In this document: positions 1-64,000 of the stretch, one piece after another
Layout: each line of letters begins with the position of its first letter
How positions within the stretch are numbered: the stretch's first letter is position 1
Source: Oceanococcus sp. HetDA_MAG_MS8
GTDB taxonomy: Bacteria; Pseudomonadota; Gammaproteobacteria; Nevskiales; Oceanococcaceae
Direction: 5' to 3'
Length of the DNA: 64,000 bases
Assembly (NCBI GenBank): GCA_019192445.1
Contig: JAHCMK010000002.1
Coordinates: forward strand, 186,001 to 250,000
The notes under the pieces: model-generated
What the model saw: the letters and a program-made list of their open reading frames with translations, nothing else
Databases searched by the model: none
Told to the model about the DNA's origin: nothing
Translations under genes and position numbers: made by a program

Positions 1-982
1 GAGCGCGCTCCCAGCTAACCTCACCGTGCTGACAAAATTGCGGCAACAAGTCCGCAAGGTCATCTGTTCTCAGAGCCACCAAACCAGGGAAAGACAGATT
101 GCTGCGAAAGGCCCAAAGGTCAAACGAAGGAAAGGCGTAATACTCACTCCACTTGGTTTGCCCGACACGCCCATTGACCTGATCACCATAAATCGCACGT
201 GCATGAGAATGCATGGCAGCGCATAGCTCCGAAAAACTGCGCGTCAGCGGCCGACAGCTGGGAGCCCACATTAAGCACCAGGACGCCTGCATCGCCTGTG
301 CTTGCTCAAGCCTCTGCAGAACAGTAGCGGCATCATTTGTCCACTGCCACGCGGCCACCATGGCCCCCTGTGGCTCGCCCCATGGCAAAAGATCACCGTC
401 AGAGGCTAGGCAAAACTCTGTAGACCAGAAATCTCCGCCACGACCACCCCAGTCAGACGATGGCTCCGGAGTCTTCAATGGCTCCACGCTTTTGTGTACG
501 GAACCCTGTCGCTCCCTCGAAAGAAGATTAAGCACCAGTCTCGCCAGTTTCCGCACTGCCCATGGAACCATATAGCTTCGCAGGCGAAAAAACCGGTAGA
601 TATCTCGCCATACAGGGTCTTGCTTGGCAGTAACAGTGAAAGCTGTATCTGGCGAGCACAGCTTGGATACTGCGAGCTCTAGAGCCTGCGTCCCTGGCGG
701 AAGCGTCGGAGTCCAGACAGCGCGTCTTCGTAGATCGATGAGGCTGCCTCGGAACACACACGCGATGTGCTCCTGGTCCCTGTTCAAGGCGTACATTTGA
801 ATACCAGCCGGCAGGGTGTTGGCGTAAGCGGCAAGCTCAAGGTGCACCCGCACTCGTTTCGGGAACAACCCCACCCGCGCGGTTGGAATGACTCTGGTCA
901 CAGTGAAGGCATCCGTTGAGCACGGCTCAACCTGGGCTGGCGCGGCCTGTGCAGGGAGCGTCTTTAGATGTCCCGGAGACAT
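1..982 (-). CDS. Glycosyltransferase-like protein, N-terminal part (cut by window edge)
   Basis: A continuous reading frame runs from an ATG at 982 off the left edge (about 327 codons visible, no stop). The start lies 2 bases after the stop of the neighbouring sulfotransferase gene, so the two are probably co-transcribed. The first ~170 residues have no domain I recognise. From about residue 230 the pattern resembles the second half of a GT2 (GT-A fold) catalytic domain. There is a stretch ending in AIYGDQV, where family members have a conserved Y-x-D, followed by a FPSFDLW segment, where relatives have FKPDWS-like sequence. The position of the usual DXD metal motif reads WAPS, so activity is uncertain. 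Codon use looks like that of the flanking genes. The C-terminal half, which would settle the function, is outside the window. The reading frame is well supported; the family call is an inference. Confidence 0.6.
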   Translation of the reverse strand, partial: MSPGHLKTLPAQAAPAQVEPCSTDAFTVTRVIPTARVGLFPKRVRVHLELAAYANTLPAGIQMYALNRDQEHIACVFRGSLIDLRRRAVWTPTLPPGTQALELAVSKLCSPDTAFTVTAKQDPVWRDIYRFFRLRSYMVPWAVRKLARLVLNLLSRERQGSVHKSVEPLKTPEPSSDWGGRGGDFWSTEFCLASDGDLLPWGEPQGAMVAAWQWTNDAATVLQRLEQAQAMQASWCLMWAPSCRPLTRSFSELCAAMHSHARAIYGDQVNGRVGQTKWSEYYAFPSFDLWAFRSNLSFPGLVALRTDDLADLLPQFCQHGEVSWERA

Positions 983-984
983 GC

Positions 985-1776
985 CTAACTCGCTCCCTCA
1001 AACAGCCGCTTCATATATTCGGAGCCCTCTTCAGGGTTGAGCACAACATTTTGGTTGAGCGTCCAATCATCCCCGCAGTAACCCAGTTGCTCCAATATGG
1101 GCTGCAATACCGGGCGATAAAAGGCTTCATCTGCCGTCGTAAACCAGTCTCGCCAGTTATCGAAACGGCGCGACCGCGCCACCCTGGCCAGACTCGCATC
1201 CACCTGAGCAGCGGCATTCACGCGCACGCCAAGGTATTCCTCCAGTGCCTGAAAATCTTCACGGATCAGGTCTTCGTAGTGGAATAGCTGTATCGAAGCA
1301 CGCAGCCTTTGCAGCAAGCCCAGAAGTGGCTCATAGGAGTTTTTCGCCCAGGAGGTGGCATCGGCTCTGCCCTCCAGCCGATGGAATGGCATCGCTTCGG
1401 GTTTGGCTTCCTTTCGCTGAGTCCTTTGCAAAGCCCGAGCAAAAGCCTCAGCACTCGGATGATGATTCTTAAACCAGCGGTAGAAAAAGGCGCTAATGAG
1501 CTGATCACGAGGGTCACGCACAATCCAAACAACACGATCATAAAGACCAACGATGGATTCAAGCTCATGAGGGCGGCGCGGCTGAACGACCGTTTTCGCC
1601 ACCACGCGCCCGAGCTTTCGGGCGATGCGCTTGTGTTCAGAGATACTGTTCTGGCCTTGTGCTCCACCCGGCTCGAAACAAATGCGCGCAGATGGCTCCC
1701 CCTGGGCAATACGATAAGTCAGCACGCTGGTGCCGCTCTTGGGCATACCCAAGACCAAAGTCTTCTGACCAAACAC
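985..1776 (-). CDS. Sulfotransferase family protein
   Basis: This is probably a PAPS-dependent sulfotransferase acting on a carbohydrate. A 5'-phosphosulfate-binding loop (PKSGTS, residues 12-17) follows the first beta strand LVLGM. A 3'-phosphate-binding motif (RDPRDQLIS, about residues 87-95) follows strand VVWIV. The frame is open further upstream (ATG at 1848 and 1899), but those starts would overlap the preceding gene by 41 and 92 bases. The GTG at 1776 leaves a 31-base gap and puts the P-loop at the usual distance from the N terminus, so I prefer it; the start is not certain. The product is about 263 residues, normal for this superfamily. It lies between a lipid-carrier phosphosugar transferase and a glycosyltransferase-like gene on the same strand, consistent with decorating a polysaccharide. 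Confidence 0.8.
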   Translation of the reverse strand: MFGQKTLVLGMPKSGTSVLTYRIAQGEPSARICFEPGGAQGQNSISEHKRIARKLGRVVAKTVVQPRRPHELESIVGLYDRVVWIVRDPRDQLISAFFYRWFKNHHPSAEAFARALQRTQRKEAKPEAMPFHRLEGRADATSWAKNSYEPLLGLLQRLRASIQLFHYEDLIREDFQALEEYLGVRVNAAAQVDASLARVARSRRFDNWRDWFTTADEAFYRPVLQPILEQLGYCGDDWTLNQNVVLNPEEGSEYMKRLFEGAS

Positions 1777-1807
1777 TACTGATGAATCCGTGGAGCCGCA
1801 GTCTGCT

Positions 1808-2950
1808 TTAGTTGTCGTAGGCAACGAGTGCCCGACGTAAAGCTGCATAAGCCATGAGGTACGCCACCATAATGCCCACACACAAAGCCTGCAGAGCACT
1901 GGTGGAGTCGCTTAGCAATACCGCCAACACGGCTAAACCTGCAGAGACTAAAGTGAGGATCACCGTTGTAAGCCAGTTCGCACGCAGCTTAGAGGCCTCA
2001 TAGCGACACTCCAACCACACACACAGCAGCGAATGAAGGTGCAAATAGTCGGGGTCGCTAAAGCGTGTGCCTTCAATAATTATCCGGCGCATGATCGTGA
2101 ACAGTGTTTCGAAGATTGGAAGCGCAGCAAGCACAACGAAGACCCATGGCGATAAATCCGGAATCGACTGGCTGAGAACAACGGATACCACCGCGACGCA
2201 AAAGCCCAAAAAGTAGGCGCCAGAGTCCCCCAGAAACAATCTGGCCGCCGGGAAATTGAACACGGAGAAACCCAGGATCGCCCCGATCAGCCACAGCACT
2301 TGCTGGGCAAGATCTAACAGACCTGCACGCCAACAGATGACGACGCTGGCGAGTAGTGCTACCTGAGCGATTCCCACGGCAAGACCATTCTTGCCATCGA
2401 TGATGTTGAAGGACTGGGTTACCCCTGCGATGCAAAAGCTTGCGACAATGACAGACATCACCGGAACCTGTATCAGGCTGTCGAGGAGGCCGAAGTCATA
2501 GCGCGGGATGGCCACATCAAAGCCGAGAACCGCAATGAGGGCCGAGCCAAAGCAAGCCGCATAGCGGAAGAATGGTCCTACTCGCCCCCACAAATCCTCT
2601 GCAGCCGAGAGTAAGAATGCGGGCAGGAAGCTCGCTGTCACAATAAGGAGGACCTGCATTGGTAACTGCGCGAGCCACCCCAGGACTACCACCCAGACGG
2701 CGCTGGCGAAGATTGCAATGCCACCCAGTCGCGAGATATCCCCATCGTGAATGTGTTGCGGGTGAGCCTCCGGGGTTGTGACGATGGCTGCCGCAAAGAA
2801 CCGCGACAAAAAGAAGCGGCATAGGGCGTAGCTCATGAACCAGCTCGATAACGCCACAGAAGCGGTAGACCAAATTTCGTAAGAAGGCACAGTCGGTGGG
2901 TTTCGCCGTTCGCGAGCTGTTGAGCGTTTAAAAGTGCGAAAGGTTACCAT
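1808..2950 (-). CDS. WecA/MraY-type undecaprenyl-phosphate sugar-1-phosphate transferase
   Basis: A multi-spanning membrane enzyme of the polyprenyl-phosphate hexosamine-1-phosphate transferase family. It would start a lipid-linked glycan by moving a sugar-1-phosphate from a UDP-sugar to undecaprenyl phosphate. Visible family signatures are DGDISRLGG near the N terminus, AED in the position of the Asp-Asp pair, FNIIDGKNGLAVG, LFLGDSGAYFLGF and a late loop DPDYLHLHSLL that matches the HxHH-type motif of WecA relatives. About ten hydrophobic segments alternate with short loops. The ATG at 2950 is chosen; an in-frame GTG at 2992 would add 14 residues. The gene heads a minus-strand group with the sulfotransferase and the glycosyltransferase-like gene and diverges from the giant fusion gene. 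The sugar substrate cannot be read from sequence. Confidence 0.88.
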   Translation of the reverse strand: MVTFRTFKRSTARERRNPPTVPSYEIWSTASVALSSWFMSYALCRFFLSRFFAAAIVTTPEAHPQHIHDGDISRLGGIAIFASAVWVVVLGWLAQLPMQVLLIVTASFLPAFLLSAAEDLWGRVGPFFRYAACFGSALIAVLGFDVAIPRYDFGLLDSLIQVPVMSVIVASFCIAGVTQSFNIIDGKNGLAVGIAQVALLASVVICWRAGLLDLAQQVLWLIGAILGFSVFNFPAARLFLGDSGAYFLGFCVAVVSVVLSQSIPDLSPWVFVVLAALPIFETLFTIMRRIIIEGTRFSDPDYLHLHSLLCVWLECRYEASKLRANWLTTVILTLVSAGLAVLAVLLSDSTSALQALCVGIMVAYLMAYAALRRALVAYDN

Positions 2951-3052
2951 CCCACTGGCATTCACAAATAGATTTTCACCCCCAAAGCACACCGTGGGGC
3001 GTGTGTAGACGCGGGAAACTTGGGACGGTCCTTAGACCATCGCGCGAAATAT

Positions 3053-6000
3053 ATGGCAGCAAATACTGTTGGGAAGAACTCCCCCATAGACGCTGATCGC
3101 GTCGCATTGGTCATACTCGGCATGCACCGTAGCGGAACATCTGCGCTTACCCGGGTGCTGTCTTTGCTTGGTGCTCAACTACCGAGCCAGCTGATGCCAC
3201 CCGTCCAGGGCAACAATGACCTGGGCTTTTGGGAGTCTGAGCGAGTAAAGGAGCTCAATGATGCTCTTCTGCGCGAATGCGGCTCTTCTTGGGATGACTG
3301 GACAAGCCTGCGCCTACCTATGGCTGGTCAACAGCGCGAGGAATGGACCTCCAAAGCAGCACAAGTGTTGGTGGAAGAGTTCGGCCACGCAGACTCCATC
3401 GTACTCAAGGATCCGCGCGTAAGCCGCACTTATCCTATCTGGCGAACAGCTTTAGAACGAAGGTCTTTCGAGGTCATTTGCATTATCGCGCTGCGTCATC
3501 CGCGAGAAGTGGCCGCATCAATCCATTCCCGAGATGGCTATTCGCTAGAAGAGGGTTGCTTGCTGTGGCTAGAGCACACCCTCGCAGCAGAGCGCCACAG
3601 CCGTGATGCCACTTCAAGAAGCTTCGTAAAATACGATGATCTCCTCGCGGACTGGCGGTCGGCTATCGCTCAGATTAGTGAGTCTGCCCCTGAAGGGTTA
3701 CTGCAGGCCGACGAGGACGCAGCAAAGGCCATTGACGGTTTCCTCAAACCCTCCGCGAGACACCATCAATCCACGGATCTCGATCCTGTTCGCGCAGACA
3801 TTGCAGCCCTGGTTATGCGCACTTGGGACATTGTGAGCGAACTTGCCGTCAAGCCTTTCACGACCGATCAGCGAAATGAGCTCGACCTGATATGGACGGA
3901 GCTCAGCGCCATTAGGGAACCCGCTCAAGCATCGCGTTATCGCCAAATAGATCGGCAGGCCGCGCGACTGAATCAGCAAAACAAGACGCTGGCCCAAGAG
4001 CTTGCACTTAAACAAAGTCTGCTCACGGACAAGCGAGAGCTCCAAGAAAAGCTCGAAAACCGCATCGCCAAAGTTAGCCAGCTTGAGACTTTGGCTCAGG
4101 AGCGACAACGCGAAATTCACAAACTCGAGCAACGGCTTAATGAGGCACAGCGTACCCGCGAGACCATTGAGAGCGACTTGCGATCCTCAGCGGCAAACCT
4201 GCAAGACAAACTGACCAGCCGTATAGCGAAAGTCAGCCAACTCGAAACTCTTGCCCAACAGCGCTCACTAGAACTACAGGATTGGCGAAAGAAACACGCA
4301 GACACGCAGCACAGACTGAAGAAAGCTGAACAAGATATTCATGCGGCGTTGGCGCAGCTTGCCCACGCTGCGCAGAGAAACGAAGTCACTCCGCCTGCGT
4401 TCAATGAGCCCGACGCCCAAATAACTCAGGCAACAAACTGGCTGGTGAATCACTGGGATGACGCCTCGCAGCGACTTTGCGCCGCTCAACAGCAGCAGGA
4501 GCAATTACAACAGCGCTTGGATCACTTAGAAGAGCAGACCGAACTTTTCAAACAGCAAAGCCGCGCAACTGAAAAACGGCTTATCGATGCTGAGGCCGCG
4601 CTTCGTAAACGCGTCGCCGAATTTGAAGCGGCACTTGAAAAAAGCCGGACGCAAAACACCGAGCTGGAGAGCAAACTGGAGTCTTCACAGCAGCGCCTGA
4701 AAGTTCTAGCACAGAGCTTAGACCATAAGAATGCGGAAGCCCGTTTGCTGCACCGAGCGCGGCGGCATACCGCCGGCGCAGTGAGTCTGGCAAAGCTTCA
4801 TCAGTCTGTGCGCTCTTCCAAGCCTCAATCCACCGCGCATAAGGTCACTATGCTGGCCCGCCTGGGCAGACGCTTGTTGCAACGGTCAGCGTTTGGGCTG
4901 GAACTCACACAAGCCCTGCGCAAATCTCTACTTGCTCAGGCGAAAGTGATCGTGCGCGCCTCTGCTTTCGATGGCGATTGGTATGGTCAGTATCATGATC
5001 TGCCGCAAAGCCTGTCCGAAGACGCAGCCCTGCTGCACTGGCTGTTAATCGGCTGGCGTGAGGGTCGAGACCCCCATCCTGTATTTGCGACAAGCTGGTA
5101 CCTGAAGAACAACCCAGACGTGAGGGAGTCAGAGCAGAACCCCCTGGTTCACTACCTTACATTTGGGATTGAAGAAGGCCGTCGTGCGAGCCCGCTCTTT
5201 GATGATGCGTACTATGCAGAAAAACACTCGGACATCCGGTCTGCAGGCCTCAACCCCTGGACGCACTATGTGGCGCATGGCATGCATGAGGAACGCGAGC
5301 CGCATGGCCTGATTAATCCGCGCTGGTACCGAGACCATTACCGTATTGATGAGGACACCAATGCGCTTAAACACTATTTGCTTGTTGGTAGTGACTTAGG
5401 GTTTTCCCCGAGCCCTTTCTTTGATTCGCTGTGGTACCTCAAACGATACCCTGACGTGGCGAAGGCAGAGATTCATCCTCTTTGGCACTTTCTTTGCCAT
5501 GGGCAGCTCGAAGGACGCAAAACATCCGCTCGTGATCGCTCCCTCGCGCGGGCCAACCAAGGGCGCGAAGCCACATCACGGCCACACATTCCAGACCCCG
5601 CGCCAAACCTAGCCGCAAACTACTCATATACGCCCGGCAACCTTGAACTCGACCCCAGTAAGCAGACGGTGCTCGTGTGTGCGCACGCGGCGAACTCGGA
5701 GCTCTATGGCGGGGAACGCAGCTTCTTAGAGATCCTGCATTTACTGCGGGACACTGCTTACCAAGCTTTGGTGCTCTTGCCAAAACCCAACCCCGAGTAC
5801 ATCCAGCTTTTGCTCGACCACTGTGTGGGCGTTGCGACGGTTCCCTACCGCTACAACCGGCAAGGCACTGAAGCCAACAAATCATCCGTTGCGCAAATTA
5901 TGGCGTTAATGGTCGAGCATAGAGTTCGACTTGTGCATGTCAACACCATTGTTGTTCGCGAACCTCTGTTAGCAGCGGCACGATTAGGCTTGCCACGCCT

Positions 6001-9000
6001 CACGCATGTGCGGGAGTCGTTGCGGAACGATCGTTGGATGACGGAGATGCTGGCAAGTAGCAGCGATGCGGCACTTGATGAAGTGCAGAGTCACACTGAT
6101 GCGATTATTGCCAACTCTGAGGTTACCGCCAAGGAATTCTTCAAAACTGACTCCACCTTCACAGTCCCCAACACCTTTGACATGGCAGCCTTGGACCTGA
6201 GCAATGACTGTGACAGTGGAGCAATTTATGTGGGGATGCTGAGCAGTAACCTGCCCAAAAAAGGCATCGAGGATTTCGCTCAGCTGGCAAAGTCCTGCAG
6301 CCAACTCAACCCCAAGATGCGGTTTCGCTTAATTGGCCCACTGAATGAGCACACCCAGAAGCTAGTCCAGCGACAAAAAGCAGGTGAACTGAGCCAGAAC
6401 CTCGAGTTCTGCGGTTACATCGCCAACCCCATCGACGCTTTGAAGCTGGTTAACGTGGTCGTGAATTTCTCTCACTTCGCCGAATCATTCGGCCGCACGG
6501 TTGTTGAAGCCCAAGCAGCCCGTAGACCGGTCATTGTGTATGACCTTGGAGCGCCTAAAACACTGATTGATAACGGGCGCACAGGGTATGCGCTGCCTGT
6601 GGGCCATTGGCACGACGCTATTGCCATACTCCAAAGGTGGGAAGCGGACCGCGACTCCATGGTTGCAGCTGGCGAAAGCGCACGCGATTACGTCGTGCCA
6701 CGATTTGGTCGAGAGCATGGGCAAGCCGCTTTGCAACAAGCCTACGACACCATGCTGCAGCGGCTGCCGCCCCGCCAAGATGCACGCGGTAGAACCGACA
6801 CCTACGCTGTTTCCCCCAGATATTCAGCCCAGCATTTCAAGCCGCGCGCAGTCGAACGGCTGGCCTACTTCTGCTGGCACTTCCCCGTGCCATCGGAAAC
6901 CTTTGTGCTCAATGAGCTGCGTGAGCTCGTACAGCGCGGTGTAGACGTGTTGGTCTACTGCCGACAAATTCCGCATAAAGACTTTGAGCCTGACTTCCCC
7001 ATCTCTTGGGAACGCGTTGCCAACGCCGAAGAATTGGCCGACAAACTCATCGAAACCGGTCGCCAGCATGTACATGCGCACTTCGTGTATCCCACGGTGA
7101 CCGATATGGTGTGGCCCGCCTGCCAGAAGGCCGGACTACCATTTACCTTCATTGCTCACGCTCAAGACATTTTTAAGTACGAGAATGACAAACGCAATCG
7201 CATCGCGGAGATTGCAGCAGACCCGCTGTGTTTGAAGATTTGCGTGCTGGGCGACTTCCACCATGCGTACCTCACCCGCAGAGGAGTCCCACCGAACAAA
7301 CTTCTTATCAACCCCAACGCCGTCGATTTTTCGCCCTTTGCTTTCAAGGACCGCAGCCAGCGAGCCGTGACGCGCTCGGTTGTCGCAGTCCATCGCTTCA
7401 CTGCAAAGAAAGGCTTAGACATTCTCATCCAAGCAGCGCCTTTGCTCTTGGACGATGACATAGCGATTCACCTGTACGGATACGGAGAACAAGAAGAGTT
7501 GCTCAAGGCCGCTGCAGCAGATATTGGATGTCACAACATTCATTTTCGCGGGGCGCTACGAGGTGCCGATGCCGTCGCCGACGCCATACAGTCCCATGAT
7601 GCTTTCATAGCCCCTTCAGTCCGAACTGACACCGGGGATATGGACGGAATCCCCACATCGGTCATCGAAGCAATGGCGCTCGGCGTGCCGGTTGTCACCA
7701 CCAACATCGCCAGTATTCCCTCGGTGGCCATCGATGGCGTCACAGCCTATGTCGCTGAATCAGGAGACCCGCAGAGCCTTGCCCAAGCCATTCGACGAGC
7801 AGTCAATGCAGGCCCAGCGGAGCGCAAAGCACTCGCCGCAGCTGCGCGCGCAAAAGTGGAAAAACGCCATAATGTGTCTCGCACAGTCGATGTGCTGCAG
7901 CGCGTGTGGGAGGACCAGCCCATCGATCTTGTGATTGTGAGTTGGAATAATCTTGAAGAGCTGCGCGAGGTTGTATCCCGCATATTTCGCTACACAAAAA
8001 CTCCGTTTCACCTCAGCATCTGTGATAACGCCAGCCAACCCGATGTGCTGCAGTGGCTGAGTGCTCTACAGCTGAACAATGACAACGTCAGCATCATATT
8101 TCGCGACGAGAACAGCTACGTGGGCCCCGGAACCAACGCCGCGATGAGCGTCGGCCAAGCGCAGGCTGTGGTGTACTTCTGCGGACGGGAAGGTTTTTGT
8201 CTCGCCGAAGGCTGGGAAACTGAAGTGTTGGAGCAGTTCCAGAGCAAACCGAAGGCAGGCCTTATTGGAAGCCTAGGCTATAGCCCAACTTACCTGCATG
8301 GCAAAGATATGGCGTCCGGCGTTCCACTCTTTGCAAAGTTTCGGAACCCGGAATTTGCTGAACAGAACCCTGAGCGTGAGTTTTTCCATGTGCAAGGCGG
8401 CTTATTCGCCATGCGACGCGACATGGTCAATGAGATCGGCGGGTTTAGCGAAGATGTCCCACATAGCTATACCGATGTTGAGTACAGCTACTATGTGGAA
8501 AGCTGTGGTTGGGAGCTTGGCTCCGTGCCGGGTTTGCTGGCCCTGTTCAATAAAACGCGGCCCGACTTTTGGTCCAGGGTTGATGAAACCGTCAAGGTTA
8601 TCCACCCGCCGACGTTAAAAGACTTGCCCCTGTTGCAGAAAATCGCAGACAACGCCACGAAATTCTGCAATGTCTGCAATTGGGCTGGTCCGGAGTTTGA
8701 CCATAACCAGGGCTGCCCGGCATGTGGATCCACACCCGGACATCGCAGCTTGTATCGCTATCTTGCGGAAAGTACCTTGAGCTATCGACGTCTCCCAGCA
8801 CTGTGGGTTGGAGACAATCGCTGCTTAGAGCCATACTGGACTCCATCCTTCCAAGGTCAACAACTGTCCCTGGAAGACGCGCGCAAGCAGATCGCTAGTA
8901 AGGGTTTGGATACAGCGAGTGAGCGCTTGGAGTTCATTGCCATAGAGTCGAGCCTACTCTCGCCCAAAAACACGCGGCAGAAAGTTATCGATGAACTCAT

Positions 9001-9190
9001 CCGAACGCTGAAACCGTCGGGACAGCTTTGTATCCTCTCGGGCGATTCCAACTCTGGGAACTCCTCCAACCTCAAAGCTCTACTCGACCACCCTCGCCTG
9101 GAGGCTCTGGAGCCCATTTGTTACCGCAGCGCGGTGGTCCAGTTCTCCACCGCGGACGTGGCTTTGCTTAGAAAACGCCAACCCAATTAA
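3053..9190 (+). CDS. Giant sulfotransferase / coiled-coil / GT4-GT4-GT2 / zinc-ribbon fusion protein
   Basis: A 2,045-residue multidomain protein (numbering from the ATG at 3053; a TTG at 3020 would add 11). Domains in order: sulfotransferase, residues ~17-260, with P-loop GMHRSGTS; a Gln/Glu/Leu-rich coiled coil, ~295-565; four to five repeats of ~50 residues with the pattern YLKNNPDV...NPLxHY...GxxEGRxPSPLFD, ~630-825; a GT4 domain, ~870-1240, with SFGRTVVEAQAARRPVI; a second GT4, ~1266-1620, with GIPTSVIEAMALGVPVV; a GT2-like domain, ~1621-1850, starting DLVIVSWNNL and carrying GGFSEDVPHSYTDVEYSY; then a CxxC...CxxC zinc ribbon (~1871-1900) and a C-terminal region like those of class I methyltransferases, but without a clear glycine-rich SAM loop. 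It probably builds and sulfates a polysaccharide in one polypeptide. The next sulfotransferase gene starts 8 bases after the stop. Confidence 0.9.
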   Translation: MAANTVGKNSPIDADRVALVILGMHRSGTSALTRVLSLLGAQLPSQLMPPVQGNNDLGFWESERVKELNDALLRECGSSWDDWTSLRLPMAGQQREEWTSKAAQVLVEEFGHADSIVLKDPRVSRTYPIWRTALERRSFEVICIIALRHPREVAASIHSRDGYSLEEGCLLWLEHTLAAERHSRDATSRSFVKYDDLLADWRSAIAQISESAPEGLLQADEDAAKAIDGFLKPSARHHQSTDLDPVRADIAALVMRTWDIVSELAVKPFTTDQRNELDLIWTELSAIREPAQASRYRQIDRQAARLNQQNKTLAQELALKQSLLTDKRELQEKLENRIAKVSQLETLAQERQREIHKLEQRLNEAQRTRETIESDLRSSAANLQDKLTSRIAKVSQLETLAQQRSLELQDWRKKHADTQHRLKKAEQDIHAALAQLAHAAQRNEVTPPAFNEPDAQITQATNWLVNHWDDASQRLCAAQQQQEQLQQRLDHLEEQTELFKQQSRATEKRLIDAEAALRKRVAEFEAALEKSRTQNTELESKLESSQQRLKVLAQSLDHKNAEARLLHRARRHTAGAVSLAKLHQSVRSSKPQSTAHKVTMLARLGRRLLQRSAFGLELTQALRKSLLAQAKVIVRASAFDGDWYGQYHDLPQSLSEDAALLHWLLIGWREGRDPHPVFATSWYLKNNPDVRESEQNPLVHYLTFGIEEGRRASPLFDDAYYAEKHSDIRSAGLNPWTHYVAHGMHEEREPHGLINPRWYRDHYRIDEDTNALKHYLLVGSDLGFSPSPFFDSLWYLKRYPDVAKAEIHPLWHFLCHGQLEGRKTSARDRSLARANQGREATSRPHIPDPAPNLAANYSYTPGNLELDPSKQTVLVCAHAANSELYGGERSFLEILHLLRDTAYQALVLLPKPNPEYIQLLLDHCVGVATVPYRYNRQGTEANKSSVAQIMALMVEHRVRLVHVNTIVVREPLLAAARLGLPRLTHVRESLRNDRWMTEMLASSSDAALDEVQSHTDAIIANSEVTAKEFFKTDSTFTVPNTFDMAALDLSNDCDSGAIYVGMLSSNLPKKGIEDFAQLAKSCSQLNPKMRFRLIGPLNEHTQKLVQRQKAGELSQNLEFCGYIANPIDALKLVNVVVNFSHFAESFGRTVVEAQAARRPVIVYDLGAPKTLIDNGRTGYALPVGHWHDAIAILQRWEADRDSMVAAGESARDYVVPRFGREHGQAALQQAYDTMLQRLPPRQDARGRTDTYAVSPRYSAQHFKPRAVERLAYFCWHFPVPSETFVLNELRELVQRGVDVLVYCRQIPHKDFEPDFPISWERVANAEELADKLIETGRQHVHAHFVYPTVTDMVWPACQKAGLPFTFIAHAQDIFKYENDKRNRIAEIAADPLCLKICVLGDFHHAYLTRRGVPPNKLLINPNAVDFSPFAFKDRSQRAVTRSVVAVHRFTAKKGLDILIQAAPLLLDDDIAIHLYGYGEQEELLKAAAADIGCHNIHFRGALRGADAVADAIQSHDAFIAPSVRTDTGDMDGIPTSVIEAMALGVPVVTTNIASIPSVAIDGVTAYVAESGDPQSLAQAIRRAVNAGPAERKALAAAARAKVEKRHNVSRTVDVLQRVWEDQPIDLVIVSWNNLEELREVVSRIFRYTKTPFHLSICDNASQPDVLQWLSALQLNNDNVSIIFRDENSYVGPGTNAAMSVGQAQAVVYFCGREGFCLAEGWETEVLEQFQSKPKAGLIGSLGYSPTYLHGKDMASGVPLFAKFRNPEFAEQNPEREFFHVQGGLFAMRRDMVNEIGGFSEDVPHSYTDVEYSYYVESCGWELGSVPGLLALFNKTRPDFWSRVDETVKVIHPPTLKDLPLLQKIADNATKFCNVCNWAGPEFDHNQGCPACGSTPGHRSLYRYLAESTLSYRRLPALWVGDNRCLEPYWTPSFQGQQLSLEDARKQIASKGLDTASERLEFIAIESSLLSPKNTRQKVIDELIRTLKPSGQLCILSGDSNSGNSSNLKALLDHPRLEALEPICYRSAVVQFSTADVALLRKRQPN
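4945..5530 (+). repeat. Protein-level tandem repeats (YLxxNPDV...HYLxxGxxEGR)
   Basis: Inside the giant fusion gene, successive units of about 50 codons encode the pattern W/Y-Y...NPDV...NPLxHYL..G..EGR.PSPLFD. Recognisable units start near WYGQYH, WYLKNNPDV, YYAEKHSD, WYRDHYRI and WYLKRYPDV. Units are divergent at DNA level, so this is an old protein repeat and not a recent DNA expansion. Such repeats occur between domains of large bacterial polysaccharide glycosyltransferases; their role is unknown to me and may be to bind glycan or act as a spacer. Confidence 0.7.
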
Positions 9191-9198
9191 CAACCGTA

Positions 9199-9996
9199 AT
9201 GCCCCCCTCACACAACCTTCCTGAACCCAATTTGGTCATCCTCGGAGCCCAAAAGTCCGGCACGACCAGTCTTTACCACTACCTGAAGGTCCACCCCGAT
9301 ATCTTCATGGCAAGCCCGGTTAAGGAACCAGGCTACTACTTAGGCGACGACAGAGCGAAAATCTTCTGGGAACGAATGGGGCAGCCTATAGAGTCACGCG
9401 AACAGCTGCTCAGAGAGCGGATGCTCCAGGGTTATCAGGGAGAGCGTTGGTTCGGCGATGCCTCTACGTATTACACCATTGGAATGCGGTCTCAAAAATT
9501 CAACATCCCAAAGCGGATGGCGTCAGCGCACGCGGATATGAAGCTGATTTACATCATGCGCGACCCGGTGGAGCGTGTCCTCTCAAACTACCGTCACCTC
9601 CAAACTCGAGGCACCTATGAGGGAAGTTTTGAGGCGTTCCTGCAAACCCATGAGGGCAAGGCTGCCGTCCGCACAAGCTGCTACCACTTTCAGCTTACGC
9701 AGTATTTAAAGTATTTCCCGAAAGAGCAGTTTTTAGTTCTGCAGTTCGAAGCGCTCACTAAAGAGCCTCAGGCTGAGATGCAACGCATTTGTCATTTTCT
9801 AGACATATGCGCTCCCAACTCCGCTGCCACTTACAAGGCACATAATGAGTCAGCTGAATACACTCATAAGACTGGGTTGATTTCTGAGGAAGATGAGATA
9901 AGGGTCCGCCGCATGCTCGGAAGTGACATGCGCCAACTTTTTGCCACCTGGCAATTACGCAGAGACCTCTGGAGAAAATCGCTCGCCACTAGGTGA
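9199..9996 (+). CDS. Sulfotransferase domain protein
   Basis: A 265-residue protein of the heparan-sulfate-type sulfotransferase family, which moves sulfate from PAPS to a sugar hydroxyl or amine. The 5'-phosphosulfate loop is QKSGTT (near residue 18) after strand LVILGA. The next helix and HPDIFM..VKEPGYY match the family pattern, and LIYIMRDPVERVLSNYRH is the 3'-phosphate-binding motif. The length is normal and the ATG start puts the P-loop at the expected place. It follows the giant fusion gene by 8 bases on the same strand and is almost certainly in its operon. The substrate is presumably the same glycan; the sequence does not say which position is sulfated. Confidence 0.88.
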   Translation: MPPSHNLPEPNLVILGAQKSGTTSLYHYLKVHPDIFMASPVKEPGYYLGDDRAKIFWERMGQPIESREQLLRERMLQGYQGERWFGDASTYYTIGMRSQKFNIPKRMASAHADMKLIYIMRDPVERVLSNYRHLQTRGTYEGSFEAFLQTHEGKAAVRTSCYHFQLTQYLKYFPKEQFLVLQFEALTKEPQAEMQRICHFLDICAPNSAATYKAHNESAEYTHKTGLISEEDEIRVRRMLGSDMRQLFATWQLRRDLWRKSLATR

Positions 9997-10328
9997 AGAG
10001 AAACAACTCTCCACGATGGGTTTGGTATGTGGCAGAGGACGACAAATAGAATAGAAGAATGTATGCTGTTTCTATGTGCTGAAGTGGGCAAAAGGAACAG
10101 AAGCTTGCGCCTTTTCTTACACCCATACGCCACGACGAACTGAGGGCGCGACAAGCAGCCCGAATCTCTACTAAATCGCTGTTTGCTCCACGGGGAAGCT
10201 TACGGTTACTCTTCGCGACTGTTGGTGGTTCTCCTCTACTCAACGGTTGACTTCAGCAATCACTATTGAAGCAGATCAGGGCCGCCACCCCTCAGAATTT
10301 GCGAAAGATGTTGTACGTCATCTAAAAA
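9997..10328. other. Intergenic stretch, no gene seen
   Basis: This lies between convergent ends of a plus-strand and a minus-strand sulfotransferase gene. The short open frames here show no family pattern and no good ribosome binding site. Base composition turns noticeably A+T-richer from about 10,000, marking the left side of the A+T-rich patch. I see no convincing hairpin-plus-T-run terminator. Confidence 0.5.
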
Positions 10329-11348
10329 TCAGGACACCCGGTAATTGGCAATTGCTGCAATGAGACGGAGCTGGTGGATGTCTATCTCGGTTAAAGAGCT
10401 GCCTACTTTATCTTCTGATACTAGGTCGTTCGGTCCAACAACCGATGCTTTTTCTTCATCGGGTAGATAACGATTCACAATGGCAATTTTTTCGGAGAAC
10501 TGAGACTCGAGGTATTTGACATCCTTCATTTGAATGGACGGCTCACCCCCAATGCTCTCCGACGCGATGAGCGCATGCCCAAGTGTTGTCGCGACTTTTT
10601 CGTCCCTAACATACCCATTTAAGGTACGCATTATTTCTGTTTCGGCATGATTAAGGGATCTGTTAACTAATTGCTCTTCCGTGCCTTGGTCTTTTGTGAC
10701 CTGATCTATGCGCAAGAACTCCGAGCAGAAGAAACCAAACATACTCGTTCGATGGTAGTCATAGTTCCTTATTGAGAAAGACTCTTTAGGTAGCGAGGAC
10801 TCCAGCTTTTCCGTAATTGCAATGCAGTTATGCTTGTAACGTTTGAGCCATGTGGAAAACTCTCGTTTTTCAAGATGTCTCTTTACTCGCTGTCTGTATG
10901 CGGAATAGGCGCGCCCGGCTACAGATCTTGTAAAGTATACGACATGAAGTTTGCGCCCTTCCTTTTTTAGCTTATCGTGTAGCGCAAACATTCTATTTGG
11001 GGAGAAATGTTGCAGTTTCTCTGAAGACAAAACTACATCTTCAAACGGCTTGGAAGCTTGATCAAGTAGTAGGTCGAGCGCCTTCGAGCTCTCTCTAGAT
11101 TTCTCATCATGACAAAGATAATCAGAGAGCCAGGCTCCGTTGCCTGAGGTCACCTGACCAGACAGCGCCCGATTCAACTCGGGACCAGATTTATAGAGAA
11201 CACCGTGATGTTTTAAAAGTTCGGAATTTTGGGCAAGCTTACTTTGCAGGAAAGAAGACCCGGTTTTACCTCCGCCGATGTGGAGGATTAATGTTCCTAC
11301 CCCTTCTGATGAATTTTTTCGTCTGGTGAGACCTAAGGTGTGCAACAA
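10329..11348 (-). CDS. Sulfotransferase-like P-loop protein in an A+T-rich patch
   Basis: A 339-residue protein with a sulfotransferase-type P-loop near the N terminus (ILHIGGGKTGSSFLQ, about residues 21-35). This is the same arrangement as the HIGxxKTGTTSIQ proteins of polysaccharide clusters. A later strand-plus-motif VVYFTRSVAGRAYSAYRQ fits the 3'-phosphate-binding site, with the usual RDP replaced by RSV. The best start is TTG at 11348, with GAGGGA about 7 bases upstream. Codon use is A/T-ending and Lys/Ser-rich, clearly unlike neighbouring genes and suggesting transfer from elsewhere. A 71-codon frame ends 10 bases upstream on the same strand. The substrate is unknown; activity is likely but not assured. 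Confidence 0.72.
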   Translation of the reverse strand: MLHTLGLTRRKNSSEGVGTLILHIGGGKTGSSFLQSKLAQNSELLKHHGVLYKSGPELNRALSGQVTSGNGAWLSDYLCHDEKSRESSKALDLLLDQASKPFEDVVLSSEKLQHFSPNRMFALHDKLKKEGRKLHVVYFTRSVAGRAYSAYRQRVKRHLEKREFSTWLKRYKHNCIAITEKLESSLPKESFSIRNYDYHRTSMFGFFCSEFLRIDQVTKDQGTEEQLVNRSLNHAETEIMRTLNGYVRDEKVATTLGHALIASESIGGEPSIQMKDVKYLESQFSEKIAIVNRYLPDEEKASVVGPNDLVSEDKVGSSLTEIDIHQLRLIAAIANYRVS

Positions 11349-11358
11349 AACTCATCCC

Positions 11359-11574
11359 TCATATTTTTCTTAAGTACGCCACTTGCTCAGAAGTGTGATT
11401 TTTCGCTTTTGAATGAAGAAGATTAATACTTTTCTCAAGCCGGCTAATATAAATATTTTTCTCTAGCTCAGTTCTGCTCTTCGCATGATGTATATACCTT
11501 TGAAAGTAAGGATATAAGTCGCCTAAGGAAGAACTGCAAGTTTTGAGTAGTAAGTAGCAACTCACCAGACGCAT
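11359..11574 (-). CDS. Small hypothetical protein (71 aa)
   Basis: A short frame from an ATG at 11574, ending 10 bases before the sulfotransferase-like gene, whose GAGGGA ribosome binding site overlaps its stop. It has a Cys-containing N terminus and a basic, helix-favouring C-terminal half (Lys/Glu/Leu/Ser-rich). I recognise no family. It shares the A+T-rich composition of the gene after it. It may be a real small gene of the same transcript or the tail of a gene broken when the patch was acquired. Confidence 0.35.
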   Translation of the reverse strand: MRLVSCYLLLKTCSSSLGDLYPYFQRYIHHAKSRTELEKNIYISRLEKSINLLHSKAKNHTSEQVAYLRKI

Positions 11575-11613
11575 TATGCTGTATGGTCACATGAAAAAAG
11601 GTACTCGCTACTG

Positions 11614-13064
11614 GTGCGTATGACTGTTTCTGGAGACGTGGCATTGGTTGAGCATTTATTGAAGCCGTTGGCTACTGTCGCTTTCGTTGCGGCGGCGGGC
11701 TGTGGTGGTAACACCGAGCCTACAAACATTACTCAGGTTGACGACAGCATGTCGCAGCTTCCTCTGGCTCGTAACGTAGTGCTATTGACTGCAGACGATT
11801 ATGGCCCATTCATGGGTGCCTATGGTGAGACACGGATCGCGACACCCCAACTAGACCTGCTTTCCTCTGAATCGTTACGGTTCCCAGTTGCACACGTCAC
11901 CCAGTCGTCGTGTAGCTCCTCTCGCAGCAGTCTAATGACAGGGCTTTTCCCCTCTATCAATGGTCAGATCGGCTTGGCGAATCATGGATTTAGCGTATCC
12001 CCGGAGTACCACACGCGATTACTCCCGAACCTGTTACACGATGCCGGACTGCGCACCGGAATTATTGGCAAGCTGCATGTTTCACCATCAGAGGCGTTTA
12101 AGTTTGATTTCAAACAAGGTCTATCGCAGCCTCAGAGAGTGCGTGACGTTGCAGAGGCAGCTCGCCGCTTTTGGCCACATATGGTGACGAGCCGTTCTTC
12201 TTGATGGTGAGCTTCTTTGATCCGCATGCGATGAGGAATCCGCAAACCGGACGCATGGGGTTCCCCGACCGAGTCGACGATTTGCCAGAAGATCTGTTGC
12301 AACCGAGCAAGGATACTCTCTTTGCAGAACAGGGCATTGATACCCCCGTCCAGAGGACGAGAACTGCCGGATATCTCAATGCGGTCAAGAGGCTTGACTA
12401 CGGCGTTGGGTTGCTTATCGACGCGCTTGACGAATATGGTATTGAGTCTGAAACACTACTAATTTTCGTTGGAGACCACGGGCCGCCTTTTGCAAGAGGC
12501 AAAACAACCAACTATGAGTTTGGCCTTCGGGTGCCACTACTGCTTCGCCTAACTGGGCAGACCTATGGTCAGGTCGCCGCGAGTATGGTTTCCACGGTAG
12601 ACATATACCCGACAATCTTACAGGCACTCGGTATCGATATTCCGTCTCCGATACATGGTGTCTCTTTGCTGCCTGTTATAAGCAACCCTGACATTCAGAT
12701 TCACGACTACCTGTATTCTGAGTGGGAGTACCATGGCCGCAGCCCACACTTCCCGCGTCGTGCAATTCGAGACCAACAGTACAAGTTGATCCACAATCTC
12801 AAGTTTGATCAAGCAGCCCCATCGGTTGCGATCGACGGCGATCGTGTTTACTTTGACGCAGTCCAAGAACCGTGGGAGACGACCCTAGCAGGTCAAGCGT
12901 TTGCGCGCTTCGCTGAACCGCCAGAGTTTGAATTATTTGACCTACAGTCAGATCCATTGGAGCAGGTCGACCTGTCGAGCAGCGAGGCTCATGTACAAGT
13001 TCTGAATCGACTGAAAAAGTCGCTGGCGGCAGAAATTGAGAAAATTCACGACCCTAAGATATGA
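11614..13064 (+). pseudogene. Sulfamidase-like sulfatase lipoprotein, split by a one-base frameshift
   Basis: Two overlapping frames together encode one sulfatase of the N-sulfoglucosamine sulfohydrolase (SGSH) type. The first (to 12204) has a lipoprotein signal ending VAAAGC, the metal-binding TADDYG, the formylglycine site SSCSSSR and GIIGKLHVSPSEAFKFDF. The second resumes as ATYGDEPFFLMVSFFDPH and carries GDHGPPFARG and the C-terminal part to 13064. The join is at the TTTT run 12169-12172: adding one T restores a continuous RFLATYGDE reading. The active-site motif is C-S-S-S-R, not the usual C-x-P-x-R, so the proline important for formylglycine formation is missing. The start is GTG 11614 or ATG 11620. 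Context (four sulfotransferase genes upstream) suggests it once trimmed sulfate from the same glycan. A sequencing error in the T run is possible. Confidence 0.85.
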
Positions 13065-13158
13065 GCTTTAGTTGTCCACTTTACCCGTTGTTTGGGATCA
13101 TTGAACCATTTCATCGCTGATTGGCCCACCCGACCCATTCCTAAATCTCGGTTGGAGC

Positions 13159-13184
13159 GGTAATCCCCCCAAAAAGTAGCGGGG
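13159..13184 (+). repeat. Left terminal inverted repeat of the IS3-family element
   Basis: Starts GGTAATCCCCCC, then an A run, GTAGC and GGGGT. It pairs with the complement of the right end, where the same blocks occur in the same order with a few mismatches. Confidence 0.8.
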
Positions 13185-13229
13185 TCTGTGGGTAGAAAAT
13201 TCTCGTAACCTATGAGCAGGAGAGTTTCT

Positions 13230-13496
13230 ATGCGCAAGTCCCGATTCAGTGACAGTCAGATCATCAGCATCCTCAAGCACGCGGAGGCAGGAACGCCCGT
13301 TCCAGAGCTGTGCCGTGAGCACGGGATGAGTACAGCGACCCTCTACAAGTGGCGCAGCAAGTTCGGCGGTATGGACGCGTCGATGATGAAGCGCATGAAG
13401 GAGCTAGAGGATGAGAACCGCCGGCTGAAGAAGATGTATGCCGAGGAGCGGCTCAAGTCCGAGCTCCGCAAGGAGGCCCTTGAGGGAAAGTGGTAA
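13230..13496 (+). CDS. IS3-family transposase OrfA
   Basis: An 88-residue helix-turn-helix protein that recognises the ends of the element. It begins [15 protein letters not shown] and has a Trp-containing helix ([14 protein letters not shown]) followed by a leucine-zipper-like [16 protein letters not shown] segment, the standard OrfA layout. The ATG at 13230 has AGGAG 8 bases upstream and is preferred over the in-frame ATG at 13212. The end overlaps orfB by 7 bases; in this family a -1 ribosomal frameshift in the overlap (here near GGGAAAG) makes the OrfAB transposase. Confidence 0.9.
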
Positions 13497-14317
13497 GGCC
13501 GTCACGCCGCCGCGAGATGGCCCGATCCGTCGTTTCCCGTAGCAAGGCGAGCATCCGCGTTGCCTGCGAAGCCTTTTCGGTGAGCCAGACCTGCTACCGC
13601 TACGAGGCCAAGCTGTCCGATGAGAACGCAGAGATCGCGGATTGGCTCATTCGCCTGACGCACAACCAGCGTAACTGGGGCTTCGGTCTGTGCTTCTTGT
13701 ATCTGCGCAACGTGAAGGGGTTTCGCTGGAACCACAAGCGCGTGTACCGCATTTATCGAGAACTGGAGCTCAATCTGCGGATCAAGCCGCGTAAGCGGAT
13801 TGTCCGTGAGAAGCCGGAGCCCTTATCGGTGCCGACGGCGATCAACCAGGTTTGGAGCATCGACTTCATGCATGACAGTCTGGAAGACGGCCGTGCGTAC
13901 AGGCTGTTCAATGTCATCGATGACTTCAACCGCGAGGGGCTAGGAATCGAAGTCGACTTCTCACTGCCCGCAGCGCGGGTTATCAGGGCCTTGGAGAACA
14001 TCATTGAGTGGCGGGGTAAGCCTTGCGAGATTCGAGCAGATAATGGACCCGAGCTCGCTGGTCATGCCTTGCGTGACTGGGCTGAACAGCAGGGCATCAC
14101 GCTCAGCCACACCCAGCCCGGCAAACCCCAACAGAATGCATATATCGAACACTACAACCGAACCGTCCGCTATGACTGTCTCGGTCAATATCTGTTCTCA
14201 AATCTCACAGAGGTCCAGGAGCACTCAACACGTTGGCTCTGGTCCTACAATCACCAAAGACCCACTATGGCTCTGGGCGGCATCACACTCATCATGCGTC
14301 TCGGCCAGGCCGCTTGA
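13490..14317 (+). CDS. IS3-family transposase OrfB (DDE integrase core)
   Basis: The catalytic part of the transposase, 275 residues with GTG start, or made as a fusion with OrfA by frameshifting. The rve integrase core is visible: the first Asp in SIDFMHDSL, the second in the RADNGPE motif, and the Glu in [15 protein letters not shown], followed by the usual [14 protein letters not shown] ending. No internal stop is seen, so the element may be active. It is in frame -1 relative to OrfA. Confidence 0.92.
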
Positions 14318-14329
14318 GTTCTACACGAA

Positions 14330-14356
14330 AACCCAGCTACAAACGGGGGGATTACC
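14330..14356 (-). repeat. Right terminal inverted repeat of the IS3-family element
   Basis: Read on the minus strand it starts GGTAATCCCCCC, then GTTT, GTAGC and GGGT, matching the left end over its outer 12 bases exactly and further in with mismatches. Confidence 0.8.
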
Positions 14357-14367
14357 ACCTGACCGGG

Positions 14368-14880
14368 ATGGATAACGCAGACGGCGAGGAAGCCGGCTCA
14401 GAAACCGATCCGCATGCCGTACAGAATGGCGTGGCTCGCCTGCAGGATCGCCAACACAACCTGGAAGAACTCCAGCAGCGCATGACGGTGTCGGGGCGCA
14501 AGCAGGTCTGCGCCACCGAAAAATCGGCGCACATGATGCGCTCAGGGCGAGGAGGCATGGTGCTGGGCTTCCACGTACAAAGCGCCGTGGATGTTGAGAC
14601 CGGCATGATCGTTCATCACGATGTCATCACAGACGGAGCGGACAACCTGTGGCTACAGCCCATGGTGGAGCAGGTCCAGTCCGATAGTGCCGATGCGGGC
14701 TACTACTACTCCAACGGAGAGCAGCTGGCGTTTGTGAGGAGCAGGGCATCTCCACTGCGGTCCTACCTAATCCCGCCAAAAAATACTCCTTACGCCTGTG
14801 GTCGGGCTTATTTGACGTGTCCGTAAAGAAAGAGGCGAACCCCGTCCCGAAGTTCGTTGCGAACATGGATTCGAAAACGG
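14368..14880 (+). pseudogene. IS1182-family transposase remnant
   Basis: Directly right of the IS3 element a frame without a start encodes a piece of an IS1182-type DDE transposase. TEKSAHMMRSGRGGMVLGFHVQSAVD matches the family's conserved block around the first catalytic Asp, followed by DADAGYYY-SNGEQL, where relatives have D.GY.sGE. After the GCGTTTGTGAGG stretch near 14730 the match continues in another frame (CEEQGISTAVLPNPAKK), so there is a one-base frameshift. It then fades out, and both N- and C-terminal parts are missing. It is a dead fragment. Confidence 0.75.
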
Positions 14881-14985
14881 GCCTTACGCAGCCCTCGGGA
14901 GCTTGTGCGCGCTCAGAAAACCTGACTCCGGTGCAGGGTACTCTAATTGCTGAAATCTCTACTAACTCGTTGTGTGTTTGACACC

Positions 14986-15035
14986 GAAGCTTTCGATAGT
15001 ATGCATAGGTTGCCCACGCATACCGCGAAAGCTTC
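14986..15035. repeat. Inverted repeat downstream of rmlD
   Basis: GAAGCTTTCG (14986-14995) and CGAAAGCTTC (15026-15035) are perfect reverse complements separated by 30 bases. Neighbouring CGATAG (from 14994) and CTATCG (just after) extend the symmetry imperfectly. It lies just beyond the 3' end of the rml operon and could fold in that transcript, but it has no T run, so it is not a standard terminator. It could also be the scar of a mobile element end. Confidence 0.4.
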
Positions 15036-15067
15036 CGACAAACCTATCGTTGGGTGATATAAGCCGA

Positions 15068-15952
15068 TTAGTCCGAATTTACAGCACTATTATTATCCTG
15101 CAAATGACTACGTGCTTCCTCCAGCCAGTGTGGCTGCGGAATGCGAATGACTTTAGAGCCGGCGAGCACGCTGAAAGAGGGCCGGGCGGCAGGCGTGGGA
15201 TAGCCGCTGGTGGGGATAGGTTGAATGCTGGCTACTTTTTCGCGACCTTGGTCGAGGAGTGCCGCGCGAATCACGCTTGCGAAGTCATACCACGACGCCA
15301 CGCCGGCGTCAGTGTAGTGCAGAGTCTCGCCATGTCCTAACCCTTCGCTAAGCAAATAAAAAACGGCTCGAGCGATACTGCGGGTACTGGTTGGTGTACC
15401 CACTTGGTCGCTCACCACACTCAGCTCTTTACGAGCTTGCAATAGGCGCACCATCGTCAGCAAGAAGTTGTGGCCGACAGGTCCATACACCCAAGCGGTA
15501 CGCAATACGGTCGCCAAATTGCCTGCGGCAGTACGGACTCGCTCTTCGCCTTCGCACTTGGCGCTCCCGTAGACGCTTAAGGGATTAGTCGGCGCATCTG
15601 GAGGATATGGCGTGGAGCGCTGTCCATCGAAAACGAAATCGGTGGAGATTTGAATAATCCTTGCTCCACACTCTACTGCGGCCTTGGCCATGTTCTCCGC
15701 CCCGAGGGCGTTGATAGCGTGCGCCAACCCAGGCTCTGATTCGGCTCTGTCAACGGCGGTGTAGGCCGCCGCATTGATGATAGCGGTGGGGACGAAGTCC
15801 TTCACCACCGCGACGATTTGGGCAGCGTCAGTAATATCGAGTTGTTGTCGGTTAAACCCATGTACTACCCAACCCGATGGAGCATGCTGTAGTAGAGCTT
15901 GCCCGAGCTGACCATCCGACCCAGTGACGAGCACTCTTTGGGTATCCGTCAT
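15068..15952 (-). CDS. rmlD: dTDP-4-dehydrorhamnose reductase
   Basis: Last step of dTDP-L-rhamnose synthesis: NAD(P)H-dependent reduction of dTDP-6-deoxy-L-lyxo-4-hexulose. A Rossmann short-chain dehydrogenase of 294 residues with the nucleotide loop GSDGQLGQ near residue 11, INAAAYTAVDRAE, STDFVFDG and the catalytic YGSAK. The length is normal. The start overlaps the rmlC stop by 4 bases, and it is the last gene of rmlBACD, transcribed on the minus strand. The order B-A-C-D differs from the common B-D-A-C arrangement of enterobacteria. Confidence 0.95.
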   Translation of the reverse strand: MTDTQRVLVTGSDGQLGQALLQHAPSGWVVHGFNRQQLDITDAAQIVAVVKDFVPTAIINAAAYTAVDRAESEPGLAHAINALGAENMAKAAVECGARIIQISTDFVFDGQRSTPYPPDAPTNPLSVYGSAKCEGEERVRTAAGNLATVLRTAWVYGPVGHNFLLTMVRLLQARKELSVVSDQVGTPTSTRSIARAVFYLLSEGLGHGETLHYTDAGVASWYDFASVIRAALLDQGREKVASIQPIPTSGYPTPAARPSFSVLAGSKVIRIPQPHWLEEARSHLQDNNSAVNSD

Positions 15953-16515
15953 GACTCCCAGCTTCCCGCTGTAAAAATGTCCGCCTGTTCCAGGCTTGGC
16001 GCCTCAGTATCTTTGGGCGACAGAGATGGGACGCCACTCATCGGCCAGTCTATGCCCAAACTCGGGTCATTCCAGCGGATGCTGCGCTCACCGGTTTTGT
16101 CATACGGTGCCGTAACCTTGTACAGCACCTCAGCTGACTCACTAGTGACGACGAAACCATGGGCAAAGCCAACCGGCACCCACAGCTGATGCTTGTTCTG
16201 GGCCGACAGGGTAGCGCCTACCCATTGTCCGAAGGTGGGAGAGCCTCTTCGAATGTCTACGGCCACATCAAAGATCTCGCCGCTGAGCACCCGCACCAAT
16301 TTATCCTGCGGATGGGCACCAATTTGGTAGTGCAACCCGCGCAGAACGCCGTGTGCAGATAAAGACTGGTTGTCTTGCAGGAATGACTTGCTGCAACCGG
16401 TGGCTTCGGCAAAGCGCTGCGCATTGAAGGCCTCCATGAACCAGCCACGGTCATCGCCAAACACCTGCGGCTCAATTAACAAAACCTCTGGGATGGCTAA
16501 TGAAGTCACTTTCAT
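15949..16515 (-). CDS. rmlC: dTDP-4-dehydrorhamnose 3,5-epimerase
   Basis: Converts dTDP-4-keto-6-deoxyglucose to the 4-keto-rhamnose form. A cupin-fold protein of 188 residues, full length, with [13 protein letters not shown], the catalytic-His segment LRGLHYQIG, the [18 protein letters not shown] barrel strands and the conserved VPVGFAHGF. It overlaps rmlA (upstream) and rmlD (downstream) by 4 bases each, indicating translational coupling. Confidence 0.95.
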
Positions 16516-17390
16516 GCTCCACCCTCCTCTTCTGCAATACGCAGTAGGTATTCGCCGTAGCCGCTCTTCACGAGGGGACGAGCGAGGTCACGCAAAGCCG
16601 CCGCCGAGATAAAACCGCAACGAAAAGCCACTTCCTCGGGGCTGGCGATCTTCAAGCCTTGGCGCTTCTCTAGGGTGTGTATAAACATGCCCGCCTCTAA
16701 CAATGAATCGTGGGTACCGGTGTCCAGCCAGGCGGTCCCCCGCCCCATGGTTTCCACCCGCAATTGCCCCGCATCCAAATAGCGTTTGTTGAGGTCGGTG
16801 ATTTCCAGCTCACCACGCGCGGAGGGCTTGACGGCCTTGGCCTGCTCCACCACCTGCTGGTCGTAAAAATACAGCCCGGTGACAGCATAACGGGACTTGG
16901 GCTTTATCGGCTTTTCTTCGATACCGAGTACGGTTCCGGTTTTGTCGAATTCCACCACGCCGTAGCGCTCAGGATCGTGCACTGCGTAAGCAAACACGGT
17001 GGCGCCTTGCTCTTGAGCTGCAGCCCGCTCTAGGGAGTCGGCTAGGTCATGGCCGAAGAACAGGTTATCGCCCAGAATCAGAGCGCAGCTATCGCCATCA
17101 ATAAAGTCTTCGCCTATCAAGAAGGCTTGCGCCAAACCGTCTGGACTCGGCTGCACTGCATAACGTAGCGACAGCCCCCACTGAGCGCCATCGCCTAATA
17201 AGGCTTCAAAGCGCGGTGTGTCCAGCGGCGTGGAGATGATCAAAATTTCGCGTATGCCCGCTAGCATCAGTGTGCATAGCGGGTAATAAATCATAGGTTT
17301 GTCATATACGGGTAGCAGCTGCTTGGAAACCGCCTGCGTTGCTGGATACAAGCGGGTGCCGGAACCACCAGCGAGAATGATGCCCTTCAT
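16512..17390 (-). CDS. rmlA: Glucose-1-phosphate thymidylyltransferase
   Basis: Makes dTDP-glucose from dTTP and glucose-1-phosphate, the entry step of the pathway and normally feedback-inhibited by dTDP-rhamnose. 292 residues, full length. The nucleotidyltransferase signature [11 protein letters not shown] is at residue ~8, with [15 protein letters not shown] after it, [10 protein letters not shown] (metal-binding Asp) near residue 110, and EEKPIKPKS. It overlaps rmlB and rmlC by 4 bases each. Confidence 0.96.
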
Positions 17391-18457
17391 GCCGATGCCC
17401 CGGAGGCTGTCAAGCCCATGCGCTTATCGGCCGCACCTCTATGCTGAACACCGCGGCACCACTCCAAATGGTCCAAGTACCATTGCACCGTGCGCCGCAG
17501 GCCTGTTTCGAAGGTTTCCTGCGGCGTCCAGCCCAAATCGCGCTGAATTTTTCCGGCATCAATAGCGTAGCGAGCATCGTGACCCGGACGGTCAGTTACA
17601 AAGCGGATTTGTTCAGCATAGGGTGTCGCTGCGGGCCGCAGCGCATCCAGTTGGGCGCAAATTTCGCGCACCACCTCAATGTTGGTCCATTCGTTATGAC
17701 CACCAATGTTGTAGCTTTCTCCCAGCGCACCCTGCTCTAACACGCGGAGCAAGGCCCGAGCGTGATCATCCACATGCAGCCAATCACGCACATTCTCCCC
17801 GCTACCGTAGACCGGGATGTCTTCTCCAGCCAAGGCTTTCAAGATGACCACGGGAATGAGCTTCTCTGGAAATTGCCAAGGCCCATAATTGTTGGAGCAA
17901 TTGGTCATCACTACTGGCAGCCCATAGGTGTGGTGCCAGGCGCGGACCAAGTGATCGGAGCCCGCCTTCGAAGCCGAGTAGGGTGAATTCGGAGCGTAAG
18001 GCGTATCTTCACGGAACAGCCCCTCGGCTCCCAAGGTGCCATAAACCTCGTCGGTGCTGATGTGATGAAAGCGAAAGGCACGACGATGATCTTCCGGCAT
18101 GCTCTGCCAGTAGGCCCGCGTTGCTTCCAGTAGGGTGTACGTTCCCAGCACATTGGTATGAATGAACGCTGCGGGCCCATCAATGGAGCGGTCCACATGC
18201 GACTCAGCCGCTAAGTGCATGATGGCATCGGGCCGGTACCTGGCCAATATTTGCTGCACAGCTTGCCCGTCGCAAATGTCCGCCTGCACAAAGCAGTACC
18301 GCTCTCCGGCTTGGGTCGCCAAAGGTTCTACGGCCTCGGGGCAAGCAGCGTAGGTCAGCTTATCGACGTTAATGACGGCATGCTCAGAGTGAGCCAGCAA
18401 TTCACGGATGACGGCTGAGCCAATAAATCCTGCGCCGCCGGTAATAAGAATGTTCAT
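17387..18457 (-). CDS. rmlB: dTDP-glucose 4,6-dehydratase
   Basis: NAD-dependent dehydration of dTDP-glucose to dTDP-4-keto-6-deoxyglucose. 356 residues, an extended short-chain dehydrogenase with GGAGFIGS at residue ~7, the catalytic triad region HISTDEVYG and [15 protein letters not shown], and NCSNNYGP. First gene of the rml operon, 30 bases downstream of the rhamnosyltransferase-like gene, so transcription may start upstream of that gene. Confidence 0.96.
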
Positions 18458-18487
18458 CTTTGAAATTTTACGCGTTTAGCGCTGCGC

Positions 18488-19504
18488 CTATGGGCCAATG
18501 CCCCCTCTGCCCAAGAATCCATGCTTGGCACCCCGACAAAAAAGACGAATGCGGCGCCACCTCTGATCGGCAATACCTATATCCAGCAACCAACGCAGCA
18601 AGACACGCATGAACTCGGCACCGACCCAGACCAGGGAGACAGCCGGTTGGCGCGCAATAAGAAGTAAATTACGGACTCGGTAATATTGTCGAAGTGGAGA
18701 ATGCAGCGGAAAGTGACGCCCCAGCACATTTACAGAGCGGTCCCCTAGCTGGTGGTGCATACCCGCGTCCCAGACCCCCAGTAACCGATAGCCGAGACTA
18801 CGTGCTCTAAAACACCATTCCACATCCACATATCCAATGTGTAGATCGCGCCTAAACTCACCAACGCGCTCGAAAGCCTCAAGCGGAATGAGTGTTCCCG
18901 AGGCGGCGCAATAGTCAATGTCGCAATACCGCTCGCCAGTGCGTCTTTGTTGACGCCGTCTGAGCCCACCTTTTAATTGGAAGAACGGGGCCCGAGAAGT
19001 CAGCTGAGAGTCAACATAGTACGACGCCAAAGCTGCAAATCCATGCTGGTCGCGCGGCCATAGATCGCTGAACGCGCCGGCCAAGGTGTCAATTTGACCT
19101 GACTCCGGAAGGCTGTCCTGGTCGAAAAGGATGACCGCCTTCCAGCCTTGCTCTTGTGCGTAAGAAAATGCTCGGTTCTGTGCTGCTGCAAGACCGGTGT
19201 TCGAGGACATGCGCAGGAGCTTGATCGAGGGTTGCTCAACTCCGTCCAGAGCCTGCTCTGCCTGAAGCCCCCCATCCTCACTCCCATCGTCAATGAGAAC
19301 CATTGGATGACCACTGTCAACAATGACAGCAAGGAGCTTTCGCAGATGATTGCCATCGGGGTTAAAGCAACACACCGCAACCCCAACACCGTCCTCAGTC
19401 AATCTCTGCATCTCTTCTTTCATTGTGAACACGGACAGGACCAGATAACTCGGGTGCATAGGTGCGCCACCTTGGGAGCGCTGCAAGGCAATTTCGACAT
19501 GCAT
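18488..19504 (-). CDS. GT2-family (rhamnosyltransferase-like) glycosyltransferase
   Basis: Probably transfers rhamnose from the dTDP-rhamnose made by the following rml genes. A GT-A fold is visible: VAVCCFNPDGNHLRKLL, LIDDGSEDGG, the metal-binding ILFDQDSLPESG, CAASGTLIPLEAFERVGEF and HIGYVDVEWCFRARSLGY, the pattern of the RfbF-type rhamnosyltransferase family. A ~100-residue basic tail follows. 338 residues from the ATG at 19504; in-frame ATGs at 19459 and 19423 are also possible, and the domain itself starts only after the last. It is placed directly upstream of rmlB on the same strand and divergent from the acylase gene. Confidence 0.85.
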   Translation of the reverse strand: MHVEIALQRSQGGAPMHPSYLVLSVFTMKEEMQRLTEDGVGVAVCCFNPDGNHLRKLLAVIVDSGHPMVLIDDGSEDGGLQAEQALDGVEQPSIKLLRMSSNTGLAAAQNRAFSYAQEQGWKAVILFDQDSLPESGQIDTLAGAFSDLWPRDQHGFAALASYYVDSQLTSRAPFFQLKGGLRRRQQRRTGERYCDIDYCAASGTLIPLEAFERVGEFRRDLHIGYVDVEWCFRARSLGYRLLGVWDAGMHHQLGDRSVNVLGRHFPLHSPLRQYYRVRNLLLIARQPAVSLVWVGAEFMRVLLRWLLDIGIADQRWRRIRLFCRGAKHGFLGRGGIGP

Positions 19505-19763
19505 TCATTCGCGATATCGCCCCCTTAGCCCATCTTGCCGGCGCTTAGCTGGCAACCAATAAGGATGATAACCCTTCGGAAATGGCGAGGACTCCTCGAT
19601 CAGCTTTGCACAGAGGTTCCGGGGCGCTGCTGCAGCTGCGGGATGAGTTTGGGAGAAAGCTAATGGTCTCGGGGAGCTTGGGCCGTAGTAAATGCTGCGG
19701 TTCATCTCGAGGTCGTCCGCTACGGCTGCTAAAGTAACTGCAGACCTCGAGGAGACACCCCCC

Positions 19764-22202
19764 ATGTTGCACATGCATTTGCTGCGTGCGGCAATCGTTA
19801 GCAGCCTGACCATGATGGTGAGCTGTGGCGGCGGCCGTACAGACACTACTTCCCCTGCCAGTCGGGATGGAGCCAACGCCGGTTTGTCAGCGGAAGTCAT
19901 CCGCACCGAACGCGGCGTACCCCATATTTTTGCGGATGATTTTGCCGGCTTTGGCTATGGCTACGGTTATGTGCATGCCGAAGACAACCTCTGCGTGCTG
20001 GCCGAAGACCTGCTCACCATTCGTGGCGAGCGCGCAAAATTTTTGGGCCGCGACGGCAGCTACACCATCGAGCCCAACGGGGCGACCGCCGATAACGTCA
20101 CATCCGACTTCTTCTGGAAGCACGTGCTCGGTCCCGAAGAAATCGCGCGCATTGCGGCCGACTCGGATGCCGAAGCCATCGCGGCTACCGAAGGTTTTGT
20201 GGCCGGCTACAACCGCTACCTGCGCGAGTTGCGTGCGGGTGAGCATCCGGGGCGTCATCAAGCCTGCGCCGACGCCGAGTGGACTGGCCCGATCACGGTG
20301 GATGACATGTATCGGCGCTATTTCCGCCTCTCCGTGCTCGCCTCCAGCAGTGTCTTCGTGAATGAGGTGGCCAATGCAGCCCCTCCGGGCCTCAATAATT
20401 TGCCGCTGCCCGTGGATGCCGAGCGCGTGGCCCAACTGGACCCGCGCGACTTTCCGCTGGGCGAAGGCTTGAAAATTGGCTCCAACATGTACGGCCTGGG
20501 CCGGGAAGTCACCAGCGATGGCTCCACCATGCTGTTCGGCAATCCGCACTTTCCCTGGAAAGGCACCGAGCGCTTGTATTTGGCCCACGGCATCCTGTCC
20601 GATGTAAACATCATGGGCGTGGGCTTGTATGGCGTGCCGGCAGCGCTGATTGGCTTTACAGATCAGTTCGCCTGGAGCCATACGGTGTCCACCGCGTATC
20701 GCTTCAGCTTTTACGAACTCACCCTGAACCCGCTGGACCCCACGCAGTACATCTACGAGGGCGAGATTCGGGATCTGGAGGCCAGCGAGGTCGCAGTCGA
20801 AATTCTCGAGGCCGATGGCAGCACCACCACCGAGACCCGCACCCTCTACACCAGCCAATTCGGCCCCATGCTGGAGCTGCAAGTCAGTGGCGTGCCGGTG
20901 CTGGAGTGGAGCCCGCTCAAGGCCTACACCTTGCGCGACGCCAATGCCGAAAACACCCGCTTGATGAACCAGTTTTTCCGCTGGAACCAGGCTCAGTCCT
21001 TGGATGAGTTCAAACGCCTACATGGCGAAGTGCTGGGCGTGCCTTGGGTGAATACCGTGGCGGCCGGCCCCGACCAGCCTGTGTACTACGGCGATGTGAC
21101 CGTGGTGCCCAATGTGCCCGACAGCAAGGTGCAAACCTGCTCGGCCCAACCACTGGCGCTGGCACTGGGCCAGCTCCTGCCGGGCCTGCCCCTGCTGGAT
21201 GGCTCACGCGCCGCCTGTGAGTGGGATACCGATACCGACGCCCCAGCTCCCGGCATCTTTGGCCCCGACAATTTGCCCAAACAGGAGCGCGAGGACTGGG
21301 TGCACAACTGCAACGACAGTTACTGGCTGACCAACCCCGAAGACCCCATTACTGGCTTCGCTGCCATCATTGGTGATGAGGAAACCGCCCGCACACTGCG
21401 CACCCGGCTGTGCATCAAGATGGTCCAGGACCGTCTGGCCGGTGCCGATGGTCTTGAGGGCGATCGTTTCAGCTACGAGCAACTCCAAGAGGTAGTACTC
21501 AACTCTAGAGTGCACTCTGCAGAACTGGCGCTGGATCAAGTACTGAGCAGCTACTGTTCCCTGCCCACCTTGATTGGCTCCGCCGGCCCGGTCGACCCGA
21601 CCGCCGCCTGTGCCGTGCTGGCCAACTGGGATCGCCGCAACAACCTCGACTCGGCCGGCGGCCATATCTGGCGGGAGTTCTGGCGCAATGTGGGCAGCCC
21701 ACTGCCGCTGGGTCCCGACCTCACCTGGCTCAGCCCATTCTCTGCGGCCGACCCCGTGAATACGCCCAACACCCTGAATGTGCTCAACCCGCTCACGCAG
21801 CAGGCTTTTGCCGATGCCATCAGCGCCGTGGAGGCCTCGCCCTTCGATCTGGATGCGGCCATGGGCACCATTCAGCGCAGCGGCGTGAATGGCGACATCC
21901 CCATCTTCGGCGGCGAAAGCTTCACCGGCAGCTTCACCATCGCCGCCTCCGGCCCACTCAGCGAAGCCGGCTACCCGGTGGATTATGGCAACAGCTACAT
22001 TCAAGCCGTGCAGTTCGGACCCGAGCCGGGCACCTTGAAGGCCGAAGCCTTCGTCACCTACTCCCAGTCCACTGACCCGGCCTCACCCTGGTTCCGCGAC
22101 TACACCGAAGCCTACTCCCGCAAAGATTGGCTGCGACTGCGCTACACCGAAGAGCAAGTGCGTAACGCGCCGGTGCAGGTTCGTTATCAGCTCAGCGAGT
22201 AA
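19764..22202 (+). CDS. Penicillin acylase family lipoprotein (Ntn-hydrolase)
   Basis: A 812-residue secreted amidase of the penicillin acylase / acyl-homoserine-lactone acylase superfamily. The ATG at 19764 has GAGGAGA upstream and gives a lipoprotein signal ending MMVSC; an earlier in-frame ATG at 19692 is less good. The alpha part carries ERGVPHIFADD and GYGYVHAEDNL. Autoproteolysis is expected before Ser240 in LKIGSNMYGLG, which becomes the N-terminal nucleophile; FGNPHFPW and WSHTVSTAYRF fit the beta subunit. Substrate is unknown: quorum-sensing lactones, lipopeptides or other amides are all possible. It is a single gene with a strong terminator behind it and diverges from the rhamnosyltransferase gene. 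Confidence 0.87.
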   Translation: MLHMHLLRAAIVSSLTMMVSCGGGRTDTTSPASRDGANAGLSAEVIRTERGVPHIFADDFAGFGYGYGYVHAEDNLCVLAEDLLTIRGERAKFLGRDGSYTIEPNGATADNVTSDFFWKHVLGPEEIARIAADSDAEAIAATEGFVAGYNRYLRELRAGEHPGRHQACADAEWTGPITVDDMYRRYFRLSVLASSSVFVNEVANAAPPGLNNLPLPVDAERVAQLDPRDFPLGEGLKIGSNMYGLGREVTSDGSTMLFGNPHFPWKGTERLYLAHGILSDVNIMGVGLYGVPAALIGFTDQFAWSHTVSTAYRFSFYELTLNPLDPTQYIYEGEIRDLEASEVAVEILEADGSTTTETRTLYTSQFGPMLELQVSGVPVLEWSPLKAYTLRDANAENTRLMNQFFRWNQAQSLDEFKRLHGEVLGVPWVNTVAAGPDQPVYYGDVTVVPNVPDSKVQTCSAQPLALALGQLLPGLPLLDGSRAACEWDTDTDAPAPGIFGPDNLPKQEREDWVHNCNDSYWLTNPEDPITGFAAIIGDEETARTLRTRLCIKMVQDRLAGADGLEGDRFSYEQLQEVVLNSRVHSAELALDQVLSSYCSLPTLIGSAGPVDPTAACAVLANWDRRNNLDSAGGHIWREFWRNVGSPLPLGPDLTWLSPFSAADPVNTPNTLNVLNPLTQQAFADAISAVEASPFDLDAAMGTIQRSGVNGDIPIFGGESFTGSFTIAASGPLSEAGYPVDYGNSYIQAVQFGPEPGTLKAEAFVTYSQSTDPASPWFRDYTEAYSRKDWLRLRYTEEQVRNAPVQVRYQLSE

Positions 22203-22217
22203 GCTAGGACGCTCACA

Positions 22218-22252
22218 AAAAAGCCCCGCGAACTCGCGGGGCTTTTTTTTTC
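22218..22252. terminator. Bidirectional rho-independent terminator
   Basis: A perfect GC-rich stem (AGCCCCGCG / CGCGGGGCT, loop AACT) flanked by an A run on the left and a run of nine T on the right. It can end transcripts from both the acylase gene and the convergent fumarase gene. Confidence 0.95.
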
Positions 22253-22266
22253 GAGCAAGGGACGAC

Positions 22267-23769
22267 TCAAGCCGCTGACTCGATCTTGAGCTTCCACACC
22301 TTCGGGCCGGTTTCATGCACCGACTCGCCGCTGGCATCCACGGCCACGGTCACGGGCATGTCCTTGACCTCAAACTCATAGATGGCTTCCATGCCTAGCT
22401 CGGGGAAGGCCACCACTTTGGAGCCGACGATGGCCTTGCTGACCAAATAAGCGGCGCCGCCAACCGCCATCAAGTAAACGGCGCCATGCTTTTTGATGGC
22501 TTCGCGGGCCACGGGGCCGCGTTCAGCCTTGCCCACCATCCCAATCAGGCCGGTTTTTTCCAGCACGGTGTCGGTGAACTTGTCCATGCGGGTGGCTGTG
22601 GTGGGGCCGGCTGGGCCCACCACTTCGTCACGCACGGGGTCAACCGGGCCCACGTAGTAGATGAACTTGCCTTTGAGGTCCACCGGCAGCTCTTCACCCC
22701 GGCTGAACATATCCACCATCTTCTTGTGCGCAGCATCGCGGCCGGTATACATCTTGCCGGAGAGCAGCAGCACATCGCCCGGCTTCCATTGCTGGGTGTC
22801 TGCGGCAGTGATGGTGTCCAGGTCCACGCGTTTGGCATCCCCGGCTTCGCGCGCGATCACTGGCCAGTCATCCAGGCTGGGCGGGGTGAGTACCGCCGGG
22901 CCGGAGCCATCCAGAGTGAAGTGAGCATGGCGGGTGGCCGCGCAATTGGGAATCATGGCCACGGGCAGGTTGGCCGCGTGGGTGGGGTAGTCCTTGATCT
23001 TAATATCGAGAACGGTGGTCAGGCCGCCCAAGCCCTGGGCACCAATGCCCAAGGCATTCACCGCATCCATGATATCCAGCCGCAGTTCTTCGATACGGCT
23101 GTTGGGGCCGCGCTGGCGCAGCTCATGGATGTCGATGGGGTCCATCAGAGATTCTTTGGCCAGCACCATGGCCTTCTCAGCAGTGCCGCCAATCCCCAGC
23201 CCCAACATGCCTGGCGGGCACCAGCCGGCGCCCATGGTCGGCACAGTTTTGACCACCCAGTCCACAATGGAATCGGAAGGGTTGAGCATTACAAACTTGG
23301 ACTTAGCCTCGGAACCACCGCCCTTGGCCGCCACCTTCACGTCCACGGTATTGCCCGGCACCAGCTCCATGTGGATCACCGCCGGGGTGTTGTCGCGGGT
23401 GTTCTGCCGCTTGCCGGCAGGGTCGGCTAGAATCGAGGCCCGCAGCACGTTATCGGGGTGTTGGTAGGCGCGGCGAACGCCTTCATTCACCATCTCCGCG
23501 ACGCTCATCTGCGCCTCAAAGCGCACATCCATGCCGACTTTTAAGAACACCGTGACGATGCCGGTGTCCTGACAAATCGGCCGGCGGCCTTCGGCACACA
23601 TGCGTGAGTTGATCAGAATCTGCGCCATCGCATCCTTGGCCGCCGGGTTCTCTTCCTTTTGCCAAGCTTCATGCACCGCCGTGATGAAGTCCTTGGGGTG
23701 GTAGTAGGAGATGAACTGCAGCGCGTCAGCAATGGACGAGATGAAGTCGTCCTGGCGAATGGTCGTCAT
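22267..23769 (-). CDS. fumA: Class I (iron-sulfur) fumarate hydratase
   Basis: Interconverts fumarate and malate in the TCA cycle using an oxygen-sensitive [4Fe-4S] cluster. 500 residues with N- and C-terminal fumerase domains fused, as in E. coli FumA/FumB. The three likely cluster ligands are Cys66 (RRPICQDTG), Cys184 (GAGWCPPG) and Cys276 (MIPNCAATRH); the lyase loop KGGGSEAKSKF is intact. It is a stand-alone gene. Upstream, between it and tolC, is a 13-base palindrome CCGTATTGTACGG (23797-23809) that contains a TACAAT-like -10 on the minus strand; whether it is a promoter is not certain. Confidence 0.95.
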   Translation of the reverse strand: MTTIRQDDFISSIADALQFISYYHPKDFITAVHEAWQKEENPAAKDAMAQILINSRMCAEGRRPICQDTGIVTVFLKVGMDVRFEAQMSVAEMVNEGVRRAYQHPDNVLRASILADPAGKRQNTRDNTPAVIHMELVPGNTVDVKVAAKGGGSEAKSKFVMLNPSDSIVDWVVKTVPTMGAGWCPPGMLGLGIGGTAEKAMVLAKESLMDPIDIHELRQRGPNSRIEELRLDIMDAVNALGIGAQGLGGLTTVLDIKIKDYPTHAANLPVAMIPNCAATRHAHFTLDGSGPAVLTPPSLDDWPVIAREAGDAKRVDLDTITAADTQQWKPGDVLLLSGKMYTGRDAAHKKMVDMFSRGEELPVDLKGKFIYYVGPVDPVRDEVVGPAGPTTATRMDKFTDTVLEKTGLIGMVGKAERGPVAREAIKKHGAVYLMAVGGAAYLVSKAIVGSKVVAFPELGMEAIYEFEVKDMPVTVAVDASGESVHETGPKVWKLKIESAA

Positions 23770-23869
23770 GGCGGGGTCTATAAGTCTGGACTCAACCCGT
23801 ATTGTACGGCCCGCAGGAGCCCTCTAGCGATGTCATGGTCGAGCGACTAGCCTCAAATCGCTAGGGCGC

Positions 23870-25222
23870 TCAGCGCCGCGGCTGCAATAGCGCATCGACG
23901 GCGGCTAAATCGGCACGACCCAAGCTGCCAACGGCAGCGGCCAAGCGCAGCCGACTGAGCAAATAACGGTGACGAGCTTTGGCCAAGTCCGACAGGGCTT
24001 TGCGTTCCTGGCCACGCACGGCGAGTTGATCCGCCAGAGTCGCAAGCCCGCTGCGGTAGCGACCATCTTGAGCATCAACAGCCGCTTGCGCCGAGCGCAA
24101 GGCACGCCGACTGGCAGATAACTGCACCACGCCCGTGACCACCCCGTCATATGCGTCACGGGTCGCGCGTTCTGCTTCGCGGCGCGCCGCTAGCAACTCG
24201 GCGTCACGCTGCCCCAGCACATGGTCAGCGACACGCACTTTTGCCAGGGTGGCCCCACCATCAAACACGGGCACGCCCAAGCGCAGCTCAATGCGGGAAT
24301 TTTGAGCCTCACGGCCCAACTGAAATTCGCTGGTATCGCTGTAAGCATGCTCGGCTTCTAAACGAAGTTTGGGCCAGAGTGAACGCTTACGTTCGCGCAG
24401 TTCGGATTGGGCCAAATCGCGCGCAATTGTGGCCTCCGCTACCACAGGGTTGGCCTCCAAGGCCTGCTCTACCCAAGGCTCAGGGCTGGCAGGCTGTGGG
24501 TTGTCCGCCGGAATGGGGCTGGCAAAACGAGTAGGCACGTCTGGCACCCGGCCCAAGAGCTCACGAATACCTTCACGCGCCGAGCGCAGCGCTGCAGCAG
24601 CGGTAATTTCGTCGGCCGCAGCGGCATCGCGTTCGGCTTCGACCAGCGCCAATTCGGCTGCGGTTGCCAAGCCCAGCTCCAATCGCGAAGCGAACTGGTC
24701 ACGCTGCTGGTCCATGGCCTGCAAATGGGCCACGGCGTAATCCAAGGCGACCACAGCCTCCAACCACAACACATACCGCTGGGCCACTTCCAGAATCATC
24801 TGCTGGTTGGCGACCAAATAATTCAGCTCGGCCCGCGCCTGGGTTTGCTTATATTGCGCCCAGCGCTCCCAGGCGGCCAAATCTAATACCGGCTGGACCA
24901 GCCGCACACCCGCATCAGTCACATTGCCGAGCAGGCGCTGCTCCTGAATAAACGGGGACTGGGTGTCGGTGGTGTCCACCCGCAGGCGTCCATAGCCGCC
25001 CTCGATTCCTACCTGGGGCAATAACCCCGCCCGGGCAATGCCAGCCTGCGCCAGGGCTGCTTCACGCTCTTGCGTCGCTGCCAGCAAGGCTGGAGCCTGC
25101 TGCGTAGCCTGATCGTAGATGGCGAGTAGTAACCCCGCCCACGCAGCCGGCGTGGTTACTATCAAACCAGCCAGCCACACAATGCGCCAAACCGGTTGCG
25201 ACTTCCCCATGGTCCTATTCAT
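23870..25222 (-). CDS. TolC-family outer membrane efflux protein
   Basis: A 450-residue outer membrane channel for a type I secretion or RND/ABC-type exporter. An N-terminal signal peptide ends TTPAAWA. Two repeats of the outer-membrane efflux domain follow, with long Ala/Glu/Arg-rich amphipathic helices (QATQQAPALLAA, then LLPQVGIEGGYGRL, and SLWPKLRLEAEHAY in the second half), full family length. It lies 193 bases after the esterase on the same strand as the polyketide-synthase genes and may export the product. Its adaptor partner could be the HlyD fusion encoded at 44.7-47 kb, but that is only inference. Confidence 0.9.
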   Translation of the reverse strand: MNRTMGKSQPVWRIVWLAGLIVTTPAAWAGLLLAIYDQATQQAPALLAATQEREAALAQAGIARAGLLPQVGIEGGYGRLRVDTTDTQSPFIQEQRLLGNVTDAGVRLVQPVLDLAAWERWAQYKQTQARAELNYLVANQQMILEVAQRYVLWLEAVVALDYAVAHLQAMDQQRDQFASRLELGLATAAELALVEAERDAAAADEITAAAALRSAREGIRELLGRVPDVPTRFASPIPADNPQPASPEPWVEQALEANPVVAEATIARDLAQSELRERKRSLWPKLRLEAEHAYSDTSEFQLGREAQNSRIELRLGVPVFDGGATLAKVRVADHVLGQRDAELLAARREAERATRDAYDGVVTGVVQLSASRRALRSAQAAVDAQDGRYRSGLATLADQLAVRGQERKALSDLAKARHRYLLSRLRLAAAVGSLGRADLAAVDALLQPRR

Positions 25223-25415
25223 TCCTTTACCAAGCCCGCCCCAAACAGGCTAAAGCGCTACGAAAATGTGAGTGTGGCACAGCCCCACATAGCCACCCTA
25301 TTCGGCCACTGCCAAGGGCCCAAGTCCAGGGGCACCTCAGCGAAATGGCACAGCTCAAAGCACTACTTTTGAGCGGCCCTCGAGCCCTTGGCCAATGATG
25401 GCCAAAGCGGTGCGC

Positions 25416-26303
25416 TTAGTCATGCTGGGCGAAGAAGGAAAACACCATCTCCGTGGCATCCACATCTTGCCGGTTCGGCCCAAGCATTCGTTTGAAGAAT
25501 GTTTTGCCGCCTGGCCACTGGTGACCCACCTTTTGCACCCCGCACCACCGCAGCGGTGCCTTGCTGCACTGCATCTCCTGACAACTACTTGGCCCACTCA
25601 AAGACTTGGTCGAGCTGCTGTTACACGCATTGGGCTTGGCATAGGCCTTCACCACCTCGGCCATAGCTGGACGATAACTACCGTCGAATTCGCCACCGTC
25701 CCACAGAATGCGCTCGTCGTCTCGCCCCTGCATCAACAAGGCCGGTACCGCTTGCCGAATGGGGTAGGACTTCAGCATGGGGCCACCTGCGACGGGTGCG
25801 ATGGCATCAAAGGTGCCGGGAGCTTCCACCATAATGCGGTGGATGAGCATGGAGCCATTGGAAAAGCCGGTTGCGAACACTGCCCCATTGCCAATACAGG
25901 CTGAGCTTTTGACGGCCTGAATGGCGGCTCGAATAAATGCCACATCATCGATCTTGGCTTCCATGGCAGGGCCGCAACAGTTGCCGGCATTCCAGGTACG
26001 TTTGTAGCCGTCCGGAAGCAGCAGCACCATGCCGTACTTATCTGCTGCGGCATAGAGCTCAGCTTGTTTGGCGAAAATCTCGCCGGTGCCAAGGCCGCCG
26101 TGCAAGCCCACCACCAAGTTACGATTGTTACTCGGGGCACTGGGCGGCACGTATACGGTATAGCTACGGTCTTGGTCGCCACTGCGCAGGCTGTGCTCAC
26201 TGGCACCAGTTTGGTCAGCAGCACTATCTGTAGCACAACCGGCGGCCCAAGCGGGCAGGCCTGCACTGAGAATCAGCAGGACCAAGGCATGCTTCCAACT
26301 CAT
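25416..26303 (-). CDS. PHB depolymerase / feruloyl esterase-like alpha/beta hydrolase, secreted
   Basis: A 295-residue exported serine esterase. The ATG at 26303 overlaps the TGA of the preceding hydrolase gene (ATGA), and gives a signal peptide ending PAWA-A. The hydrolase core shows VVGLHGGLGTG (oxyanion region), LLLPDGY, a Cys pair NCCGP, the nucleophile elbow GFSNG (Ser148) and the late catalytic His in GHQWPGG. The many cysteines suggest disulfides in the periplasm. The family covers esterase PHB depolymerases and feruloyl esterases; the actual ester is unknown. It is part of the run of genes after the polyketide synthase. Confidence 0.85.
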   Translation of the reverse strand: MSWKHALVLLILSAGLPAWAAGCATDSAADQTGASEHSLRSGDQDRSYTVYVPPSAPSNNRNLVVGLHGGLGTGEIFAKQAELYAAADKYGMVLLLPDGYKRTWNAGNCCGPAMEAKIDDVAFIRAAIQAVKSSACIGNGAVFATGFSNGSMLIHRIMVEAPGTFDAIAPVAGGPMLKSYPIRQAVPALLMQGRDDERILWDGGEFDGSYRPAMAEVVKAYAKPNACNSSSTKSLSGPSSCQEMQCSKAPLRWCGVQKVGHQWPGGKTFFKRMLGPNRQDVDATEMVFSFFAQHD

Positions 26304-27268
26304 GAGGCCACCTGCTGCAACTGTCCGGGCAGGCTGCGTAACCAAGCTTGAAGGCGCTCGCGCGTAGCTTGGGGATGAGTCGCGGGAAAGAAATGCCCAG
26401 CATGGGCGATTTGCGTGCAATGGGCCTGTGGCAGCAACTGCGCCAATGCCAGTTGGCTAGGCAGACAACGCGACTGAGCACCATAGGCCAGTAGTAATGG
26501 TACCTGACGGAGCTGGCTGCGAAGCCGCGCAGGTGTCGCTCCCATCACCACAAATTCGCGCTGGGCTTCGGTCATATCCAGCAGGCGTACAAACTGTTTG
26601 GCACTACGCAAGCCACCACGGCCCTGCCCAAAGGGTGTCCACTGCCCCATGGAAGGCAATGGAACTCCAGCGACGGTGGCACGTGCCAAAGCCTCCAAAT
26701 AGCGAAGCCCTACTTGGGTTTCTCCCTCCCACTCCGCAGGCGTGGCGCGCATCACGGCCTGTTCCAGGCGGCTTAATTCCGGCCCTTCATGCAGCCATTG
26801 CTGGGGTTGCAGACGGTTCACACGGGTATCCAACAACGCAAGCCCAGCTATTTTGTGAGGGTGCTGAGCGGCATATTCCAAAGCGACTCCGCCCCCATAG
26901 CTATGGCCCATGAGTAAAACCGGGCCCAGCTCTAATGTGTCAATGAGATGGGCCAGGTCCGCAGCCAGCGCAGTTGCGCTATACCCCGTTTCAGACACTC
27001 CTGAGTAGCCGTGACCGCGCAGGTCAAACAAGGTGACTCGGTAACCCGCCTGCACCAGCCACTGGGCATGGCTGGCATACCAAAAGGCGCGGTTACTCGC
27101 CAAACCATGAACCAACACCACATCAGGGCCGACACCCATCTGCTGATAGGCCAAAGCCACACCGTCACGGTCTAAAGCCGCCATATCAACAGCCCTCCAT
27201 GGCGATTGCGGGGGTGCGCTCGCTGCGTTTTCGACCACTATGGCCAGGGAGTGGGGCCTGCCAACCAT
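26300..27268 (-). CDS. Alpha/beta hydrolase (possible product-release thioesterase)
   Basis: A 322-residue cytoplasmic alpha/beta hydrolase with VVLVHGLASNRAFW (oxyanion HG), LFDLRGHGYSG, the nucleophile elbow GHSYGGG (Ser at about 142) and the late His in HAGHFFPATHP. ATG at 27268 has CAGG just upstream; an in-frame ATG at 27184 starts nearer to the domain. It begins 27 bases after the KS-AT-PPTase gene and overlaps the next esterase by 4 bases, so it is in the synthase operon. Because the synthase proteins lack an obvious thioesterase domain, this enzyme is a candidate to release the acyl chain; that is inference from position. Confidence 0.85.
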   Translation of the reverse strand: MVGRPHSLAIVVENAASAPPQSPWRAVDMAALDRDGVALAYQQMGVGPDVVLVHGLASNRAFWYASHAQWLVQAGYRVTLFDLRGHGYSGVSETGYSATALAADLAHLIDTLELGPVLLMGHSYGGGVALEYAAQHPHKIAGLALLDTRVNRLQPQQWLHEGPELSRLEQAVMRATPAEWEGETQVGLRYLEALARATVAGVPLPSMGQWTPFGQGRGGLRSAKQFVRLLDMTEAQREFVVMGATPARLRSQLRQVPLLLAYGAQSRCLPSQLALAQLLPQAHCTQIAHAGHFFPATHPQATRERLQAWLRSLPGQLQQVAS

Positions 27269-27295
27269 CCTGGCGGCAGTGCTGAACTCTATTTG

Positions 27296-30200
27296 TCATG
27301 CTGATTGTCGCTCCATGTCAATCTGCGTAGAAAGCGCCAGAGCGATCACGCCCTGGGGAATATCGATGCTTTGCCATTGCAGCTGCTGGCCCTGCGGTCC
27401 GCGCACCTGCTGGGCGGCTGCTTGGGTTTGCACCTGCCATTGATCCGGCCGTCCCTGCAGGCCGCTGCCCACAGCTTTGGCAGCCGCTTCCTTGGCCGCC
27501 CACACCCTGGCTACAAAGTCTGCGCGCTGGTCGGGTTGTAGCCCCAACCATTGCTCACGCTCTGCAGCGCCTAAGGCCGTACGCGCAATGCTGTCGGTGT
27601 CCAAATTCTGCGTACACACCAGGTCTACCCCCACCGCCAAACTCGCGTCTGCTGCAACAGCAACGGCTTGACCTTGGTGATGGGCGATAGAGATCGTGAC
27701 AGGACGCGCTAAATCTCCGGCCTCAACCTGAGGCCGGCCGTCCGCGGCATAGCCAAGTGTGAGGTCCGCTAGGGCCAGGGTTTGACCCCAGCGGGAGGCC
27801 AAATCCCGAATCGCTTCCTTGGCCGCAAGCCGTCCAAGTAACCAATCCTGCTGGCGCATACCCTCCAGGCTGTAGAACTGCACGAGCTCAGAGGAACTCA
27901 AGCTGAGATGCGCCGCTACCCTGAGCCAAATACCACCGGCCTGGGCCCAAAAATCATCTGGCTGTGCTGGCAGCCAGCGTAGCGCCAAGGGGGCTTGGCC
28001 CGTGTCCAAGCCCTGGCTTAAAGCCTGGCTTTGCGGGGCGCTGCGCCAACGGGTGAAGCGAGGGTCAACCGCAAATTTGCGATCACTCCAGCCGCGAATG
28101 TTGGCCCATAGCCCGCCGCGACCATCGCCGACCTGCCAGTGGGCAGCGAAGGTGGTTGCAGAGGTCGCGTCGAAGCGGCCGGTAGACGGCAGCTGCTCGC
28201 CCGCCGACGGCGGTGGCGCATAGAGATCAATCTGGTCGATGGCATAGGGGAAGCAATTGAAGCCCGCGCGCTCCTTCTCACTCAGCCAATATCCGGCCAG
28301 CTGGCCTACGGCATCCAGCAAGATGGGGTCGGTTTCCCAAGCATGTACTTGCCCCGTCTGCACGCAATCCGCCAAGGGCTTAACCACCAGATCAGCCGCA
28401 ATCGCGTGTTCATCCCAGCCGCTTAGGCGCGCCACCCCCTGCAGTCTGGGGCCATGAAACATTCCCCGGCTGTAGAGTTGATCAGGCGGGTTGTCGCGGA
28501 TGGGCTGATTCGCCAATACGGGCTCCATGGCCACAGCCGCGGGATAGGCGGGGGCAAACACACAGACCACGCTGAAAGCCGCGCCCTTACCGCCATCATC
28601 GAGTTCGCATTGAACCCGCACTTGCTGCGCGCCCTGCTCTAGGCGCTGCGCCCGCCCGGTCAAACTTCTAGGGCCGTGATCCAGCGCCAACCAGCGTTGT
28701 CCGCGCGCCTTAGCGAAGCCCACCAAGGGCCAACCCTGTGGAGCCAGACTGCGGGCCAACTGGGCAGCCATTTCCAAACTGAAGGTAAAGGGAACGACGG
28801 CTAAGGCCGTACGCTCAGCTTCCTGCAGTGATGGCGCTGCGCCCAGGGTGTGATCCTGCAAATAAAGCTGCTGAAGGGGGTCGAGCAAAAATCGGCCCTG
28901 GGCCTGCTCAGCATCAACCTCGGGCGCCGCAGCCAAGAGCGGGCCATGGCTCGTCGCTGGATGACTGACCGCCGAAGCAGTGCCCACGCCTCCCCGCTCC
29001 ATGGCCGCCAATACCCGAGATTGCTGGGCCAAAAACTCCTGCATCAGGCTGAAGTGTTGCTGTAGCACCGGCTGTTGGCCGGGCTCGGGCGCCAGGGGCA
29101 GGGCTGCTGCTGGCGATACGGCCGGGCGTTCTGCCGTCGGCGTCACTGACCTTGGCTGCTGCGCTGGGGCAACATTGAGGCCGTTTGTGACTAGAGCCGG
29201 ATCAGGGCTCGACACTGGAGCCGAGGCGACAACAGACTCTTGCTCCGTGGAGCGAGGCTGCCAATCAGGCACCAGATCTTCGGGCCAGTGCAGCATGGGC
29301 AGCACCGTCGCCAATGCTGGGTCGGGCTTGGGCTCCTCCACGCTATTCGCTTCGGCGGCACGCAGAACTGGCGCCAAATCCACGGCATGCCCGGCCACCC
29401 AAATCTGACCTAAAGCTGCCAGCAGGCCCTGCTGATCGTCTTGGCGCCGACTATTGGTTGCAATGCTAATCGCCTGGCCGTCATGGGCCTTGAGGCTGTC
29501 CTGTACAAAGGCGCTGAGATTGGCGCTGGGCCCCACCTCTACAAAGGTACTCACGCCTGCGTCTAAAAGGGTTTGCACGGCCTGCCGAAAGCGCACCGGC
29601 TGCGACCACTGAGCACAGGCCAAATCACGCATGGTGTCGGCATCGCTGGGAAACCAATCCAGGCTGGCGCAGGACAACACCGGCACCTGCGTAGGCTGCA
29701 TGTGGACCTGGGCAAAGGCCTGACGAAATGCCTGCGTCACCGGCGCGAAGTGTTCGGTGTGATAGGCCCGGTCGAAAGGCAAACTGGCCACAATGCCCCC
29801 AGCTGTGACCAAGGCTTTTTCCACCGCTGCCGCATGCTCTTCAGCCACAAAAATCACAGCTTGGTTGGGGCAATTGTCCATGGCCACGCAGGCCACTTGC
29901 GCGAAAGGCTCCAATGCTGCCTCACGGGCTGCTGCGTCTAAGGCGCCTACGGTTAGCAAGACTCCCGTGGCGATCTGCCCCTGAGAGAGCAGCTTTTGGT
30001 ACACCGTATTCAGGGTGCGGGTCAGGCCGCGCAAGCCTTCGGCATCAATCTCTCCAAAAGCGCCAGCAGCCACCAAGGCCGCATGTTCACCTGTGGAATG
30101 ACCAATGATGGCATCGGGCTGAACCTGGCACTGACGTAACAAAGCCAGCAGCCCAGCACTGGCCGCAAAAATGGACTCCGACGCCATGTCCATTTCGTAC

Positions 30201-32101
30201 AGGCGTGACTCCAGACTAGCCCGCTGACCATCATTCAGGGCAGTTGGCGCTGGAACCAAAGCATCCCGAGGCCGGAGCGGCTGACTGGCATCGGCATTGC
30301 TTTCTACAAAATCTAGCCATTCCCGCAGAGCGGGGAAGCGACGCGCCAAGGACTCCAACATACCGGGGTACTGCGCCCCTTCGCCCGGGAAGAGCAATGC
30401 CAGCTTGCCCGGCGCCGCACCGACTCCATAGGCCGCGCCACCACGGGTGGCGGTGAAGCCTGTGGCCTTGTCCAAGCGCTTGCGCAGGGCTTTGAGCTTC
30501 TTACTCAGATCCGCAGGCGAAGTAGCGGCTACGGCAGCGCGATGCTCGGCCTGCGCAGGATGGCTTTGCAACGTTAAGAATGCCCCGCCATCTGCAGCCG
30601 CAATGGCCTGATCCAGTTGCGCGGCCAAGTCATCACGGCTGGCTGCCGCAAAGCAGAACAACTCCGCGTCATGCTCTTGCAGGCGCACCGGCATTTGCAC
30701 CAGGGCGCGCTGGCTGTGTGGCTGATACTCCTCCACCACCAAATGCGAGTTCACTCCGCCAAAGCCGAAGGCATTGATGCCGGCGCGACGGGGGCTGCGT
30801 GGGTCGTGTAACCAGGGCCGGGTCTCGGTGTTGACGTAAAAGGCGCTGCTCTCTAACTCCAGCTCTGGCGACACCTCTTCGCACAGCGTGGGTGGCAGCA
30901 CTTGGTGATGTAGCGCCAAGGCTGTTTTCATCAGCGCGGCACTGCCAGCCGCGGGTAAGCAATGGGCGATCATGGATTTGACCGAGCCAATAGCAATGCG
31001 CGGCGCTGGGCCCGTTCTTTCTCCAAACACGGCGCGTAGCGAGCCAATCTCTGTCGCATCGCCCAGAGGAATGCCCGTGCCATGGCACTCAATGAGATCC
31101 ACGCTGGCCGGGTCAACGCCGGCATTCTCATAACCGCGGCGTATGGCCAGCACCTCACCCTCGGGGCGGGGAGCGAGCAAGCCCTTAGCCTTACCATCAG
31201 AGGAGGATCCAATGCCGCGAATAACGGCATAAATACGATCCTCATCGCGCTGAGCATCGCTTAAGCGCTTGAGTACGAACAGACCCGCGCCTTCGCCCAG
31301 CAGGGTGCCCCCAGCTTGGTTGGAAAAGGGCCGTAAGGGGCCGCGCGAGATAGCCCCCAATTGGCAGAAAATCATCACAATTTGCGGCGGTGTTGACGCT
31401 TGCACACCGCCACTGATCATCAAATCAGCCCGGCCGCTTTGTAGCTCACGAACCGCGTGATCCAGGGCAATTAAGGTCGAGGCGCAGGCCGCGTCCAGAA
31501 TATAGTTGGGCCCCATCAAGTTGAGCCGGTTGGCGATCAAGCCGCTGGTGACATTGGGCACCAAGCCCGGAGCCATTTCTGTATTAAACGGGGGAAGCTG
31601 AGCTTTGAGCGCCTTACGCACTTGGCGCAATTCAGCCTCGCCTAGGTCGGGCCGGGCCTGAGCCAGCAACTGCAGGGTTTGATCAATGACCAATCCATGC
31701 TGGAGCAAGTTGGTATAGCCGCGATTGATATAGGTGCCACGTCCTAAGATGACCCCAGCCCGGCTGCGGTCGAAGTCAGCGTCTAGGTAGCCGGCATCTT
31801 CAAGCGCATCGCTGGCCAATTTCAGAGCCAAAAACTGATCTGGCTCGCCACCATCGACTGCGCGGGGCATGATGCCGTAGCGCATCGGGTTAAAGCTGGC
31901 GCCGCCCCTGAGGAAGCCCCCCTTGCGGTTGTAGATGCGGTCGTTGGCATCCGAGTCCGCATCGAAAAAAGGCCCTAACCAGTCCTCCGGCGCGTCACTG
32001 ACGGCATCCACTTTATTCAGCACATTGGACCAAAACTGGTCTTTGTTGGAGGCGCCGGCGTAGGTGCCCGCCATACCCACAATGGCAATAGGCTCACTCA
32101 T
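27296..32101 (-). CDS. PUFA-synthase-like KS-AT-DH protein with C-terminal phosphopantetheinyl transferase
   Basis: A 1,601-residue type I synthase subunit. Domains: ketosynthase, ~3-440, with active Cys in DAACAST (~204), HGTG and IAHCLPAAG, so the Cys-His-His set is complete; acyltransferase, ~565-870, with LLFPGEGAQ and GHSTGEH (Ser ~669); a Pro/Ala/Gln linker; a hot-dog dehydratase-like region, ~1060-1340, seen in LQDHTLGA and ILLDAVGQLAGYW; and an Sfp-type 4'-phosphopantetheinyl transferase, ~1400-1590, with SIAHHQGQAV, GVDLV and WAAKEAAAKAVGSGL. The PPTase would activate the four carrier proteins of the partner subunit. The ATG at 32101 overlaps the upstream TGA (ATGA). It corresponds loosely to PfaC, but with AT where PfaC has a chain-length factor and with PPTase attached. 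Confidence 0.88.
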   Translation of the reverse strand: MSEPIAIVGMAGTYAGASNKDQFWSNVLNKVDAVSDAPEDWLGPFFDADSDANDRIYNRKGGFLRGGASFNPMRYGIMPRAVDGGEPDQFLALKLASDALEDAGYLDADFDRSRAGVILGRGTYINRGYTNLLQHGLVIDQTLQLLAQARPDLGEAELRQVRKALKAQLPPFNTEMAPGLVPNVTSGLIANRLNLMGPNYILDAACASTLIALDHAVRELQSGRADLMISGGVQASTPPQIVMIFCQLGAISRGPLRPFSNQAGGTLLGEGAGLFVLKRLSDAQRDEDRIYAVIRGIGSSSDGKAKGLLAPRPEGEVLAIRRGYENAGVDPASVDLIECHGTGIPLGDATEIGSLRAVFGERTGPAPRIAIGSVKSMIAHCLPAAGSAALMKTALALHHQVLPPTLCEEVSPELELESSAFYVNTETRPWLHDPRSPRRAGINAFGFGGVNSHLVVEEYQPHSQRALVQMPVRLQEHDAELFCFAAASRDDLAAQLDQAIAAADGGAFLTLQSHPAQAEHRAAVAATSPADLSKKLKALRKRLDKATGFTATRGGAAYGVGAAPGKLALLFPGEGAQYPGMLESLARRFPALREWLDFVESNADASQPLRPRDALVPAPTALNDGQRASLESRLYEMDMASESIFAASAGLLALLRQCQVQPDAIIGHSTGEHAALVAAGAFGEIDAEGLRGLTRTLNTVYQKLLSQGQIATGVLLTVGALDAAAREAALEPFAQVACVAMDNCPNQAVIFVAEEHAAAVEKALVTAGGIVASLPFDRAYHTEHFAPVTQAFRQAFAQVHMQPTQVPVLSCASLDWFPSDADTMRDLACAQWSQPVRFRQAVQTLLDAGVSTFVEVGPSANLSAFVQDSLKAHDGQAISIATNSRRQDDQQGLLAALGQIWVAGHAVDLAPVLRAAEANSVEEPKPDPALATVLPMLHWPEDLVPDWQPRSTEQESVVASAPVSSPDPALVTNGLNVAPAQQPRSVTPTAERPAVSPAAALPLAPEPGQQPVLQQHFSLMQEFLAQQSRVLAAMERGGVGTASAVSHPATSHGPLLAAAPEVDAEQAQGRFLLDPLQQLYLQDHTLGAAPSLQEAERTALAVVPFTFSLEMAAQLARSLAPQGWPLVGFAKARGQRWLALDHGPRSLTGRAQRLEQGAQQVRVQCELDDGGKGAAFSVVCVFAPAYPAAVAMEPVLANQPIRDNPPDQLYSRGMFHGPRLQGVARLSGWDEHAIAADLVVKPLADCVQTGQVHAWETDPILLDAVGQLAGYWLSEKERAGFNCFPYAIDQIDLYAPPPSAGEQLPSTGRFDATSATTFAAHWQVGDGRGGLWANIRGWSDRKFAVDPRFTRWRSAPQSQALSQGLDTGQAPLALRWLPAQPDDFWAQAGGIWLRVAAHLSLSSSELVQFYSLEGMRQQDWLLGRLAAKEAIRDLASRWGQTLALADLTLGYAADGRPQVEAGDLARPVTISIAHHQGQAVAVAADASLAVGVDLVCTQNLDTDSIARTALGAAEREQWLGLQPDQRADFVARVWAAKEAAAKAVGSGLQGRPDQWQVQTQAAAQQVRGPQGQQLQWQSIDIPQGVIALALSTQIDMERQSA

Positions 32102-33330
32102 GCAGAGGCTCCGGCCAAGCGATTCAGCGCCGCCGAAGTGGTGCCTTGAGCCTGCTCTATGCACAGACGAAGCTGCCCTTGGGCATCCAGTATCCAGGCA
32201 TCGTATTCCAGGGCCGTCGTGCTGGCTTCACGGATTCGCAGGCGCAGTTGCAGTGGTCCTTCCAAAGGACCATCGCCCAGCCGGCGGACCCGACCGATAC
32301 GCGAGGGCAGCACCGTGGCATCTTGCTGATCACGGGTCCATACGATGGCCATCTGGGCAACGGCGTCGAGGACGCCGGGGTCGAAGAGCCAGCCATTGCG
32401 GGCACCACGAATCCACTGGCTGGCGCAGGATGGCATCAACACCGCATCCAGGCCCTCGGGCTGTAGCGCGCTGATGGTCTTCACCAAGTGAAAGCGGGGT
32501 CCGTGGAAGAGCCAATTGGCATAACTCGCCTCAACGTCCATGGGCCGGGATGGCAATGGCGCGGGAGTCTCGGGCACGGGTTCATTCAGGGCTGTTTGCA
32601 GCAGGCGCACCCGCGCCCGATACCGGGTGTATTGGCGTTTGCTTTCTTTAAGCTCCAAGGTCAGCCATTGGTCATCGACGCCGGAGTGGCTGGACGCGCG
32701 CACCTTGCACTCCACATCCAAAGCCTGATCGGCCTCGAGTTTGACCCCCGACAAGACCTGTAAATCGGCAACTTCGTGCACCTGCCAATCGGGCCAGCCG
32801 GTGGCTGCCACCTCAGCCATCCACTCTAGGCCCGCCGCAGCCGGCAGCACGGCCGTGCCATCCAAGCGGTGATCATCTAAAAAGGGCGCGAAGTCCAGAT
32901 CCAGTGAGACCCGATGCAGAAGATGTCCACCGGCACCAATCTGCAAGTCTTTCTGGACAAAGCGTTGGCCCACCACGGGACGCGGCGTCCATGGCCCTTG
33001 GCCAAAGACCAGCTCCACCTCTTCGCGCGCGCCGGCCAAAATCTCTAGGCTGAAGCTGGCGGCGCCCGCCTCCAAACCAATCGCTTCGATACCGCGTTCG
33101 GCAAACTGCGCGCGTACCGCCGGCGAGGCCATACCGGCATCCCAAGGCCCCCAGTTGAAGGCCTTTACGGTGCACTGCGGCCACTGCTCAGACAAACACC
33201 AAGCCCAGCGATTCAGGGCTTCATTGGCACAGGCATAATCCGCCTGACCACGGTTGCCATAGCGCCCCGCCACGGAAGTGAACAAGGCCAACCACTGCGG
33301 GGGCTGCTCTTGTAGCGCCGGCAACAAAGC
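32098..33330 (-). CDS. C-terminal part of the split synthase: rest of KR plus dehydratase
   Basis: In frame with the larger gene upstream and separated from it only by one TAG codon (33331-33333). It starts with the second half of a ketoreductase (LFTSVAGRYGNRGQADYACANEALN: catalytic Ser, Tyr and Asn all present), then has a double-hot-dog dehydratase with LDDHRLDGTAVLPAAAG (catalytic His) and FDPGVLDAVAQMA (catalytic Asp). If translated by itself it would have to start at a TTG (33327) with no good ribosome binding site, and the KR would be in two pieces. I read it as the 3' part of a 2,961-codon gene broken by a nonsense mutation, or read through by suppression. Confidence 0.85.
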   Translation of the reverse strand, partial: ALLPALQEQPPQWLALFTSVAGRYGNRGQADYACANEALNRWAWCLSEQWPQCTVKAFNWGPWDAGMASPAVRAQFAERGIEAIGLEAGAASFSLEILAGAREEVELVFGQGPWTPRPVVGQRFVQKDLQIGAGGHLLHRVSLDLDFAPFLDDHRLDGTAVLPAAAGLEWMAEVAATGWPDWQVHEVADLQVLSGVKLEADQALDVECKVRASSHSGVDDQWLTLELKESKRQYTRYRARVRLLQTALNEPVPETPAPLPSRPMDVEASYANWLFHGPRFHLVKTISALQPEGLDAVLMPSCASQWIRGARNGWLFDPGVLDAVAQMAIVWTRDQQDATVLPSRIGRVRRLGDGPLEGPLQLRLRIREASTTALEYDAWILDAQGQLRLCIEQAQGTTSAALNRLAGASA

Positions 33331-36300
33331 CTACAGCGGGGCAAGCTTGGTCTGGATGACGCGAGCAAAGGAATCGGCCGTTTTATCGGCCAGGAGTTTG
33401 TCCTCAATGACGCCCGCCGCGTGAATCACTCCATGCACTGCCCCATGCTGGCTGCGGACCTGCGCCAGCAATTGCTCCATCGCCGCCGCATCGCGGGCAT
33501 CCATGGCGTGATATTCCACCTGGGCGCCCAAGGACTGCAGGCTGGCAATGCCGGCCGCGACCTCGTGGGCAGCCTCGATACGCCGCAGCTCGGCATCGAG
33601 TTCGCGCGGGCTGCGCTTCTCTGCGCTGACCTGAGCCTGGGCGATCAAAGCTTGGCGGATCTGCGCTGTGGTGCCCGAGGGCATATCGGGCGTGGCGGGC
33701 TGCGAGCGCCCTAGCAACACCAAGGTAGTCTGCGGCTGCCGGCGCACCCAATCCTGCAAACAGGCCAGGGTGATGCCACGAGCCCCACCCAAGGCCAGAA
33801 TCACCTGCCCGGCCTGAGGCTGAGCATCCAGGGGAGCATTCAGCGAAGCGCTCTGGGTATGAATGGCAAAACGCCGCTCGCCCATGTACGCCACTTCCAC
33901 CGGCGCAGCGCGGGTTTGCAGCTCTTTGAGTAGCAGCTTTGCCAGGGTTTGACTGTCCTGACCATCAAAGTCGGCCACCCGGCAACACAGCTCCGGCAGT
34001 TCCTGCGCTAGGCACAACATGCCGCCAACCAAGCCGCCGCTTATGGGGTGTGCCACTCCCGGTTCCAAGCGGGCAAAACTGCCGCCTAAACGGGTCGCGA
34101 CCAACAGACTCCGTCCAGGGCCGGGCTGTAGGCTGGACGCCAATTGGCGCCAGTCTTCCAGCAAGGCCAGAGCAGCCTCTTGGGTTTCTGCCAACAAGGC
34201 TGGCAGGTACAGTACCGCGCGCCAATTCTCGGCCAACAAGGCTTTGTAATCGCTGCCTGCTGGCTGAAAGTCCAGCTCGGCGGCATCGGCGCATTGCCCA
34301 ACCAAAGCTTCTTCCAAAGCCGCATCGGCGCCGATGACCAGTAAACGACCACCCAAGGGAGCCACGCTGGGCGCTGGTTCTAATGCTTCTTGAACCGGAC
34401 GCTGCCGCGGGATCACCTGCGCTTTCACTGAGCTCTGGGTCGTCGCGGTAGGCGCCGGCGCAGCAGCATCGGCAACAGGACTGGCTGCGGACGCTGGCTG
34501 CTCGGCCATGGGTGGCGCCGTCGTGGTGGAGGTTGCCTGCAAGCCCTGCAGACTATTCACCGCCTGTGTCAACGCTCCTAGCGTCTTGGCACGGGTGTAT
34601 TGCTCCAGATCCGCCTGCATGGCTTCGGCGATATCGGCAGGTAACTGCTTCTGAATGGCGCCGACGATCTCTACCCGCTTGATGGAGTCAATCCCCAGAT
34701 CGGCTTCTAGGTCGGCTTCGGTGTCCAGCATGTCTGCGGGATATCCGGTTTTATCCGCAGTCACCTCGACCACCAATGCCGCAACATCTAGGGCCTGGCT
34801 TGCCGGCTGGGCCGCAGGCTGGCTTGGCGCGACAGTAGCTGGCGCTAAAGCCTGAATGGCAGTGCATAGAGCACTCAAGGTTTTGGCCCGGGTATAGCGT
34901 TCGAGCTCGGCTTGCATGGCCTCAGCCAGGGCGGCGGGCAACTGCTTTTGAATAGCGCCTACGATTTCCACCCGTTTGATGGAATCGATACCCAGATCGG
35001 CCTCTAGGTCGGCTTCGGCGTCCAGCATCTCTGCGGGATATCCGGTTTTATCCGCGGTCACCTCCAACACCAATGCTGGAATATCTACATCAGCGGCAGG
35101 CGCCGCAGTGGATGCCGCCACCGGCAGGCTTGGGCCGGGAGCAGCGGCCTGCGGGGTCAGGGCTTGAATGCGCGCTGTGAGCTCATCCAGGCTCTTGGCC
35201 CGGGTGTATCGCTCCAGGTCGGCCTGCATGGCATCCGCCGTAGTGCTGGGGAGCTGTTTTTGCAGCGCGCCCACAATTTCCACGCGTTTGATGGAATCCA
35301 CGCCCAAATCGGCTTCCAGGTCCGCATGCACATCCAACATATCTGCCGGATAGCCGGTTTTGTCTGCGGTGATTTGTAGCACCAGCGCAGCGATGTCTAC
35401 GCTAGGGCTGGCCGGAGATGGTGAGGCCGCAGTCTCCACCACGGGCGCCGGCGCTGAAGTCGCTTCGCCGATTAAAGCCTGAATCGCTGAGGCCAGATCG
35501 GTCAGCGTCTTGGCCCGGGTATAGCGCTCCAAGTCATCCTGCATAGCGGCCGCTACATCCGCCGGCAACTGTTTTTGAATGGCGCCGACGATTTCCACGC
35601 GCTTGATGGAGTCGATGCCCAAGTCAGCTTCGAGGTCTGCTGAGACATCCAGCATGTCCGCGGGGTAACCGGTCTTATCGGCGGTCACCTCGAGCACCAG
35701 TGCCGCTGCATCCAGTGCCGCTGGCTCCGCAGCCACCGCTACCGGTGCTGGCGCAGCGGGCGGTGTTGCCAGGGTAGGCGGCCGGGGTTCTGAGGCGGCA
35801 GGCACCGCTGCCGGAGTCGAGCTGGGCGCCGCGGAGCTTGGCGCAGGCGTTGCCAGCGGCGTAGGCAGACTCGTAGGCGCATGAGCGGGGACCACGGGTG
35901 CCGGCGCCGTCTGATTGAGTGCCATGCTCAGCGCTCGTTCTTGCAGCGCCAAAAACTCCCGCATGGTCTGTTGGTAAGCTGCAAAAGCCGCGGGGTCTAG
36001 GCCCGCCGCGGGAAGCTGAGCTGGCGCTGGCGCAGTGCTGGGCGTCGCTGAAATGCCAGCAGGTGTTGGTGGCGTAGGGCCGGCTGCGAGCGATGGCTGC
36101 GCGACTGGAGCGTTCTGCTGGGCTTTGGCCACTGCGGCCTCCTTGGCGGCAGCAGTCAAGGCTGGCTGCTTACCAGTTTTGTATTCAGGATCGCGTAGCG
36201 GGCGTGCTGCGCCTCCGCTCAGCAAGTAGGCCGTGGGTTTTGGTGGCAGCGGAGCTAGCGCCTGCATCAGTTCTTCCCAGCGACTGCACACACGAGCGCG

Positions 36301-39300
36301 GCCGGCAAACAGAGCCTGAGCCTGCGCCGGGACGCCGGCCACAATGAGTTGCGCCAAGACCTCAAGAGCCTCAGACACTCCGCCCTGGTCGGCATCCACC
36401 GAAAGCACCGCAACCTCCGCGCCCAGGGTTTTGCGCACCATGCCCTGCAAAATCTGCTTAGAGCCCAGCTCCACAAAGTGGGTAATACCATCGGCCTGCA
36501 TGGCCTGCAGCTGCGCGACAAACTCCACTGGCCCCAGTAGGTGAGCATCGAGCTGATCGGCCAGAGCTTGGGGCTCGGTGGGGTAGGGTTGCCCATTGGC
36601 GTTGGCGTAGACCGGTAGCTGCGGTGTGGACCACTGCACGGCTTGTATCGCCGCGGACAGAGGTGCTTGAGCAGCTTGCATCAGAGGGCTATGGAAAGCC
36701 CCTGCAACGGGCAGGGGACTGCTCCGTAAACCGGCTTTATCGGCGGCCTGCAGCACCGCATCCACCGCCTGCTGGGTACCGGTGATAACCACCTGCTCAG
36801 GGCTATTGTGATTGGCCAAATAGGCCTCTGGTTGCTCGGCCAACAAGGCTTCCACCTCTTCGCGCGGAGCCAATATGGCCGCCATAGCGCCCGGAGCCTG
36901 CTGCGCAGCCGAGGCCATGGCGGCGCCGCGTGCAGCCGATAAGCTCAGCATGCTGGAGGCATCGCAAGCTCCGGCCGCATGGAGGGCCACAAACTCCCCA
37001 TAACTGTGCCCTGCCACGGCCGCCGCTTGGATGCCCAGGCTTTGAAACCAATTCAAGAAGCCTAAGGACAGCGCGCCCAGCGCCGGCTGGGCATAGCGTG
37101 TGTCGGTAAGCTGGGCTTGCTGGGCGCGTTGGGCCTCTGCCGAGAAGGCGGATGCCGGCCAGAGCACCGACGAGAGTGGACGCGGCAGCACCTCGGCCAG
37201 GACCTGATCAGCTTGCTCCAAGGCCGCCCGTAGGGGTTTGAGATGGAGGGCTGCAGCGCGGCCCCGATCTACCGCTTGAGCCCCCTGCCCTGGGAACAAA
37301 AAGGCTAGCTTGGGCGCTTGCTGTGCAGCTGCTTGGCGCAAATAAGCCCCACCCGGCAGAGCCTGCCCTTGCTGCAGATGGGCCAGTACCGCCTGCAGCT
37401 GTTCACGCAGCGCAGACTTCGACCCACTGACCAAGGCCAGTAAGCAAGGATGCTGGGGCTTGGCCTGGGCCGCCAGCGACGCCGCCACATCAGCTAATCG
37501 CAGGGGGCTTTGGTCTTGAACAGCCTGGGCTAAGGCCTCCAATTTTTTCACTAGTGCAGAGCTGGAATCGGCACTGAGCAAAATCAGCTCATGCGGCCAA
37601 TCAGGACCACCGACCACGGCCTGCGGGTCGGGATATTCCTCTAGCGCCGCATGGAAATTCGTGCCCCCAAACCCAAAGGCCGACACGGCTGCGCGTCTGG
37701 GCTGACCGGGCCGAGCAAGCCAGGGGCGCGACTGTTTGAGCAAATAGGCAGGGGCGTCCTCAGGCTGGAAAGGAGCAATAGGATTGCTGACCCCGTAGTG
37801 CCCCGGCAAAACCTGGTGATGCAGGGCCAACGTAGATTTGATTAAGCCCACGACGCCTGCGGCGCACTTGGTATGGCCCACCAAGGTCTTCGCCGAGCCT
37901 ACTGCTGTGGATTGAGGAGCCGCGCCGTGCTCACGCAAGGTTTCGGTGATGGTCTCGGCCTCAGCCCGGTCACCCACGGCCGTACCGGTACCATGCGCCT
38001 CGACATAGCCCAGAGTCTGCGGCCCGAAGCCGGCCTGAGCGTAGACCCGGCGCAAGGCGCGTTTTTGGCCGGCCGGCAATGGTGCGGTCATGCCCAGGGC
38101 CTTACCGTCCGATGAGCCTGCGGCGCCTTTGATCACAGCATAAATGCGATCTCCGTCACGCTGAGCATCGGCCAGCCGCTTCATGACAACGGTGGCTACA
38201 CCCTCACTGATCACAATGCCGTCAGCACTTTGGTCGAAAGTCCGCGGCTGGCCGGTGGGCGACAAAGCCTGCGTTTTGGCAAAACACAAAAAGCCGTAGG
38301 GGCCCTGAACGTTATCCACACCTCCGGCAATGGCCACATTGGCGCGGCCCGAGCTGAGCTCCTGGGTGGCCAGAGTAATCGCCGCCAAAGAGGAACCACA
38401 GGCCGCATCCACCACGAAGTTCACGCCGCCAAAGTTGAGGCGATTCGCGATACGCCCGGCAGCGACATTGAGCAGCACCCCAGCGAAGGATTCGTTGGTC
38501 CACTCGGGTAGACGGTCCCATACCCCCTCATCGGGGTTTTCTACAAAGCGCGGAATTTCGGCCCGCACCCCATATTGCAAACCCAGCTCACCCACGCCGC
38601 CACCGGCGCCGAGGATGATGGAAGTGTGCTCGCGGTCGAACTGATCTTTCCAGCCGGTGTCCGCCAAGGCCCGCGCGGTACTTTCCAAAGACAGCAACTG
38701 CAAGGGGTCGATGGAGCGCATGGAGGCCGGCGCAATGCCATATTGGGTGGGCTCGAAAACCACATCGTCCAAAAAGCCGCCCCAGCGCGAGTAAATTTTG
38801 TCGCGCGCGCTTTTATCGGGATCGAAGTACAAGTTGAGATCCCAGCGCTCTTGCGGCACCTCGGTAATGCAGCTCTCTAAACCAACAATCTTCTGCCAAA
38901 AGTCCTCTTTACTCGGTGCTCCGGGCAAGATCATGTTGATGCCAACAATGGCGATGTCTGCCGTAGGTTGGGCCGCAGGCTGAGGCTCTACCGGCGCCGG
39001 ATATTGCTGCGCTAAAGCCGCCGAGCTGCTCGCGCAGACCTGGGCATGCAAGTCAGCGATGGCCACTTGCTCACTCCGCAACATGGCGACCTGGCCAATC
39101 ATGTACATGCCATCGCTGCGCTGCGCCGCCACGTCCCGCTCAACCAACTGACCCCGGTCATCACGCTCGGCACCTTTGGAGGCCAAACGCAGCCGCCCCA
39201 TGTTGAGATCTTCCAGGGCATCGCGCAGAGCTTCGGCCGACAGGCCATCTTTGGCCAGGTTTTGACGCTGGCGGCGAAATTCCTCGGCAAAGGGAGTCGC

Positions 39301-40983
39301 CGCGCAGCGGGTCGCATGGCCAGGACCCGTAATTAGGTTCCGGGTCGCCGTACACGCGACGGCTTGGGCGGCGAATTCGGGCACGATGGCACCGCTATCC
39401 ACGATCTCCCGAGTGAATAAATACGCAGTGCCCATGAGGGCACCAATCTTGACTCCCCGCTCCACCAATGGCGCGGCCAAGGCGGCCACCATCTGTCCGC
39501 TCAGCGCATCAGAGATGCCCCCGGCAAAGAGCACCTCGACTTCGGCAGCCACAGCTGCGTCGGTGTCGGTGCAAAGCACCGCAATGGCCTGCTCCCACAA
39601 GGCAAAGCTGGCCAGCGGACCAATATGGCCTCCGCATTCACGGCCCTCAAAAATAAAGCGCCGGGCTCCTTGTTCTAAATACAGCTTGAGCAAGGCCGGC
39701 GAGGGAACATGCAGCCAGGCTGGCACACCCTTACTTTCGAAGCTCGCAGCCTGATCCGGCCGGCCGCCGGCAATTAAAGCCTGGCTGGGCGAGAAACGTT
39801 GTACAACCTCCAACTGCTCCTTACGCAGAGCCTCCGGAATAAACCCGAGCAGCCCCACACCCCAGGGCTTATCTCCCAGACGCTGCGTGGTCTCTTGCAG
39901 CATGGCCTCTACCTGTGGACCACGCATCAAAGCCAAGGCCAAAAAGGGCATGGCACCCGCTTCAGCCACAGCCTGAGCAAAGGCCGGCGAATCGGATACC
40001 CGCGTCATTGGGCCCTGCACCAGGGGGTACGTGGTGCCCTGGCTGCGCGCTAAAGGCGCTCCTTCGGCCAAGGCTTGCTGCTTTGCCGCTAGCTGCAACT
40101 GCTGCGGAACCGCCTGCTCGATACGGGCCAGCAGCTGAGCAATGCGGCCGTACTCCGCCGCCAAGCGCGCCGCAATGCCAATGCCCTGACCCACGGGCCA
40201 CACTTGATCGGCACCCCAGCCCTGCAGGGAACCTAGCTGCGCCACCATCTGCTCGGCGCTGAGCTCACCGCGATCTGCCTGAGATTCAAGGGCTTCCATG
40301 CGCTCCAGCGCCGGGGAGCGTGGCGGCGCGAAGCCCCGCCAACAAAGATCTAGCGCCTCACCGAGCAAGCGTGTCTCAGAGCCGTTCAAACGCCCAAGGG
40401 TTTGTGCAATGTCTGCGGGCAGGCCGAGTTCCGGAAACAACAGCAAGGCATCATCGAGGAAGGCCCCAGCTGCGTGGCCAGCGGCGCAGGCCGCAGCCGT
40501 CGCTGGACCCACTGCCCCACGCACCCAGCAGTTCTGCACCCCCTGCTGCTGCGCCTTTTGTAAAAGCACAAAACTGGTTTCCGCGGCCACCAGGCCGCCG
40601 CCCTCATGCCCAGTGAGTAGCAGGCCAGCAAAGCCCTGCACGCTGAGCTGTTCAGCGCTGCGCACTTCGGCCCAGCATTCCATGCCGGCCTGCTGGGGCG
40701 GAGTCACCGTCGCCGGCATATATAAACGCAGCTTGCGACCGTGATTGTGAGCCCAGGTCAACACTGTTGACACGCGTGGGTCTGCCGGATCGTCTGCGGC
40801 TACGCCGATATAGCCCTGCCCCTGCGCCAGATCTGGAAGCTGCGCCTGCAGCTGCTCAGCCGTGATAGGCGCCGCGCGCAGGTCCAGCACGGCTAAGCGC
40901 TGACGTTGGTTGAGGTCCAGCCAGACAGCTACCGACCCAGGCAATGGCGCCAACCAGGCACCGACTTGAAATTGCTCTTGCAT
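33331..40983 (-). CDS. PfaD/PfaA-like synthase: ER-KS-AT-4xACP-KR (truncated in KR by TAG)
   Basis: A 2,550-residue iterative type I synthase subunit. ATG at 40983 follows GGGAGG. Domains: a FMN enoyl-reductase / nitronate-monooxygenase-like (PfaD-type) N-terminal region in two parts, ~1-260 and ~320-640 (YPLVQGPMTRVSDSP, GRECGGHIGP, FAGGISDA); ketosynthase ~670-1115 with DAACGSS, EAHGTGTAVGD and GHTKCAAG; acyltransferase ~1225-1565 with GHSYGEF and AFHSPLM; four carrier domains ~1750-2130, each with LGI/VDSIKR; ketoreductase from ~2300, with nucleotide loop LGGARGIT at ~2397. The protein stops at TAG inside KR, shortly after TKLAPL; the same frame continues beyond with the KR active site and a DH. 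The layout is like PfaA with PfaD fused in front. Product: probably a long-chain or polyunsaturated acyl chain. Confidence 0.88.
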   Translation of the reverse strand: MQEQFQVGAWLAPLPGSVAVWLDLNQRQRLAVLDLRAAPITAEQLQAQLPDLAQGQGYIGVAADDPADPRVSTVLTWAHNHGRKLRLYMPATVTPPQQAGMECWAEVRSAEQLSVQGFAGLLLTGHEGGGLVAAETSFVLLQKAQQQGVQNCWVRGAVGPATAAACAAGHAAGAFLDDALLLFPELGLPADIAQTLGRLNGSETRLLGEALDLCWRGFAPPRSPALERMEALESQADRGELSAEQMVAQLGSLQGWGADQVWPVGQGIGIAARLAAEYGRIAQLLARIEQAVPQQLQLAAKQQALAEGAPLARSQGTTYPLVQGPMTRVSDSPAFAQAVAEAGAMPFLALALMRGPQVEAMLQETTQRLGDKPWGVGLLGFIPEALRKEQLEVVQRFSPSQALIAGGRPDQAASFESKGVPAWLHVPSPALLKLYLEQGARRFIFEGRECGGHIGPLASFALWEQAIAVLCTDTDAAVAAEVEVLFAGGISDALSGQMVAALAAPLVERGVKIGALMGTAYLFTREIVDSGAIVPEFAAQAVACTATRNLITGPGHATRCAATPFAEEFRRQRQNLAKDGLSAEALRDALEDLNMGRLRLASKGAERDDRGQLVERDVAAQRSDGMYMIGQVAMLRSEQVAIADLHAQVCASSSAALAQQYPAPVEPQPAAQPTADIAIVGINMILPGAPSKEDFWQKIVGLESCITEVPQERWDLNLYFDPDKSARDKIYSRWGGFLDDVVFEPTQYGIAPASMRSIDPLQLLSLESTARALADTGWKDQFDREHTSIILGAGGGVGELGLQYGVRAEIPRFVENPDEGVWDRLPEWTNESFAGVLLNVAAGRIANRLNFGGVNFVVDAACGSSLAAITLATQELSSGRANVAIAGGVDNVQGPYGFLCFAKTQALSPTGQPRTFDQSADGIVISEGVATVVMKRLADAQRDGDRIYAVIKGAAGSSDGKALGMTAPLPAGQKRALRRVYAQAGFGPQTLGYVEAHGTGTAVGDRAEAETITETLREHGAAPQSTAVGSAKTLVGHTKCAAGVVGLIKSTLALHHQVLPGHYGVSNPIAPFQPEDAPAYLLKQSRPWLARPGQPRRAAVSAFGFGGTNFHAALEEYPDPQAVVGGPDWPHELILLSADSSSALVKKLEALAQAVQDQSPLRLADVAASLAAQAKPQHPCLLALVSGSKSALREQLQAVLAHLQQGQALPGGAYLRQAAAQQAPKLAFLFPGQGAQAVDRGRAAALHLKPLRAALEQADQVLAEVLPRPLSSVLWPASAFSAEAQRAQQAQLTDTRYAQPALGALSLGFLNWFQSLGIQAAAVAGHSYGEFVALHAAGACDASSMLSLSAARGAAMASAAQQAPGAMAAILAPREEVEALLAEQPEAYLANHNSPEQVVITGTQQAVDAVLQAADKAGLRSSPLPVAGAFHSPLMQAAQAPLSAAIQAVQWSTPQLPVYANANGQPYPTEPQALADQLDAHLLGPVEFVAQLQAMQADGITHFVELGSKQILQGMVRKTLGAEVAVLSVDADQGGVSEALEVLAQLIVAGVPAQAQALFAGRARVCSRWEELMQALAPLPPKPTAYLLSGGAARPLRDPEYKTGKQPALTAAAKEAAVAKAQQNAPVAQPSLAAGPTPPTPAGISATPSTAPAPAQLPAAGLDPAAFAAYQQTMREFLALQERALSMALNQTAPAPVVPAHAPTSLPTPLATPAPSSAAPSSTPAAVPAASEPRPPTLATPPAAPAPVAVAAEPAALDAAALVLEVTADKTGYPADMLDVSADLEADLGIDSIKRVEIVGAIQKQLPADVAAAMQDDLERYTRAKTLTDLASAIQALIGEATSAPAPVVETAASPSPASPSVDIAALVLQITADKTGYPADMLDVHADLEADLGVDSIKRVEIVGALQKQLPSTTADAMQADLERYTRAKSLDELTARIQALTPQAAAPGPSLPVAASTAAPAADVDIPALVLEVTADKTGYPAEMLDAEADLEADLGIDSIKRVEIVGAIQKQLPAALAEAMQAELERYTRAKTLSALCTAIQALAPATVAPSQPAAQPASQALDVAALVVEVTADKTGYPADMLDTEADLEADLGIDSIKRVEIVGAIQKQLPADIAEAMQADLEQYTRAKTLGALTQAVNSLQGLQATSTTTAPPMAEQPASAASPVADAAAPAPTATTQSSVKAQVIPRQRPVQEALEPAPSVAPLGGRLLVIGADAALEEALVGQCADAAELDFQPAGSDYKALLAENWRAVLYLPALLAETQEAALALLEDWRQLASSLQPGPGRSLLVATRLGGSFARLEPGVAHPISGGLVGGMLCLAQELPELCCRVADFDGQDSQTLAKLLLKELQTRAAPVEVAYMGERRFAIHTQSASLNAPLDAQPQAGQVILALGGARGITLACLQDWVRRQPQTTLVLLGRSQPATPDMPSGTTAQIRQALIAQAQVSAEKRSPRELDAELRRIEAAHEVAAGIASLQSLGAQVEYHAMDARDAAAMEQLLAQVRSQHGAVHGVIHAAGVIEDKLLADKTADSFARVIQTKLAPL
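34545..35720 (-). repeat. Four tandem acyl-carrier-protein modules
   Basis: Four copies of about 100 codons each, spaced ~310 bases, encode VTADKTGYPADMLD...LGIDSIKRVEIVGAIQKQLP (one copy ITADKTG and LGVDS). All four keep the phosphopantetheine Ser. Copies are joined by Ala/Pro-rich linkers. DNA identity between copies is clearly high in the core. Tandem carrier domains are a hallmark of PUFA-type synthases, where they raise turnover. Confidence 0.92.
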
Positions 40984-41353
40984 TGCAGCCTCCCTGCCGC
41001 GGGCAAAAGTGGCGCTAGTCTTGCCCTGACCGTAGTCAGTTCAGGCTTGGCACCGATTACAAAACAATCGCAGACGGCAATTCCCATACTGGCAAGACAC
41101 TTCCATGACCACTGCAGCAAAGCCGTTCCACTTCGGGCTAACTCGTGCAAATGGCGCCAATGACGGCGTCGAGCAAAAACGGTTTATTCGTCCTTGGCCT
41201 TAGTATCCGGGCCCTCAGCAGAAAATCTGTCGACCGGCTCTCGGCAATTGCGTCGGTTTTTTCCTACAGCGATGTCGCCGTTTGACCAGTGGTTTGTCGG
41301 CCTATGCCCCGTACTCTATGTGAGAGGCTTTTTCTCAAGGATGGGAGCACACC
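40984..41353. other. Divergent intergenic region between the synthase operon and a lipoprotein gene
   Basis: About 370 bases with no supported gene. It must hold the promoter for the synthase genes (leftward; GGGAGG ribosome binding site just before 40983) and for the lipoprotein gene (rightward; GGGAG before 41354). I see no promoter boxes clear enough to place, and no operator palindrome that stands out. Confidence 0.5.
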
Positions 41354-42142
41354 ATGACGACTGCAACGATGCGCGGTTTGGCCGCGATTTTTTCTGTGTC
41401 TTTGTTATTGACGGCTTGCGGGGGCGATAACAATGACAATCCCAGCGCCGCTGACGACACCGTCACCGATGCCGCGGATACTCCAGATCAAGCAGCTGAG
41501 CCCACGCCTGCTCCCACACCGACACCACCCCCAGGCCAAGCGGGTCAGTTGAATTTAGGCCTGCCTACCGCTGGCAGCCCCGAAGTGACGGTCACAACCG
41601 GCCCAGGCTGCTTGCTGTGTAATGTCGAGACACCTGAAGCCGTCATCGATGGCAACACCGACAGCAGCGCACTAGCCGCGCTGAATGTAGCTCTACTCGG
41701 CGGGGGTCTGGATAGTGCCGTGAGCATCACGGTGGACCTGGGCACCAGTGTGGACCCAACAGTAGCGCTGCCCTTAGACCCTGAAGACGAGCTCAGTGCC
41801 ACTCTCAACCCGGACCAGCCAGGCTTCGTGATTTCTTTCCCAGATGTGCAGCTGGTATCACTCAGCGTGTTGCCCACAGTGACCATTGAAGCACTGAAAG
41901 ATGGTGAAGTGGTTGGTACACCCGGCTCTTATGGCTATGGCTTCTTCGAATTTCTTGCGCTGGGCATCGTCGGCTTCGACATCAACAATGCCCAGGTCTT
42001 CTTGAGCGTTGAAGGCGTGGACACCGACTATGACGCCCTGCGCATCTCCTTCAGCAGTGCGTTGATTGATCTACTCATCAACGTCAACGTGCATGAAGTT
42101 GGCATTCACGGCTTTACTGGCTCAATCGCGGGCGAGTTCTAA
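41354..42142 (+). CDS. Lipoprotein of unknown function with Pro/Thr linker
   Basis: A 262-residue exported lipoprotein. Signal peptide with lipobox LLTACGG, an acidic Asp/Ala-rich stretch, then a short repeat of Thr-Pro pairs (APTPTPPPG) as a flexible spacer, and a ~190-residue beta-rich domain. The domain contains VIDGNTDSSALAALN followed by SITVDLGTS, a pattern that resembles discoidin-like (carbohydrate-binding, F5/8-type) proteins, and a Cys pair CLLCN. The family call is weak. It is a single gene with a good ribosome binding site and its own terminator, and faces away from the synthase operon. Confidence 0.8.
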   Translation: MTTATMRGLAAIFSVSLLLTACGGDNNDNPSAADDTVTDAADTPDQAAEPTPAPTPTPPPGQAGQLNLGLPTAGSPEVTVTTGPGCLLCNVETPEAVIDGNTDSSALAALNVALLGGGLDSAVSITVDLGTSVDPTVALPLDPEDELSATLNPDQPGFVISFPDVQLVSLSVLPTVTIEALKDGEVVGTPGSYGYGFFEFLALGIVGFDINNAQVFLSVEGVDTDYDALRISFSSALIDLLINVNVHEVGIHGFTGSIAGEF

Positions 42143-42169
42143 AACCTGCCCTGACTTTGCACTTTGTTG

Positions 42170-42194
42170 AAGCGCCCTGCGGGGCGCTTTTTTG
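42170..42194 (+). terminator. Rho-independent terminator after the lipoprotein gene
   Basis: Stem AGCGCCC / GGGGCGCT with a short TGC loop, followed by six T. It lies 28 bases after the stop. Confidence 0.88.
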
Positions 42195-42332
42195 TGCACC
42201 GCACCCGAGCAGGTTGCCGCAGATAGCATGGAGTGACCGGCCCAACGGACTGCAAAATAACTTGCTAGGGCGACGAGAACCCCTAATGCCAGTGTAGGGG
42301 TTGAGGATCAATGCAAGCGTGCAATTCCTTGT

Positions 42333-43220
42333 TTACGCACTGGCAGAGCCGTAACCCAGCTCTGCAGCTAAAACCTGGACCTCGCGGCTAAGACGACGCT
42401 GAAGGCGCCAGGGCATGGGCTGATCCAAATCGGTTTCCGGCGCTTCCGCGCCGAAGCGCAACTCGTCCATCTCGCGCTGATCCCACCCGCCGGGAGCCTG
42501 CGATGGACCTCTATGCGCTACCCAGTCCGGATGCTCGGCAAGATGGCCGGGCGTTGGCTGTAAATGCCAATCTCGCGCCAGCTCCCGCAGCAGCTGCTGT
42601 GGGTCTCGAGCAAATGCGGTGTAGCTGATGTGACGATAGCGCGGCCCCAGGCGCTGCCCCAGTCGGGACAAATTGCGATGCATCTGGAACCAACCTAGCT
42701 GAGGGTCGAAGACGCCATCGGGGTGCAGGCAAAAATCCTGAAAACCGGCCGGCATGAACTCCCCGCGCTGCTGGGCTTGGTACAGTGCAGAACCATGCCA
42801 AAGCGGATGCCGACTAAGGTGTAGCACGCGCACCTGAGGCATGTGCAGCAGGCGCTGACCATAATCTGGTCGCCAACCCAAATGGGGGTCCGGGGAGATC
42901 TGCCAGTTTGCCCTGCAAAGCTGGCGAAGCAGGCTCGATACCGGTTGCTCGCCGCGTCGCCACAGGACCTGTTGCACCTGCTCTATGCCGGCATCAGTCT
43001 GGCCAGGGCCTAGGTATGCGAGGGCACGTAGCAAACCTTGGCCTAGGTGGCTCTGGGAGCGGCGATGCAAGGTACACAAATCGTCGATGTTGTCCGCCAT
43101 CCCCAAGGTCAGCTCGGGTAACACCAGCCCTCCGCCTAAGCGTCCCAGGGCGAGCGCCACACGCGCCAGCCCCCCTAGCGGAGGCCCAGCGACGATGATC
43201 AGTGGGGCTTCAGGCTGCAT
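42333..43220 (-). CDS. Degenerate sulfotransferase-like protein
   Basis: A 295-residue protein resembling the sulfotransferase superfamily. The first strand and loop LIIVAGPPLGGLARVALAL occupy the P-loop position but lack the usual Lys/Arg-Ser/Gly-Gly-Thr, and RVLHLSRHPLWHGSALY fits the 3'-phosphate-binding strand with RHP in place of RDP. ISYTAFARDPQQLLRELA fits the later conserved Y-E-D-L region. The changed P-loop makes PAPS use doubtful. Last gene of a four-gene minus-strand operon; its ATG overlaps the end of the propeller-like gene by 11 bases. Confidence 0.65.
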   Translation of the reverse strand: MQPEAPLIIVAGPPLGGLARVALALGRLGGGLVLPELTLGMADNIDDLCTLHRRSQSHLGQGLLRALAYLGPGQTDAGIEQVQQVLWRRGEQPVSSLLRQLCRANWQISPDPHLGWRPDYGQRLLHMPQVRVLHLSRHPLWHGSALYQAQQRGEFMPAGFQDFCLHPDGVFDPQLGWFQMHRNLSRLGQRLGPRYRHISYTAFARDPQQLLRELARDWHLQPTPGHLAEHPDWVAHRGPSQAPGGWDQREMDELRFGAEAPETDLDQPMPWRLQRRLSREVQVLAAELGYGSASA

Positions 43221-44712
43221 GTTGGCCGTGATAGATTTCTAAGCCCCCGCGGCCGTTGTGGACATAGCGCCAGTGCCCATCGCGCTCCACGGCCAACTCA
43301 GGGCCGTACACATTGGCAGTCCCCACAAATAGGCCATGTGGAGTTGATGCAAAATTCCGAATCCCCCAGTTGTACTTATTACCAAAACCGGAGCGGGTCA
43401 CCAACTCGAACTGCTCTCCATCACACGTCCGCCACAACGCGCAGCCGCCATACATGCGGTTGATCTCCGCGAAGCCCCAGCGGCGTAGAAGTGTGAGCAC
43501 ATCGCTAGGCCAGGCATGCATGGGCACATAAGGCAGGAGGTTCGCCCAGGAATAAGTCCCCACATACAGCCAGCCCTCATGCACGGTCATGCGCCAGATA
43601 TAACCGCAAAAGATGTTGTCGAAGCCTGCTAAGTAGCCGGAGAGTGGCACCTTGAGCCCATCCGGAGTATTGCGTGGCTGCCCGACGATCAGGTCCCAGC
43701 TGTCATCTGGCCAAACCCGCAGCACTTCCGAAGCGGCCGGCCCAATTCCGGCTCGTCGGTGGTAGCCACCGTTGACAATCGCCGTGCCGATATAGAGTGC
43801 GCCATTGAATTCGCACATGGATAAGGCGAGCTCATTGTGTTGCCCGCGCCAGGCGCCTCTGTGGAGCACACGTGTCCATCGGTAGGGCAAGGTATCTCCG
43901 CCATCGGTACGCCACAGCTCAAAACCCCGACTGGGGTTCACCGTGCCCGCATACAGCCGCTGGCCAAAGGTGCCCATTTCGAAGACGGTGACGTTAGCCG
44001 GGTCACCAAAGCCGTCCAAACTCGCCGGCGTCCACAGCCCCTTCGCAATATCGTCGGTCGCGTAGATGGTGGACTCGGAGCCCACACATTCCTGCGCCTG
44101 ACCATCCCCCTTGTTGGACCCTGTGGGGGTGGTGTGGATGCGCCCCCCGAAAGGCTGCAAGGTGCGAAAGGATCGTACCGAGTCATCCCAAGGCGGGCGC
44201 GGCGCCGGAGCGAAGTGCACCCCATCTTCGCTACGCAGAATATCCGGGGGGTCGGTGACGATGGGCGACCAGGTGGACACATACAAGCAGGGTGCGGAGT
44301 CGCTGGCGCCCTGGAAGACCGCCATGCCGCGATAGCTCAAGTAGCGCGGGGCCCAGCGCTTGTGCTTGCCCCAGACGAAAGGCGCCTTGTACGCGCACTC
44401 CCAAGTTTTGGTTTCCGGGGTATAGGCCCAAATTTCAGCTCGACGATCAAGGTCATGCGGCGTTGGTGGAGACTCCACCGGCCAGGGGCGGATATCGGGA
44501 CGGGGGTTATTTACGGCGATCGCCGCAAATGTGGAGCGCGTAGTCCCCACATACAGCCGCCCACGAAACCAGGCCATGCTATGCGCATAGTTATTGTGTG
44601 GATTGCCGAAGCCTGACTCGCTGATCAGCTTGAAATCATCTCGGCCCAAGCCTGGGCCTGGTGGCGCGCTGCCCGCTGCCGCCGATGCACAGCTAGCGTC
44701 TAGGGCAACCAT
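43210..44712 (-). CDS. Beta-propeller-like protein of unknown function
   Basis: A 500-residue protein with about seven repeats, each holding a LYVGT-type strand (RLYVGTTRS, CLYVSTWS, RLYAGTVNP, ALYIGTAIV, WLYVGTYSW, GLFVGTANV) and often a W-x-T or L-W-R-T strand. This suggests a seven-bladed propeller. SGFGN occurs near both ends (ISESGFGN and TRSGFGN), typical of propeller closure. No known domain name fits. The ATG at 44712 has GAGGTG upstream and overlaps the end of the HlyD-fusion gene by 13 bases; a GTG at 44718 is the alternative. No convincing signal peptide. Confidence 0.75.
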   Translation of the reverse strand: MVALDASCASAAAGSAPPGPGLGRDDFKLISESGFGNPHNNYAHSMAWFRGRLYVGTTRSTFAAIAVNNPRPDIRPWPVESPPTPHDLDRRAEIWAYTPETKTWECAYKAPFVWGKHKRWAPRYLSYRGMAVFQGASDSAPCLYVSTWSPIVTDPPDILRSEDGVHFAPAPRPPWDDSVRSFRTLQPFGGRIHTTPTGSNKGDGQAQECVGSESTIYATDDIAKGLWTPASLDGFGDPANVTVFEMGTFGQRLYAGTVNPSRGFELWRTDGGDTLPYRWTRVLHRGAWRGQHNELALSMCEFNGALYIGTAIVNGGYHRRAGIGPAASEVLRVWPDDSWDLIVGQPRNTPDGLKVPLSGYLAGFDNIFCGYIWRMTVHEGWLYVGTYSWANLLPYVPMHAWPSDVLTLLRRWGFAEINRMYGGCALWRTCDGEQFELVTRSGFGNKYNWGIRNFASTPHGLFVGTANVYGPELAVERDGHWRYVHNGRGGLEIYHGQHAA

Positions 44713-47063
44713 GACCACACCTCAACCATGGCAAAGCGCAGCAAAGCCCGCGTATAGGCCAGCAGCAGAGGCATAGTATCGCCGGTGATTTTGGCCTGGC
44801 CCGTCATATCGGCGCGGAGCAGGCCATGCTCATCATCCAGCGCAATACGTACGCGAATAACGCGCCCGTTTTCCCCGGATTCTGCCACCGGAGCGATTTC
44901 AACCACCTCCCCGGGAAAAGCCTGCTCGGGCAGCGCCCAGATTTTGATGCGTGCCGGTTGAGCCGCGCGTGCACTACCGGCGGCAAATTCGGGCAGCATC
45001 AATAAAGCTTCCAGCTGCCGAGTGTTGACGATCTGCGCCAGAGTGCTACCAGCTTCCACATGCCGACCCAACAAATAGGCCCAGTCCTCTCCAACCACAG
45101 TGCCCGCCAGAGGCGCGCGCAATTCAGATTGCGCACGTTCCGTTTCAAAATAGGCCAGCTCGGCACGCTGCGCGGCCAGTTCGCTTTCCAAAGCCACAAT
45201 GTCCTCATCCCGAGTCGGGCTGCGCACTAGCTCCAGATTGGCTTCCTCCTGGGCCAAGGTCTCGCGATCGACCTCGGCTTGGGCAACAGCGCGATCGCGC
45301 TCTTGAGTCGTGACGGCCCTGCGCCCCAATGCCGCTTCTGCACGACTGGCCTCCGCTTCACTAAACCGCACCCGTGCGCGAGCCGTCGCAACCCGCTGTT
45401 CGGCCAGAGCCACTTCCTCGGTGGTGGCGCCATTACGAGCGCGGTCGAGCTGGGCTTGCAGTCGGGCGACTTCCGACTCGGCACGGAGGATTTGCGCATC
45501 AATGGAGGCGGTGTCCAGGCGCAGCAGCAAGCTGCCAGCCTCAACCCAGTCGCCCTCGCGCACCAGTATTTCAGCGACGGTGCCACTCTGGCTCACGCTG
45601 ACATCTGCCTGCGTTTGTGGCTGCAATTTGACCCGTCCACCCGGCTCATAGGTATAGGGCCACAACGAGACCAAAGCCAACACTGCAAAGGTCGGCGCCC
45701 AGCGCTTCATCTGCGGCACACTTCCGTCTAGCCGTGGGCGCCAAGGAGCCCGGCCCAGGTTCTGTCGACGGTCTTTGTAGCGACGGTACAAACTGCCGAT
45801 GTAGATGGTCGTCATCGCCAACAGTAAGAACACGCCGGTTCCACCGAAGCGGCCCTCCAACCAACGCCCAGGAAAGATCAGAATTAAGCTGATCACGGTG
45901 ACCAAAAAGACCAGAACCAAGGCCCCATACACCATCAGAGGCCCGCGCTCCGGTGCTTGTCGGTTCCCCCACATGACCTTCAGCCCCAATAAGGACAAAA
46001 AGGCCTGTTCACGCAGGTCAGGCACTCCCATCCATTGCGAGAGCAAGTAATACCCATCCGTGCGGCCCAGAGGATTGGCACGCAGTAAGGTATTGGCCAG
46101 GCCAATCATGGCCGCTGTAATCAGTACAGCAGGCAGCATCGTGGTGCTCTGGCGCACTACGAACCAACCGGTGAGTGCGATCAAGAACAGCATCAAGCTG
46201 GCAACCAGGGGCGCCGCCACAATCCGCATACGGGCTTGTCTCTCAGCCAGTTCAGCCGGGCCTTCGGTATCGGTGACAAAGCGCGGAATCAGGCCAAAAG
46301 CCCAGACAATTCCGAAGCGTGGCCAGCTCCCGGTTTCTTTGAAACTCACCCAGGCCCGCGCCCATTGACTAATGAGGTTGGTCGCAACAAAGGAGGGCAA
46401 CCCCACCATGAGCAAGTTGTCCCAGGCCAACAGGCGCTGCACATCCGCCGCTGCCGCGCCCTGGTCACGCCATAAAGCCCACAGCAAGGCTATGGCTGCC
46501 AGCAGCAAGCCCCAAACCGCAAGGCCCCAACGGGTCGGCGCACCAAACAAAGCTCCCAACCATGCGCCCCACTTCGGCGATACCGGCACATCAATCTGTT
46601 CTGCGTCTATGCGCCCCCGCCAGACTGATCCGGCCAGCGGCCCTAAACTGGCGCGGCCTCCTAAGGACCCAGGTTCAGAGCCCGGCGGAAAGGCCTGCTC
46701 ATGCCCTCCTTCGTTAAGGCGCCGGCCCAAAGCCGCCTCTTCATCTGTTTGTGCCGGCACCGGCAAGGGCTCATCCGACCCTGGAAACAGTAGATCGTGA
46801 TCTGCCAACTCCTGGGTGAGTGCATCCAAATCCTGCAAACTCAGCTCCGGCTGCAAAGCCTGAGCTGCTGCGAGTCGCTCAGCCACACTACGCTCTCCAT
46901 TGAAGAGCTGAGCCAGCTGATGCTCTTCGGCGAGTAAGCGCAACACGGCTCCACTGCGTACCGAGACGACCCGTAGATATTTGCCATGCAGATCTTCGTG
47001 CGGCTCGGCGCTACCGCCCGCATAGCGCAGAAAGGGATGATTCAATGCGTGCTGTTCCGTCAT
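44700..47063 (-). CDS. M50-like membrane domain fused to HlyD-type adaptor
   Basis: A 787-residue membrane protein. N-terminal ~200 residues are soluble and contain a small domain like the PqqD-like heads of this family (HPFLRYAGGSAEPHEDLHGKYLRV). Next is a polytopic region like site-2-protease (M50) relatives, with the second metal-site motif GRTDGYYLLSQWMG. The first motif HExxH is replaced by NLISQWARAW, so it is not a protease. After ~residue 450 there is a membrane-fusion (HlyD) part: a barrel-sandwich half TVAEILVREGDWVEAG, a long coiled coil, then the second half SELRAPLAGTVVGEDW. ATG at 47063 overlaps the upstream TGA. Such fusions are thought to link to a TolC channel; cargo unknown. 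Confidence 0.82.
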   Translation of the reverse strand: MTEQHALNHPFLRYAGGSAEPHEDLHGKYLRVVSVRSGAVLRLLAEEHQLAQLFNGERSVAERLAAAQALQPELSLQDLDALTQELADHDLLFPGSDEPLPVPAQTDEEAALGRRLNEGGHEQAFPPGSEPGSLGGRASLGPLAGSVWRGRIDAEQIDVPVSPKWGAWLGALFGAPTRWGLAVWGLLLAAIALLWALWRDQGAAAADVQRLLAWDNLLMVGLPSFVATNLISQWARAWVSFKETGSWPRFGIVWAFGLIPRFVTDTEGPAELAERQARMRIVAAPLVASLMLFLIALTGWFVVRQSTTMLPAVLITAAMIGLANTLLRANPLGRTDGYYLLSQWMGVPDLREQAFLSLLGLKVMWGNRQAPERGPLMVYGALVLVFLVTVISLILIFPGRWLEGRFGGTGVFLLLAMTTIYIGSLYRRYKDRRQNLGRAPWRPRLDGSVPQMKRWAPTFAVLALVSLWPYTYEPGGRVKLQPQTQADVSVSQSGTVAEILVREGDWVEAGSLLLRLDTASIDAQILRAESEVARLQAQLDRARNGATTEEVALAEQRVATARARVRFSEAEASRAEAALGRRAVTTQERDRAVAQAEVDRETLAQEEANLELVRSPTRDEDIVALESELAAQRAELAYFETERAQSELRAPLAGTVVGEDWAYLLGRHVEAGSTLAQIVNTRQLEALLMLPEFAAGSARAAQPARIKIWALPEQAFPGEVVEIAPVAESGENGRVIRVRIALDDEHGLLRADMTGQAKITGDTMPLLLAYTRALLRFAMVEVWSWLP

Positions 47064-48874
47064 GGAGATAGATCCGTGCAGCCAATCCTGGCTGAGGTTT
47101 GAGAATGTGAGCAGGCCAAGGCCTGTGTTGCGAAAAATCCCGCGTGATGCCCCTGGGGCGATATCGCCACGGGCTGCCACCGCCATGCGACCCCGAGTTC
47201 ACGCTGCGCCTCGGCGATCTTGGCGGCCGACCAGCGCTGGGCAAAGCTGATGAGCACGTAATCCACGCCGTAATCCGCTAATAGCCCGGAGCTGGGATGG
47301 GCATACCAGCCTTTGAGCGCTTCCCGCGCTCGGTTCGCCGCAGCTGAAAAAGACTCAATTTGCCGGAGATGCGCCGCCCATCCTGACCAAGTCGGCATGG
47401 CGCACAGCGTCGGGATAGCCGGGTCCAAGTTATAAGCGTCGGTGCTGATAGGGGCCAAGACCGTCCCCGGCGTCTGCTCGCACAAGGCGGCAACCAAAGC
47501 CTGATTATCAAGGCCGGGCAGCATGGCCTGACTGTGCAGACGCCAGTTAGGGTTGGTCTGAGCTTCAAGGTAGCGCACACCGACATCCCGGATCTGCAGA
47601 GCTGCTGGAGGCGCCAACAGAGCCAGCATCAAAACCATACCCCAGGTGCCATGCGGGCGGCGCGAGGCCAAGATCAGCAGACTCGCCGTCCACCCGAACA
47701 ACGCCAAGCTGCCTGTTTTCAGTACGCTGTTGAAACGCTCATAGGCCCCCGAATAAGCATCATCCAACAAGATAAGCTCTAAGCTCAGAACGGCCATAAC
47801 GAACACGGCAGGCAACAAGGCCCAGCTCCAAGCCAGCGACCGCCCACGCCGGTGGTCCTGCCAACACAGTGCCAACCAGGCCAGTGTTGCCAGCACCTGC
47901 GGCCACCAAATTAAGCTCCATTGACCAAGCTTGCTACGCGCGGCTGCGGGAACCCAATTCAGCTGCACGGCCCCCGTACTCTCAAAGTGCGCGAAAAACG
48001 GCCACCACAACAGTAAACCGGCCGCTGCGGCTCCTAGGACAACACCGGGTAGCAGCCATACTCTGCGGCGAAGAATGAGCATGCCACTCAGCACACCCAT
48101 GTAGAGGGGGAGCATCCAGGCATTCACGGCGTAAGCCAGCGGCAGCAAGGCGCCAGGCAACACTCCGTCCATGATGCCGGCGCGTCCACCATGGCGCTCC
48201 GCAGGCTGCTCTTGTTGGCGGCCACCCAAAAACCACAGCAATAGCAACGCAAGCACCAGCACTCCCCACACTGGCGGGTGCAAATCCTGCAGCTCCAAGA
48301 TCAGATGCGCCAGACTTTCGATGGGATAAGCCTGTCCGTTCATCAATGCTTGAGCCCAAGCGAGGTCCCCGGCGCGGTCTGCCCACTCCGGCAACCGCAC
48401 ATGCGCCATCCCCCTAAGATGGCCGGGGACATCGACCCAATTGGCGCCCACGATCAGGCTTAATCCAGTCGCGGGGAAGGTGGCCACAATGGCGGCAGGA
48501 ATGCGGTACCAGTAGGGCCCCGCCAACATCAGCCAGCACAGAGCAAAGACCGCCGCTGGCAGCGCGATAAGGCCGAGCACATAGGTGCTTCCCACACCCA
48601 CACCAAGGGCCGCGCCTAACCACCCCAAAGACGCCAAACCAAAGTTGTAGTAGTGCTGGACTAGGCCACCGGGCGCCCACAACTCGGGCGTAGGCCAGCC
48701 GGCCTGCAGCCAGCCAGCGGCCAAGTAATGCAGATCATAAAGCCCTTCCCCATAAGCATCGACGCGAAAGTGCACACCCACACTCAGGTACAGCAACCCG
48801 GCCATGAGTAACCCCGCGCCCACGGCACCGGCTATGTGGCTCGCTTTTCGCCCCAATGATGGCGGCCAACGCAT
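47060..48874 (-). CDS. DUF2298-like multi-spanning membrane protein
   Basis: A 604-residue integral membrane protein with about 12 hydrophobic segments and a C-terminal soluble part of ~170 residues. Luminal motifs YGEGLYDLHYLAAGW, HYYNFGL, HPPVWG and YERFNSVLKTG resemble those of the DUF2298 (Chlor_Arch_YYY) family, relatives of GT-C glycosyltransferases and mannosyltransferases. It could transfer a sugar from a lipid carrier, but this is only structural similarity. ATG 48874 with AGGGAG upstream; a GTG at 48883 is possible. First gene of the four-gene operon ending at 42333. Confidence 0.7.
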   Translation of the reverse strand: MRWPPSLGRKASHIAGAVGAGLLMAGLLYLSVGVHFRVDAYGEGLYDLHYLAAGWLQAGWPTPELWAPGGLVQHYYNFGLASLGWLGAALGVGVGSTYVLGLIALPAAVFALCWLMLAGPYWYRIPAAIVATFPATGLSLIVGANWVDVPGHLRGMAHVRLPEWADRAGDLAWAQALMNGQAYPIESLAHLILELQDLHPPVWGVLVLALLLLWFLGGRQQEQPAERHGGRAGIMDGVLPGALLPLAYAVNAWMLPLYMGVLSGMLILRRRVWLLPGVVLGAAAAGLLLWWPFFAHFESTGAVQLNWVPAAARSKLGQWSLIWWPQVLATLAWLALCWQDHRRGRSLAWSWALLPAVFVMAVLSLELILLDDAYSGAYERFNSVLKTGSLALFGWTASLLILASRRPHGTWGMVLMLALLAPPAALQIRDVGVRYLEAQTNPNWRLHSQAMLPGLDNQALVAALCEQTPGTVLAPISTDAYNLDPAIPTLCAMPTWSGWAAHLRQIESFSAAANRAREALKGWYAHPSSGLLADYGVDYVLISFAQRWSAAKIAEAQRELGVAWRWQPVAISPQGHHAGFFATQALACSHSQTSARIGCTDLSP

Positions 48875-49231
48875 GCATCGCACTCCCTAATCGTCGCCAT
48901 GCAGTATGCCAGGGCAAAGGCTGGATGCTGCGGCGCAATACCACCTTCGCCGTGTAGGTCTGAACTGACGCAGGCCAGACGCCGCGGGGCACAACCCCCC
49001 GCCGGGGCCATCATCATTGCGCAGCGTTACTCGGTGACACTGCGGGAAAGCGCACATCGACCGGTCGCTGAGCTGATTGGCACCCAGCGCACATCACCGA
49101 CGCTACAGCGCAGCCACCATGAAGCGATGGCTGCGCCTCCAGCTCGGCCGAGTGCGCCCTAAGCCCTGGGCCAGCGCCCAAGGCAAGGGCAGAGCGATAA
49201 GGCGAGTGTGGGGCCGTTCAGCCCCGGGACA
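48875..49231. other. Intergenic stretch with an inverted repeat, no gene
   Basis: About 350 bases. Short open frames here show no pattern. CGCAGCCA (49109-49116) and TGGCTGCG (49128-49135) form an 8-bp stem with an 11-base loop, without a T run. The promoter of the leftward four-gene operon must lie near its right-hand start. Confidence 0.5.
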
Positions 49232-49642
49232 CTAGCCCAGCAGCAGATACAGCCAGTAGGCCAATACAACCCACTGCACCACCAAGCCAGTGGCGCGCAT
49301 TAGCACGAAGATGGGCCCTGCAGAGATCAGATGCACTACCGTTTGGAAGAGCCGTCCTGCCAAGAAGACAAAGGCCAGGGAATCCAGCAGCGACACCTGG
49401 CCCAGCATGTAGGCGGCCAGGACCACAGCAGCGTAAACCGGTAGGTTTTCCAGGCAATTCATGTGCGCGTGTTCGAAACGACGCACCCAAGCCGGATCCT
49501 GATACTCAGGCGCGCCGCGGGTCCAGGCATTGGCCTTGGCTTGGCCGGCCAGCACACGAGTCACCCTAAAACCGACATAAACCACCGCCAGCACCAATGT
49601 GAGGACGGTAAACAGCAACAGCACCTGAATGGCTGGACTCAT
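49232..49642 (-). CDS. MAPEG family membrane protein
   Basis: A 136-residue four-helix membrane protein of the MAPEG (eicosanoid and glutathione metabolism) family. Signatures are the N-terminal helix, then RRFEHAHMNCLENLPVYAAVVLAA (the glutathione-binding H-x-N-x-x-E-x-x-P pattern is present) and the LAFVFLAGRLFQTVVHL helix. Bacterial members are membrane glutathione transferases of unclear substrate. The gene is divergent from mgtE, and no partner is apparent. Confidence 0.92.
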   Translation of the reverse strand: MSPAIQVLLLFTVLTLVLAVVYVGFRVTRVLAGQAKANAWTRGAPEYQDPAWVRRFEHAHMNCLENLPVYAAVVLAAYMLGQVSLLDSLAFVFLAGRLFQTVVHLISAGPIFVLMRATGLVVQWVVLAYWLYLLLG

Positions 49643-49668
49643 GAGTGTCTCCCTGAAGATGGTTGAGG

Positions 49669-49692
49669 CAGCGTGACACCCCTGTCACGCTG
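49669..49692. promoter_or_regulatory. Perfect 10-bp palindrome between MAPEG gene and mgtE
   Basis: CAGCGTGACA, loop CCCC, TGTCACGCTG: a perfect 10-bp inverted repeat, 70 bases upstream of the mgtE start and 27 bases upstream of the divergent MAPEG gene. It could be a regulator operator or a leader hairpin of the mgtE transcript. No T run follows, so it is not a simple terminator. Confidence 0.6.
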
Positions 49693-49761
49693 GGGCCGAG
49701 CATAGCAGCATGGCAGAGCTGCGCCGCCCCTGAGATAATCTGTGCTCGCCTGCTACTGAGG

Positions 49762-51105
49762 ATGCCGACCACCATGAGCCGCCAGATCGAACACCTGCGC
49801 GAAGCCATTGAGTCTGGCAAACATTCACCAGTACGGCGCATTCTGGCCTCATTAAACCCGGCCGAAATCGCGGGGCTGATTGAGTCCCTGCCGCCGGGCG
49901 AGCGGGAAATCATTTGGGTATTGGTCGACCCAGATGACGTGGGCGAGGTGCTACTGCACCTGGGTGAAGAGCTGCGCGCGCACCTCATCGACACCATGGA
50001 AACCGACGCTGTGGTAGCCGCAGCCGAAAGCCTGGACGTCGATGATCTGGCCGACTTTATCGATGACCTACCGGAAACGCTCACCCAGCAAGTTCTAGCC
50101 TCCATGAATGCAGCGCATCGCGCGCGCTTGCAACAGGTTCTGAGCTACGACTACGACACCGCCGGTGGTTTGATGAATACGGATGCGATCAGCATCCGGC
50201 CCAACGTCACTATTGACGTCGTGCTGCGCTACCTGCGTATGCGCACCGAACTACCCGAACACACAGATTCGCTGTTCGTTGTGGACCGCTTTGGCCACTT
50301 TTTAGGCCAAGTGAAGCTCACCGAACTGGTCACCCAGCCCATCGACAGCACGGTGAGCGACGTGATGGACCGCAACTTTGCGCCCATTCCCGTGAACCTC
50401 TCATCCAGCGAGGTGGCTCAGCGCTTCGAAAACCGGGACCTGGTGAGCGCGCCCGTGGTCGACGGTCAGAATGTGCTGCTCGGCCGCATCACCATCGATG
50501 ACGTGGTGGACGTGATTCGGGACGAAGCCGAACACAGCATTTTGTCGCAGGTGGGTCTGGATGAAGAAGATGATGTCTTCGCTCCGATTCGTAAAAGCGC
50601 CACCCGCCGTGCGGTTTGGCTGGGCATTAATCTGCTCACTGCATTCATTGCTGCAGGCGTGGTGGGCCTGTTCCAGGCCACGTTAGATGAAGTGGTGGCT
50701 TTGGCCGTTCTTATGCCGGTGGTGGCTAGCATGGGGGGCATTGGCGGCAGCCAGACTCTCACCCTCATGATTCGCGGCATGGCTTTGGGTCATATCAGTA
50801 GTGCCAATGTGGGCGCCTTGCTCCGGCGCGAGGTCGCGGTGGCCTTTCTGAATGGGGTGTTTTGGGCCTGCGCTGTCGGTTTAGTGGTTAGCCTGTGGTT
50901 CGACAACATCATGCTGGGTAGCGTCATCGCCATGGCCATGCTGATTAATCAACTCAGTGCCGCCTTTACCGGTGTGGGCTTGCCGATGCTGCTCAAGAAA
51001 CTCGACATCGATCCTGCGCTCGCCGGGTCGGTGGTGCTGACCACCGTCACCGATGTGGTTGGCTTTTTCGCCTTCTTAGGTCTGGGCACCGTGATCCTAC
51101 TCTGA
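49762..51105 (+). CDS. mgtE: Magnesium transporter MgtE
   Basis: A homodimeric Mg2+ channel with cytoplasmic magnesium-sensing domains. 447 residues: MgtE_N superhelical domain ~1-130 (SLPPGEREIIWVLVDP, DADDL-type acidic repeats), a pair of CBS domains ~135-260 (YDYDTAGGLMNTDAISI, LVSAPVVDGQNVLLGRITIDD), and five membrane helices ~285-447 with MPVVASMGGIGGSQTLTLMIRG, the pore signature. The ATG at 49762 or 49774 (MSRQIEHL) is the start, with TGAGG just upstream. The stop overlaps the end of the convergent SanA-like gene by 9 bases. Confidence 0.94.
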   Translation: MPTTMSRQIEHLREAIESGKHSPVRRILASLNPAEIAGLIESLPPGEREIIWVLVDPDDVGEVLLHLGEELRAHLIDTMETDAVVAAAESLDVDDLADFIDDLPETLTQQVLASMNAAHRARLQQVLSYDYDTAGGLMNTDAISIRPNVTIDVVLRYLRMRTELPEHTDSLFVVDRFGHFLGQVKLTELVTQPIDSTVSDVMDRNFAPIPVNLSSSEVAQRFENRDLVSAPVVDGQNVLLGRITIDDVVDVIRDEAEHSILSQVGLDEEDDVFAPIRKSATRRAVWLGINLLTAFIAAGVVGLFQATLDEVVALAVLMPVVASMGGIGGSQTLTLMIRGMALGHISSANVGALLRREVAVAFLNGVFWACAVGLVVSLWFDNIMLGSVIAMAMLINQLSAAFTGVGLPMLLKKLDIDPALAGSVVLTTVTDVVGFFAFLGLGTVILL

Positions 51106-51771
51106 GCGATCCAAGCCTCCGTGCTTCCTCGCCATCGAGGTTTCGCTGGGTTGCACCGGAAAGTGTGGCTGGGTGTCCAGAAGATAGATATCAAGCACCG
51201 CCAATACCCGCGCCAAAACCTCACGCCATTCGGTCCGCCAGCGCTGGCGCAAACTGGGGCCCGGCGCAATCAAGCCCTGGGCGGACAAACCATCAGCATC
51301 GGCCAAAAACAGGGCTCGGTAGAGGTGATAAGCCTGACTCACGATGATGATTTCCTGAGCGTGGAATACATCCCGTGCCCGGCGGACTGAGTCGAGGGTG
51401 CGTCGACCCGCATAGTCGAGCACCAAGGCGGAGTCGGGCACACCGTGTTTGAGCATGGCTTCACGCATGCGCTGAGGCTCGTTGTAGTAACGGGTCGGGT
51501 TCGCCCCACTGAGGAGCAAAGTTTGCACTCGACCACTGTGATAAAGCTCGGCGGCGGCTTGCATGCGGCCGGCAAAGTGAATGGACGGTTCACCACCCGC
51601 ACTCCATACGCTGGTGCCCAACACCAGCGCCATCGGCATCGGTCGCAGCTGCTCTGGCTGCACCTGCATCCAAGATTGGTAGCGCCACATCATCCAGCCA
51701 CTGGCTCCCGCCAGTAGCGCTATGGTCAGTGCCAGAAACACCCCGCAGGGCCAAATCAAATGACGCAGCAT
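51097..51771 (-). CDS. SanA/YdcF-like DUF218 membrane-anchored protein
   Basis: A 224-residue protein with one N-terminal membrane anchor (PCGVFLALTIALLAGASGW) and a DUF218 domain: ALVLGTSVWSAGGEPS, RMQAAAELYHSGRVQTLLLSG, YYNEPQRMREAMLKHGVP, LDYAGRRTLDSVRRARDVF and IIVSQAYHLYRALF. This matches SanA of enterobacteria closely; SanA helps maintain envelope barrier function (vancomycin exclusion) by an unclear mechanism. Its start codon overlaps that of the divergent glycosylase-like gene at the sequence CATGCC, and its end overlaps mgtE. Confidence 0.9.
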   Translation of the reverse strand: MLRHLIWPCGVFLALTIALLAGASGWMMWRYQSWMQVQPEQLRPMPMALVLGTSVWSAGGEPSIHFAGRMQAAAELYHSGRVQTLLLSGANPTRYYNEPQRMREAMLKHGVPDSALVLDYAGRRTLDSVRRARDVFHAQEIIIVSQAYHLYRALFLADADGLSAQGLIAPGPSLRQRWRTEWREVLARVLAVLDIYLLDTQPHFPVQPSETSMARKHGGLDRSE

Positions 51772-52351
51772 GCCTAAGCCACAAGCAAGATCCGTGTCAG
51801 CAGCGGATCAACAATCCCAAGTCCGCGCACAGTGTACGGCTTCGCAAGCTGACCAGGGTTTGCCCCCCCTGCTTCCACCCCGGCCAGAGTTACTGATATT
51901 AGGCAGCATGCCCAGTCAGGCTTCGCTGCGCGAGCAGCAATACTATGCCCATCCACAGAATCGCTTTTGGCCACTCTGGGCCCAGTTATTAGGCACCCAG
52001 CTTCCGCCGAGTTATGCGCAGCGTGTGGATATGCTCAAGCAGGCCGGGGTTGCTGTCTGGGATGTGCTCGCCGAATGCCAGCGTCCTGGCAGTCTCGATG
52101 CCTCGATCGTGCCGGACAGCGTGCGCTGTAATGACATCAGCAACTTGTTAACAAGCCACCCGACGATACGCATCATTGGCTGCAATGGCGGCTTCGCGGC
52201 GCGAACCTTTCAACGCCAGATGCTGCCGACACTACCCGTCGCCGTGGCTTGGGTCAGCCTGCCCTCTACCAGCCCCGCCAATGCCCGTTGGCGACTTCCC
52301 GATCTGGTTGAGCGCTGGGCTGAGCAACTGCAGCTCACACCCCCAGAGTAA
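51770..52351 (+). CDS. Hypoxanthine-DNA glycosylase-like (uracil-DNA glycosylase superfamily)
   Basis: Probably removes deaminated purines (hypoxanthine) from DNA. The uracil-DNA glycosylase fold signature for this branch is LILGSMPSQASLREQQYYAHPQNRFW, followed by GVAVWDVLAECQRPGSLD and the late motif LPSTSPANAR. 193 residues; the ~40 residues before the domain are Gln/Ser-rich and may not be translated, since a GTG at 51794 is also possible. The predicted start is back-to-back with the SanA-like gene. The family call rests on these motifs; catalytic details are not proven. Confidence 0.85.
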   Translation: MPKPQARSVSAADQQSQVRAQCTASQADQGLPPLLPPRPELLILGSMPSQASLREQQYYAHPQNRFWPLWAQLLGTQLPPSYAQRVDMLKQAGVAVWDVLAECQRPGSLDASIVPDSVRCNDISNLLTSHPTIRIIGCNGGFAARTFQRQMLPTLPVAVAWVSLPSTSPANARWRLPDLVERWAEQLQLTPPE

Positions 52352-52462
52352 ATCTCTCAACATCGAAGAAGCAGTGACCTAGTGCCCTGTCTCCGAAGAC
52401 AGAAGAACCTACGCGGCTGGACGCAGCGCAAGCGCCATACAACAAGCCCGCAGTTGCTGTAG

Positions 52463-52897
52463 TTAGGGCAGCGGGGGCATATACCGCGGCGGCGGTGGCA
52501 GCCGTTCTTCAGAATAAACCCGCGGCCGCACGCAAGCAGCCAATAGCCAATGCACTAAAGGATAGGTAGCCGCCAAGAAGAAGCTAGCCGCAGGGTCAGA
52601 GCCCAATGCCGGATAGAGCATCCAACCCGCCAGGCCCAGCGCAATGATCAAGGCCCGAGTCCGCAGCAAATCCGGATGCAGCCAACGCATGAAGAGCACC
52701 AAGGGACAGGCACAGAGCATCACCACAACCAACTGCTCGCTAAAGCGTAGCAGTGAGATTTCCAGGTCTGGTTTGCCCTGCAGGGGGTGCCAGGGCATAG
52801 GGTGTGTGTCCAACCAGGAGAAGGCCAATAGCAGCAGCAGCGCATAGCCCAAAGCCAAGGCCACATCTCCGAGTAAATGCTTCCACTGATACGCCAT
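52463..52897 (-). CDS. Small membrane protein of unknown function
   Basis: A 144-residue protein with four hydrophobic segments and a Pro-rich C-terminal tail (PPPPRYMPPLP). The ATG at 52897 has GGAGG 5 bases upstream, much better than the in-frame ATG at 52945. No family recognised. It lies between the glycosylase-like gene and the VWA gene, on its own transcript as far as can be seen. Confidence 0.72.
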   Translation of the reverse strand: MAYQWKHLLGDVALALGYALLLLLAFSWLDTHPMPWHPLQGKPDLEISLLRFSEQLVVVMLCACPLVLFMRWLHPDLLRTRALIIALGLAGWMLYPALGSDPAASFFLAATYPLVHWLLAACVRPRVYSEERLPPPPRYMPPLP

Positions 52898-53011
52898 AAA
52901 CCCTCCAGGCATGGGGTGGCTCTGTATTCCACCTATGCAGGGCATAGGCCGTGGAACCGGATGGTGCAGCGCCGGCTCCGTGGCGCCAATTTTACCTGAG
53001 CGCGTCGCCTT

Positions 53012-54187
53012 CTAGGCTAACAAGCGTTTCACTGCTGCATCCAGCCCTGACAAACTCAGGGGATACATGCGGTTCTCAAAAATTTCCTGCGTAATCTGCA
53101 CGCTGGGGTTAAAGCCCCAATGCTCCTCTGGCTCGGGGTTGAGCCATACCGCCTTTTTGAAATGACGCAGCAAACGCTCCGCCCAAACCTGACCGGACTC
53201 CTCGTTCCAGTGCTCCACGCTGCCGCCAGCATAGGTGATTTCGTAGGGGCTCATGGTGGCATCGCCGACCACAATGACCTTGTAGTCCTCACCATACTTG
53301 TGCATCAAATCCCAGGTGGAGGTCTTTTCAGTCTGACGGCGCAGGTTGTCCTTCCACACTGATTCGTAAATGAAGTTATGGAAGTAGAAATACTCCATGT
53401 GCTTGAACTCAGCGCGAGCCGCACTGAACAGCTCTTCGCAAACCCGCACATGCGGGTCCATAGAACCGCCCACATCGAAAAACAGCAGGACTTTTACCGC
53501 GTTGTGCCGCTCCGGCACCATTTTGATGTCGAGATAACCGGCATTGCGGGCCGTGCTACGAATGGTGTCGTCCAGATCCAGCACATCGGCCGCGCCCTCA
53601 CGCGCGAACTTACGCAGCCGGCGCAGCGCCAGCTTAATGTTGCGGGTGCCTAATTCAATGGAGTCATCCAAGTTGGCGTAATCACGCTTCTCCCAGACCT
53701 TAACCGCACTACGGTTACCGCCTTGGCCACCAATACGCACGCCCATGGGGTTGTAGCCGGAATTGCCGTAGGGAGAGGTCCCGCCGGTACCAATCCATTT
53801 GTTGCCCCCTTCGTGGCGCTTCTTTTGTTCCTCCAAGCGCTTCTTCAGCTGTTCCATCAGCTCATCCCAGCCCCCCATGGCCTGAATTTTCTTCAGTTCC
53901 TCCTCCGTCATTTGCAGCTGCTTCATGGCTTGAATCCAGTCTTCGGGGATCTGCTCAAAGATGCCCTCCATGGACTCCTCGACGCCCTGGAAATAAGCGC
54001 CGAATACCTTGTCGAAGCGGTCGAACTTGGTTTCGTCCTTGACCAAGCTGGCACGCGCCAAATAGTAGAACTCGTCAATGGAGCAAAAAGCCACGTCCTT
54101 GCTCAAGGCCTCGACCAAGGTGAGGTACTCGGTAATGGAGGGCTTTAGTTCTGCTTTGCGTAGCGCGTAGAAGAAATCCAAGAGCAT
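53012..54187 (-). CDS. VWA domain (CoxE-like) protein
   Basis: A 391-residue protein of the VWA/CoxE-like family. N-terminal helical part (FFYALRKAELKPSITEYLTLVEAL), a Glu/Lys-rich middle with a Gly-rich stretch GGTSPYGNSGYNPMG, then a von Willebrand factor A fold: LLFFDVGGSMDPHV gives the D-x-G-x-S metal site, with VVVGDATMSPYEI further on. Members usually act with a MoxR-type AAA+ ATPase as a metal-dependent chaperone or activator. Here no MoxR gene is adjacent: the flanking genes are a small membrane protein and a divergent DUF3604 gene. Confidence 0.9.
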   Translation of the reverse strand: MLLDFFYALRKAELKPSITEYLTLVEALSKDVAFCSIDEFYYLARASLVKDETKFDRFDKVFGAYFQGVEESMEGIFEQIPEDWIQAMKQLQMTEEELKKIQAMGGWDELMEQLKKRLEEQKKRHEGGNKWIGTGGTSPYGNSGYNPMGVRIGGQGGNRSAVKVWEKRDYANLDDSIELGTRNIKLALRRLRKFAREGAADVLDLDDTIRSTARNAGYLDIKMVPERHNAVKVLLFFDVGGSMDPHVRVCEELFSAARAEFKHMEYFYFHNFIYESVWKDNLRRQTEKTSTWDLMHKYGEDYKVIVVGDATMSPYEITYAGGSVEHWNEESGQVWAERLLRHFKKAVWLNPEPEEHWGFNPSVQITQEIFENRMYPLSLSGLDAAVKRLLA

Positions 54188-54391
54188 GGAGACATGCCAG
54201 AGTTCGAACAGACGCTCAGTGTACGCAATGACCGCCTACGGCTGGCGAGCTAGCGACCACGCTGCTGCACGCGCAGGACTGGTCGCGTTGAGGCTGAGCC
54301 CGCCAAACCCGCTTCTCTGAGTTATTGACGACTTATTGTCAGCATGTCAATTTATCCGTGCCGTAGAGTGCACCTGCGGCGAGGAGACAAC

Positions 54392-56737
54392 ATGCATATT
54401 GGGATTTCCCGCAGTACTGGGGGGAGTAAGGCGTGCGCCGGAGCCGCACTGGGCTTGGCTCTGGCCATGGGATTGGCTGGCTGTGAAGGTGGGCGCGAAG
54501 GGACTACTGACAGGTCCTTGGGTGAGGCGCTTGAGGCCCCTCAAACCGCCGGCTGCCGCGACCAACGCCCCGGCTACAAGAACCTCTATTTCGGGGATCT
54601 GCACACGCATACCTCCTACTCATTGGATGCGTATTTCTTTAATGCCCTGACCAATCCACGCATGGCCCACCGCTTCGCCAAGGCCGAGGCGCCGCTACCG
54701 GTGCCCGCCAAGGGCAGCCAAGACGTGTTCACAGCTGGCGATGAAGTGTGGCTAGACCGCCCGCTGGACTTCAATGCTGTCACCGATCATGCCGAGTTTC
54801 TTGGCGGCTTTGTCAGTCTTTGCGATCAATCCCCTACTAGTCAGGCTCTGTGCGATAGCCTCATCGGTCAAGGCATACGCGATGACATTCGCGCCATTGC
54901 TGCCGGCGACACGCCCTTCCAAACCCAAGTGCTCCAATCCTTGGTGGCCGATATGCCCACCAGCCTGCTGCCCTGGCTGGAAACCAAGCAGATCAACGAC
55001 GCTGAATATGCGCCCTGCCGCTACACCACCCTGCATGGTTACGAGTTCACCTCGGGAGTGCTCTCGCAGATGTTCCACCGCAATGTGATCTTCCGCGGAG
55101 ATGCCCAGAGTGTGCCCATCGATGTGTTTCCTGCGGTGAATCTGACCACGGCCCTGCTGCCACAGAACGCCAATGATGACTGGGCCCTCTTCGATCACTT
55201 GCAACGGGCCTGCGTGGATCAACCCGACTGCGATGTGCTGACCATCGTGCACAACAGCAACCGCAGCGATGGGCGCATGTTTCTGGCCGCCGGGGAGGCG
55301 GCCGGCGCCAGCGTCATGGGCGATCTGACGGGGGTTCCACTGGGCCGCAAGCTGTTTGCTACCGATGTATTCCTGCCCATGACGGCGGATGATGCCGCGC
55401 TGCGCCGACGCATCGATAAAAGCTTCGAGATGACCCAGCACAAGGGTCAGTCCGAATGTGCGGCCGGGCTGTCAGGCGCCTACCTGGCAAATGACGAAAG
55501 CTTTGACCCCGGCTGCACCTTCGAGGTAGATGCCAGCATCTGTCAGGGACTGCCCGAAGATCCGCCCGCCTGCGCGGCCCTATGTACGGGGGAAGCCTGG
55601 AAGGACCCGCCGTTTTGTGGCTGGCGTGATCGCGGTCAGAACGTGGTGCCCGTCTGCGCGGTCACCGGCCCAGATGGGCGCTCGCGCCCCGCCAACGGCG
55701 GCGACACCACGGGCAACTGCCGCAGCCCCCTGGATTACTACCGCTACGCCATGGTCGAGGGACAAAAAATCCGCCAGACCCTGGGCATCAACCCCTACAA
55801 GCTCAATATCAGTGCCTCCTTGGACACCCACGCCGCGGACTCCGGCAAAGCCGATGAAGCCAACTTCCGTGGGCATGGCGGCGTGTTGGATGATGAACCC
55901 GCCGAGCAACTGGGCTTCTGGGCCTGCGCCGACCCCAGTCAGGACCCACGCGATCTGGAGCAATGCGAGCAGCGCAGCTTCGTGGATTTTTCGCGCCCGC
56001 TGAACCCCGGCGGCCTCACCGGTGTCTGGGCGCCGGCGAATACCCGGGAACACATCTTTGATGCCATCGCGGCTGGCGAGAGCTTCGGCACCAGCGGACC
56101 ACGCCTGCGGATTCGCAGCGCCGCCTCCTGGCAACGCCCGCCGGCCGATATCTGCGATCGCCTGGGACGTGGCGAGGACCTGAGCCTGAGTGGCATGACC
56201 CCGATGGGCGGCAACTTACCTCCTCCGCCCACACCCAACGCGGCGCCCTGGCTGGCCATCTGGGCCGAGCAGGATCCCGAGGGCGTGCCTTTGCAGCAAA
56301 TCGACCTGATCGAGGGCTACCTGGATGCCGACAATCAGCCCAAGGTGCGATTTCATGACGGCCTGAAGCGGACCATCTCCCCGGTACAGCGCCCAGACCC
56401 CAGCAGCTGCGCGGTTGCGGTGGACAACCACCCCGAGAGCCTCTGCTTGATCTGGCAAGACCCGAACTTTGACAGCCGGCGTGACGCCTACTGGTACGCC
56501 CGCGTGCGCGAGCTGCCCTCCTGTCGCTGGACCGCCTATGCCTGTCATGTCGAAGCGCAGGTGGATTGCGGCGCCCTGGAGCCTGCGACGGGGCAGTTCC
56601 CGGTCTATCATCCGCATGCCGGTTTAGAGGGCTGCTGTGCCATTACGCAAACGGACTCTGGCTTCAGCGGCCAGCCGCGCTTCGACACCATTGAGGAGCG
56701 GGCCTGGGCCTCGCCTATTTGGTACGAACCCCAATGA
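54392..56737 (+). CDS. DUF3604 family lipoprotein
   Basis: A 781-residue exported protein. The ATG at 54392 has GAGGAGA upstream and yields a lipoprotein signal ending GLAGC. The DUF3604 domain is PHP-like: LYFGDLHTHTSYSLDAY (metal-binding HTHT near residue 80), FNAVTDHAEFLGG, IVHNSNRSDGRMF and RTIS-type C-terminal strands. PHP folds are often phosphoesterases or hydrolases; the reaction of DUF3604 proteins is not established. Several Cys pairs suggest periplasmic disulfides. It starts an operon with a PpiC-type foldase (4-base overlap) and a HupE-like protein, whose gene overlaps the foldase by 8 bases. Confidence 0.88.
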   Translation: MHIGISRSTGGSKACAGAALGLALAMGLAGCEGGREGTTDRSLGEALEAPQTAGCRDQRPGYKNLYFGDLHTHTSYSLDAYFFNALTNPRMAHRFAKAEAPLPVPAKGSQDVFTAGDEVWLDRPLDFNAVTDHAEFLGGFVSLCDQSPTSQALCDSLIGQGIRDDIRAIAAGDTPFQTQVLQSLVADMPTSLLPWLETKQINDAEYAPCRYTTLHGYEFTSGVLSQMFHRNVIFRGDAQSVPIDVFPAVNLTTALLPQNANDDWALFDHLQRACVDQPDCDVLTIVHNSNRSDGRMFLAAGEAAGASVMGDLTGVPLGRKLFATDVFLPMTADDAALRRRIDKSFEMTQHKGQSECAAGLSGAYLANDESFDPGCTFEVDASICQGLPEDPPACAALCTGEAWKDPPFCGWRDRGQNVVPVCAVTGPDGRSRPANGGDTTGNCRSPLDYYRYAMVEGQKIRQTLGINPYKLNISASLDTHAADSGKADEANFRGHGGVLDDEPAEQLGFWACADPSQDPRDLEQCEQRSFVDFSRPLNPGGLTGVWAPANTREHIFDAIAAGESFGTSGPRLRIRSAASWQRPPADICDRLGRGEDLSLSGMTPMGGNLPPPPTPNAAPWLAIWAEQDPEGVPLQQIDLIEGYLDADNQPKVRFHDGLKRTISPVQRPDPSSCAVAVDNHPESLCLIWQDPNFDSRRDAYWYARVRELPSCRWTAYACHVEAQVDCGALEPATGQFPVYHPHAGLEGCCAITQTDSGFSGQPRFDTIEERAWASPIWYEPQ

Positions 56738-57462
56738 GCGCCTGGCTACGCGATCCCCTGTTGCAGTTTTTCCTGGCAGGGCTGCTGATCTTCGGGCTAC
56801 AGGGTCTGCTCAATCCAAGGCCTTCGCCACATGCCCCGGCCGAGCTCGATGCCGAAGGCCAACGCCGCTGGCAGGAACAGCAAGCGCTGCTTGCGGAGGC
56901 ACGCCGACTGGGCCTGGATCGTAACGACAGCCTCATCGAACGCCAACTGGAACAGAAAATGCGCCGCCTGATTCGGCTACGGGCGCAGCCCACTCAGGTG
57001 AGCGACGCGACGCTGCAATCGTTCCTAGACGCCAACGCCGCAAGCTATCAAGAACCCGACCGAATCTGGGCCGACCATCTATGGCTACGGCGCAGTCAGG
57101 TGGCCAATGCTGCAGCGGCTCAGCAGTTGCTCGCGGCCCAAACAGTAGACGAGGCGGTCACTCCCGCTGCTGCACCAAGCCCCCTGCAGCAAGAACATTG
57201 GGATGGCCTGAGCCGTGCACAAATCCGCAGCCGCTATGGACAAATGCTCGCGGAAGCCGTGGACAAGCTCGTGGCTGAAGGACCGTGGAGCCCCGTTGTC
57301 GCTGGAGGCCTGGGTTGGCACCGTGTTCGTGTTCAGACCATCGAGCCCGGACAGCGACCGCGATTGGAGGACATTCGTGACCGCGTCGAAGCTGACTGGC
57401 GGGACGCCCTTGCCGAAGAGGCTATGCGCAAGTGGTTGGCGCGACGAATTGATCATGACTAA
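56734..57462 (+). CDS. PpiC-type peptidyl-prolyl isomerase, membrane-anchored
   Basis: A 242-residue foldase. N-terminal membrane anchor (LLQFFLAGLLIFGLQGLL) with a periplasmic SurA-like helical part (RNDSLIERQLEQKMRRLIRLRA) and a parvulin-like domain whose C-terminal half reads GPWSPVVAGGLGWHRVRV, near the usual G-x-x-S-P-V-x-S-x-x-G-x-H. Its ATG overlaps the DUF3604 stop by 4 bases, and its stop overlaps the HupE-like gene by 8. It may fold the exported partner encoded just upstream. Confidence 0.85.
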   Translation: MSAWLRDPLLQFFLAGLLIFGLQGLLNPRPSPHAPAELDAEGQRRWQEQQALLAEARRLGLDRNDSLIERQLEQKMRRLIRLRAQPTQVSDATLQSFLDANAASYQEPDRIWADHLWLRRSQVANAAAAQQLLAAQTVDEAVTPAAAPSPLQQEHWDGLSRAQIRSRYGQMLAEAVDKLVAEGPWSPVVAGGLGWHRVRVQTIEPGQRPRLEDIRDRVEADWRDALAEEAMRKWLARRIDHD

Positions 57463-58537
57463 ACGGCGTACAGCATCTCTCAGGAGCCCGCGCTCAACCC
57501 AGCTGACTGTCTCCTACGGCAGGCGCCACTGGCTCTTGAGAGGGCTACTGGTCTGCCTCACTTTGCTGGGAACAACAAGCGCGCAAGCCCATGAACTAGG
57601 ACTGAGCCTGTGGCGGCTAAGCCCTCTTGGGCCTGCTTCATCAACAACCGATTGGTCACTGCAAGCGGAGCTGCCAGCGCAAACCATGCAGCAACCACTG
57701 TGGCTGGATGCCGGAGACGATTGTGAGATGCGCACACAGTCGCGTAATCGATCTGTCGATGGTCTGTGGTTGGATTGGATACTGAGCTGTCAGAGTAGCT
57801 GGGAGGGTCGCCGAATTCAGATCCACGGCCTTAACGCGCGTTTACCGGACGCCCTGCTGGAAATCCATGGCCACCCCAAGGGCTCACAGTTGCTCAAGCT
57901 CAGCCATGAGCAACCCTCTGCGGTGCTCTCGCTGGAATCCACCGCTGCAGATTGGCCAGCCTTCTTCCGCTTGGGTTTGGAGCATTTGGCCACGGGCTGG
58001 GATCACCTCATTTTCGTTGCCCTGTTGGCCCTGGGTTTTCGATTCGGACAGCCGATCACCCCACTACTGGGCATCATCACCGGCTTCACGCTCGCCCATA
58101 GCCTGAGTTTAGCGCTGGTGCTTATGGCTGATTTGCACCTGCCAATGGCACCAGTCGAGGCATTAATTGCCCTGAGTTTGGCGCTGCTGGCAGCGGACCA
58201 TCTCCGTAGGCGACACGGGGATTCGGCCTACAACCAGCCGCCAGCCCCTGCCACTTTTGCTCGCTTGTTCTACCTAGCCTGCGCCTTCGGGTTGGTCCAC
58301 GGCCTCGGTTTTGCTGATGCCTTGCGTGATATTGGCCTGCCGGAGAACCATCGCTGGGCAGCACTGCTCATGTTCAACCTCGGGCTGGAAACTGCCCAAG
58401 TGCTTTGGCTCGGCCTATTACTGGCGCTAGCCTGGTTGCTCCGCCCTTACCCTGTTACGCGCGTTGTGCCCATTGGGCTGTACCTCATCGGCGCCCTGAG
58501 CAGCAGTTGGTTCATGACCCGTCTGACCGGCATTTGA
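57455..58537 (+). CDS. HupE/UreJ-like membrane protein
   Basis: A 360-residue protein. A signal-like segment ends TSAQA-HELG, followed by a periplasmic Cys-containing domain (residues ~40-165) and seven membrane helices. The key block FFRLGLEHLATGWDHLIFVALLAL (His-rich) matches HupE/UreJ metal (Ni or Co) permease relatives, with ITGFTLAHSLSLAL and FGLVHGLGFAD as further His motifs. This N-terminally extended type may be a metal-responsive or transport protein; function uncertain. The ATG at 57455 overlaps the foldase gene; it shares its operon with DUF3604-PpiC. Confidence 0.85.
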   Translation: MTKRRTASLRSPRSTQLTVSYGRRHWLLRGLLVCLTLLGTTSAQAHELGLSLWRLSPLGPASSTTDWSLQAELPAQTMQQPLWLDAGDDCEMRTQSRNRSVDGLWLDWILSCQSSWEGRRIQIHGLNARLPDALLEIHGHPKGSQLLKLSHEQPSAVLSLESTAADWPAFFRLGLEHLATGWDHLIFVALLALGFRFGQPITPLLGIITGFTLAHSLSLALVLMADLHLPMAPVEALIALSLALLAADHLRRRHGDSAYNQPPAPATFARLFYLACAFGLVHGLGFADALRDIGLPENHRWAALLMFNLGLETAQVLWLGLLLALAWLLRPYPVTRVVPIGLYLIGALSSSWFMTRLTGI

Positions 58538-58719
58538 ATGCACTTTGGCAAGGTGTGATGCTGGCCTGTGCAGCCGCCATCCCATTCAAGCAAGCGCTGT
58601 CGTGAGGGCCGCAAAGACTCTGCAAGTGTTCCGAACTACAGCAGGCTGACCACTTTTTTACATAGCGTAAATTTGATAGTCTGACGGCGCCGCAGATGGC
58701 GGTATGGAGGAGACAGGGC

Positions 58720-59799
58720 ATGCGCAAATTCGTAGTGGGGCTGGTGAGCTTAGGGGTGCTGACCGCCCTAGGCTGGCGGCTATTCGGTGATCGCATTGTC
58801 ATGCAGGCCTTCGAGCAGCGTGTGGTCGACAACCTCAGCGGCCACCGCTTAGCCGATATGCAAGGCGGACTCAACCTGGTGCTGTGTGGCAGCGGATCAC
58901 CCCTACCAGACCCTGAGCGCGCTGGGCCCTGTATGTTGGTGCAGGCAGGAGATCAACTCCTGGTGATTGACGTCGGATCGGGCAGCCCCCGCAACCTGGG
59001 TCTGATGGGCATACCTGCCGGGGCGATAGACGCCGTACTACTCACGCATTTTCATTCCGATCATATTGATGGGCTGGGCGAACTGATATTGCAGCGCTGG
59101 GCGGGTAGCCAACACCAAAGCCCTTTACCGGTCCTGGGGCCACCAGGTGTCGACAGCGTTGTGGATGGCTTCAATCAGGCTTATACCTTGGATGTGGGCT
59201 ACCGCATCACGCACCATGGCGAAACGGTGATGCCACCCTCTGCTGCAGGGGCACAGGCCCAAGCTTTTGCCCTGCCCAGCCCTCAGGGAGCCGTGGTTTA
59301 TGCAGCGGGCGGGCTTACAGTGACCGCCTTTCCTGTTCCCCATGATCCGGTCGATCAGGCCGTGGGGTATCGCATCGACTATGCCGGGCGTAGTCTGGTC
59401 ATCAGCGGTGACACGGCTGCGTCGACGGTCTTGCAACAACATAGCCAAGGCGTAGACCTGCTGGCTCATGAGGCCTTGTCTCCAGAATTGGTGCAGGTTA
59501 TTCGGCGTGGCGCTCAGCGTGCTGACAATTCCCGTGTGGTCACGATCATGGATGACATCCTGGATTACCACACCACACCACAACAAGCAGCGGACATCGC
59601 TGCCGCCGCCAGCGTTGGGCGCTTGGTCTTTTATCACACGATTCCGCAGCTCCCTTTGCCACCCTTGGAGCGACGCTTTTTGCGGGGCGTCAAGGAACGC
59701 TTTAGCGGACCAGTAGACCTGGGTGCAGATGGGGACTGGTGGCACTTGCCTGCTGATTCAGACACCGTAGAGCATCACAACCTGCTCAGTTTGTTCTGA
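58720..59799 (+). CDS. MBL-fold (RNase Z-like) metallohydrolase, membrane-anchored
   Basis: A 359-residue metallo-beta-lactamase-fold hydrolase with an N-terminal membrane anchor or signal segment (KFVVGLVSLGVLTALGW). Zinc ligands are the HFHSDHIDG motif (His110, His112, Asp114, His115), with LCGSGSPLP and IDVGSGSPR before it, ISGDTAAS and LAHEAL after, and a final His near YHTIPQ. It looks like the RNase Z/arylsulfatase-type (AtsA-like) subgroup. Start chosen at 58720 because GGAGGAGA lies 8 bases upstream. A single gene followed 28 bases later by the GST-like gene. Confidence 0.88.
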   Translation: MRKFVVGLVSLGVLTALGWRLFGDRIVMQAFEQRVVDNLSGHRLADMQGGLNLVLCGSGSPLPDPERAGPCMLVQAGDQLLVIDVGSGSPRNLGLMGIPAGAIDAVLLTHFHSDHIDGLGELILQRWAGSQHQSPLPVLGPPGVDSVVDGFNQAYTLDVGYRITHHGETVMPPSAAGAQAQAFALPSPQGAVVYAAGGLTVTAFPVPHDPVDQAVGYRIDYAGRSLVISGDTAASTVLQQHSQGVDLLAHEALSPELVQVIRRGAQRADNSRVVTIMDDILDYHTTPQQAADIAAAASVGRLVFYHTIPQLPLPPLERRFLRGVKERFSGPVDLGADGDWWHLPADSDTVEHHNLLSLF

Positions 59800-59827
59800 G
59801 TCCCTATTGCCCCTCATGGATGAGCCT

Positions 59828-60949
59828 ATGAGCGATCCCGCCTACACCCTCTACAAAATGGATATTTCCTACTTCAGTGGCAAGGTGGAGGCGTACCTGC
59901 ACTACAAGGGCATCGCGCATCACAAAGTGACGGCCACCGCCAAGGTGCTTGACCAGATCTACCAGGCGACGGGAGTGAAAAAGGTGCCTGCTATCGCCTG
60001 CGCCGACGGCCGCTGGCTATTTGATTCCACCCCGATGCTGGAGTGGCTGGAGCAACAGCACCCAGAGCCTGTGACCAAGCCCGACGACCCCGCCTTGGCA
60101 TTTTTGGCCCAACTGATAGAAGACTATGCCGATGAGTGGCTTTGGCGTCCGGCCATGTGGTGGCGCTGGGAACCAAAAGCCTCGCGCCATGCCTTGGGCC
60201 GACGCATTGCCGAAGAAGTGCGCCCGCCCGGCGTGCCTACCTGGTTGATGAGCTGGTTTTTCCCTCAACGCCAGCGCTGGACCTGGCTGTGGGGGGACGG
60301 CATGAATCGCCAGAACAGCCCCAGAGTACGGGACCTCTACCGAGAGGAACTCGCCTTTCTCCAGGCAACGCTCAGCCATCAGCCCTTCCTGTTGGGGCAG
60401 CAGCCCAGTGCAGCCGATTTTGGCTATTTCGCCTCCATGTTCCGACATTTTGGGAATGACCCGGACCCCGCTGAAATCATGCGCCGAGACGCACCCGCGG
60501 TGTACCTCTGGCTGGCCCGTCTTTGGGCTGGCGTGCCCGCGGCATCAGCCACGAGGCCGAGCTGGGTTTGGCCCGAAGGCCAGGCATGGCAAGTCATGCT
60601 CAAACGCATCCAAAACGATTATCTGCCCTACCTAAGTGCCAATGCCGAAGCCTTTGCCACCGGCAAGAAACGCTTCGACTTTGTCGGTGATAGTCAGCAG
60701 TTTTCCGGAACGGTGGTCCATCGCTACCGCGTATGGTGCCGGGAGCGTCTCCAACAAAGCGCGCGCGGCCTGAGCCCGCACGATCAGCAGCGCATTGCAA
60801 ATCTACTGGGCGATGGGAATGGCTGGACGGACCTGACCCAGGGCCCCATGATCTCCTCTGGCCTGGAGGGGCGCTATCAGCTTCCTATCATGCCCCGCCA
60901 AGCCAAACCCCAGTGGCGGGTGGCGTTATTCGGACAACCCCGTGATTAG
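59828..60949 (+). CDS. Glutathione S-transferase-like protein
   Basis: A 373-residue protein. N-terminal thioredoxin-like half (YTLYKMDISYFSGKVEAYLHYKGI, GVKKVPAIACADGRWLFDSTPMLEWL with the cis-Pro VPAI and E/ST glutathione contact) and C-terminal helical half (LPFLLGQQPSAADFG region), longer than common GSTs (~220). The last ~110 residues (KKRFDFVGDSQQFSG onward) are an extra part I do not recognise. Start 59828 or 59816. It ends 2 bases before the end of the convergent tetR gene. Confidence 0.8.
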   Translation: MSDPAYTLYKMDISYFSGKVEAYLHYKGIAHHKVTATAKVLDQIYQATGVKKVPAIACADGRWLFDSTPMLEWLEQQHPEPVTKPDDPALAFLAQLIEDYADEWLWRPAMWWRWEPKASRHALGRRIAEEVRPPGVPTWLMSWFFPQRQRWTWLWGDGMNRQNSPRVRDLYREELAFLQATLSHQPFLLGQQPSAADFGYFASMFRHFGNDPDPAEIMRRDAPAVYLWLARLWAGVPAASATRPSWVWPEGQAWQVMLKRIQNDYLPYLSANAEAFATGKKRFDFVGDSQQFSGTVVHRYRVWCRERLQQSARGLSPHDQQRIANLLGDGNGWTDLTQGPMISSGLEGRYQLPIMPRQAKPQWRVALFGQPRD

Positions 60950-60951
60950 CG

Positions 60952-61566
60952 TCAGGGCGGCGGGTGTCCGGCGCTACCCGGCGATGCCGGACCCAGGCCC
61001 TGCAGAAGGCCCGCAAACTGATCCAAGGCCTGCTCACGACTGCACAGGCCATCCGACACTAATTGGCGCATGCCCCAAAAAGCCATCACCAACATCCAGG
61101 CTTGGCTGCGGGCGGTCGCTTCATCCACTGGCCAACGGCGCATAAGAACCGGCGCCCACACTCCCACAATGATGTCTCGGAGTTGCCACCTCAGGGCTTT
61201 GAGTTCAGCGCTCATATCGACATTGCCGGCAAGCAGCTGCCATAAGGCCTCGGCCCGCCCGGAGGGTAGGTCCAGGGTCGCTGCCGCCGCAGCCCTCAGC
61301 CCGGCATCCCAATCCGTGGTTAAAGCCTGCACAGAATCCTGTGTGCGCAGAAGGGTGTCTTTGAAAATGTCCTCGGCTGTAGCCTGCATCAGTTGATCCA
61401 GACTCGAAAAATGCTGATAAACCAGTTGCCGGGTCACACCGGCGCGCTCGGCCAAAGCCACCATGCCCAGCCCCTGCCAGCCCACATCCTCAACCAAAGC
61501 TGCAGCCTCGCGCAGCAGCATCTGACGCCGCTGCTGCTGACGCATGTAGGGACGCTTTGCTGGCAT
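60952..61566 (-). CDS. TetR family transcriptional regulator
   Basis: A 204-residue repressor-type regulator. The N-terminal helix-turn-helix is clear: RRQMLLREAAALVEDVGWQGLGMVALAERAGVTRQLVYQHFSSLDQLM. The ligand domain is not conserved with any group I recognise. It diverges from the TonB-dependent receptor gene; palindromes stand 9-42 bases upstream of its ATG and probably bind this protein. Target genes may be its own, the receptor, or the GST-like gene on the other side. Confidence 0.92.
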   Translation of the reverse strand: MPAKRPYMRQQQRRQMLLREAAALVEDVGWQGLGMVALAERAGVTRQLVYQHFSSLDQLMQATAEDIFKDTLLRTQDSVQALTTDWDAGLRAAAAATLDLPSGRAEALWQLLAGNVDMSAELKALRWQLRDIIVGVWAPVLMRRWPVDEATARSQAWMLVMAFWGMRQLVSDGLCSREQALDQFAGLLQGLGPASPGSAGHPPP

Positions 61567-61574
61567 TAGCTAAG

Positions 61575-61608
61575 CAAGCCAAGGCAACCAAGGCTTGAAC
61601 GGCCTTGG
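61575..61608. promoter_or_regulatory. Overlapping palindromes upstream of tetR (candidate operator)
   Basis: CAAGCC (61575-61580) and GGCTTG (61592-61597) form an inverted repeat with an 11-base spacer. CCAAGGC (61588-61594), TTGAACG and GCCTTGG (61602-61608) form a 7-7-7 perfect palindrome, and CCAAGGC also occurs at 61579-61585. Such symmetric boxes beside the regulator gene fit TetR operators. Confidence 0.6.
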
Positions 61609-61717
61609 ACAAAGAGTGCATCCGATAAGGTGTAACACTGCGAAAACATGCCTGTGTGGAAATGGCGTTGAAGCCATTCACTTTAACCCGCTCACAAACG
61701 ACATATTGGGGATCGAT

Positions 61718-63778
61718 ATGCGGCATCTTGCCAAACAACGCTGGCTCATGACGGTGGCACTCAGCTGCCTCAGCCTGAGTGCGCATGCCGGTGGTCGCCC
61801 GCTTACGGCACTGGAAGATATGACCGTAGTGAGCACAGCGCCAAGCGAGCAAGCTCGTAGCGCCAGTGAGGGCTTGGTCATTGCCGACCAGCTCGGACAG
61901 CGCCCCGTAGCGCGGCTAGGCGAGTTGATTGAATTCATTCCCGGCATGATTGCGACCCAGCACAGCGGCGAAGGCAAGGCCAATCAGTATTTTCTACGCG
62001 GCTTCAATCTGGACCACGGCACCGACTTTGCCACTTTCGTGGATGGCATGCCGGTCAACATGCGCAGCCATGGCCACGGCCAGGGCTACACCGACTTAAA
62101 CTTCCTGATTCCCGAGACTGTTGCCGCATTGGCCTACCGCAAAGGCCCGTACTACGCTGATGTTGGCGACTTTAGCGCTGCGGGTAGCGCGGACTTTTAT
62201 CTGCGCAGCCAGGCAGAGCAGCCCCTCGCCAGCGCAACGCTGGGCGAGTTCGGCTACCGACGCTTACTGGGCATGACCAGCATCGAGCAAGGATCCGGGC
62301 AATGGACCATTGCTGCCGACCATGTACGCTACGACGGCCCCTGGGTTCTGGACCAAGACCTGCAATCCTCCCGGTTGTTCACGCGCTACAGCCGCGGCGA
62401 CGCCAGCAATGGCTGGGACCTCACACTGATGGCCTACGACAGTGAATGGACGGCGACCGACCAAGTCCCGCAACGCGCCATTGAAAGCGGCCAAATTGAT
62501 CGACTGGGCTTTATCGACCCTACCGTCGGTGGGGACACCCAGCGCTACAGCTTGTCGTTCCAAGGCCGCGGACGCAATGACGATTCCAGCTGGGATTACT
62601 CCCTCTATGCGATCGACTATGCCCTAGACCTGTACTCCAATTTCACCTATTTCCTGGCCGACCCTGTCAACGGCGACCAATTTGAACAGCTGGACGAACG
62701 GCGTATTTATGGGGGGCGAGCGCATCGCCATTGGCCCCTAAGCCTCGCCGGTCGCAGCGCGGAATGGGAGCTTGGTGGAGAGTGGCGGCATGATGCCATC
62801 AGCGATTTAGGTTTATTCGCCACCCGCGCACGGCAGCGACTTTCGACGATTCGTCGTGACCAGGTCGACCAAAGCTCAGCGGCGGCCTATGCTCAGCTAC
62901 GCTTGGAACTGAATACCGAGTGGACACTCATTAGTGGGCTCAGGCTGGATGCCTACCGCTTTGATGTAGACGCCGACATCGCCGAGAACAGCGGTAATGT
63001 CACCGACGTTTTCGTCGCCCCCAAACTCACACTGCGTTACCAACCCAGCTCGGAAACGCAAATGTTTTTGAACTACGGCCGAGGCTTCCACAGTAACGAT
63101 GCCCGCGGAGTCACTATTGGCGTGGACCCAACCACACCAGAGCGCAGCCCTGTTGACCCGGTTGAGCCCTTGGTGGCTGCGGATGCCATAGATGTGGGAT
63201 TGAGCCACCGGCTCGGCGCGCGTACCCAAGTCAATGCCTCACTGTGGGCGCTGCAATTGGATTCCGAGCTGGTGTATGTAGGCGACGGCGGAGCCACCGA
63301 AGCCAGCGATGCGAGTGAGCGCTACGGCGTTGAGTTGGCGATGTTCAGTCAGCTGCGCCCCTGGTTGCTCTTAGACTTGGACTATGCCTGGTCCCATGCG
63401 CGATTCGATGTCGATAGCAATGAGGACCGCATTCCCAACGCCGTGGAAGAGGTGGCCTCAGTCGGCCTCACCCTCACCGAATGGAAGGGCTGGTCTGCCG
63501 GGGCGCGACTGCGCCATTTTGGCAGCGCACCCTTAATAGAAGGCAACAGTGCACGCTCACCCTCCACAACCATCCTGAATCTGCGTATCGACCGCCAATT
63601 GGCAGAGCAGTGGCGAGTGAGCCTCGCTATGTATAACGCGCTTGATAGTCGTGACAACGACATTACTTACTTTTACGCCTCCAGACTCGAAGGCGAGCCA
63701 GCCAGCGGTGTAGAAGACTTCCATCTGCATCCTGTGGAACCTCAACAGCTGCGCCTCACCCTGGAGTGGACGCCATAA
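61718..63778 (+). CDS. TonB-dependent outer membrane receptor
   Basis: A 686-residue TonB-dependent receptor. ATG 61718 (TTGGGGA upstream) gives a signal peptide ending SAHA-GG. The plug domain has MTVVSTAP (TonB-box-like), IEFIPGMIATQHSGEGKANQYFLRGFNLDHGTDF and VDGMPVNMRSHGHGQGY; the rest is the beta-barrel with many aromatic-ended strands, ending LTLEWTP. The His-rich loop RSHGHGQGYTD might bind metal. The substrate is not evident. It diverges from tetR, and a HupE-like gene lies 3 kb upstream on the same strand. Confidence 0.92.
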   Translation: MRHLAKQRWLMTVALSCLSLSAHAGGRPLTALEDMTVVSTAPSEQARSASEGLVIADQLGQRPVARLGELIEFIPGMIATQHSGEGKANQYFLRGFNLDHGTDFATFVDGMPVNMRSHGHGQGYTDLNFLIPETVAALAYRKGPYYADVGDFSAAGSADFYLRSQAEQPLASATLGEFGYRRLLGMTSIEQGSGQWTIAADHVRYDGPWVLDQDLQSSRLFTRYSRGDASNGWDLTLMAYDSEWTATDQVPQRAIESGQIDRLGFIDPTVGGDTQRYSLSFQGRGRNDDSSWDYSLYAIDYALDLYSNFTYFLADPVNGDQFEQLDERRIYGGRAHRHWPLSLAGRSAEWELGGEWRHDAISDLGLFATRARQRLSTIRRDQVDQSSAAAYAQLRLELNTEWTLISGLRLDAYRFDVDADIAENSGNVTDVFVAPKLTLRYQPSSETQMFLNYGRGFHSNDARGVTIGVDPTTPERSPVDPVEPLVAADAIDVGLSHRLGARTQVNASLWALQLDSELVYVGDGGATEASDASERYGVELAMFSQLRPWLLLDLDYAWSHARFDVDSNEDRIPNAVEEVASVGLTLTEWKGWSAGARLRHFGSAPLIEGNSARSPSTTILNLRIDRQLAEQWRVSLAMYNALDSRDNDITYFYASRLEGEPASGVEDFHLHPVEPQQLRLTLEWTP

Positions 63779-63851
63779 GTAGACCGCCGCTGAGCGCCGC
63801 CAGGGTATTGAACGCCAGCCAAATCACTGCCATGGTCCTGGCTTCTGTCAT
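63756..63851 (-). CDS. Possible 31-aa hydrophobic peptide
   Basis: ATG at 63851 to TGA at 63756 encodes 31 residues with one likely membrane helix (AVIWLAFNTLAALSGGLLMA). It overlaps the end of the receptor gene on the opposite strand. The ribosome binding site is weak (AAAGA). Speculative. Confidence 0.2.
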   Translation of the reverse strand: MTEARTMAVIWLAFNTLAALSGGLLMASTPG

Positions 63852-63947
63852 TTGCGTCTTTGGCCATTGACGCAGGGGCCCGGTGCACAGTACAACCCCC
63901 CTTAGAACCCTGGGGCGCGGTCGCGTCCGCTACATTGAGGCAGAACC

Positions 63948-64000
63948 ATGCTCCGAGTGCACACCCTTGCGCCTCTGACGCGCGCGGCTGTAACCCGACA
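63948..64000 (+). CDS. Possible gene start, cut by the right edge
   Basis: An ATG at 63948 has GAGG 8 bases upstream and stays open to the window end (17 codons, MLRVHTLAPLTRAA). Too little sequence for identification. Confidence 0.35.
   Translation, partial: MLRVHTLAPLTRAAVTR

Follow-up and report, generated by a model that had tools for sequence, protein, structure and literature searches.

A sulfotransferase-coiled coil-glycosyltransferase fusion in Oceanococcus as a candidate polymerase and sulfotransferase for an ABC-transporter-dependent surface polysaccharide

The fused gene and its neighbourhood

The window, a 64,000-nucleotide stretch of the Oceanococcus sp. HetDA_MAG_MS8 genome, carries a fused gene at positions 3053-9190 (+), read as one uninterrupted frame of 2,045 codons from the ATG start used in the original prediction. 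An alternative TTG start extends the frame to 3020-9190 (+) and the product to 2,056 aa, with 0 internal stops. From the N-terminus, the protein comprises a sulfotransferase (ST) domain, a coiled coil of ~320 residues, a five-repeat helical solenoid, two GT4 glycosyltransferase (GT) domains, a GT2 domain, a zinc ribbon and a methyltransferase-like tail. Independent homologues with the full order were found in an Oceanococcus MAG (2,045 aa), in a second genome of that genus (2,038 aa) and in Sinimarinibacterium flocculans (1,944 aa). The claimed 2,045-residue multi-domain fusion is borne out by the single stop-free frame and these full-length homologues, and the presence of an ST and three GT domains on one polypeptide by Pfam matches and predicted folds. 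That separate genes were joined through an assembly error has a negligible probability: no support for such a join was found and, although Rhodobacterales relatives do carry two genes, a search for proteins with the same domain order recovered them in three independent assemblies of the order. Full-length homologues rule this error out and, since the full order occurs in three other assemblies at ~34-61% identity per domain, the arrangement is old.

Directly 3' of the fused gene lies a classical sulfotransferase gene (9199-9996, +), recognised by Pfam and by PDB matches to 3rnl and heparan 3-O-sulfotransferases; such a gene adjoins the homologous gene in four further loci (L010, L048, L025 and L022). 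On the other side, a divergent gene (1808-2992, -) encodes a WecA-like polyprenyl-phosphate sugar-1-phosphate transferase, the presumed initiator (PF00953, NCBIfam), and WecA-like genes are linked in G000, G044, G048 and G002. Beyond it are a third sulfotransferase (985-1899, -; PF00685) and a 646-aa GT2-containing protein (1-982, -), the C-terminal part of which runs beyond the window to C2:185045, while KpsM-, KpsT-, KpsE- and KpsD-like genes (C2:180633-184984) are located further left of the window. The surroundings, which hold additional GTs, two other sulfotransferases, a WecA-like initiator and genes for Kps-type export, do not support the idea that the fused protein makes a repeat unit 'by itself'. 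Polysaccharide assembly, as proposed in the original prediction, is the right pathway.

A KpsM-like gene for a capsule ABC transporter lies within 10 kb of the fused gene in 5 of the 6 assessable genomes (G000, 4.1 kb; G001, 9.1 kb; G002, 6.0 kb; G044, 5.8 kb; G048, 6.4 kb), with a KpsE gene beside it; in G040, 155 kb separate the fused gene from kps. The exporter genes were assigned from KpsM-, KpsE-, export-protein and ABC-ATPase matches that score under the NCBIfam equivalog thresholds. The KpsT-like protein is at most 278 aa long and consists of the ABC domain only, with no C-terminal carbohydrate-binding module. Of the features of a group 2/3 capsule (Kps) cluster, the KpsM/T/E/D-type exporter is present, but no KpsC/KpsS-like Kdo-linker gene is linked, and the sole Capsule_synth match is on another contig. 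Among homologues, KpsE/T genes lie near L016 and an ABC-2 permease/KpsT near L022, and plasmids of Cereibacter, Ruegeria and Novosphingobium carry ST-coil genes in the vicinity of ABC exporter genes, among them WP_011836244.1 on plasmid pA of Cereibacter sphaeroides 2.4.1.

By eye, genes of the Wzx, Wzz and Wza types were recognised at C2:160-180 kb together with other GT genes, placing a Wzx/Wzy-type cluster <30 kb from the fused gene. In the service of such a cluster, the three GTs and the ST would build one lipid-borne sulfated repeat unit, which would then be flipped and polymerised outside. We consider this improbable, as the relatives retain kps linkage, the neighbouring divergent genes belong to kps and WecA, and the GT cores of Sphingobium and Saprospirales adjoin ABC exporters.

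Predicted domains and their conservation

The N-terminal domain (3098-3844, +) is a predicted PAPS-dependent sulfotransferase, with a 5'-PSB motif LGMHRSGTSA, an LKDPR motif and a 3'-PB motif RxPxEVAxS; the Glu of a GFWES motif is invariant. Its Sulfotransfer_3 match (residues 30-221; 19.1 bits) is below the Pfam cut-off of 27, and the ST domains of other family members likewise score under it (17.8-25.6 bits). The cofactor motifs (RSGTS; R..S) occupy invariant columns in 14 sequences from two classes, and the three best PDB fold matches of the modelled ST part are all sulfotransferases (4gox, 4gbm and 1zd1). Sequence searches against the PDB gave no match for the ST domain, and only coiled-coil proteins for the ST-coil-repeat alignment; because these searches were uninformative for the ST, fold comparison was used instead. 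Comparison with a viral fold library returned only weak sulfotransferase matches. The genome also encodes an APS kinase.

In a structure predicted for residues 12-860 of the 2,056-aa frame, the ST domain is followed by a single long helix with one break (271-441 and 453-588 in the 2,045 numbering) and by a confident helical-repeat domain (594-838). The model and a heptad scan scored with a shuffled control place the coiled-coil rod, about 320 residues in two long helices, at 3863-4816 (+). Five helical repeats of ~40 residues follow at 4832-5566 (+), evident in both sequence and model, with the pattern xxWYxxxxPDVxxxxxxPLxHYxxxGxxEGR and no Pfam family at E < 0.1. The heptad scan, from which the partial L013 was left out, gave about 120-440 coil-like residues in 7/7 fused and 6/6 split ST proteins scored; GT cores without an ST (L012, L016, L020 and L022) gave 0-62, in isolated short stretches. 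This distribution suggests that the coiled coil goes together with the ST domain and, because it accompanies the ST, we prefer to read it as a spacer or ruler tied to that enzyme rather than as part of the generic scaffold originally proposed for coil and repeats. Coil length differs widely among homologues.

The first GT4 domain (GT-B; 5657-6769, +) carries the motif ESFGRTVxEA and the second (GT-B; 6842-7915, +) the motif GDMDGIPTxxxEA; both were found by Pfam (Glycos_transf_1, two stretches, 1.9e-49) and their motifs are preserved in an alignment spanning Proteobacteria and Bacteroidota. The GT2 domain (GT-A; 7916-8659, +) matches Glycos_transf_2 at 1637-1806 (7.5e-8) and has a TDVE motif. 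It lacks the DXD metal-binding motif, in place of which YxCxxEG is found in 17/17 sequences. Next come a zinc ribbon (C-x2-C ... C-x2-C; 8666-8725, +), invariant in 17 sequences, and a Rossmann-like, methyltransferase-like tail (8735-9175, +). The model of residues 1630-2056 (pLDDT 87.7) shows a GT-A domain with GT-A fold matches, the zinc ribbon and a Rossmann-like tail; hmmsearch of the GT2-tail alignment against the PDB produced weak matches only. In the homologues inspected, the tail misses the glycine-rich SAM loop after the first strand, and the query protein has no Pfam methyltransferase match. A working methyltransferase tail was rejected for lack of the SAM motif in these homologues.

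The tail without a SAM motif, the GT2 without DXD and the low Pfam score of the ST could together mean that catalysis has been lost in the ST and/or the tail, which would serve as scaffolds, with only some GT domains functional. This seems very unlikely, since the ST cofactor motifs are invariant in 14 sequences from two classes and the GT motifs are kept across Proteobacteria and Bacteroidota; the invariance of YxCxxEG in all 17 sequences points to a maintained alternative, not to decay. The possibility that the GT parts are degenerate was examined, and conservation of their motifs revealed no decay.

Fused and split relatives

In Rhodobacterales, the architecture is divided between two separate genes, one for the GT core and one for the ST plus coiled coil. 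The split forms cluster in the GT-core tree (support 97/100); the fused forms, grouped together in 18% of bootstrap trees, may or may not share one origin. The split ST-coil proteins finish with the short basic sequence SxSWRxTxPLR, amphipathic in appearance, whose role could by analogy resemble that of WbdD's membrane-proximal end. In a further three genomes of the order (L052, L053 and L054), the same ST-coil-repeat front is attached to other glycosyltransferase sets, suggesting a constant modifier with interchangeable polymerases behind it. Phage records contained no full-length relative.

Proposed function and comparison with known systems

We posit that the fused protein acts both as polymerase and as sulfotransferase in a surface polysaccharide pathway that depends on an ABC transporter, its ST probably capping the chain, a reading whose chances we put just short of even. 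It draws on the domains, folds, conserved motifs, fusion and split history, transporter linkage and APS kinase presence analysed above, from which we infer that the protein polymerises, places sulfate at the end of the chain and acts as a ruler. A WecA-like enzyme would prime undecaprenyl phosphate and adapter glycosyltransferases would act next, after which the two GT4 domains and the GT2 would lengthen the lipid-linked chain in the cytoplasm. Held some 40-48 nm off at the end of the coiled-coil rod, the ST would move sulfate from PAPS onto the chain when the growing end comes within reach. This sulfate would most likely cap the chain and so limit its length; KpsM/T/E/D-like proteins would export the polymer, and the neighbouring classical sulfotransferase may sulfate a different position.

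The ST might instead sulfate sugars inside each repeat during growth, with the coil as a flexible tether or oligomerisation element and the transporter setting length as in K. pneumoniae O2a. We regard this as possible but rather doubtful. An ATPase without a cap-reading module is also found in O1/O2 systems (PMC11231755), and in-chain sulfate occurs in the KpsETMD-exported capsule of Cobetia marina, a marine gammaproteobacterium (PMC11766843). However, the classical sulfotransferase that immediately follows the gene in four other loci is a simpler in-chain candidate, and a 300-residue rod would distance the ST from the polymerase.

More tentatively than for polymerase-plus-sulfotransferase function as a whole, we propose sulfate as the chain-ending group, delivered by an ST that a coiled-coil ruler connects to a polymerase of three GTs, with Kps-type export that operates without a cap-reading module. 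As in polymerase-terminators, the modifier sits on the distal coil end, GT modules are C-terminal or in a partner protein, and an ABC transporter is linked. All terminated O-antigens described have a transporter ATPase whose C-terminal carbohydrate-binding module recognises the cap (PMC11231755), unlike the KpsT-like ATPase here. Because the module is missing and a terminal sulfate is our proposal, we keep the fused protein out of the polymerase-terminator class. Further points against the overall reading are the nearby Wzx/Wzy-type cluster, to which the product could belong, the wide variation in coil length, the distance of the G040 gene from kps, the sub-cut-off ST score, and that no capped product is known.

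If sulfate does cap the chain, it would join methyl, methylphosphate and Kdo among the known caps, and would provide a terminator without module-gated export. A rod-mounted ST that ends chains would mean that bacteria fix polysaccharide length by sulfate within one polypeptide. Fused and split forms, swappable polymerase parts and differing rod lengths make the ruler idea directly testable in organisms suited to laboratory work, among them Cereibacter sphaeroides 2.4.1. The proposal, if true, would also make the sulfated polymers of marine bacteria easier to predict and supply a modular enzyme with which to produce sulfated glycans of defined size.

A full-text literature search, with coverage too incomplete to establish absence, turned up no chain terminator described as a sulfotransferase. 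The format of modifier, coiled coil and polymerase GTs is itself that of known polymerase-terminators (PMC11231755), and the new polysaccharide-assembly type suggested by the original prediction is not supported. WbbB of Klebsiella pneumoniae O12, also ABC-transporter-dependent, has an N-terminal chain-ending enzyme, a coiled-coil ruler and C-terminal polymerase GTs (PMC11231755), but its chains are ended by a beta-Kdo transferase, its three GT modules founded GT99, GT102 and GT103 whereas ours are GT4, GT4 and GT2 behind an ST, and its transporter reads the cap through a carbohydrate-binding module that KpsT lacks here. ORF6 of K. pneumoniae O7 likewise joins an N-terminal modifier, a coiled coil and C-terminal GTs, with relatives that are fused or end after the coil (PMC11231755); it differs in having a methyltransferase-kinase, an Ig-like module and two GT2 domains in place of the ST, helical repeats and GT4-GT4-GT2. 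The split form of Rhodobacterales resembles WbdD and WbdA of E. coli O9a and O8, where a coiled-coil modifier works with a separate multi-GT polymerase, although the WbdD cap is methyl or methylphosphate, not sulfate, and its modifying enzymes come from other families. Coiled-coil modifiers in Kps-type clusters are also encountered in E. coli group 3 capsule clusters, as putative methyltransferases rather than STs, their role being left undescribed (PMC13171606). In Cobetia marina, the ST and GT genes are separate and kpsSC lies near the exporter, whereas no KpsC/S-like gene is linked here; its sulfated capsule nevertheless shares with our proposal a marine gammaproteobacterial host, a KpsETMD exporter and PAPS-dependent sulfation (PMC11766843).

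Domains and conserved motifs of the fused protein

The fused gene (window 3053-9190, plus strand) is a single uninterrupted frame of 2,045 codons from its ATG, from which residues are numbered here, or of 2,056 codons from an alternative TTG at 3020. Pfam assigned two GT4 domains and a single GT2 domain; Sulfotransfer_3 matched weakly. AlphaFold modelling with 14 homologues supplied placed a sulfotransferase (ST) domain at residues 16-264, near-continuous helix at 271-441 and 453-588, and a confidently modelled helical repeat domain at 594-838. The top three PDB fold matches of the ST model are all sulfotransferases (olefin synthase ST, curacin ST and SULT4A1). The C-terminal 427 residues are predicted to form a GT-A domain, zinc ribbon and Rossmann-like tail (mean pLDDT 87.7), with heparosan and chondroitin synthases, which are GT-A polymerases, among their best fold matches.

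The original prediction described one polypeptide with sulfation, three glycosyltransferase domains and a zinc-ribbon/methyltransferase-like tail. An assembly join is ruled out, as the full ST-coil-repeats-GT4-GT4-GT2-zinc ribbon/tail arrangement recurs in three further genomes: an Oceanococcus MAG (2,045 aa), a second genome of that MAG's genus (2,038 aa) and Sinimarinibacterium flocculans (1,944 aa). Identity in their ST and GT domains is 40-61%. All 14 aligned ST domains share an invariant 5'-PSB loop (LGMHRSGTSA); K, P and R within LKDPR are likewise invariant, as are the arginine and serine in the 3'-PB-like stretch RxPxEVAxS. The genome encodes an APS kinase, so PAPS can be made. Nor do the glycosyltransferase parts appear degenerate: both GT4 domains retain their motifs in alignment (ESFGRTVxEA; GDMDGIPTxxxEA), and while DXD is absent from the GT2 domain in the 17 aligned sequences, YxCxxEG replaces it in all 17, with TDVE further on. 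Such conservation speaks against decay and for an alternative active site or some specialised role. The tail claim survives in part: the zinc-ribbon cysteines are invariant among homologues and the fold is Rossmann-like, but a SAM glycine loop was not found in the homologue alignment and the tail sequence is variable, suggesting that it is probably structural.

Split and swapped relatives, and the coiled-coil rod

In Sulfitobacter, Paracoccus, Thalassococcus and Roseovarius, these parts are divided between two genes. One encodes a GT core of ~1,300 aa and the other an ST-plus-coiled-coil protein (~460-820 aa); they lie a few hundred to ~2,300 bases apart with 0-2 genes in the gap. Sphingobium, Roseomonas and one Bacteroidota genome carry GT cores that lack an ST. 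Three more genomes of the window's order join the ST-coil-repeat front to other GTs. At locus L053 these are GT2 and GT4 domains ending in a GT92-like part, and at L054 GT2 domains only. At L052 (9205-13083, window's genus) the GT2 and GT4 domains are followed by a terminal methyltransferase detected by Pfam (Methyltransf_23), in contrast to the SAM-motif-less tail in the window. Distribution of the family is patchy: of 369 genomes sampled from the class, only the window's own carries the GT2-tail at E <= 1e-30. The order of Sulfitobacter yielded 3 among 198, and a close ST is present in 10 of 85 genomes of the window's own order.

A simple home-made heptad scan, as distinct from a published coiled-coil predictor, gave ~120-440 coil-like residues for each ST-bearing protein scored. 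GT cores lacking an ST gave 0-62, scattered over short isolated stretches. When the fused protein's coil region was shuffled, coverage fell from 283 to 107 on average. Helices rise 0.15 nm per residue, and the rod would thus be ~40-48 nm long.

Several relatives carry further features. Split ST-coil proteins at loci L012, L014, L018 and L077 share a C-terminal SxSWRxTxPLR motif with basic residues after it; this end may form a helix that binds the membrane or recruits the polymerase. Two Sulfitobacter loci (L012:14601-18083, L017:1107-4580) encode, close to the split locus, a further repeat protein of ~1,160 aa that combines GT4 and GT2 but has no zinc tail. The Brucella tritici GT core (L026:7974-12115) lies in two frames, broken inside the second GT4, beside transposase-like genes. 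On Dinoroseobacter shibae plasmid pDSHI02 (L074), genes for an ST and a pyruvyltransferase come after the GT core, with no ST-coil gene annotated nearby.

Exporter linkage and neighbouring genes

Divergent from the fused gene, the minus strand encodes a WecA-like initiator, an ST, a 646-aa GT2 protein and KpsM-, KpsT-, KpsE- and KpsD-like proteins. The fused gene lies 4.1, 9.1, 6.0, 5.8 and 6.4 kb from a KpsM-like gene in five genomes and 155 kb away in a sixth (G040); G003, where both genes are near contig ends, was left out of this comparison. For genomes of 3.5-4.4 Mb, the probability that one such neighbour falls by chance within 10 kb on either side is roughly 0.6%. Plasmid ST-coil genes of C. 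sphaeroides, Ruegeria and Novosphingobium are also close to ABC exporter genes. No KpsC/KpsS-like gene is linked to the fused gene, and several genomes show linkage to a WecA-like gene; together these suggest that the product is undecaprenyl-linked and not a Kdo-primed capsule.

Directly 3' of the fused gene begins a classical ST gene related to heparan 3-O-sulfotransferases, also found 3' of the GT protein at L010, L048, L025 and the Bacteroidota locus L022. A 339-aa protein (window 10329-11348) with a P-loop-like start (LHIGGGKTGSSFLQ) and no Pfam or NCBIfam match is possibly a further divergent sulfotransferase. Near the sulfotransferases, a sulfatase-like gene (window 11614-13064) spans a 196-aa and a 297-aa frame that overlap, a split that probably reflects a frameshift. 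By eye, IS3-like transposase remnants (window 13490-14826) separate these genes from rml (dTDP-rhamnose) genes (window 15068-18457). Window 27296-40983 holds very large genes that, by eye only, encode a polyketide/fatty-acid synthase; their tandem acyl-carrier repeats and phosphopantetheinyl transferase-like C-terminal region resemble those of a polyunsaturated fatty acid (Pfa) synthase.

Comparison with polymerase-terminator systems

Polymerase-terminator systems place the terminating enzyme at the far end of a coiled-coil ruler, with the polymerase GTs C-terminal or in a partner protein (Kelly et al., PMC11231755); among O7 ORF6 relatives, some are fused to GTs and others stop after the coil (PMC11231755). 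The fused protein shares this geometry, the fused and split alternatives and the transporter context. Given this WbbB/ORF6-type arrangement and a coil tied to the ST, we propose that the ST at the rod end would act on the chain end once the chain attains a minimum length, in which case the rod would serve as a ruler and the polysaccharide would bear a terminal sulfate.

In every terminated O-antigen described, the cap is read by a carbohydrate-binding module on the transporter ATPase (PMC11231755); the KpsT-like protein at this locus has an ABC domain only. As this defining module is missing, we do not class the fused protein within the polymerase-terminator group; its absence counts against class membership but leaves standing the view that the protein works in the manner of polymerase-terminators. 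Coiled-coil putative methyltransferases occur in E. coli group 3 capsule clusters (PMC13171606), so coil-bearing modifiers exist in Kps systems too. A sulfotransferase in the terminator position was not found described in the literature searched, beyond whose reach lay the two most relevant reviews. Taken together, the fused protein would be a variation on the known polymerase-terminator design, in which a sulfotransferase in the terminator position would be the new element.

Follow-up and report, generated by a model that had tools for sequence, protein, structure and literature searches.

The window analyzed here (64,000 nucleotides of an Oceanococcus sp. HetDA_MAG_MS8 contig) carries on its minus strand a large lipid synthase gene that is interrupted by a TAG codon inside the ketoreductase (KR) region. 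Does this codon mark a mutated gene, a stop that is read through, a border between two proteins or an error in the sequence? As laid out below, we suggest that the TAG probably arose by a recent point mutation in the sequenced strain and, as a nonsense codon, truncates the synthase inside its KR domain.

A single KR domain across the TAG

The plus-strand letters cta at 33331-33333 read TAG on the minus strand. The synthase frame extends from an ATG at 40983, preceded by a Shine-Dalgarno sequence (GGGAGG), to a TGA at 32098 and comprises 2,961 codons (8,886 nt, in agreement with the 8.9 kb originally given), the TAG being its sole interruption. As the original prediction had stated, both sides of the TAG share one frame, with an upstream ORF at 40983..33331 (2,550 aa) and a downstream ORF that has its first start at 33327 and ends at 32098; the residues TKLAPL before and ALLPAL after the TAG also match the sequence as claimed.

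Coordinates of the features discussed, given as positions in the window
Feature	Position	Strand	Remarks
In-frame TAG	33331..33333	-	Codon 2551 of the synthase frame, inside KR
Upstream part of the synthase gene	33334..40983	-	FMN-type ER, KS, AT, four ACPs and first KR part with NADPH-binding motif (Pfam/NCBIfam)
Downstream part of the synthase gene	32098..33330	-	Catalytic KR part, then polyketide-type DH (Pfam); no Shine-Dalgarno before the first TTG (33327)
Second synthase gene (KS-AT-...-PPTase)	27296..32101	-	ATG overlaps the first gene's stop (ATGA)
Alpha/beta hydrolase, third gene	26300..27268	-	Adjoins the synthase in G002 too
Synthase genes plus TolC-like and HlyD-like export genes	23770..47060	.	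Absent between the same flanks in same-genus G001

With the TAG read as X, the Pfam KR model gave one match (model positions 4-179 of 180, 115.8 bits), while the separate halves matched positions 4-113 before the TAG and 121-179 after it, with 59 and 33 bits, respectively. The premature stop sits within a domain that runs unbroken in relatives. The NADPH cofactor motif GGARGIT (2399) lies upstream of codon 2551, and the KR catalytic residues Ser2570, Tyr2583 and Asn2587 all lie downstream of it, as had been predicted. The single KR match spanning the TAG bears out the earlier view of one uninterrupted gene containing KR and DH, with one nonsense codon. As a background, we looked through 464 kb of the same genome for stops after which a long open stretch continues in the same frame without an early ATG; at none of the nine other junctions tested did a Pfam domain cross the stop, which argues that the TAG site is not a chance adjacency of two genes. 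A second intact KR copy elsewhere in the genome was considered and rejected, as only one match was found.

An in-frame TTG two codons 3' of the TAG might allow two separate polypeptides to be made, which would then have to reassemble into a working KR. However, this TTG lacks a Shine-Dalgarno sequence, the break falls inside the KR fold ahead of the catalytic residues, and no other homologue is split here in the genomes or loci searched, rendering such a split enzyme very unlikely.

Relatives and the decoding of TAG

A search for KR-region homologues covered 146 genomes (the window's own and relatives), 57 of which encode one. A stop in the KR region occurred in the window's own genome only and in none of the 56 others; in a wider scan of 80 named loci, which included partly the same organisms and left out the window's own record, none had a stop at the TAG site. 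The original prediction had pointed to CAG (Gln) as a codon that a single C-to-T change would turn into the TAG. Comparison with relatives does not sustain CAG as the ancestral codon, as the aligned residue is variable (mostly Phe; also Tyr, Val, Leu, Arg and Trp), Gln is found in one of 24 aligned relatives, and Trp occupies the position in both same-family genomes, of which one is an Oceanococcus MAG; CAG is merely one possible ancestral codon.

Read-through of the TAG, via a suppressor tRNA, recoding or a programmed event, would yield the full synthase and would be in keeping with the intact frame and motifs downstream of the stop. However, TAG is a common terminator in this genome, ending 43 of the 240 ORFs in a sample of 20 regions of 20 kb each, and the genome encodes RF1 with an ordinary GGQ region and an intact PxT-type motif, so that loss of RF1 was rejected. 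None of the 41 detected tRNAs, all with ordinary anticodons, has a CUA anticodon; Ile-GAT and Ala-TGC are missing from this set, which points to probable gaps in the assembly, in which a further tRNA may be hidden. A recoding structure after the TAG was likewise rejected, as mRNA structure 3' of the codon did not exceed that of shuffled sequences (z = -0.23), and no relative carries a stop at the site. Based on TAG usage, RF1, the ordinary tRNAs and the lack of structure after the stop, we consider amber suppression or recoding, another option of the original prediction, to be unlikely; indirectly, RF1, stop usage and the lack of a suppressor tRNA indicate that the stop terminates in this organism. 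Production of the full synthase by read-through is accordingly given very little weight, and low-level or regulated amber read-through, by which a full synthase and a truncated ER-KS-AT-ACP form would together tune lipid chain processing, even less; read-through and a split enzyme are improbable even when taken jointly. As a separate observation, RF1 of this genome (L163, G000:C3:451847-452911), although intact in its motifs, has about three times the branch length of RF1 in same-family G002.

State, age and consequences of the lesion

Apart from the TAG, the gene is intact, as had been claimed: the tested catalytic and carrier motifs of ER, KS, AT, ACP, KR and DH are unbroken, and there is no second stop in the 2,961 codons. 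No other lesion is visible in the synthase gene or the next two genes, and the second synthase has a normal length (1,622 aa, compared with 1,611 aa for the G002 open frame). In the synthase gene, about 3.4% of random substitutions create a stop, and 1% neutral divergence would be expected to add about three further nonsense codons. If real, the lesion must therefore be young, and the lack of other lesions in the synthase gene and the next two genes likewise implies that inactivation was recent. Recent inactivation is thus the best-fitting of the options originally put forward. The synthase looked accelerated relative to G002, and relaxed selection specific to the cluster was considered but rejected, as controls show the whole lineage to be faster (RF1 3.0x, penicillin amidase 1.6x, fumarase 1.2x, synthase parts 0.8-1.9x); judged by these sequence comparisons, the synthase rate is not exceptional on a generally fast lineage.

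A lone substitution in a conserved operon that is fully intact in all other respects is also the pattern expected of a sequence or assembly consensus error, with the gene intact in the organism, and no second split of this kind appeared among the junctions tested in the 464 kb. However, long-read errors are mostly indels, and no indel is seen at the TAG site. Moreover, by a rough estimate from the 3.4% nonsense fraction, E substitution errors in the 3.53-Mb genome would place about E x 8.5e-5 nonsense codons in the synthase gene; at error counts from a few up to a few tens, this is a less frequent event than a genuine null mutation in a long, dispensable gene. We therefore regard a consensus error as unlikely, albeit with an appreciable chance.

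If the TAG is a genuine nonsense mutation, translation would stop there, and the product would be an ER-KS-AT-ACP protein that has only half of its KR and lacks the DH. Ribosomes would leave the mRNA 1.2 kb before the ATGA junction; given the overlap at this junction and termination so far upstream of it, the second synthase gene would be expected to be poorly translated (polarity). The lipid pathway would then probably be off in the sequenced strain, and the prediction of a lipid pathway from this genome should not be taken to mean that the pathway is active. An annotation pipeline would report two proteins or a pseudogene.

The synthase lies in a block of about 23 kb (synthase, hydrolase and export genes) between the fumarase gene and a gene at 47060-48883. 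In same-genus G001, the fumarase gene and the counterpart of 47060-48883 are adjacent, without synthase genes, while G002 contains the core of the block at another site. This distribution, noted at window 23770-47060 and L203 8200-11505, suggests that the block may be a mobile or repeatedly lost cassette. As the synthase genes are missing in G001, the pathway is dispensable in the group, and a null mutation is thus plausible. If the mutation is real, strain-level comparison would trace the ongoing loss of a dispensable lipid-synthase cassette. Also in this region, a predicted protein at window positions 44700-47186 joins a part resembling intramembrane metalloproteases (with a weak daptide_HExxH match) to an HlyD/RND-type membrane-fusion part; G002 has a homologue of the first part next to its synthase, in opposite orientation.

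Synthase type and comparison with known systems

In this Oceanococcaceae/Nevskiales-type genome, the synthase gene opens a coupled operon of three genes; the listed ORF start of the second synthase gene (GTG 32164) is probably too early. Pfam and NCBIfam place KS, AT, tandem ACPs and KR in one polypeptide, the KR only with the TAG spanned, and the truncated part alone scores 1083 bits against the TIGR02813 cut-off of 1010. By this domain content, the gene is a PfaA-type secondary-lipid synthase (ER-KS-AT-4xACP-KR-DH). The second synthase gene (window 27296-32164) ends in a fused phosphopantetheinyl transferase (PPTase) with an ISIAH motif, which fits the hShxH class (types M-T) rather than the EPA/DHA class and points to a predicted non-PUFA synthase type; types of PfaA-like polyunsaturated fatty acid and secondary lipid synthases are described in Shulse & Allen 2011 (PMC3098273).

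As in other PfaA-type synthases (TIGR02813), there is a KS-AT-tandem ACP-KR core, and the cluster has a dedicated PPTase. Unlike in those systems, a pfaD-like ER is fused N-terminally, a DH is fused C-terminally and the PPTase is fused to the second synthase, a layout shared by same-family G002. The phenolic-lipid FAS of the Azotobacter ars system (type P) is likewise a type I secondary-lipid synthase with a PPTase of the hShxH class, but no type III polyketide synthase stands beside the synthase here. An ars-type phenolic-lipid cluster was rejected on this ground, the sole PF00195 match in the genome being weak and partial (31 bits) and located away from the synthase. With respect to its lesion, the locus does not differ notably from a single-nonsense pseudogene, in that its conserved frame is intact but for one stop and is uninterrupted in relatives.
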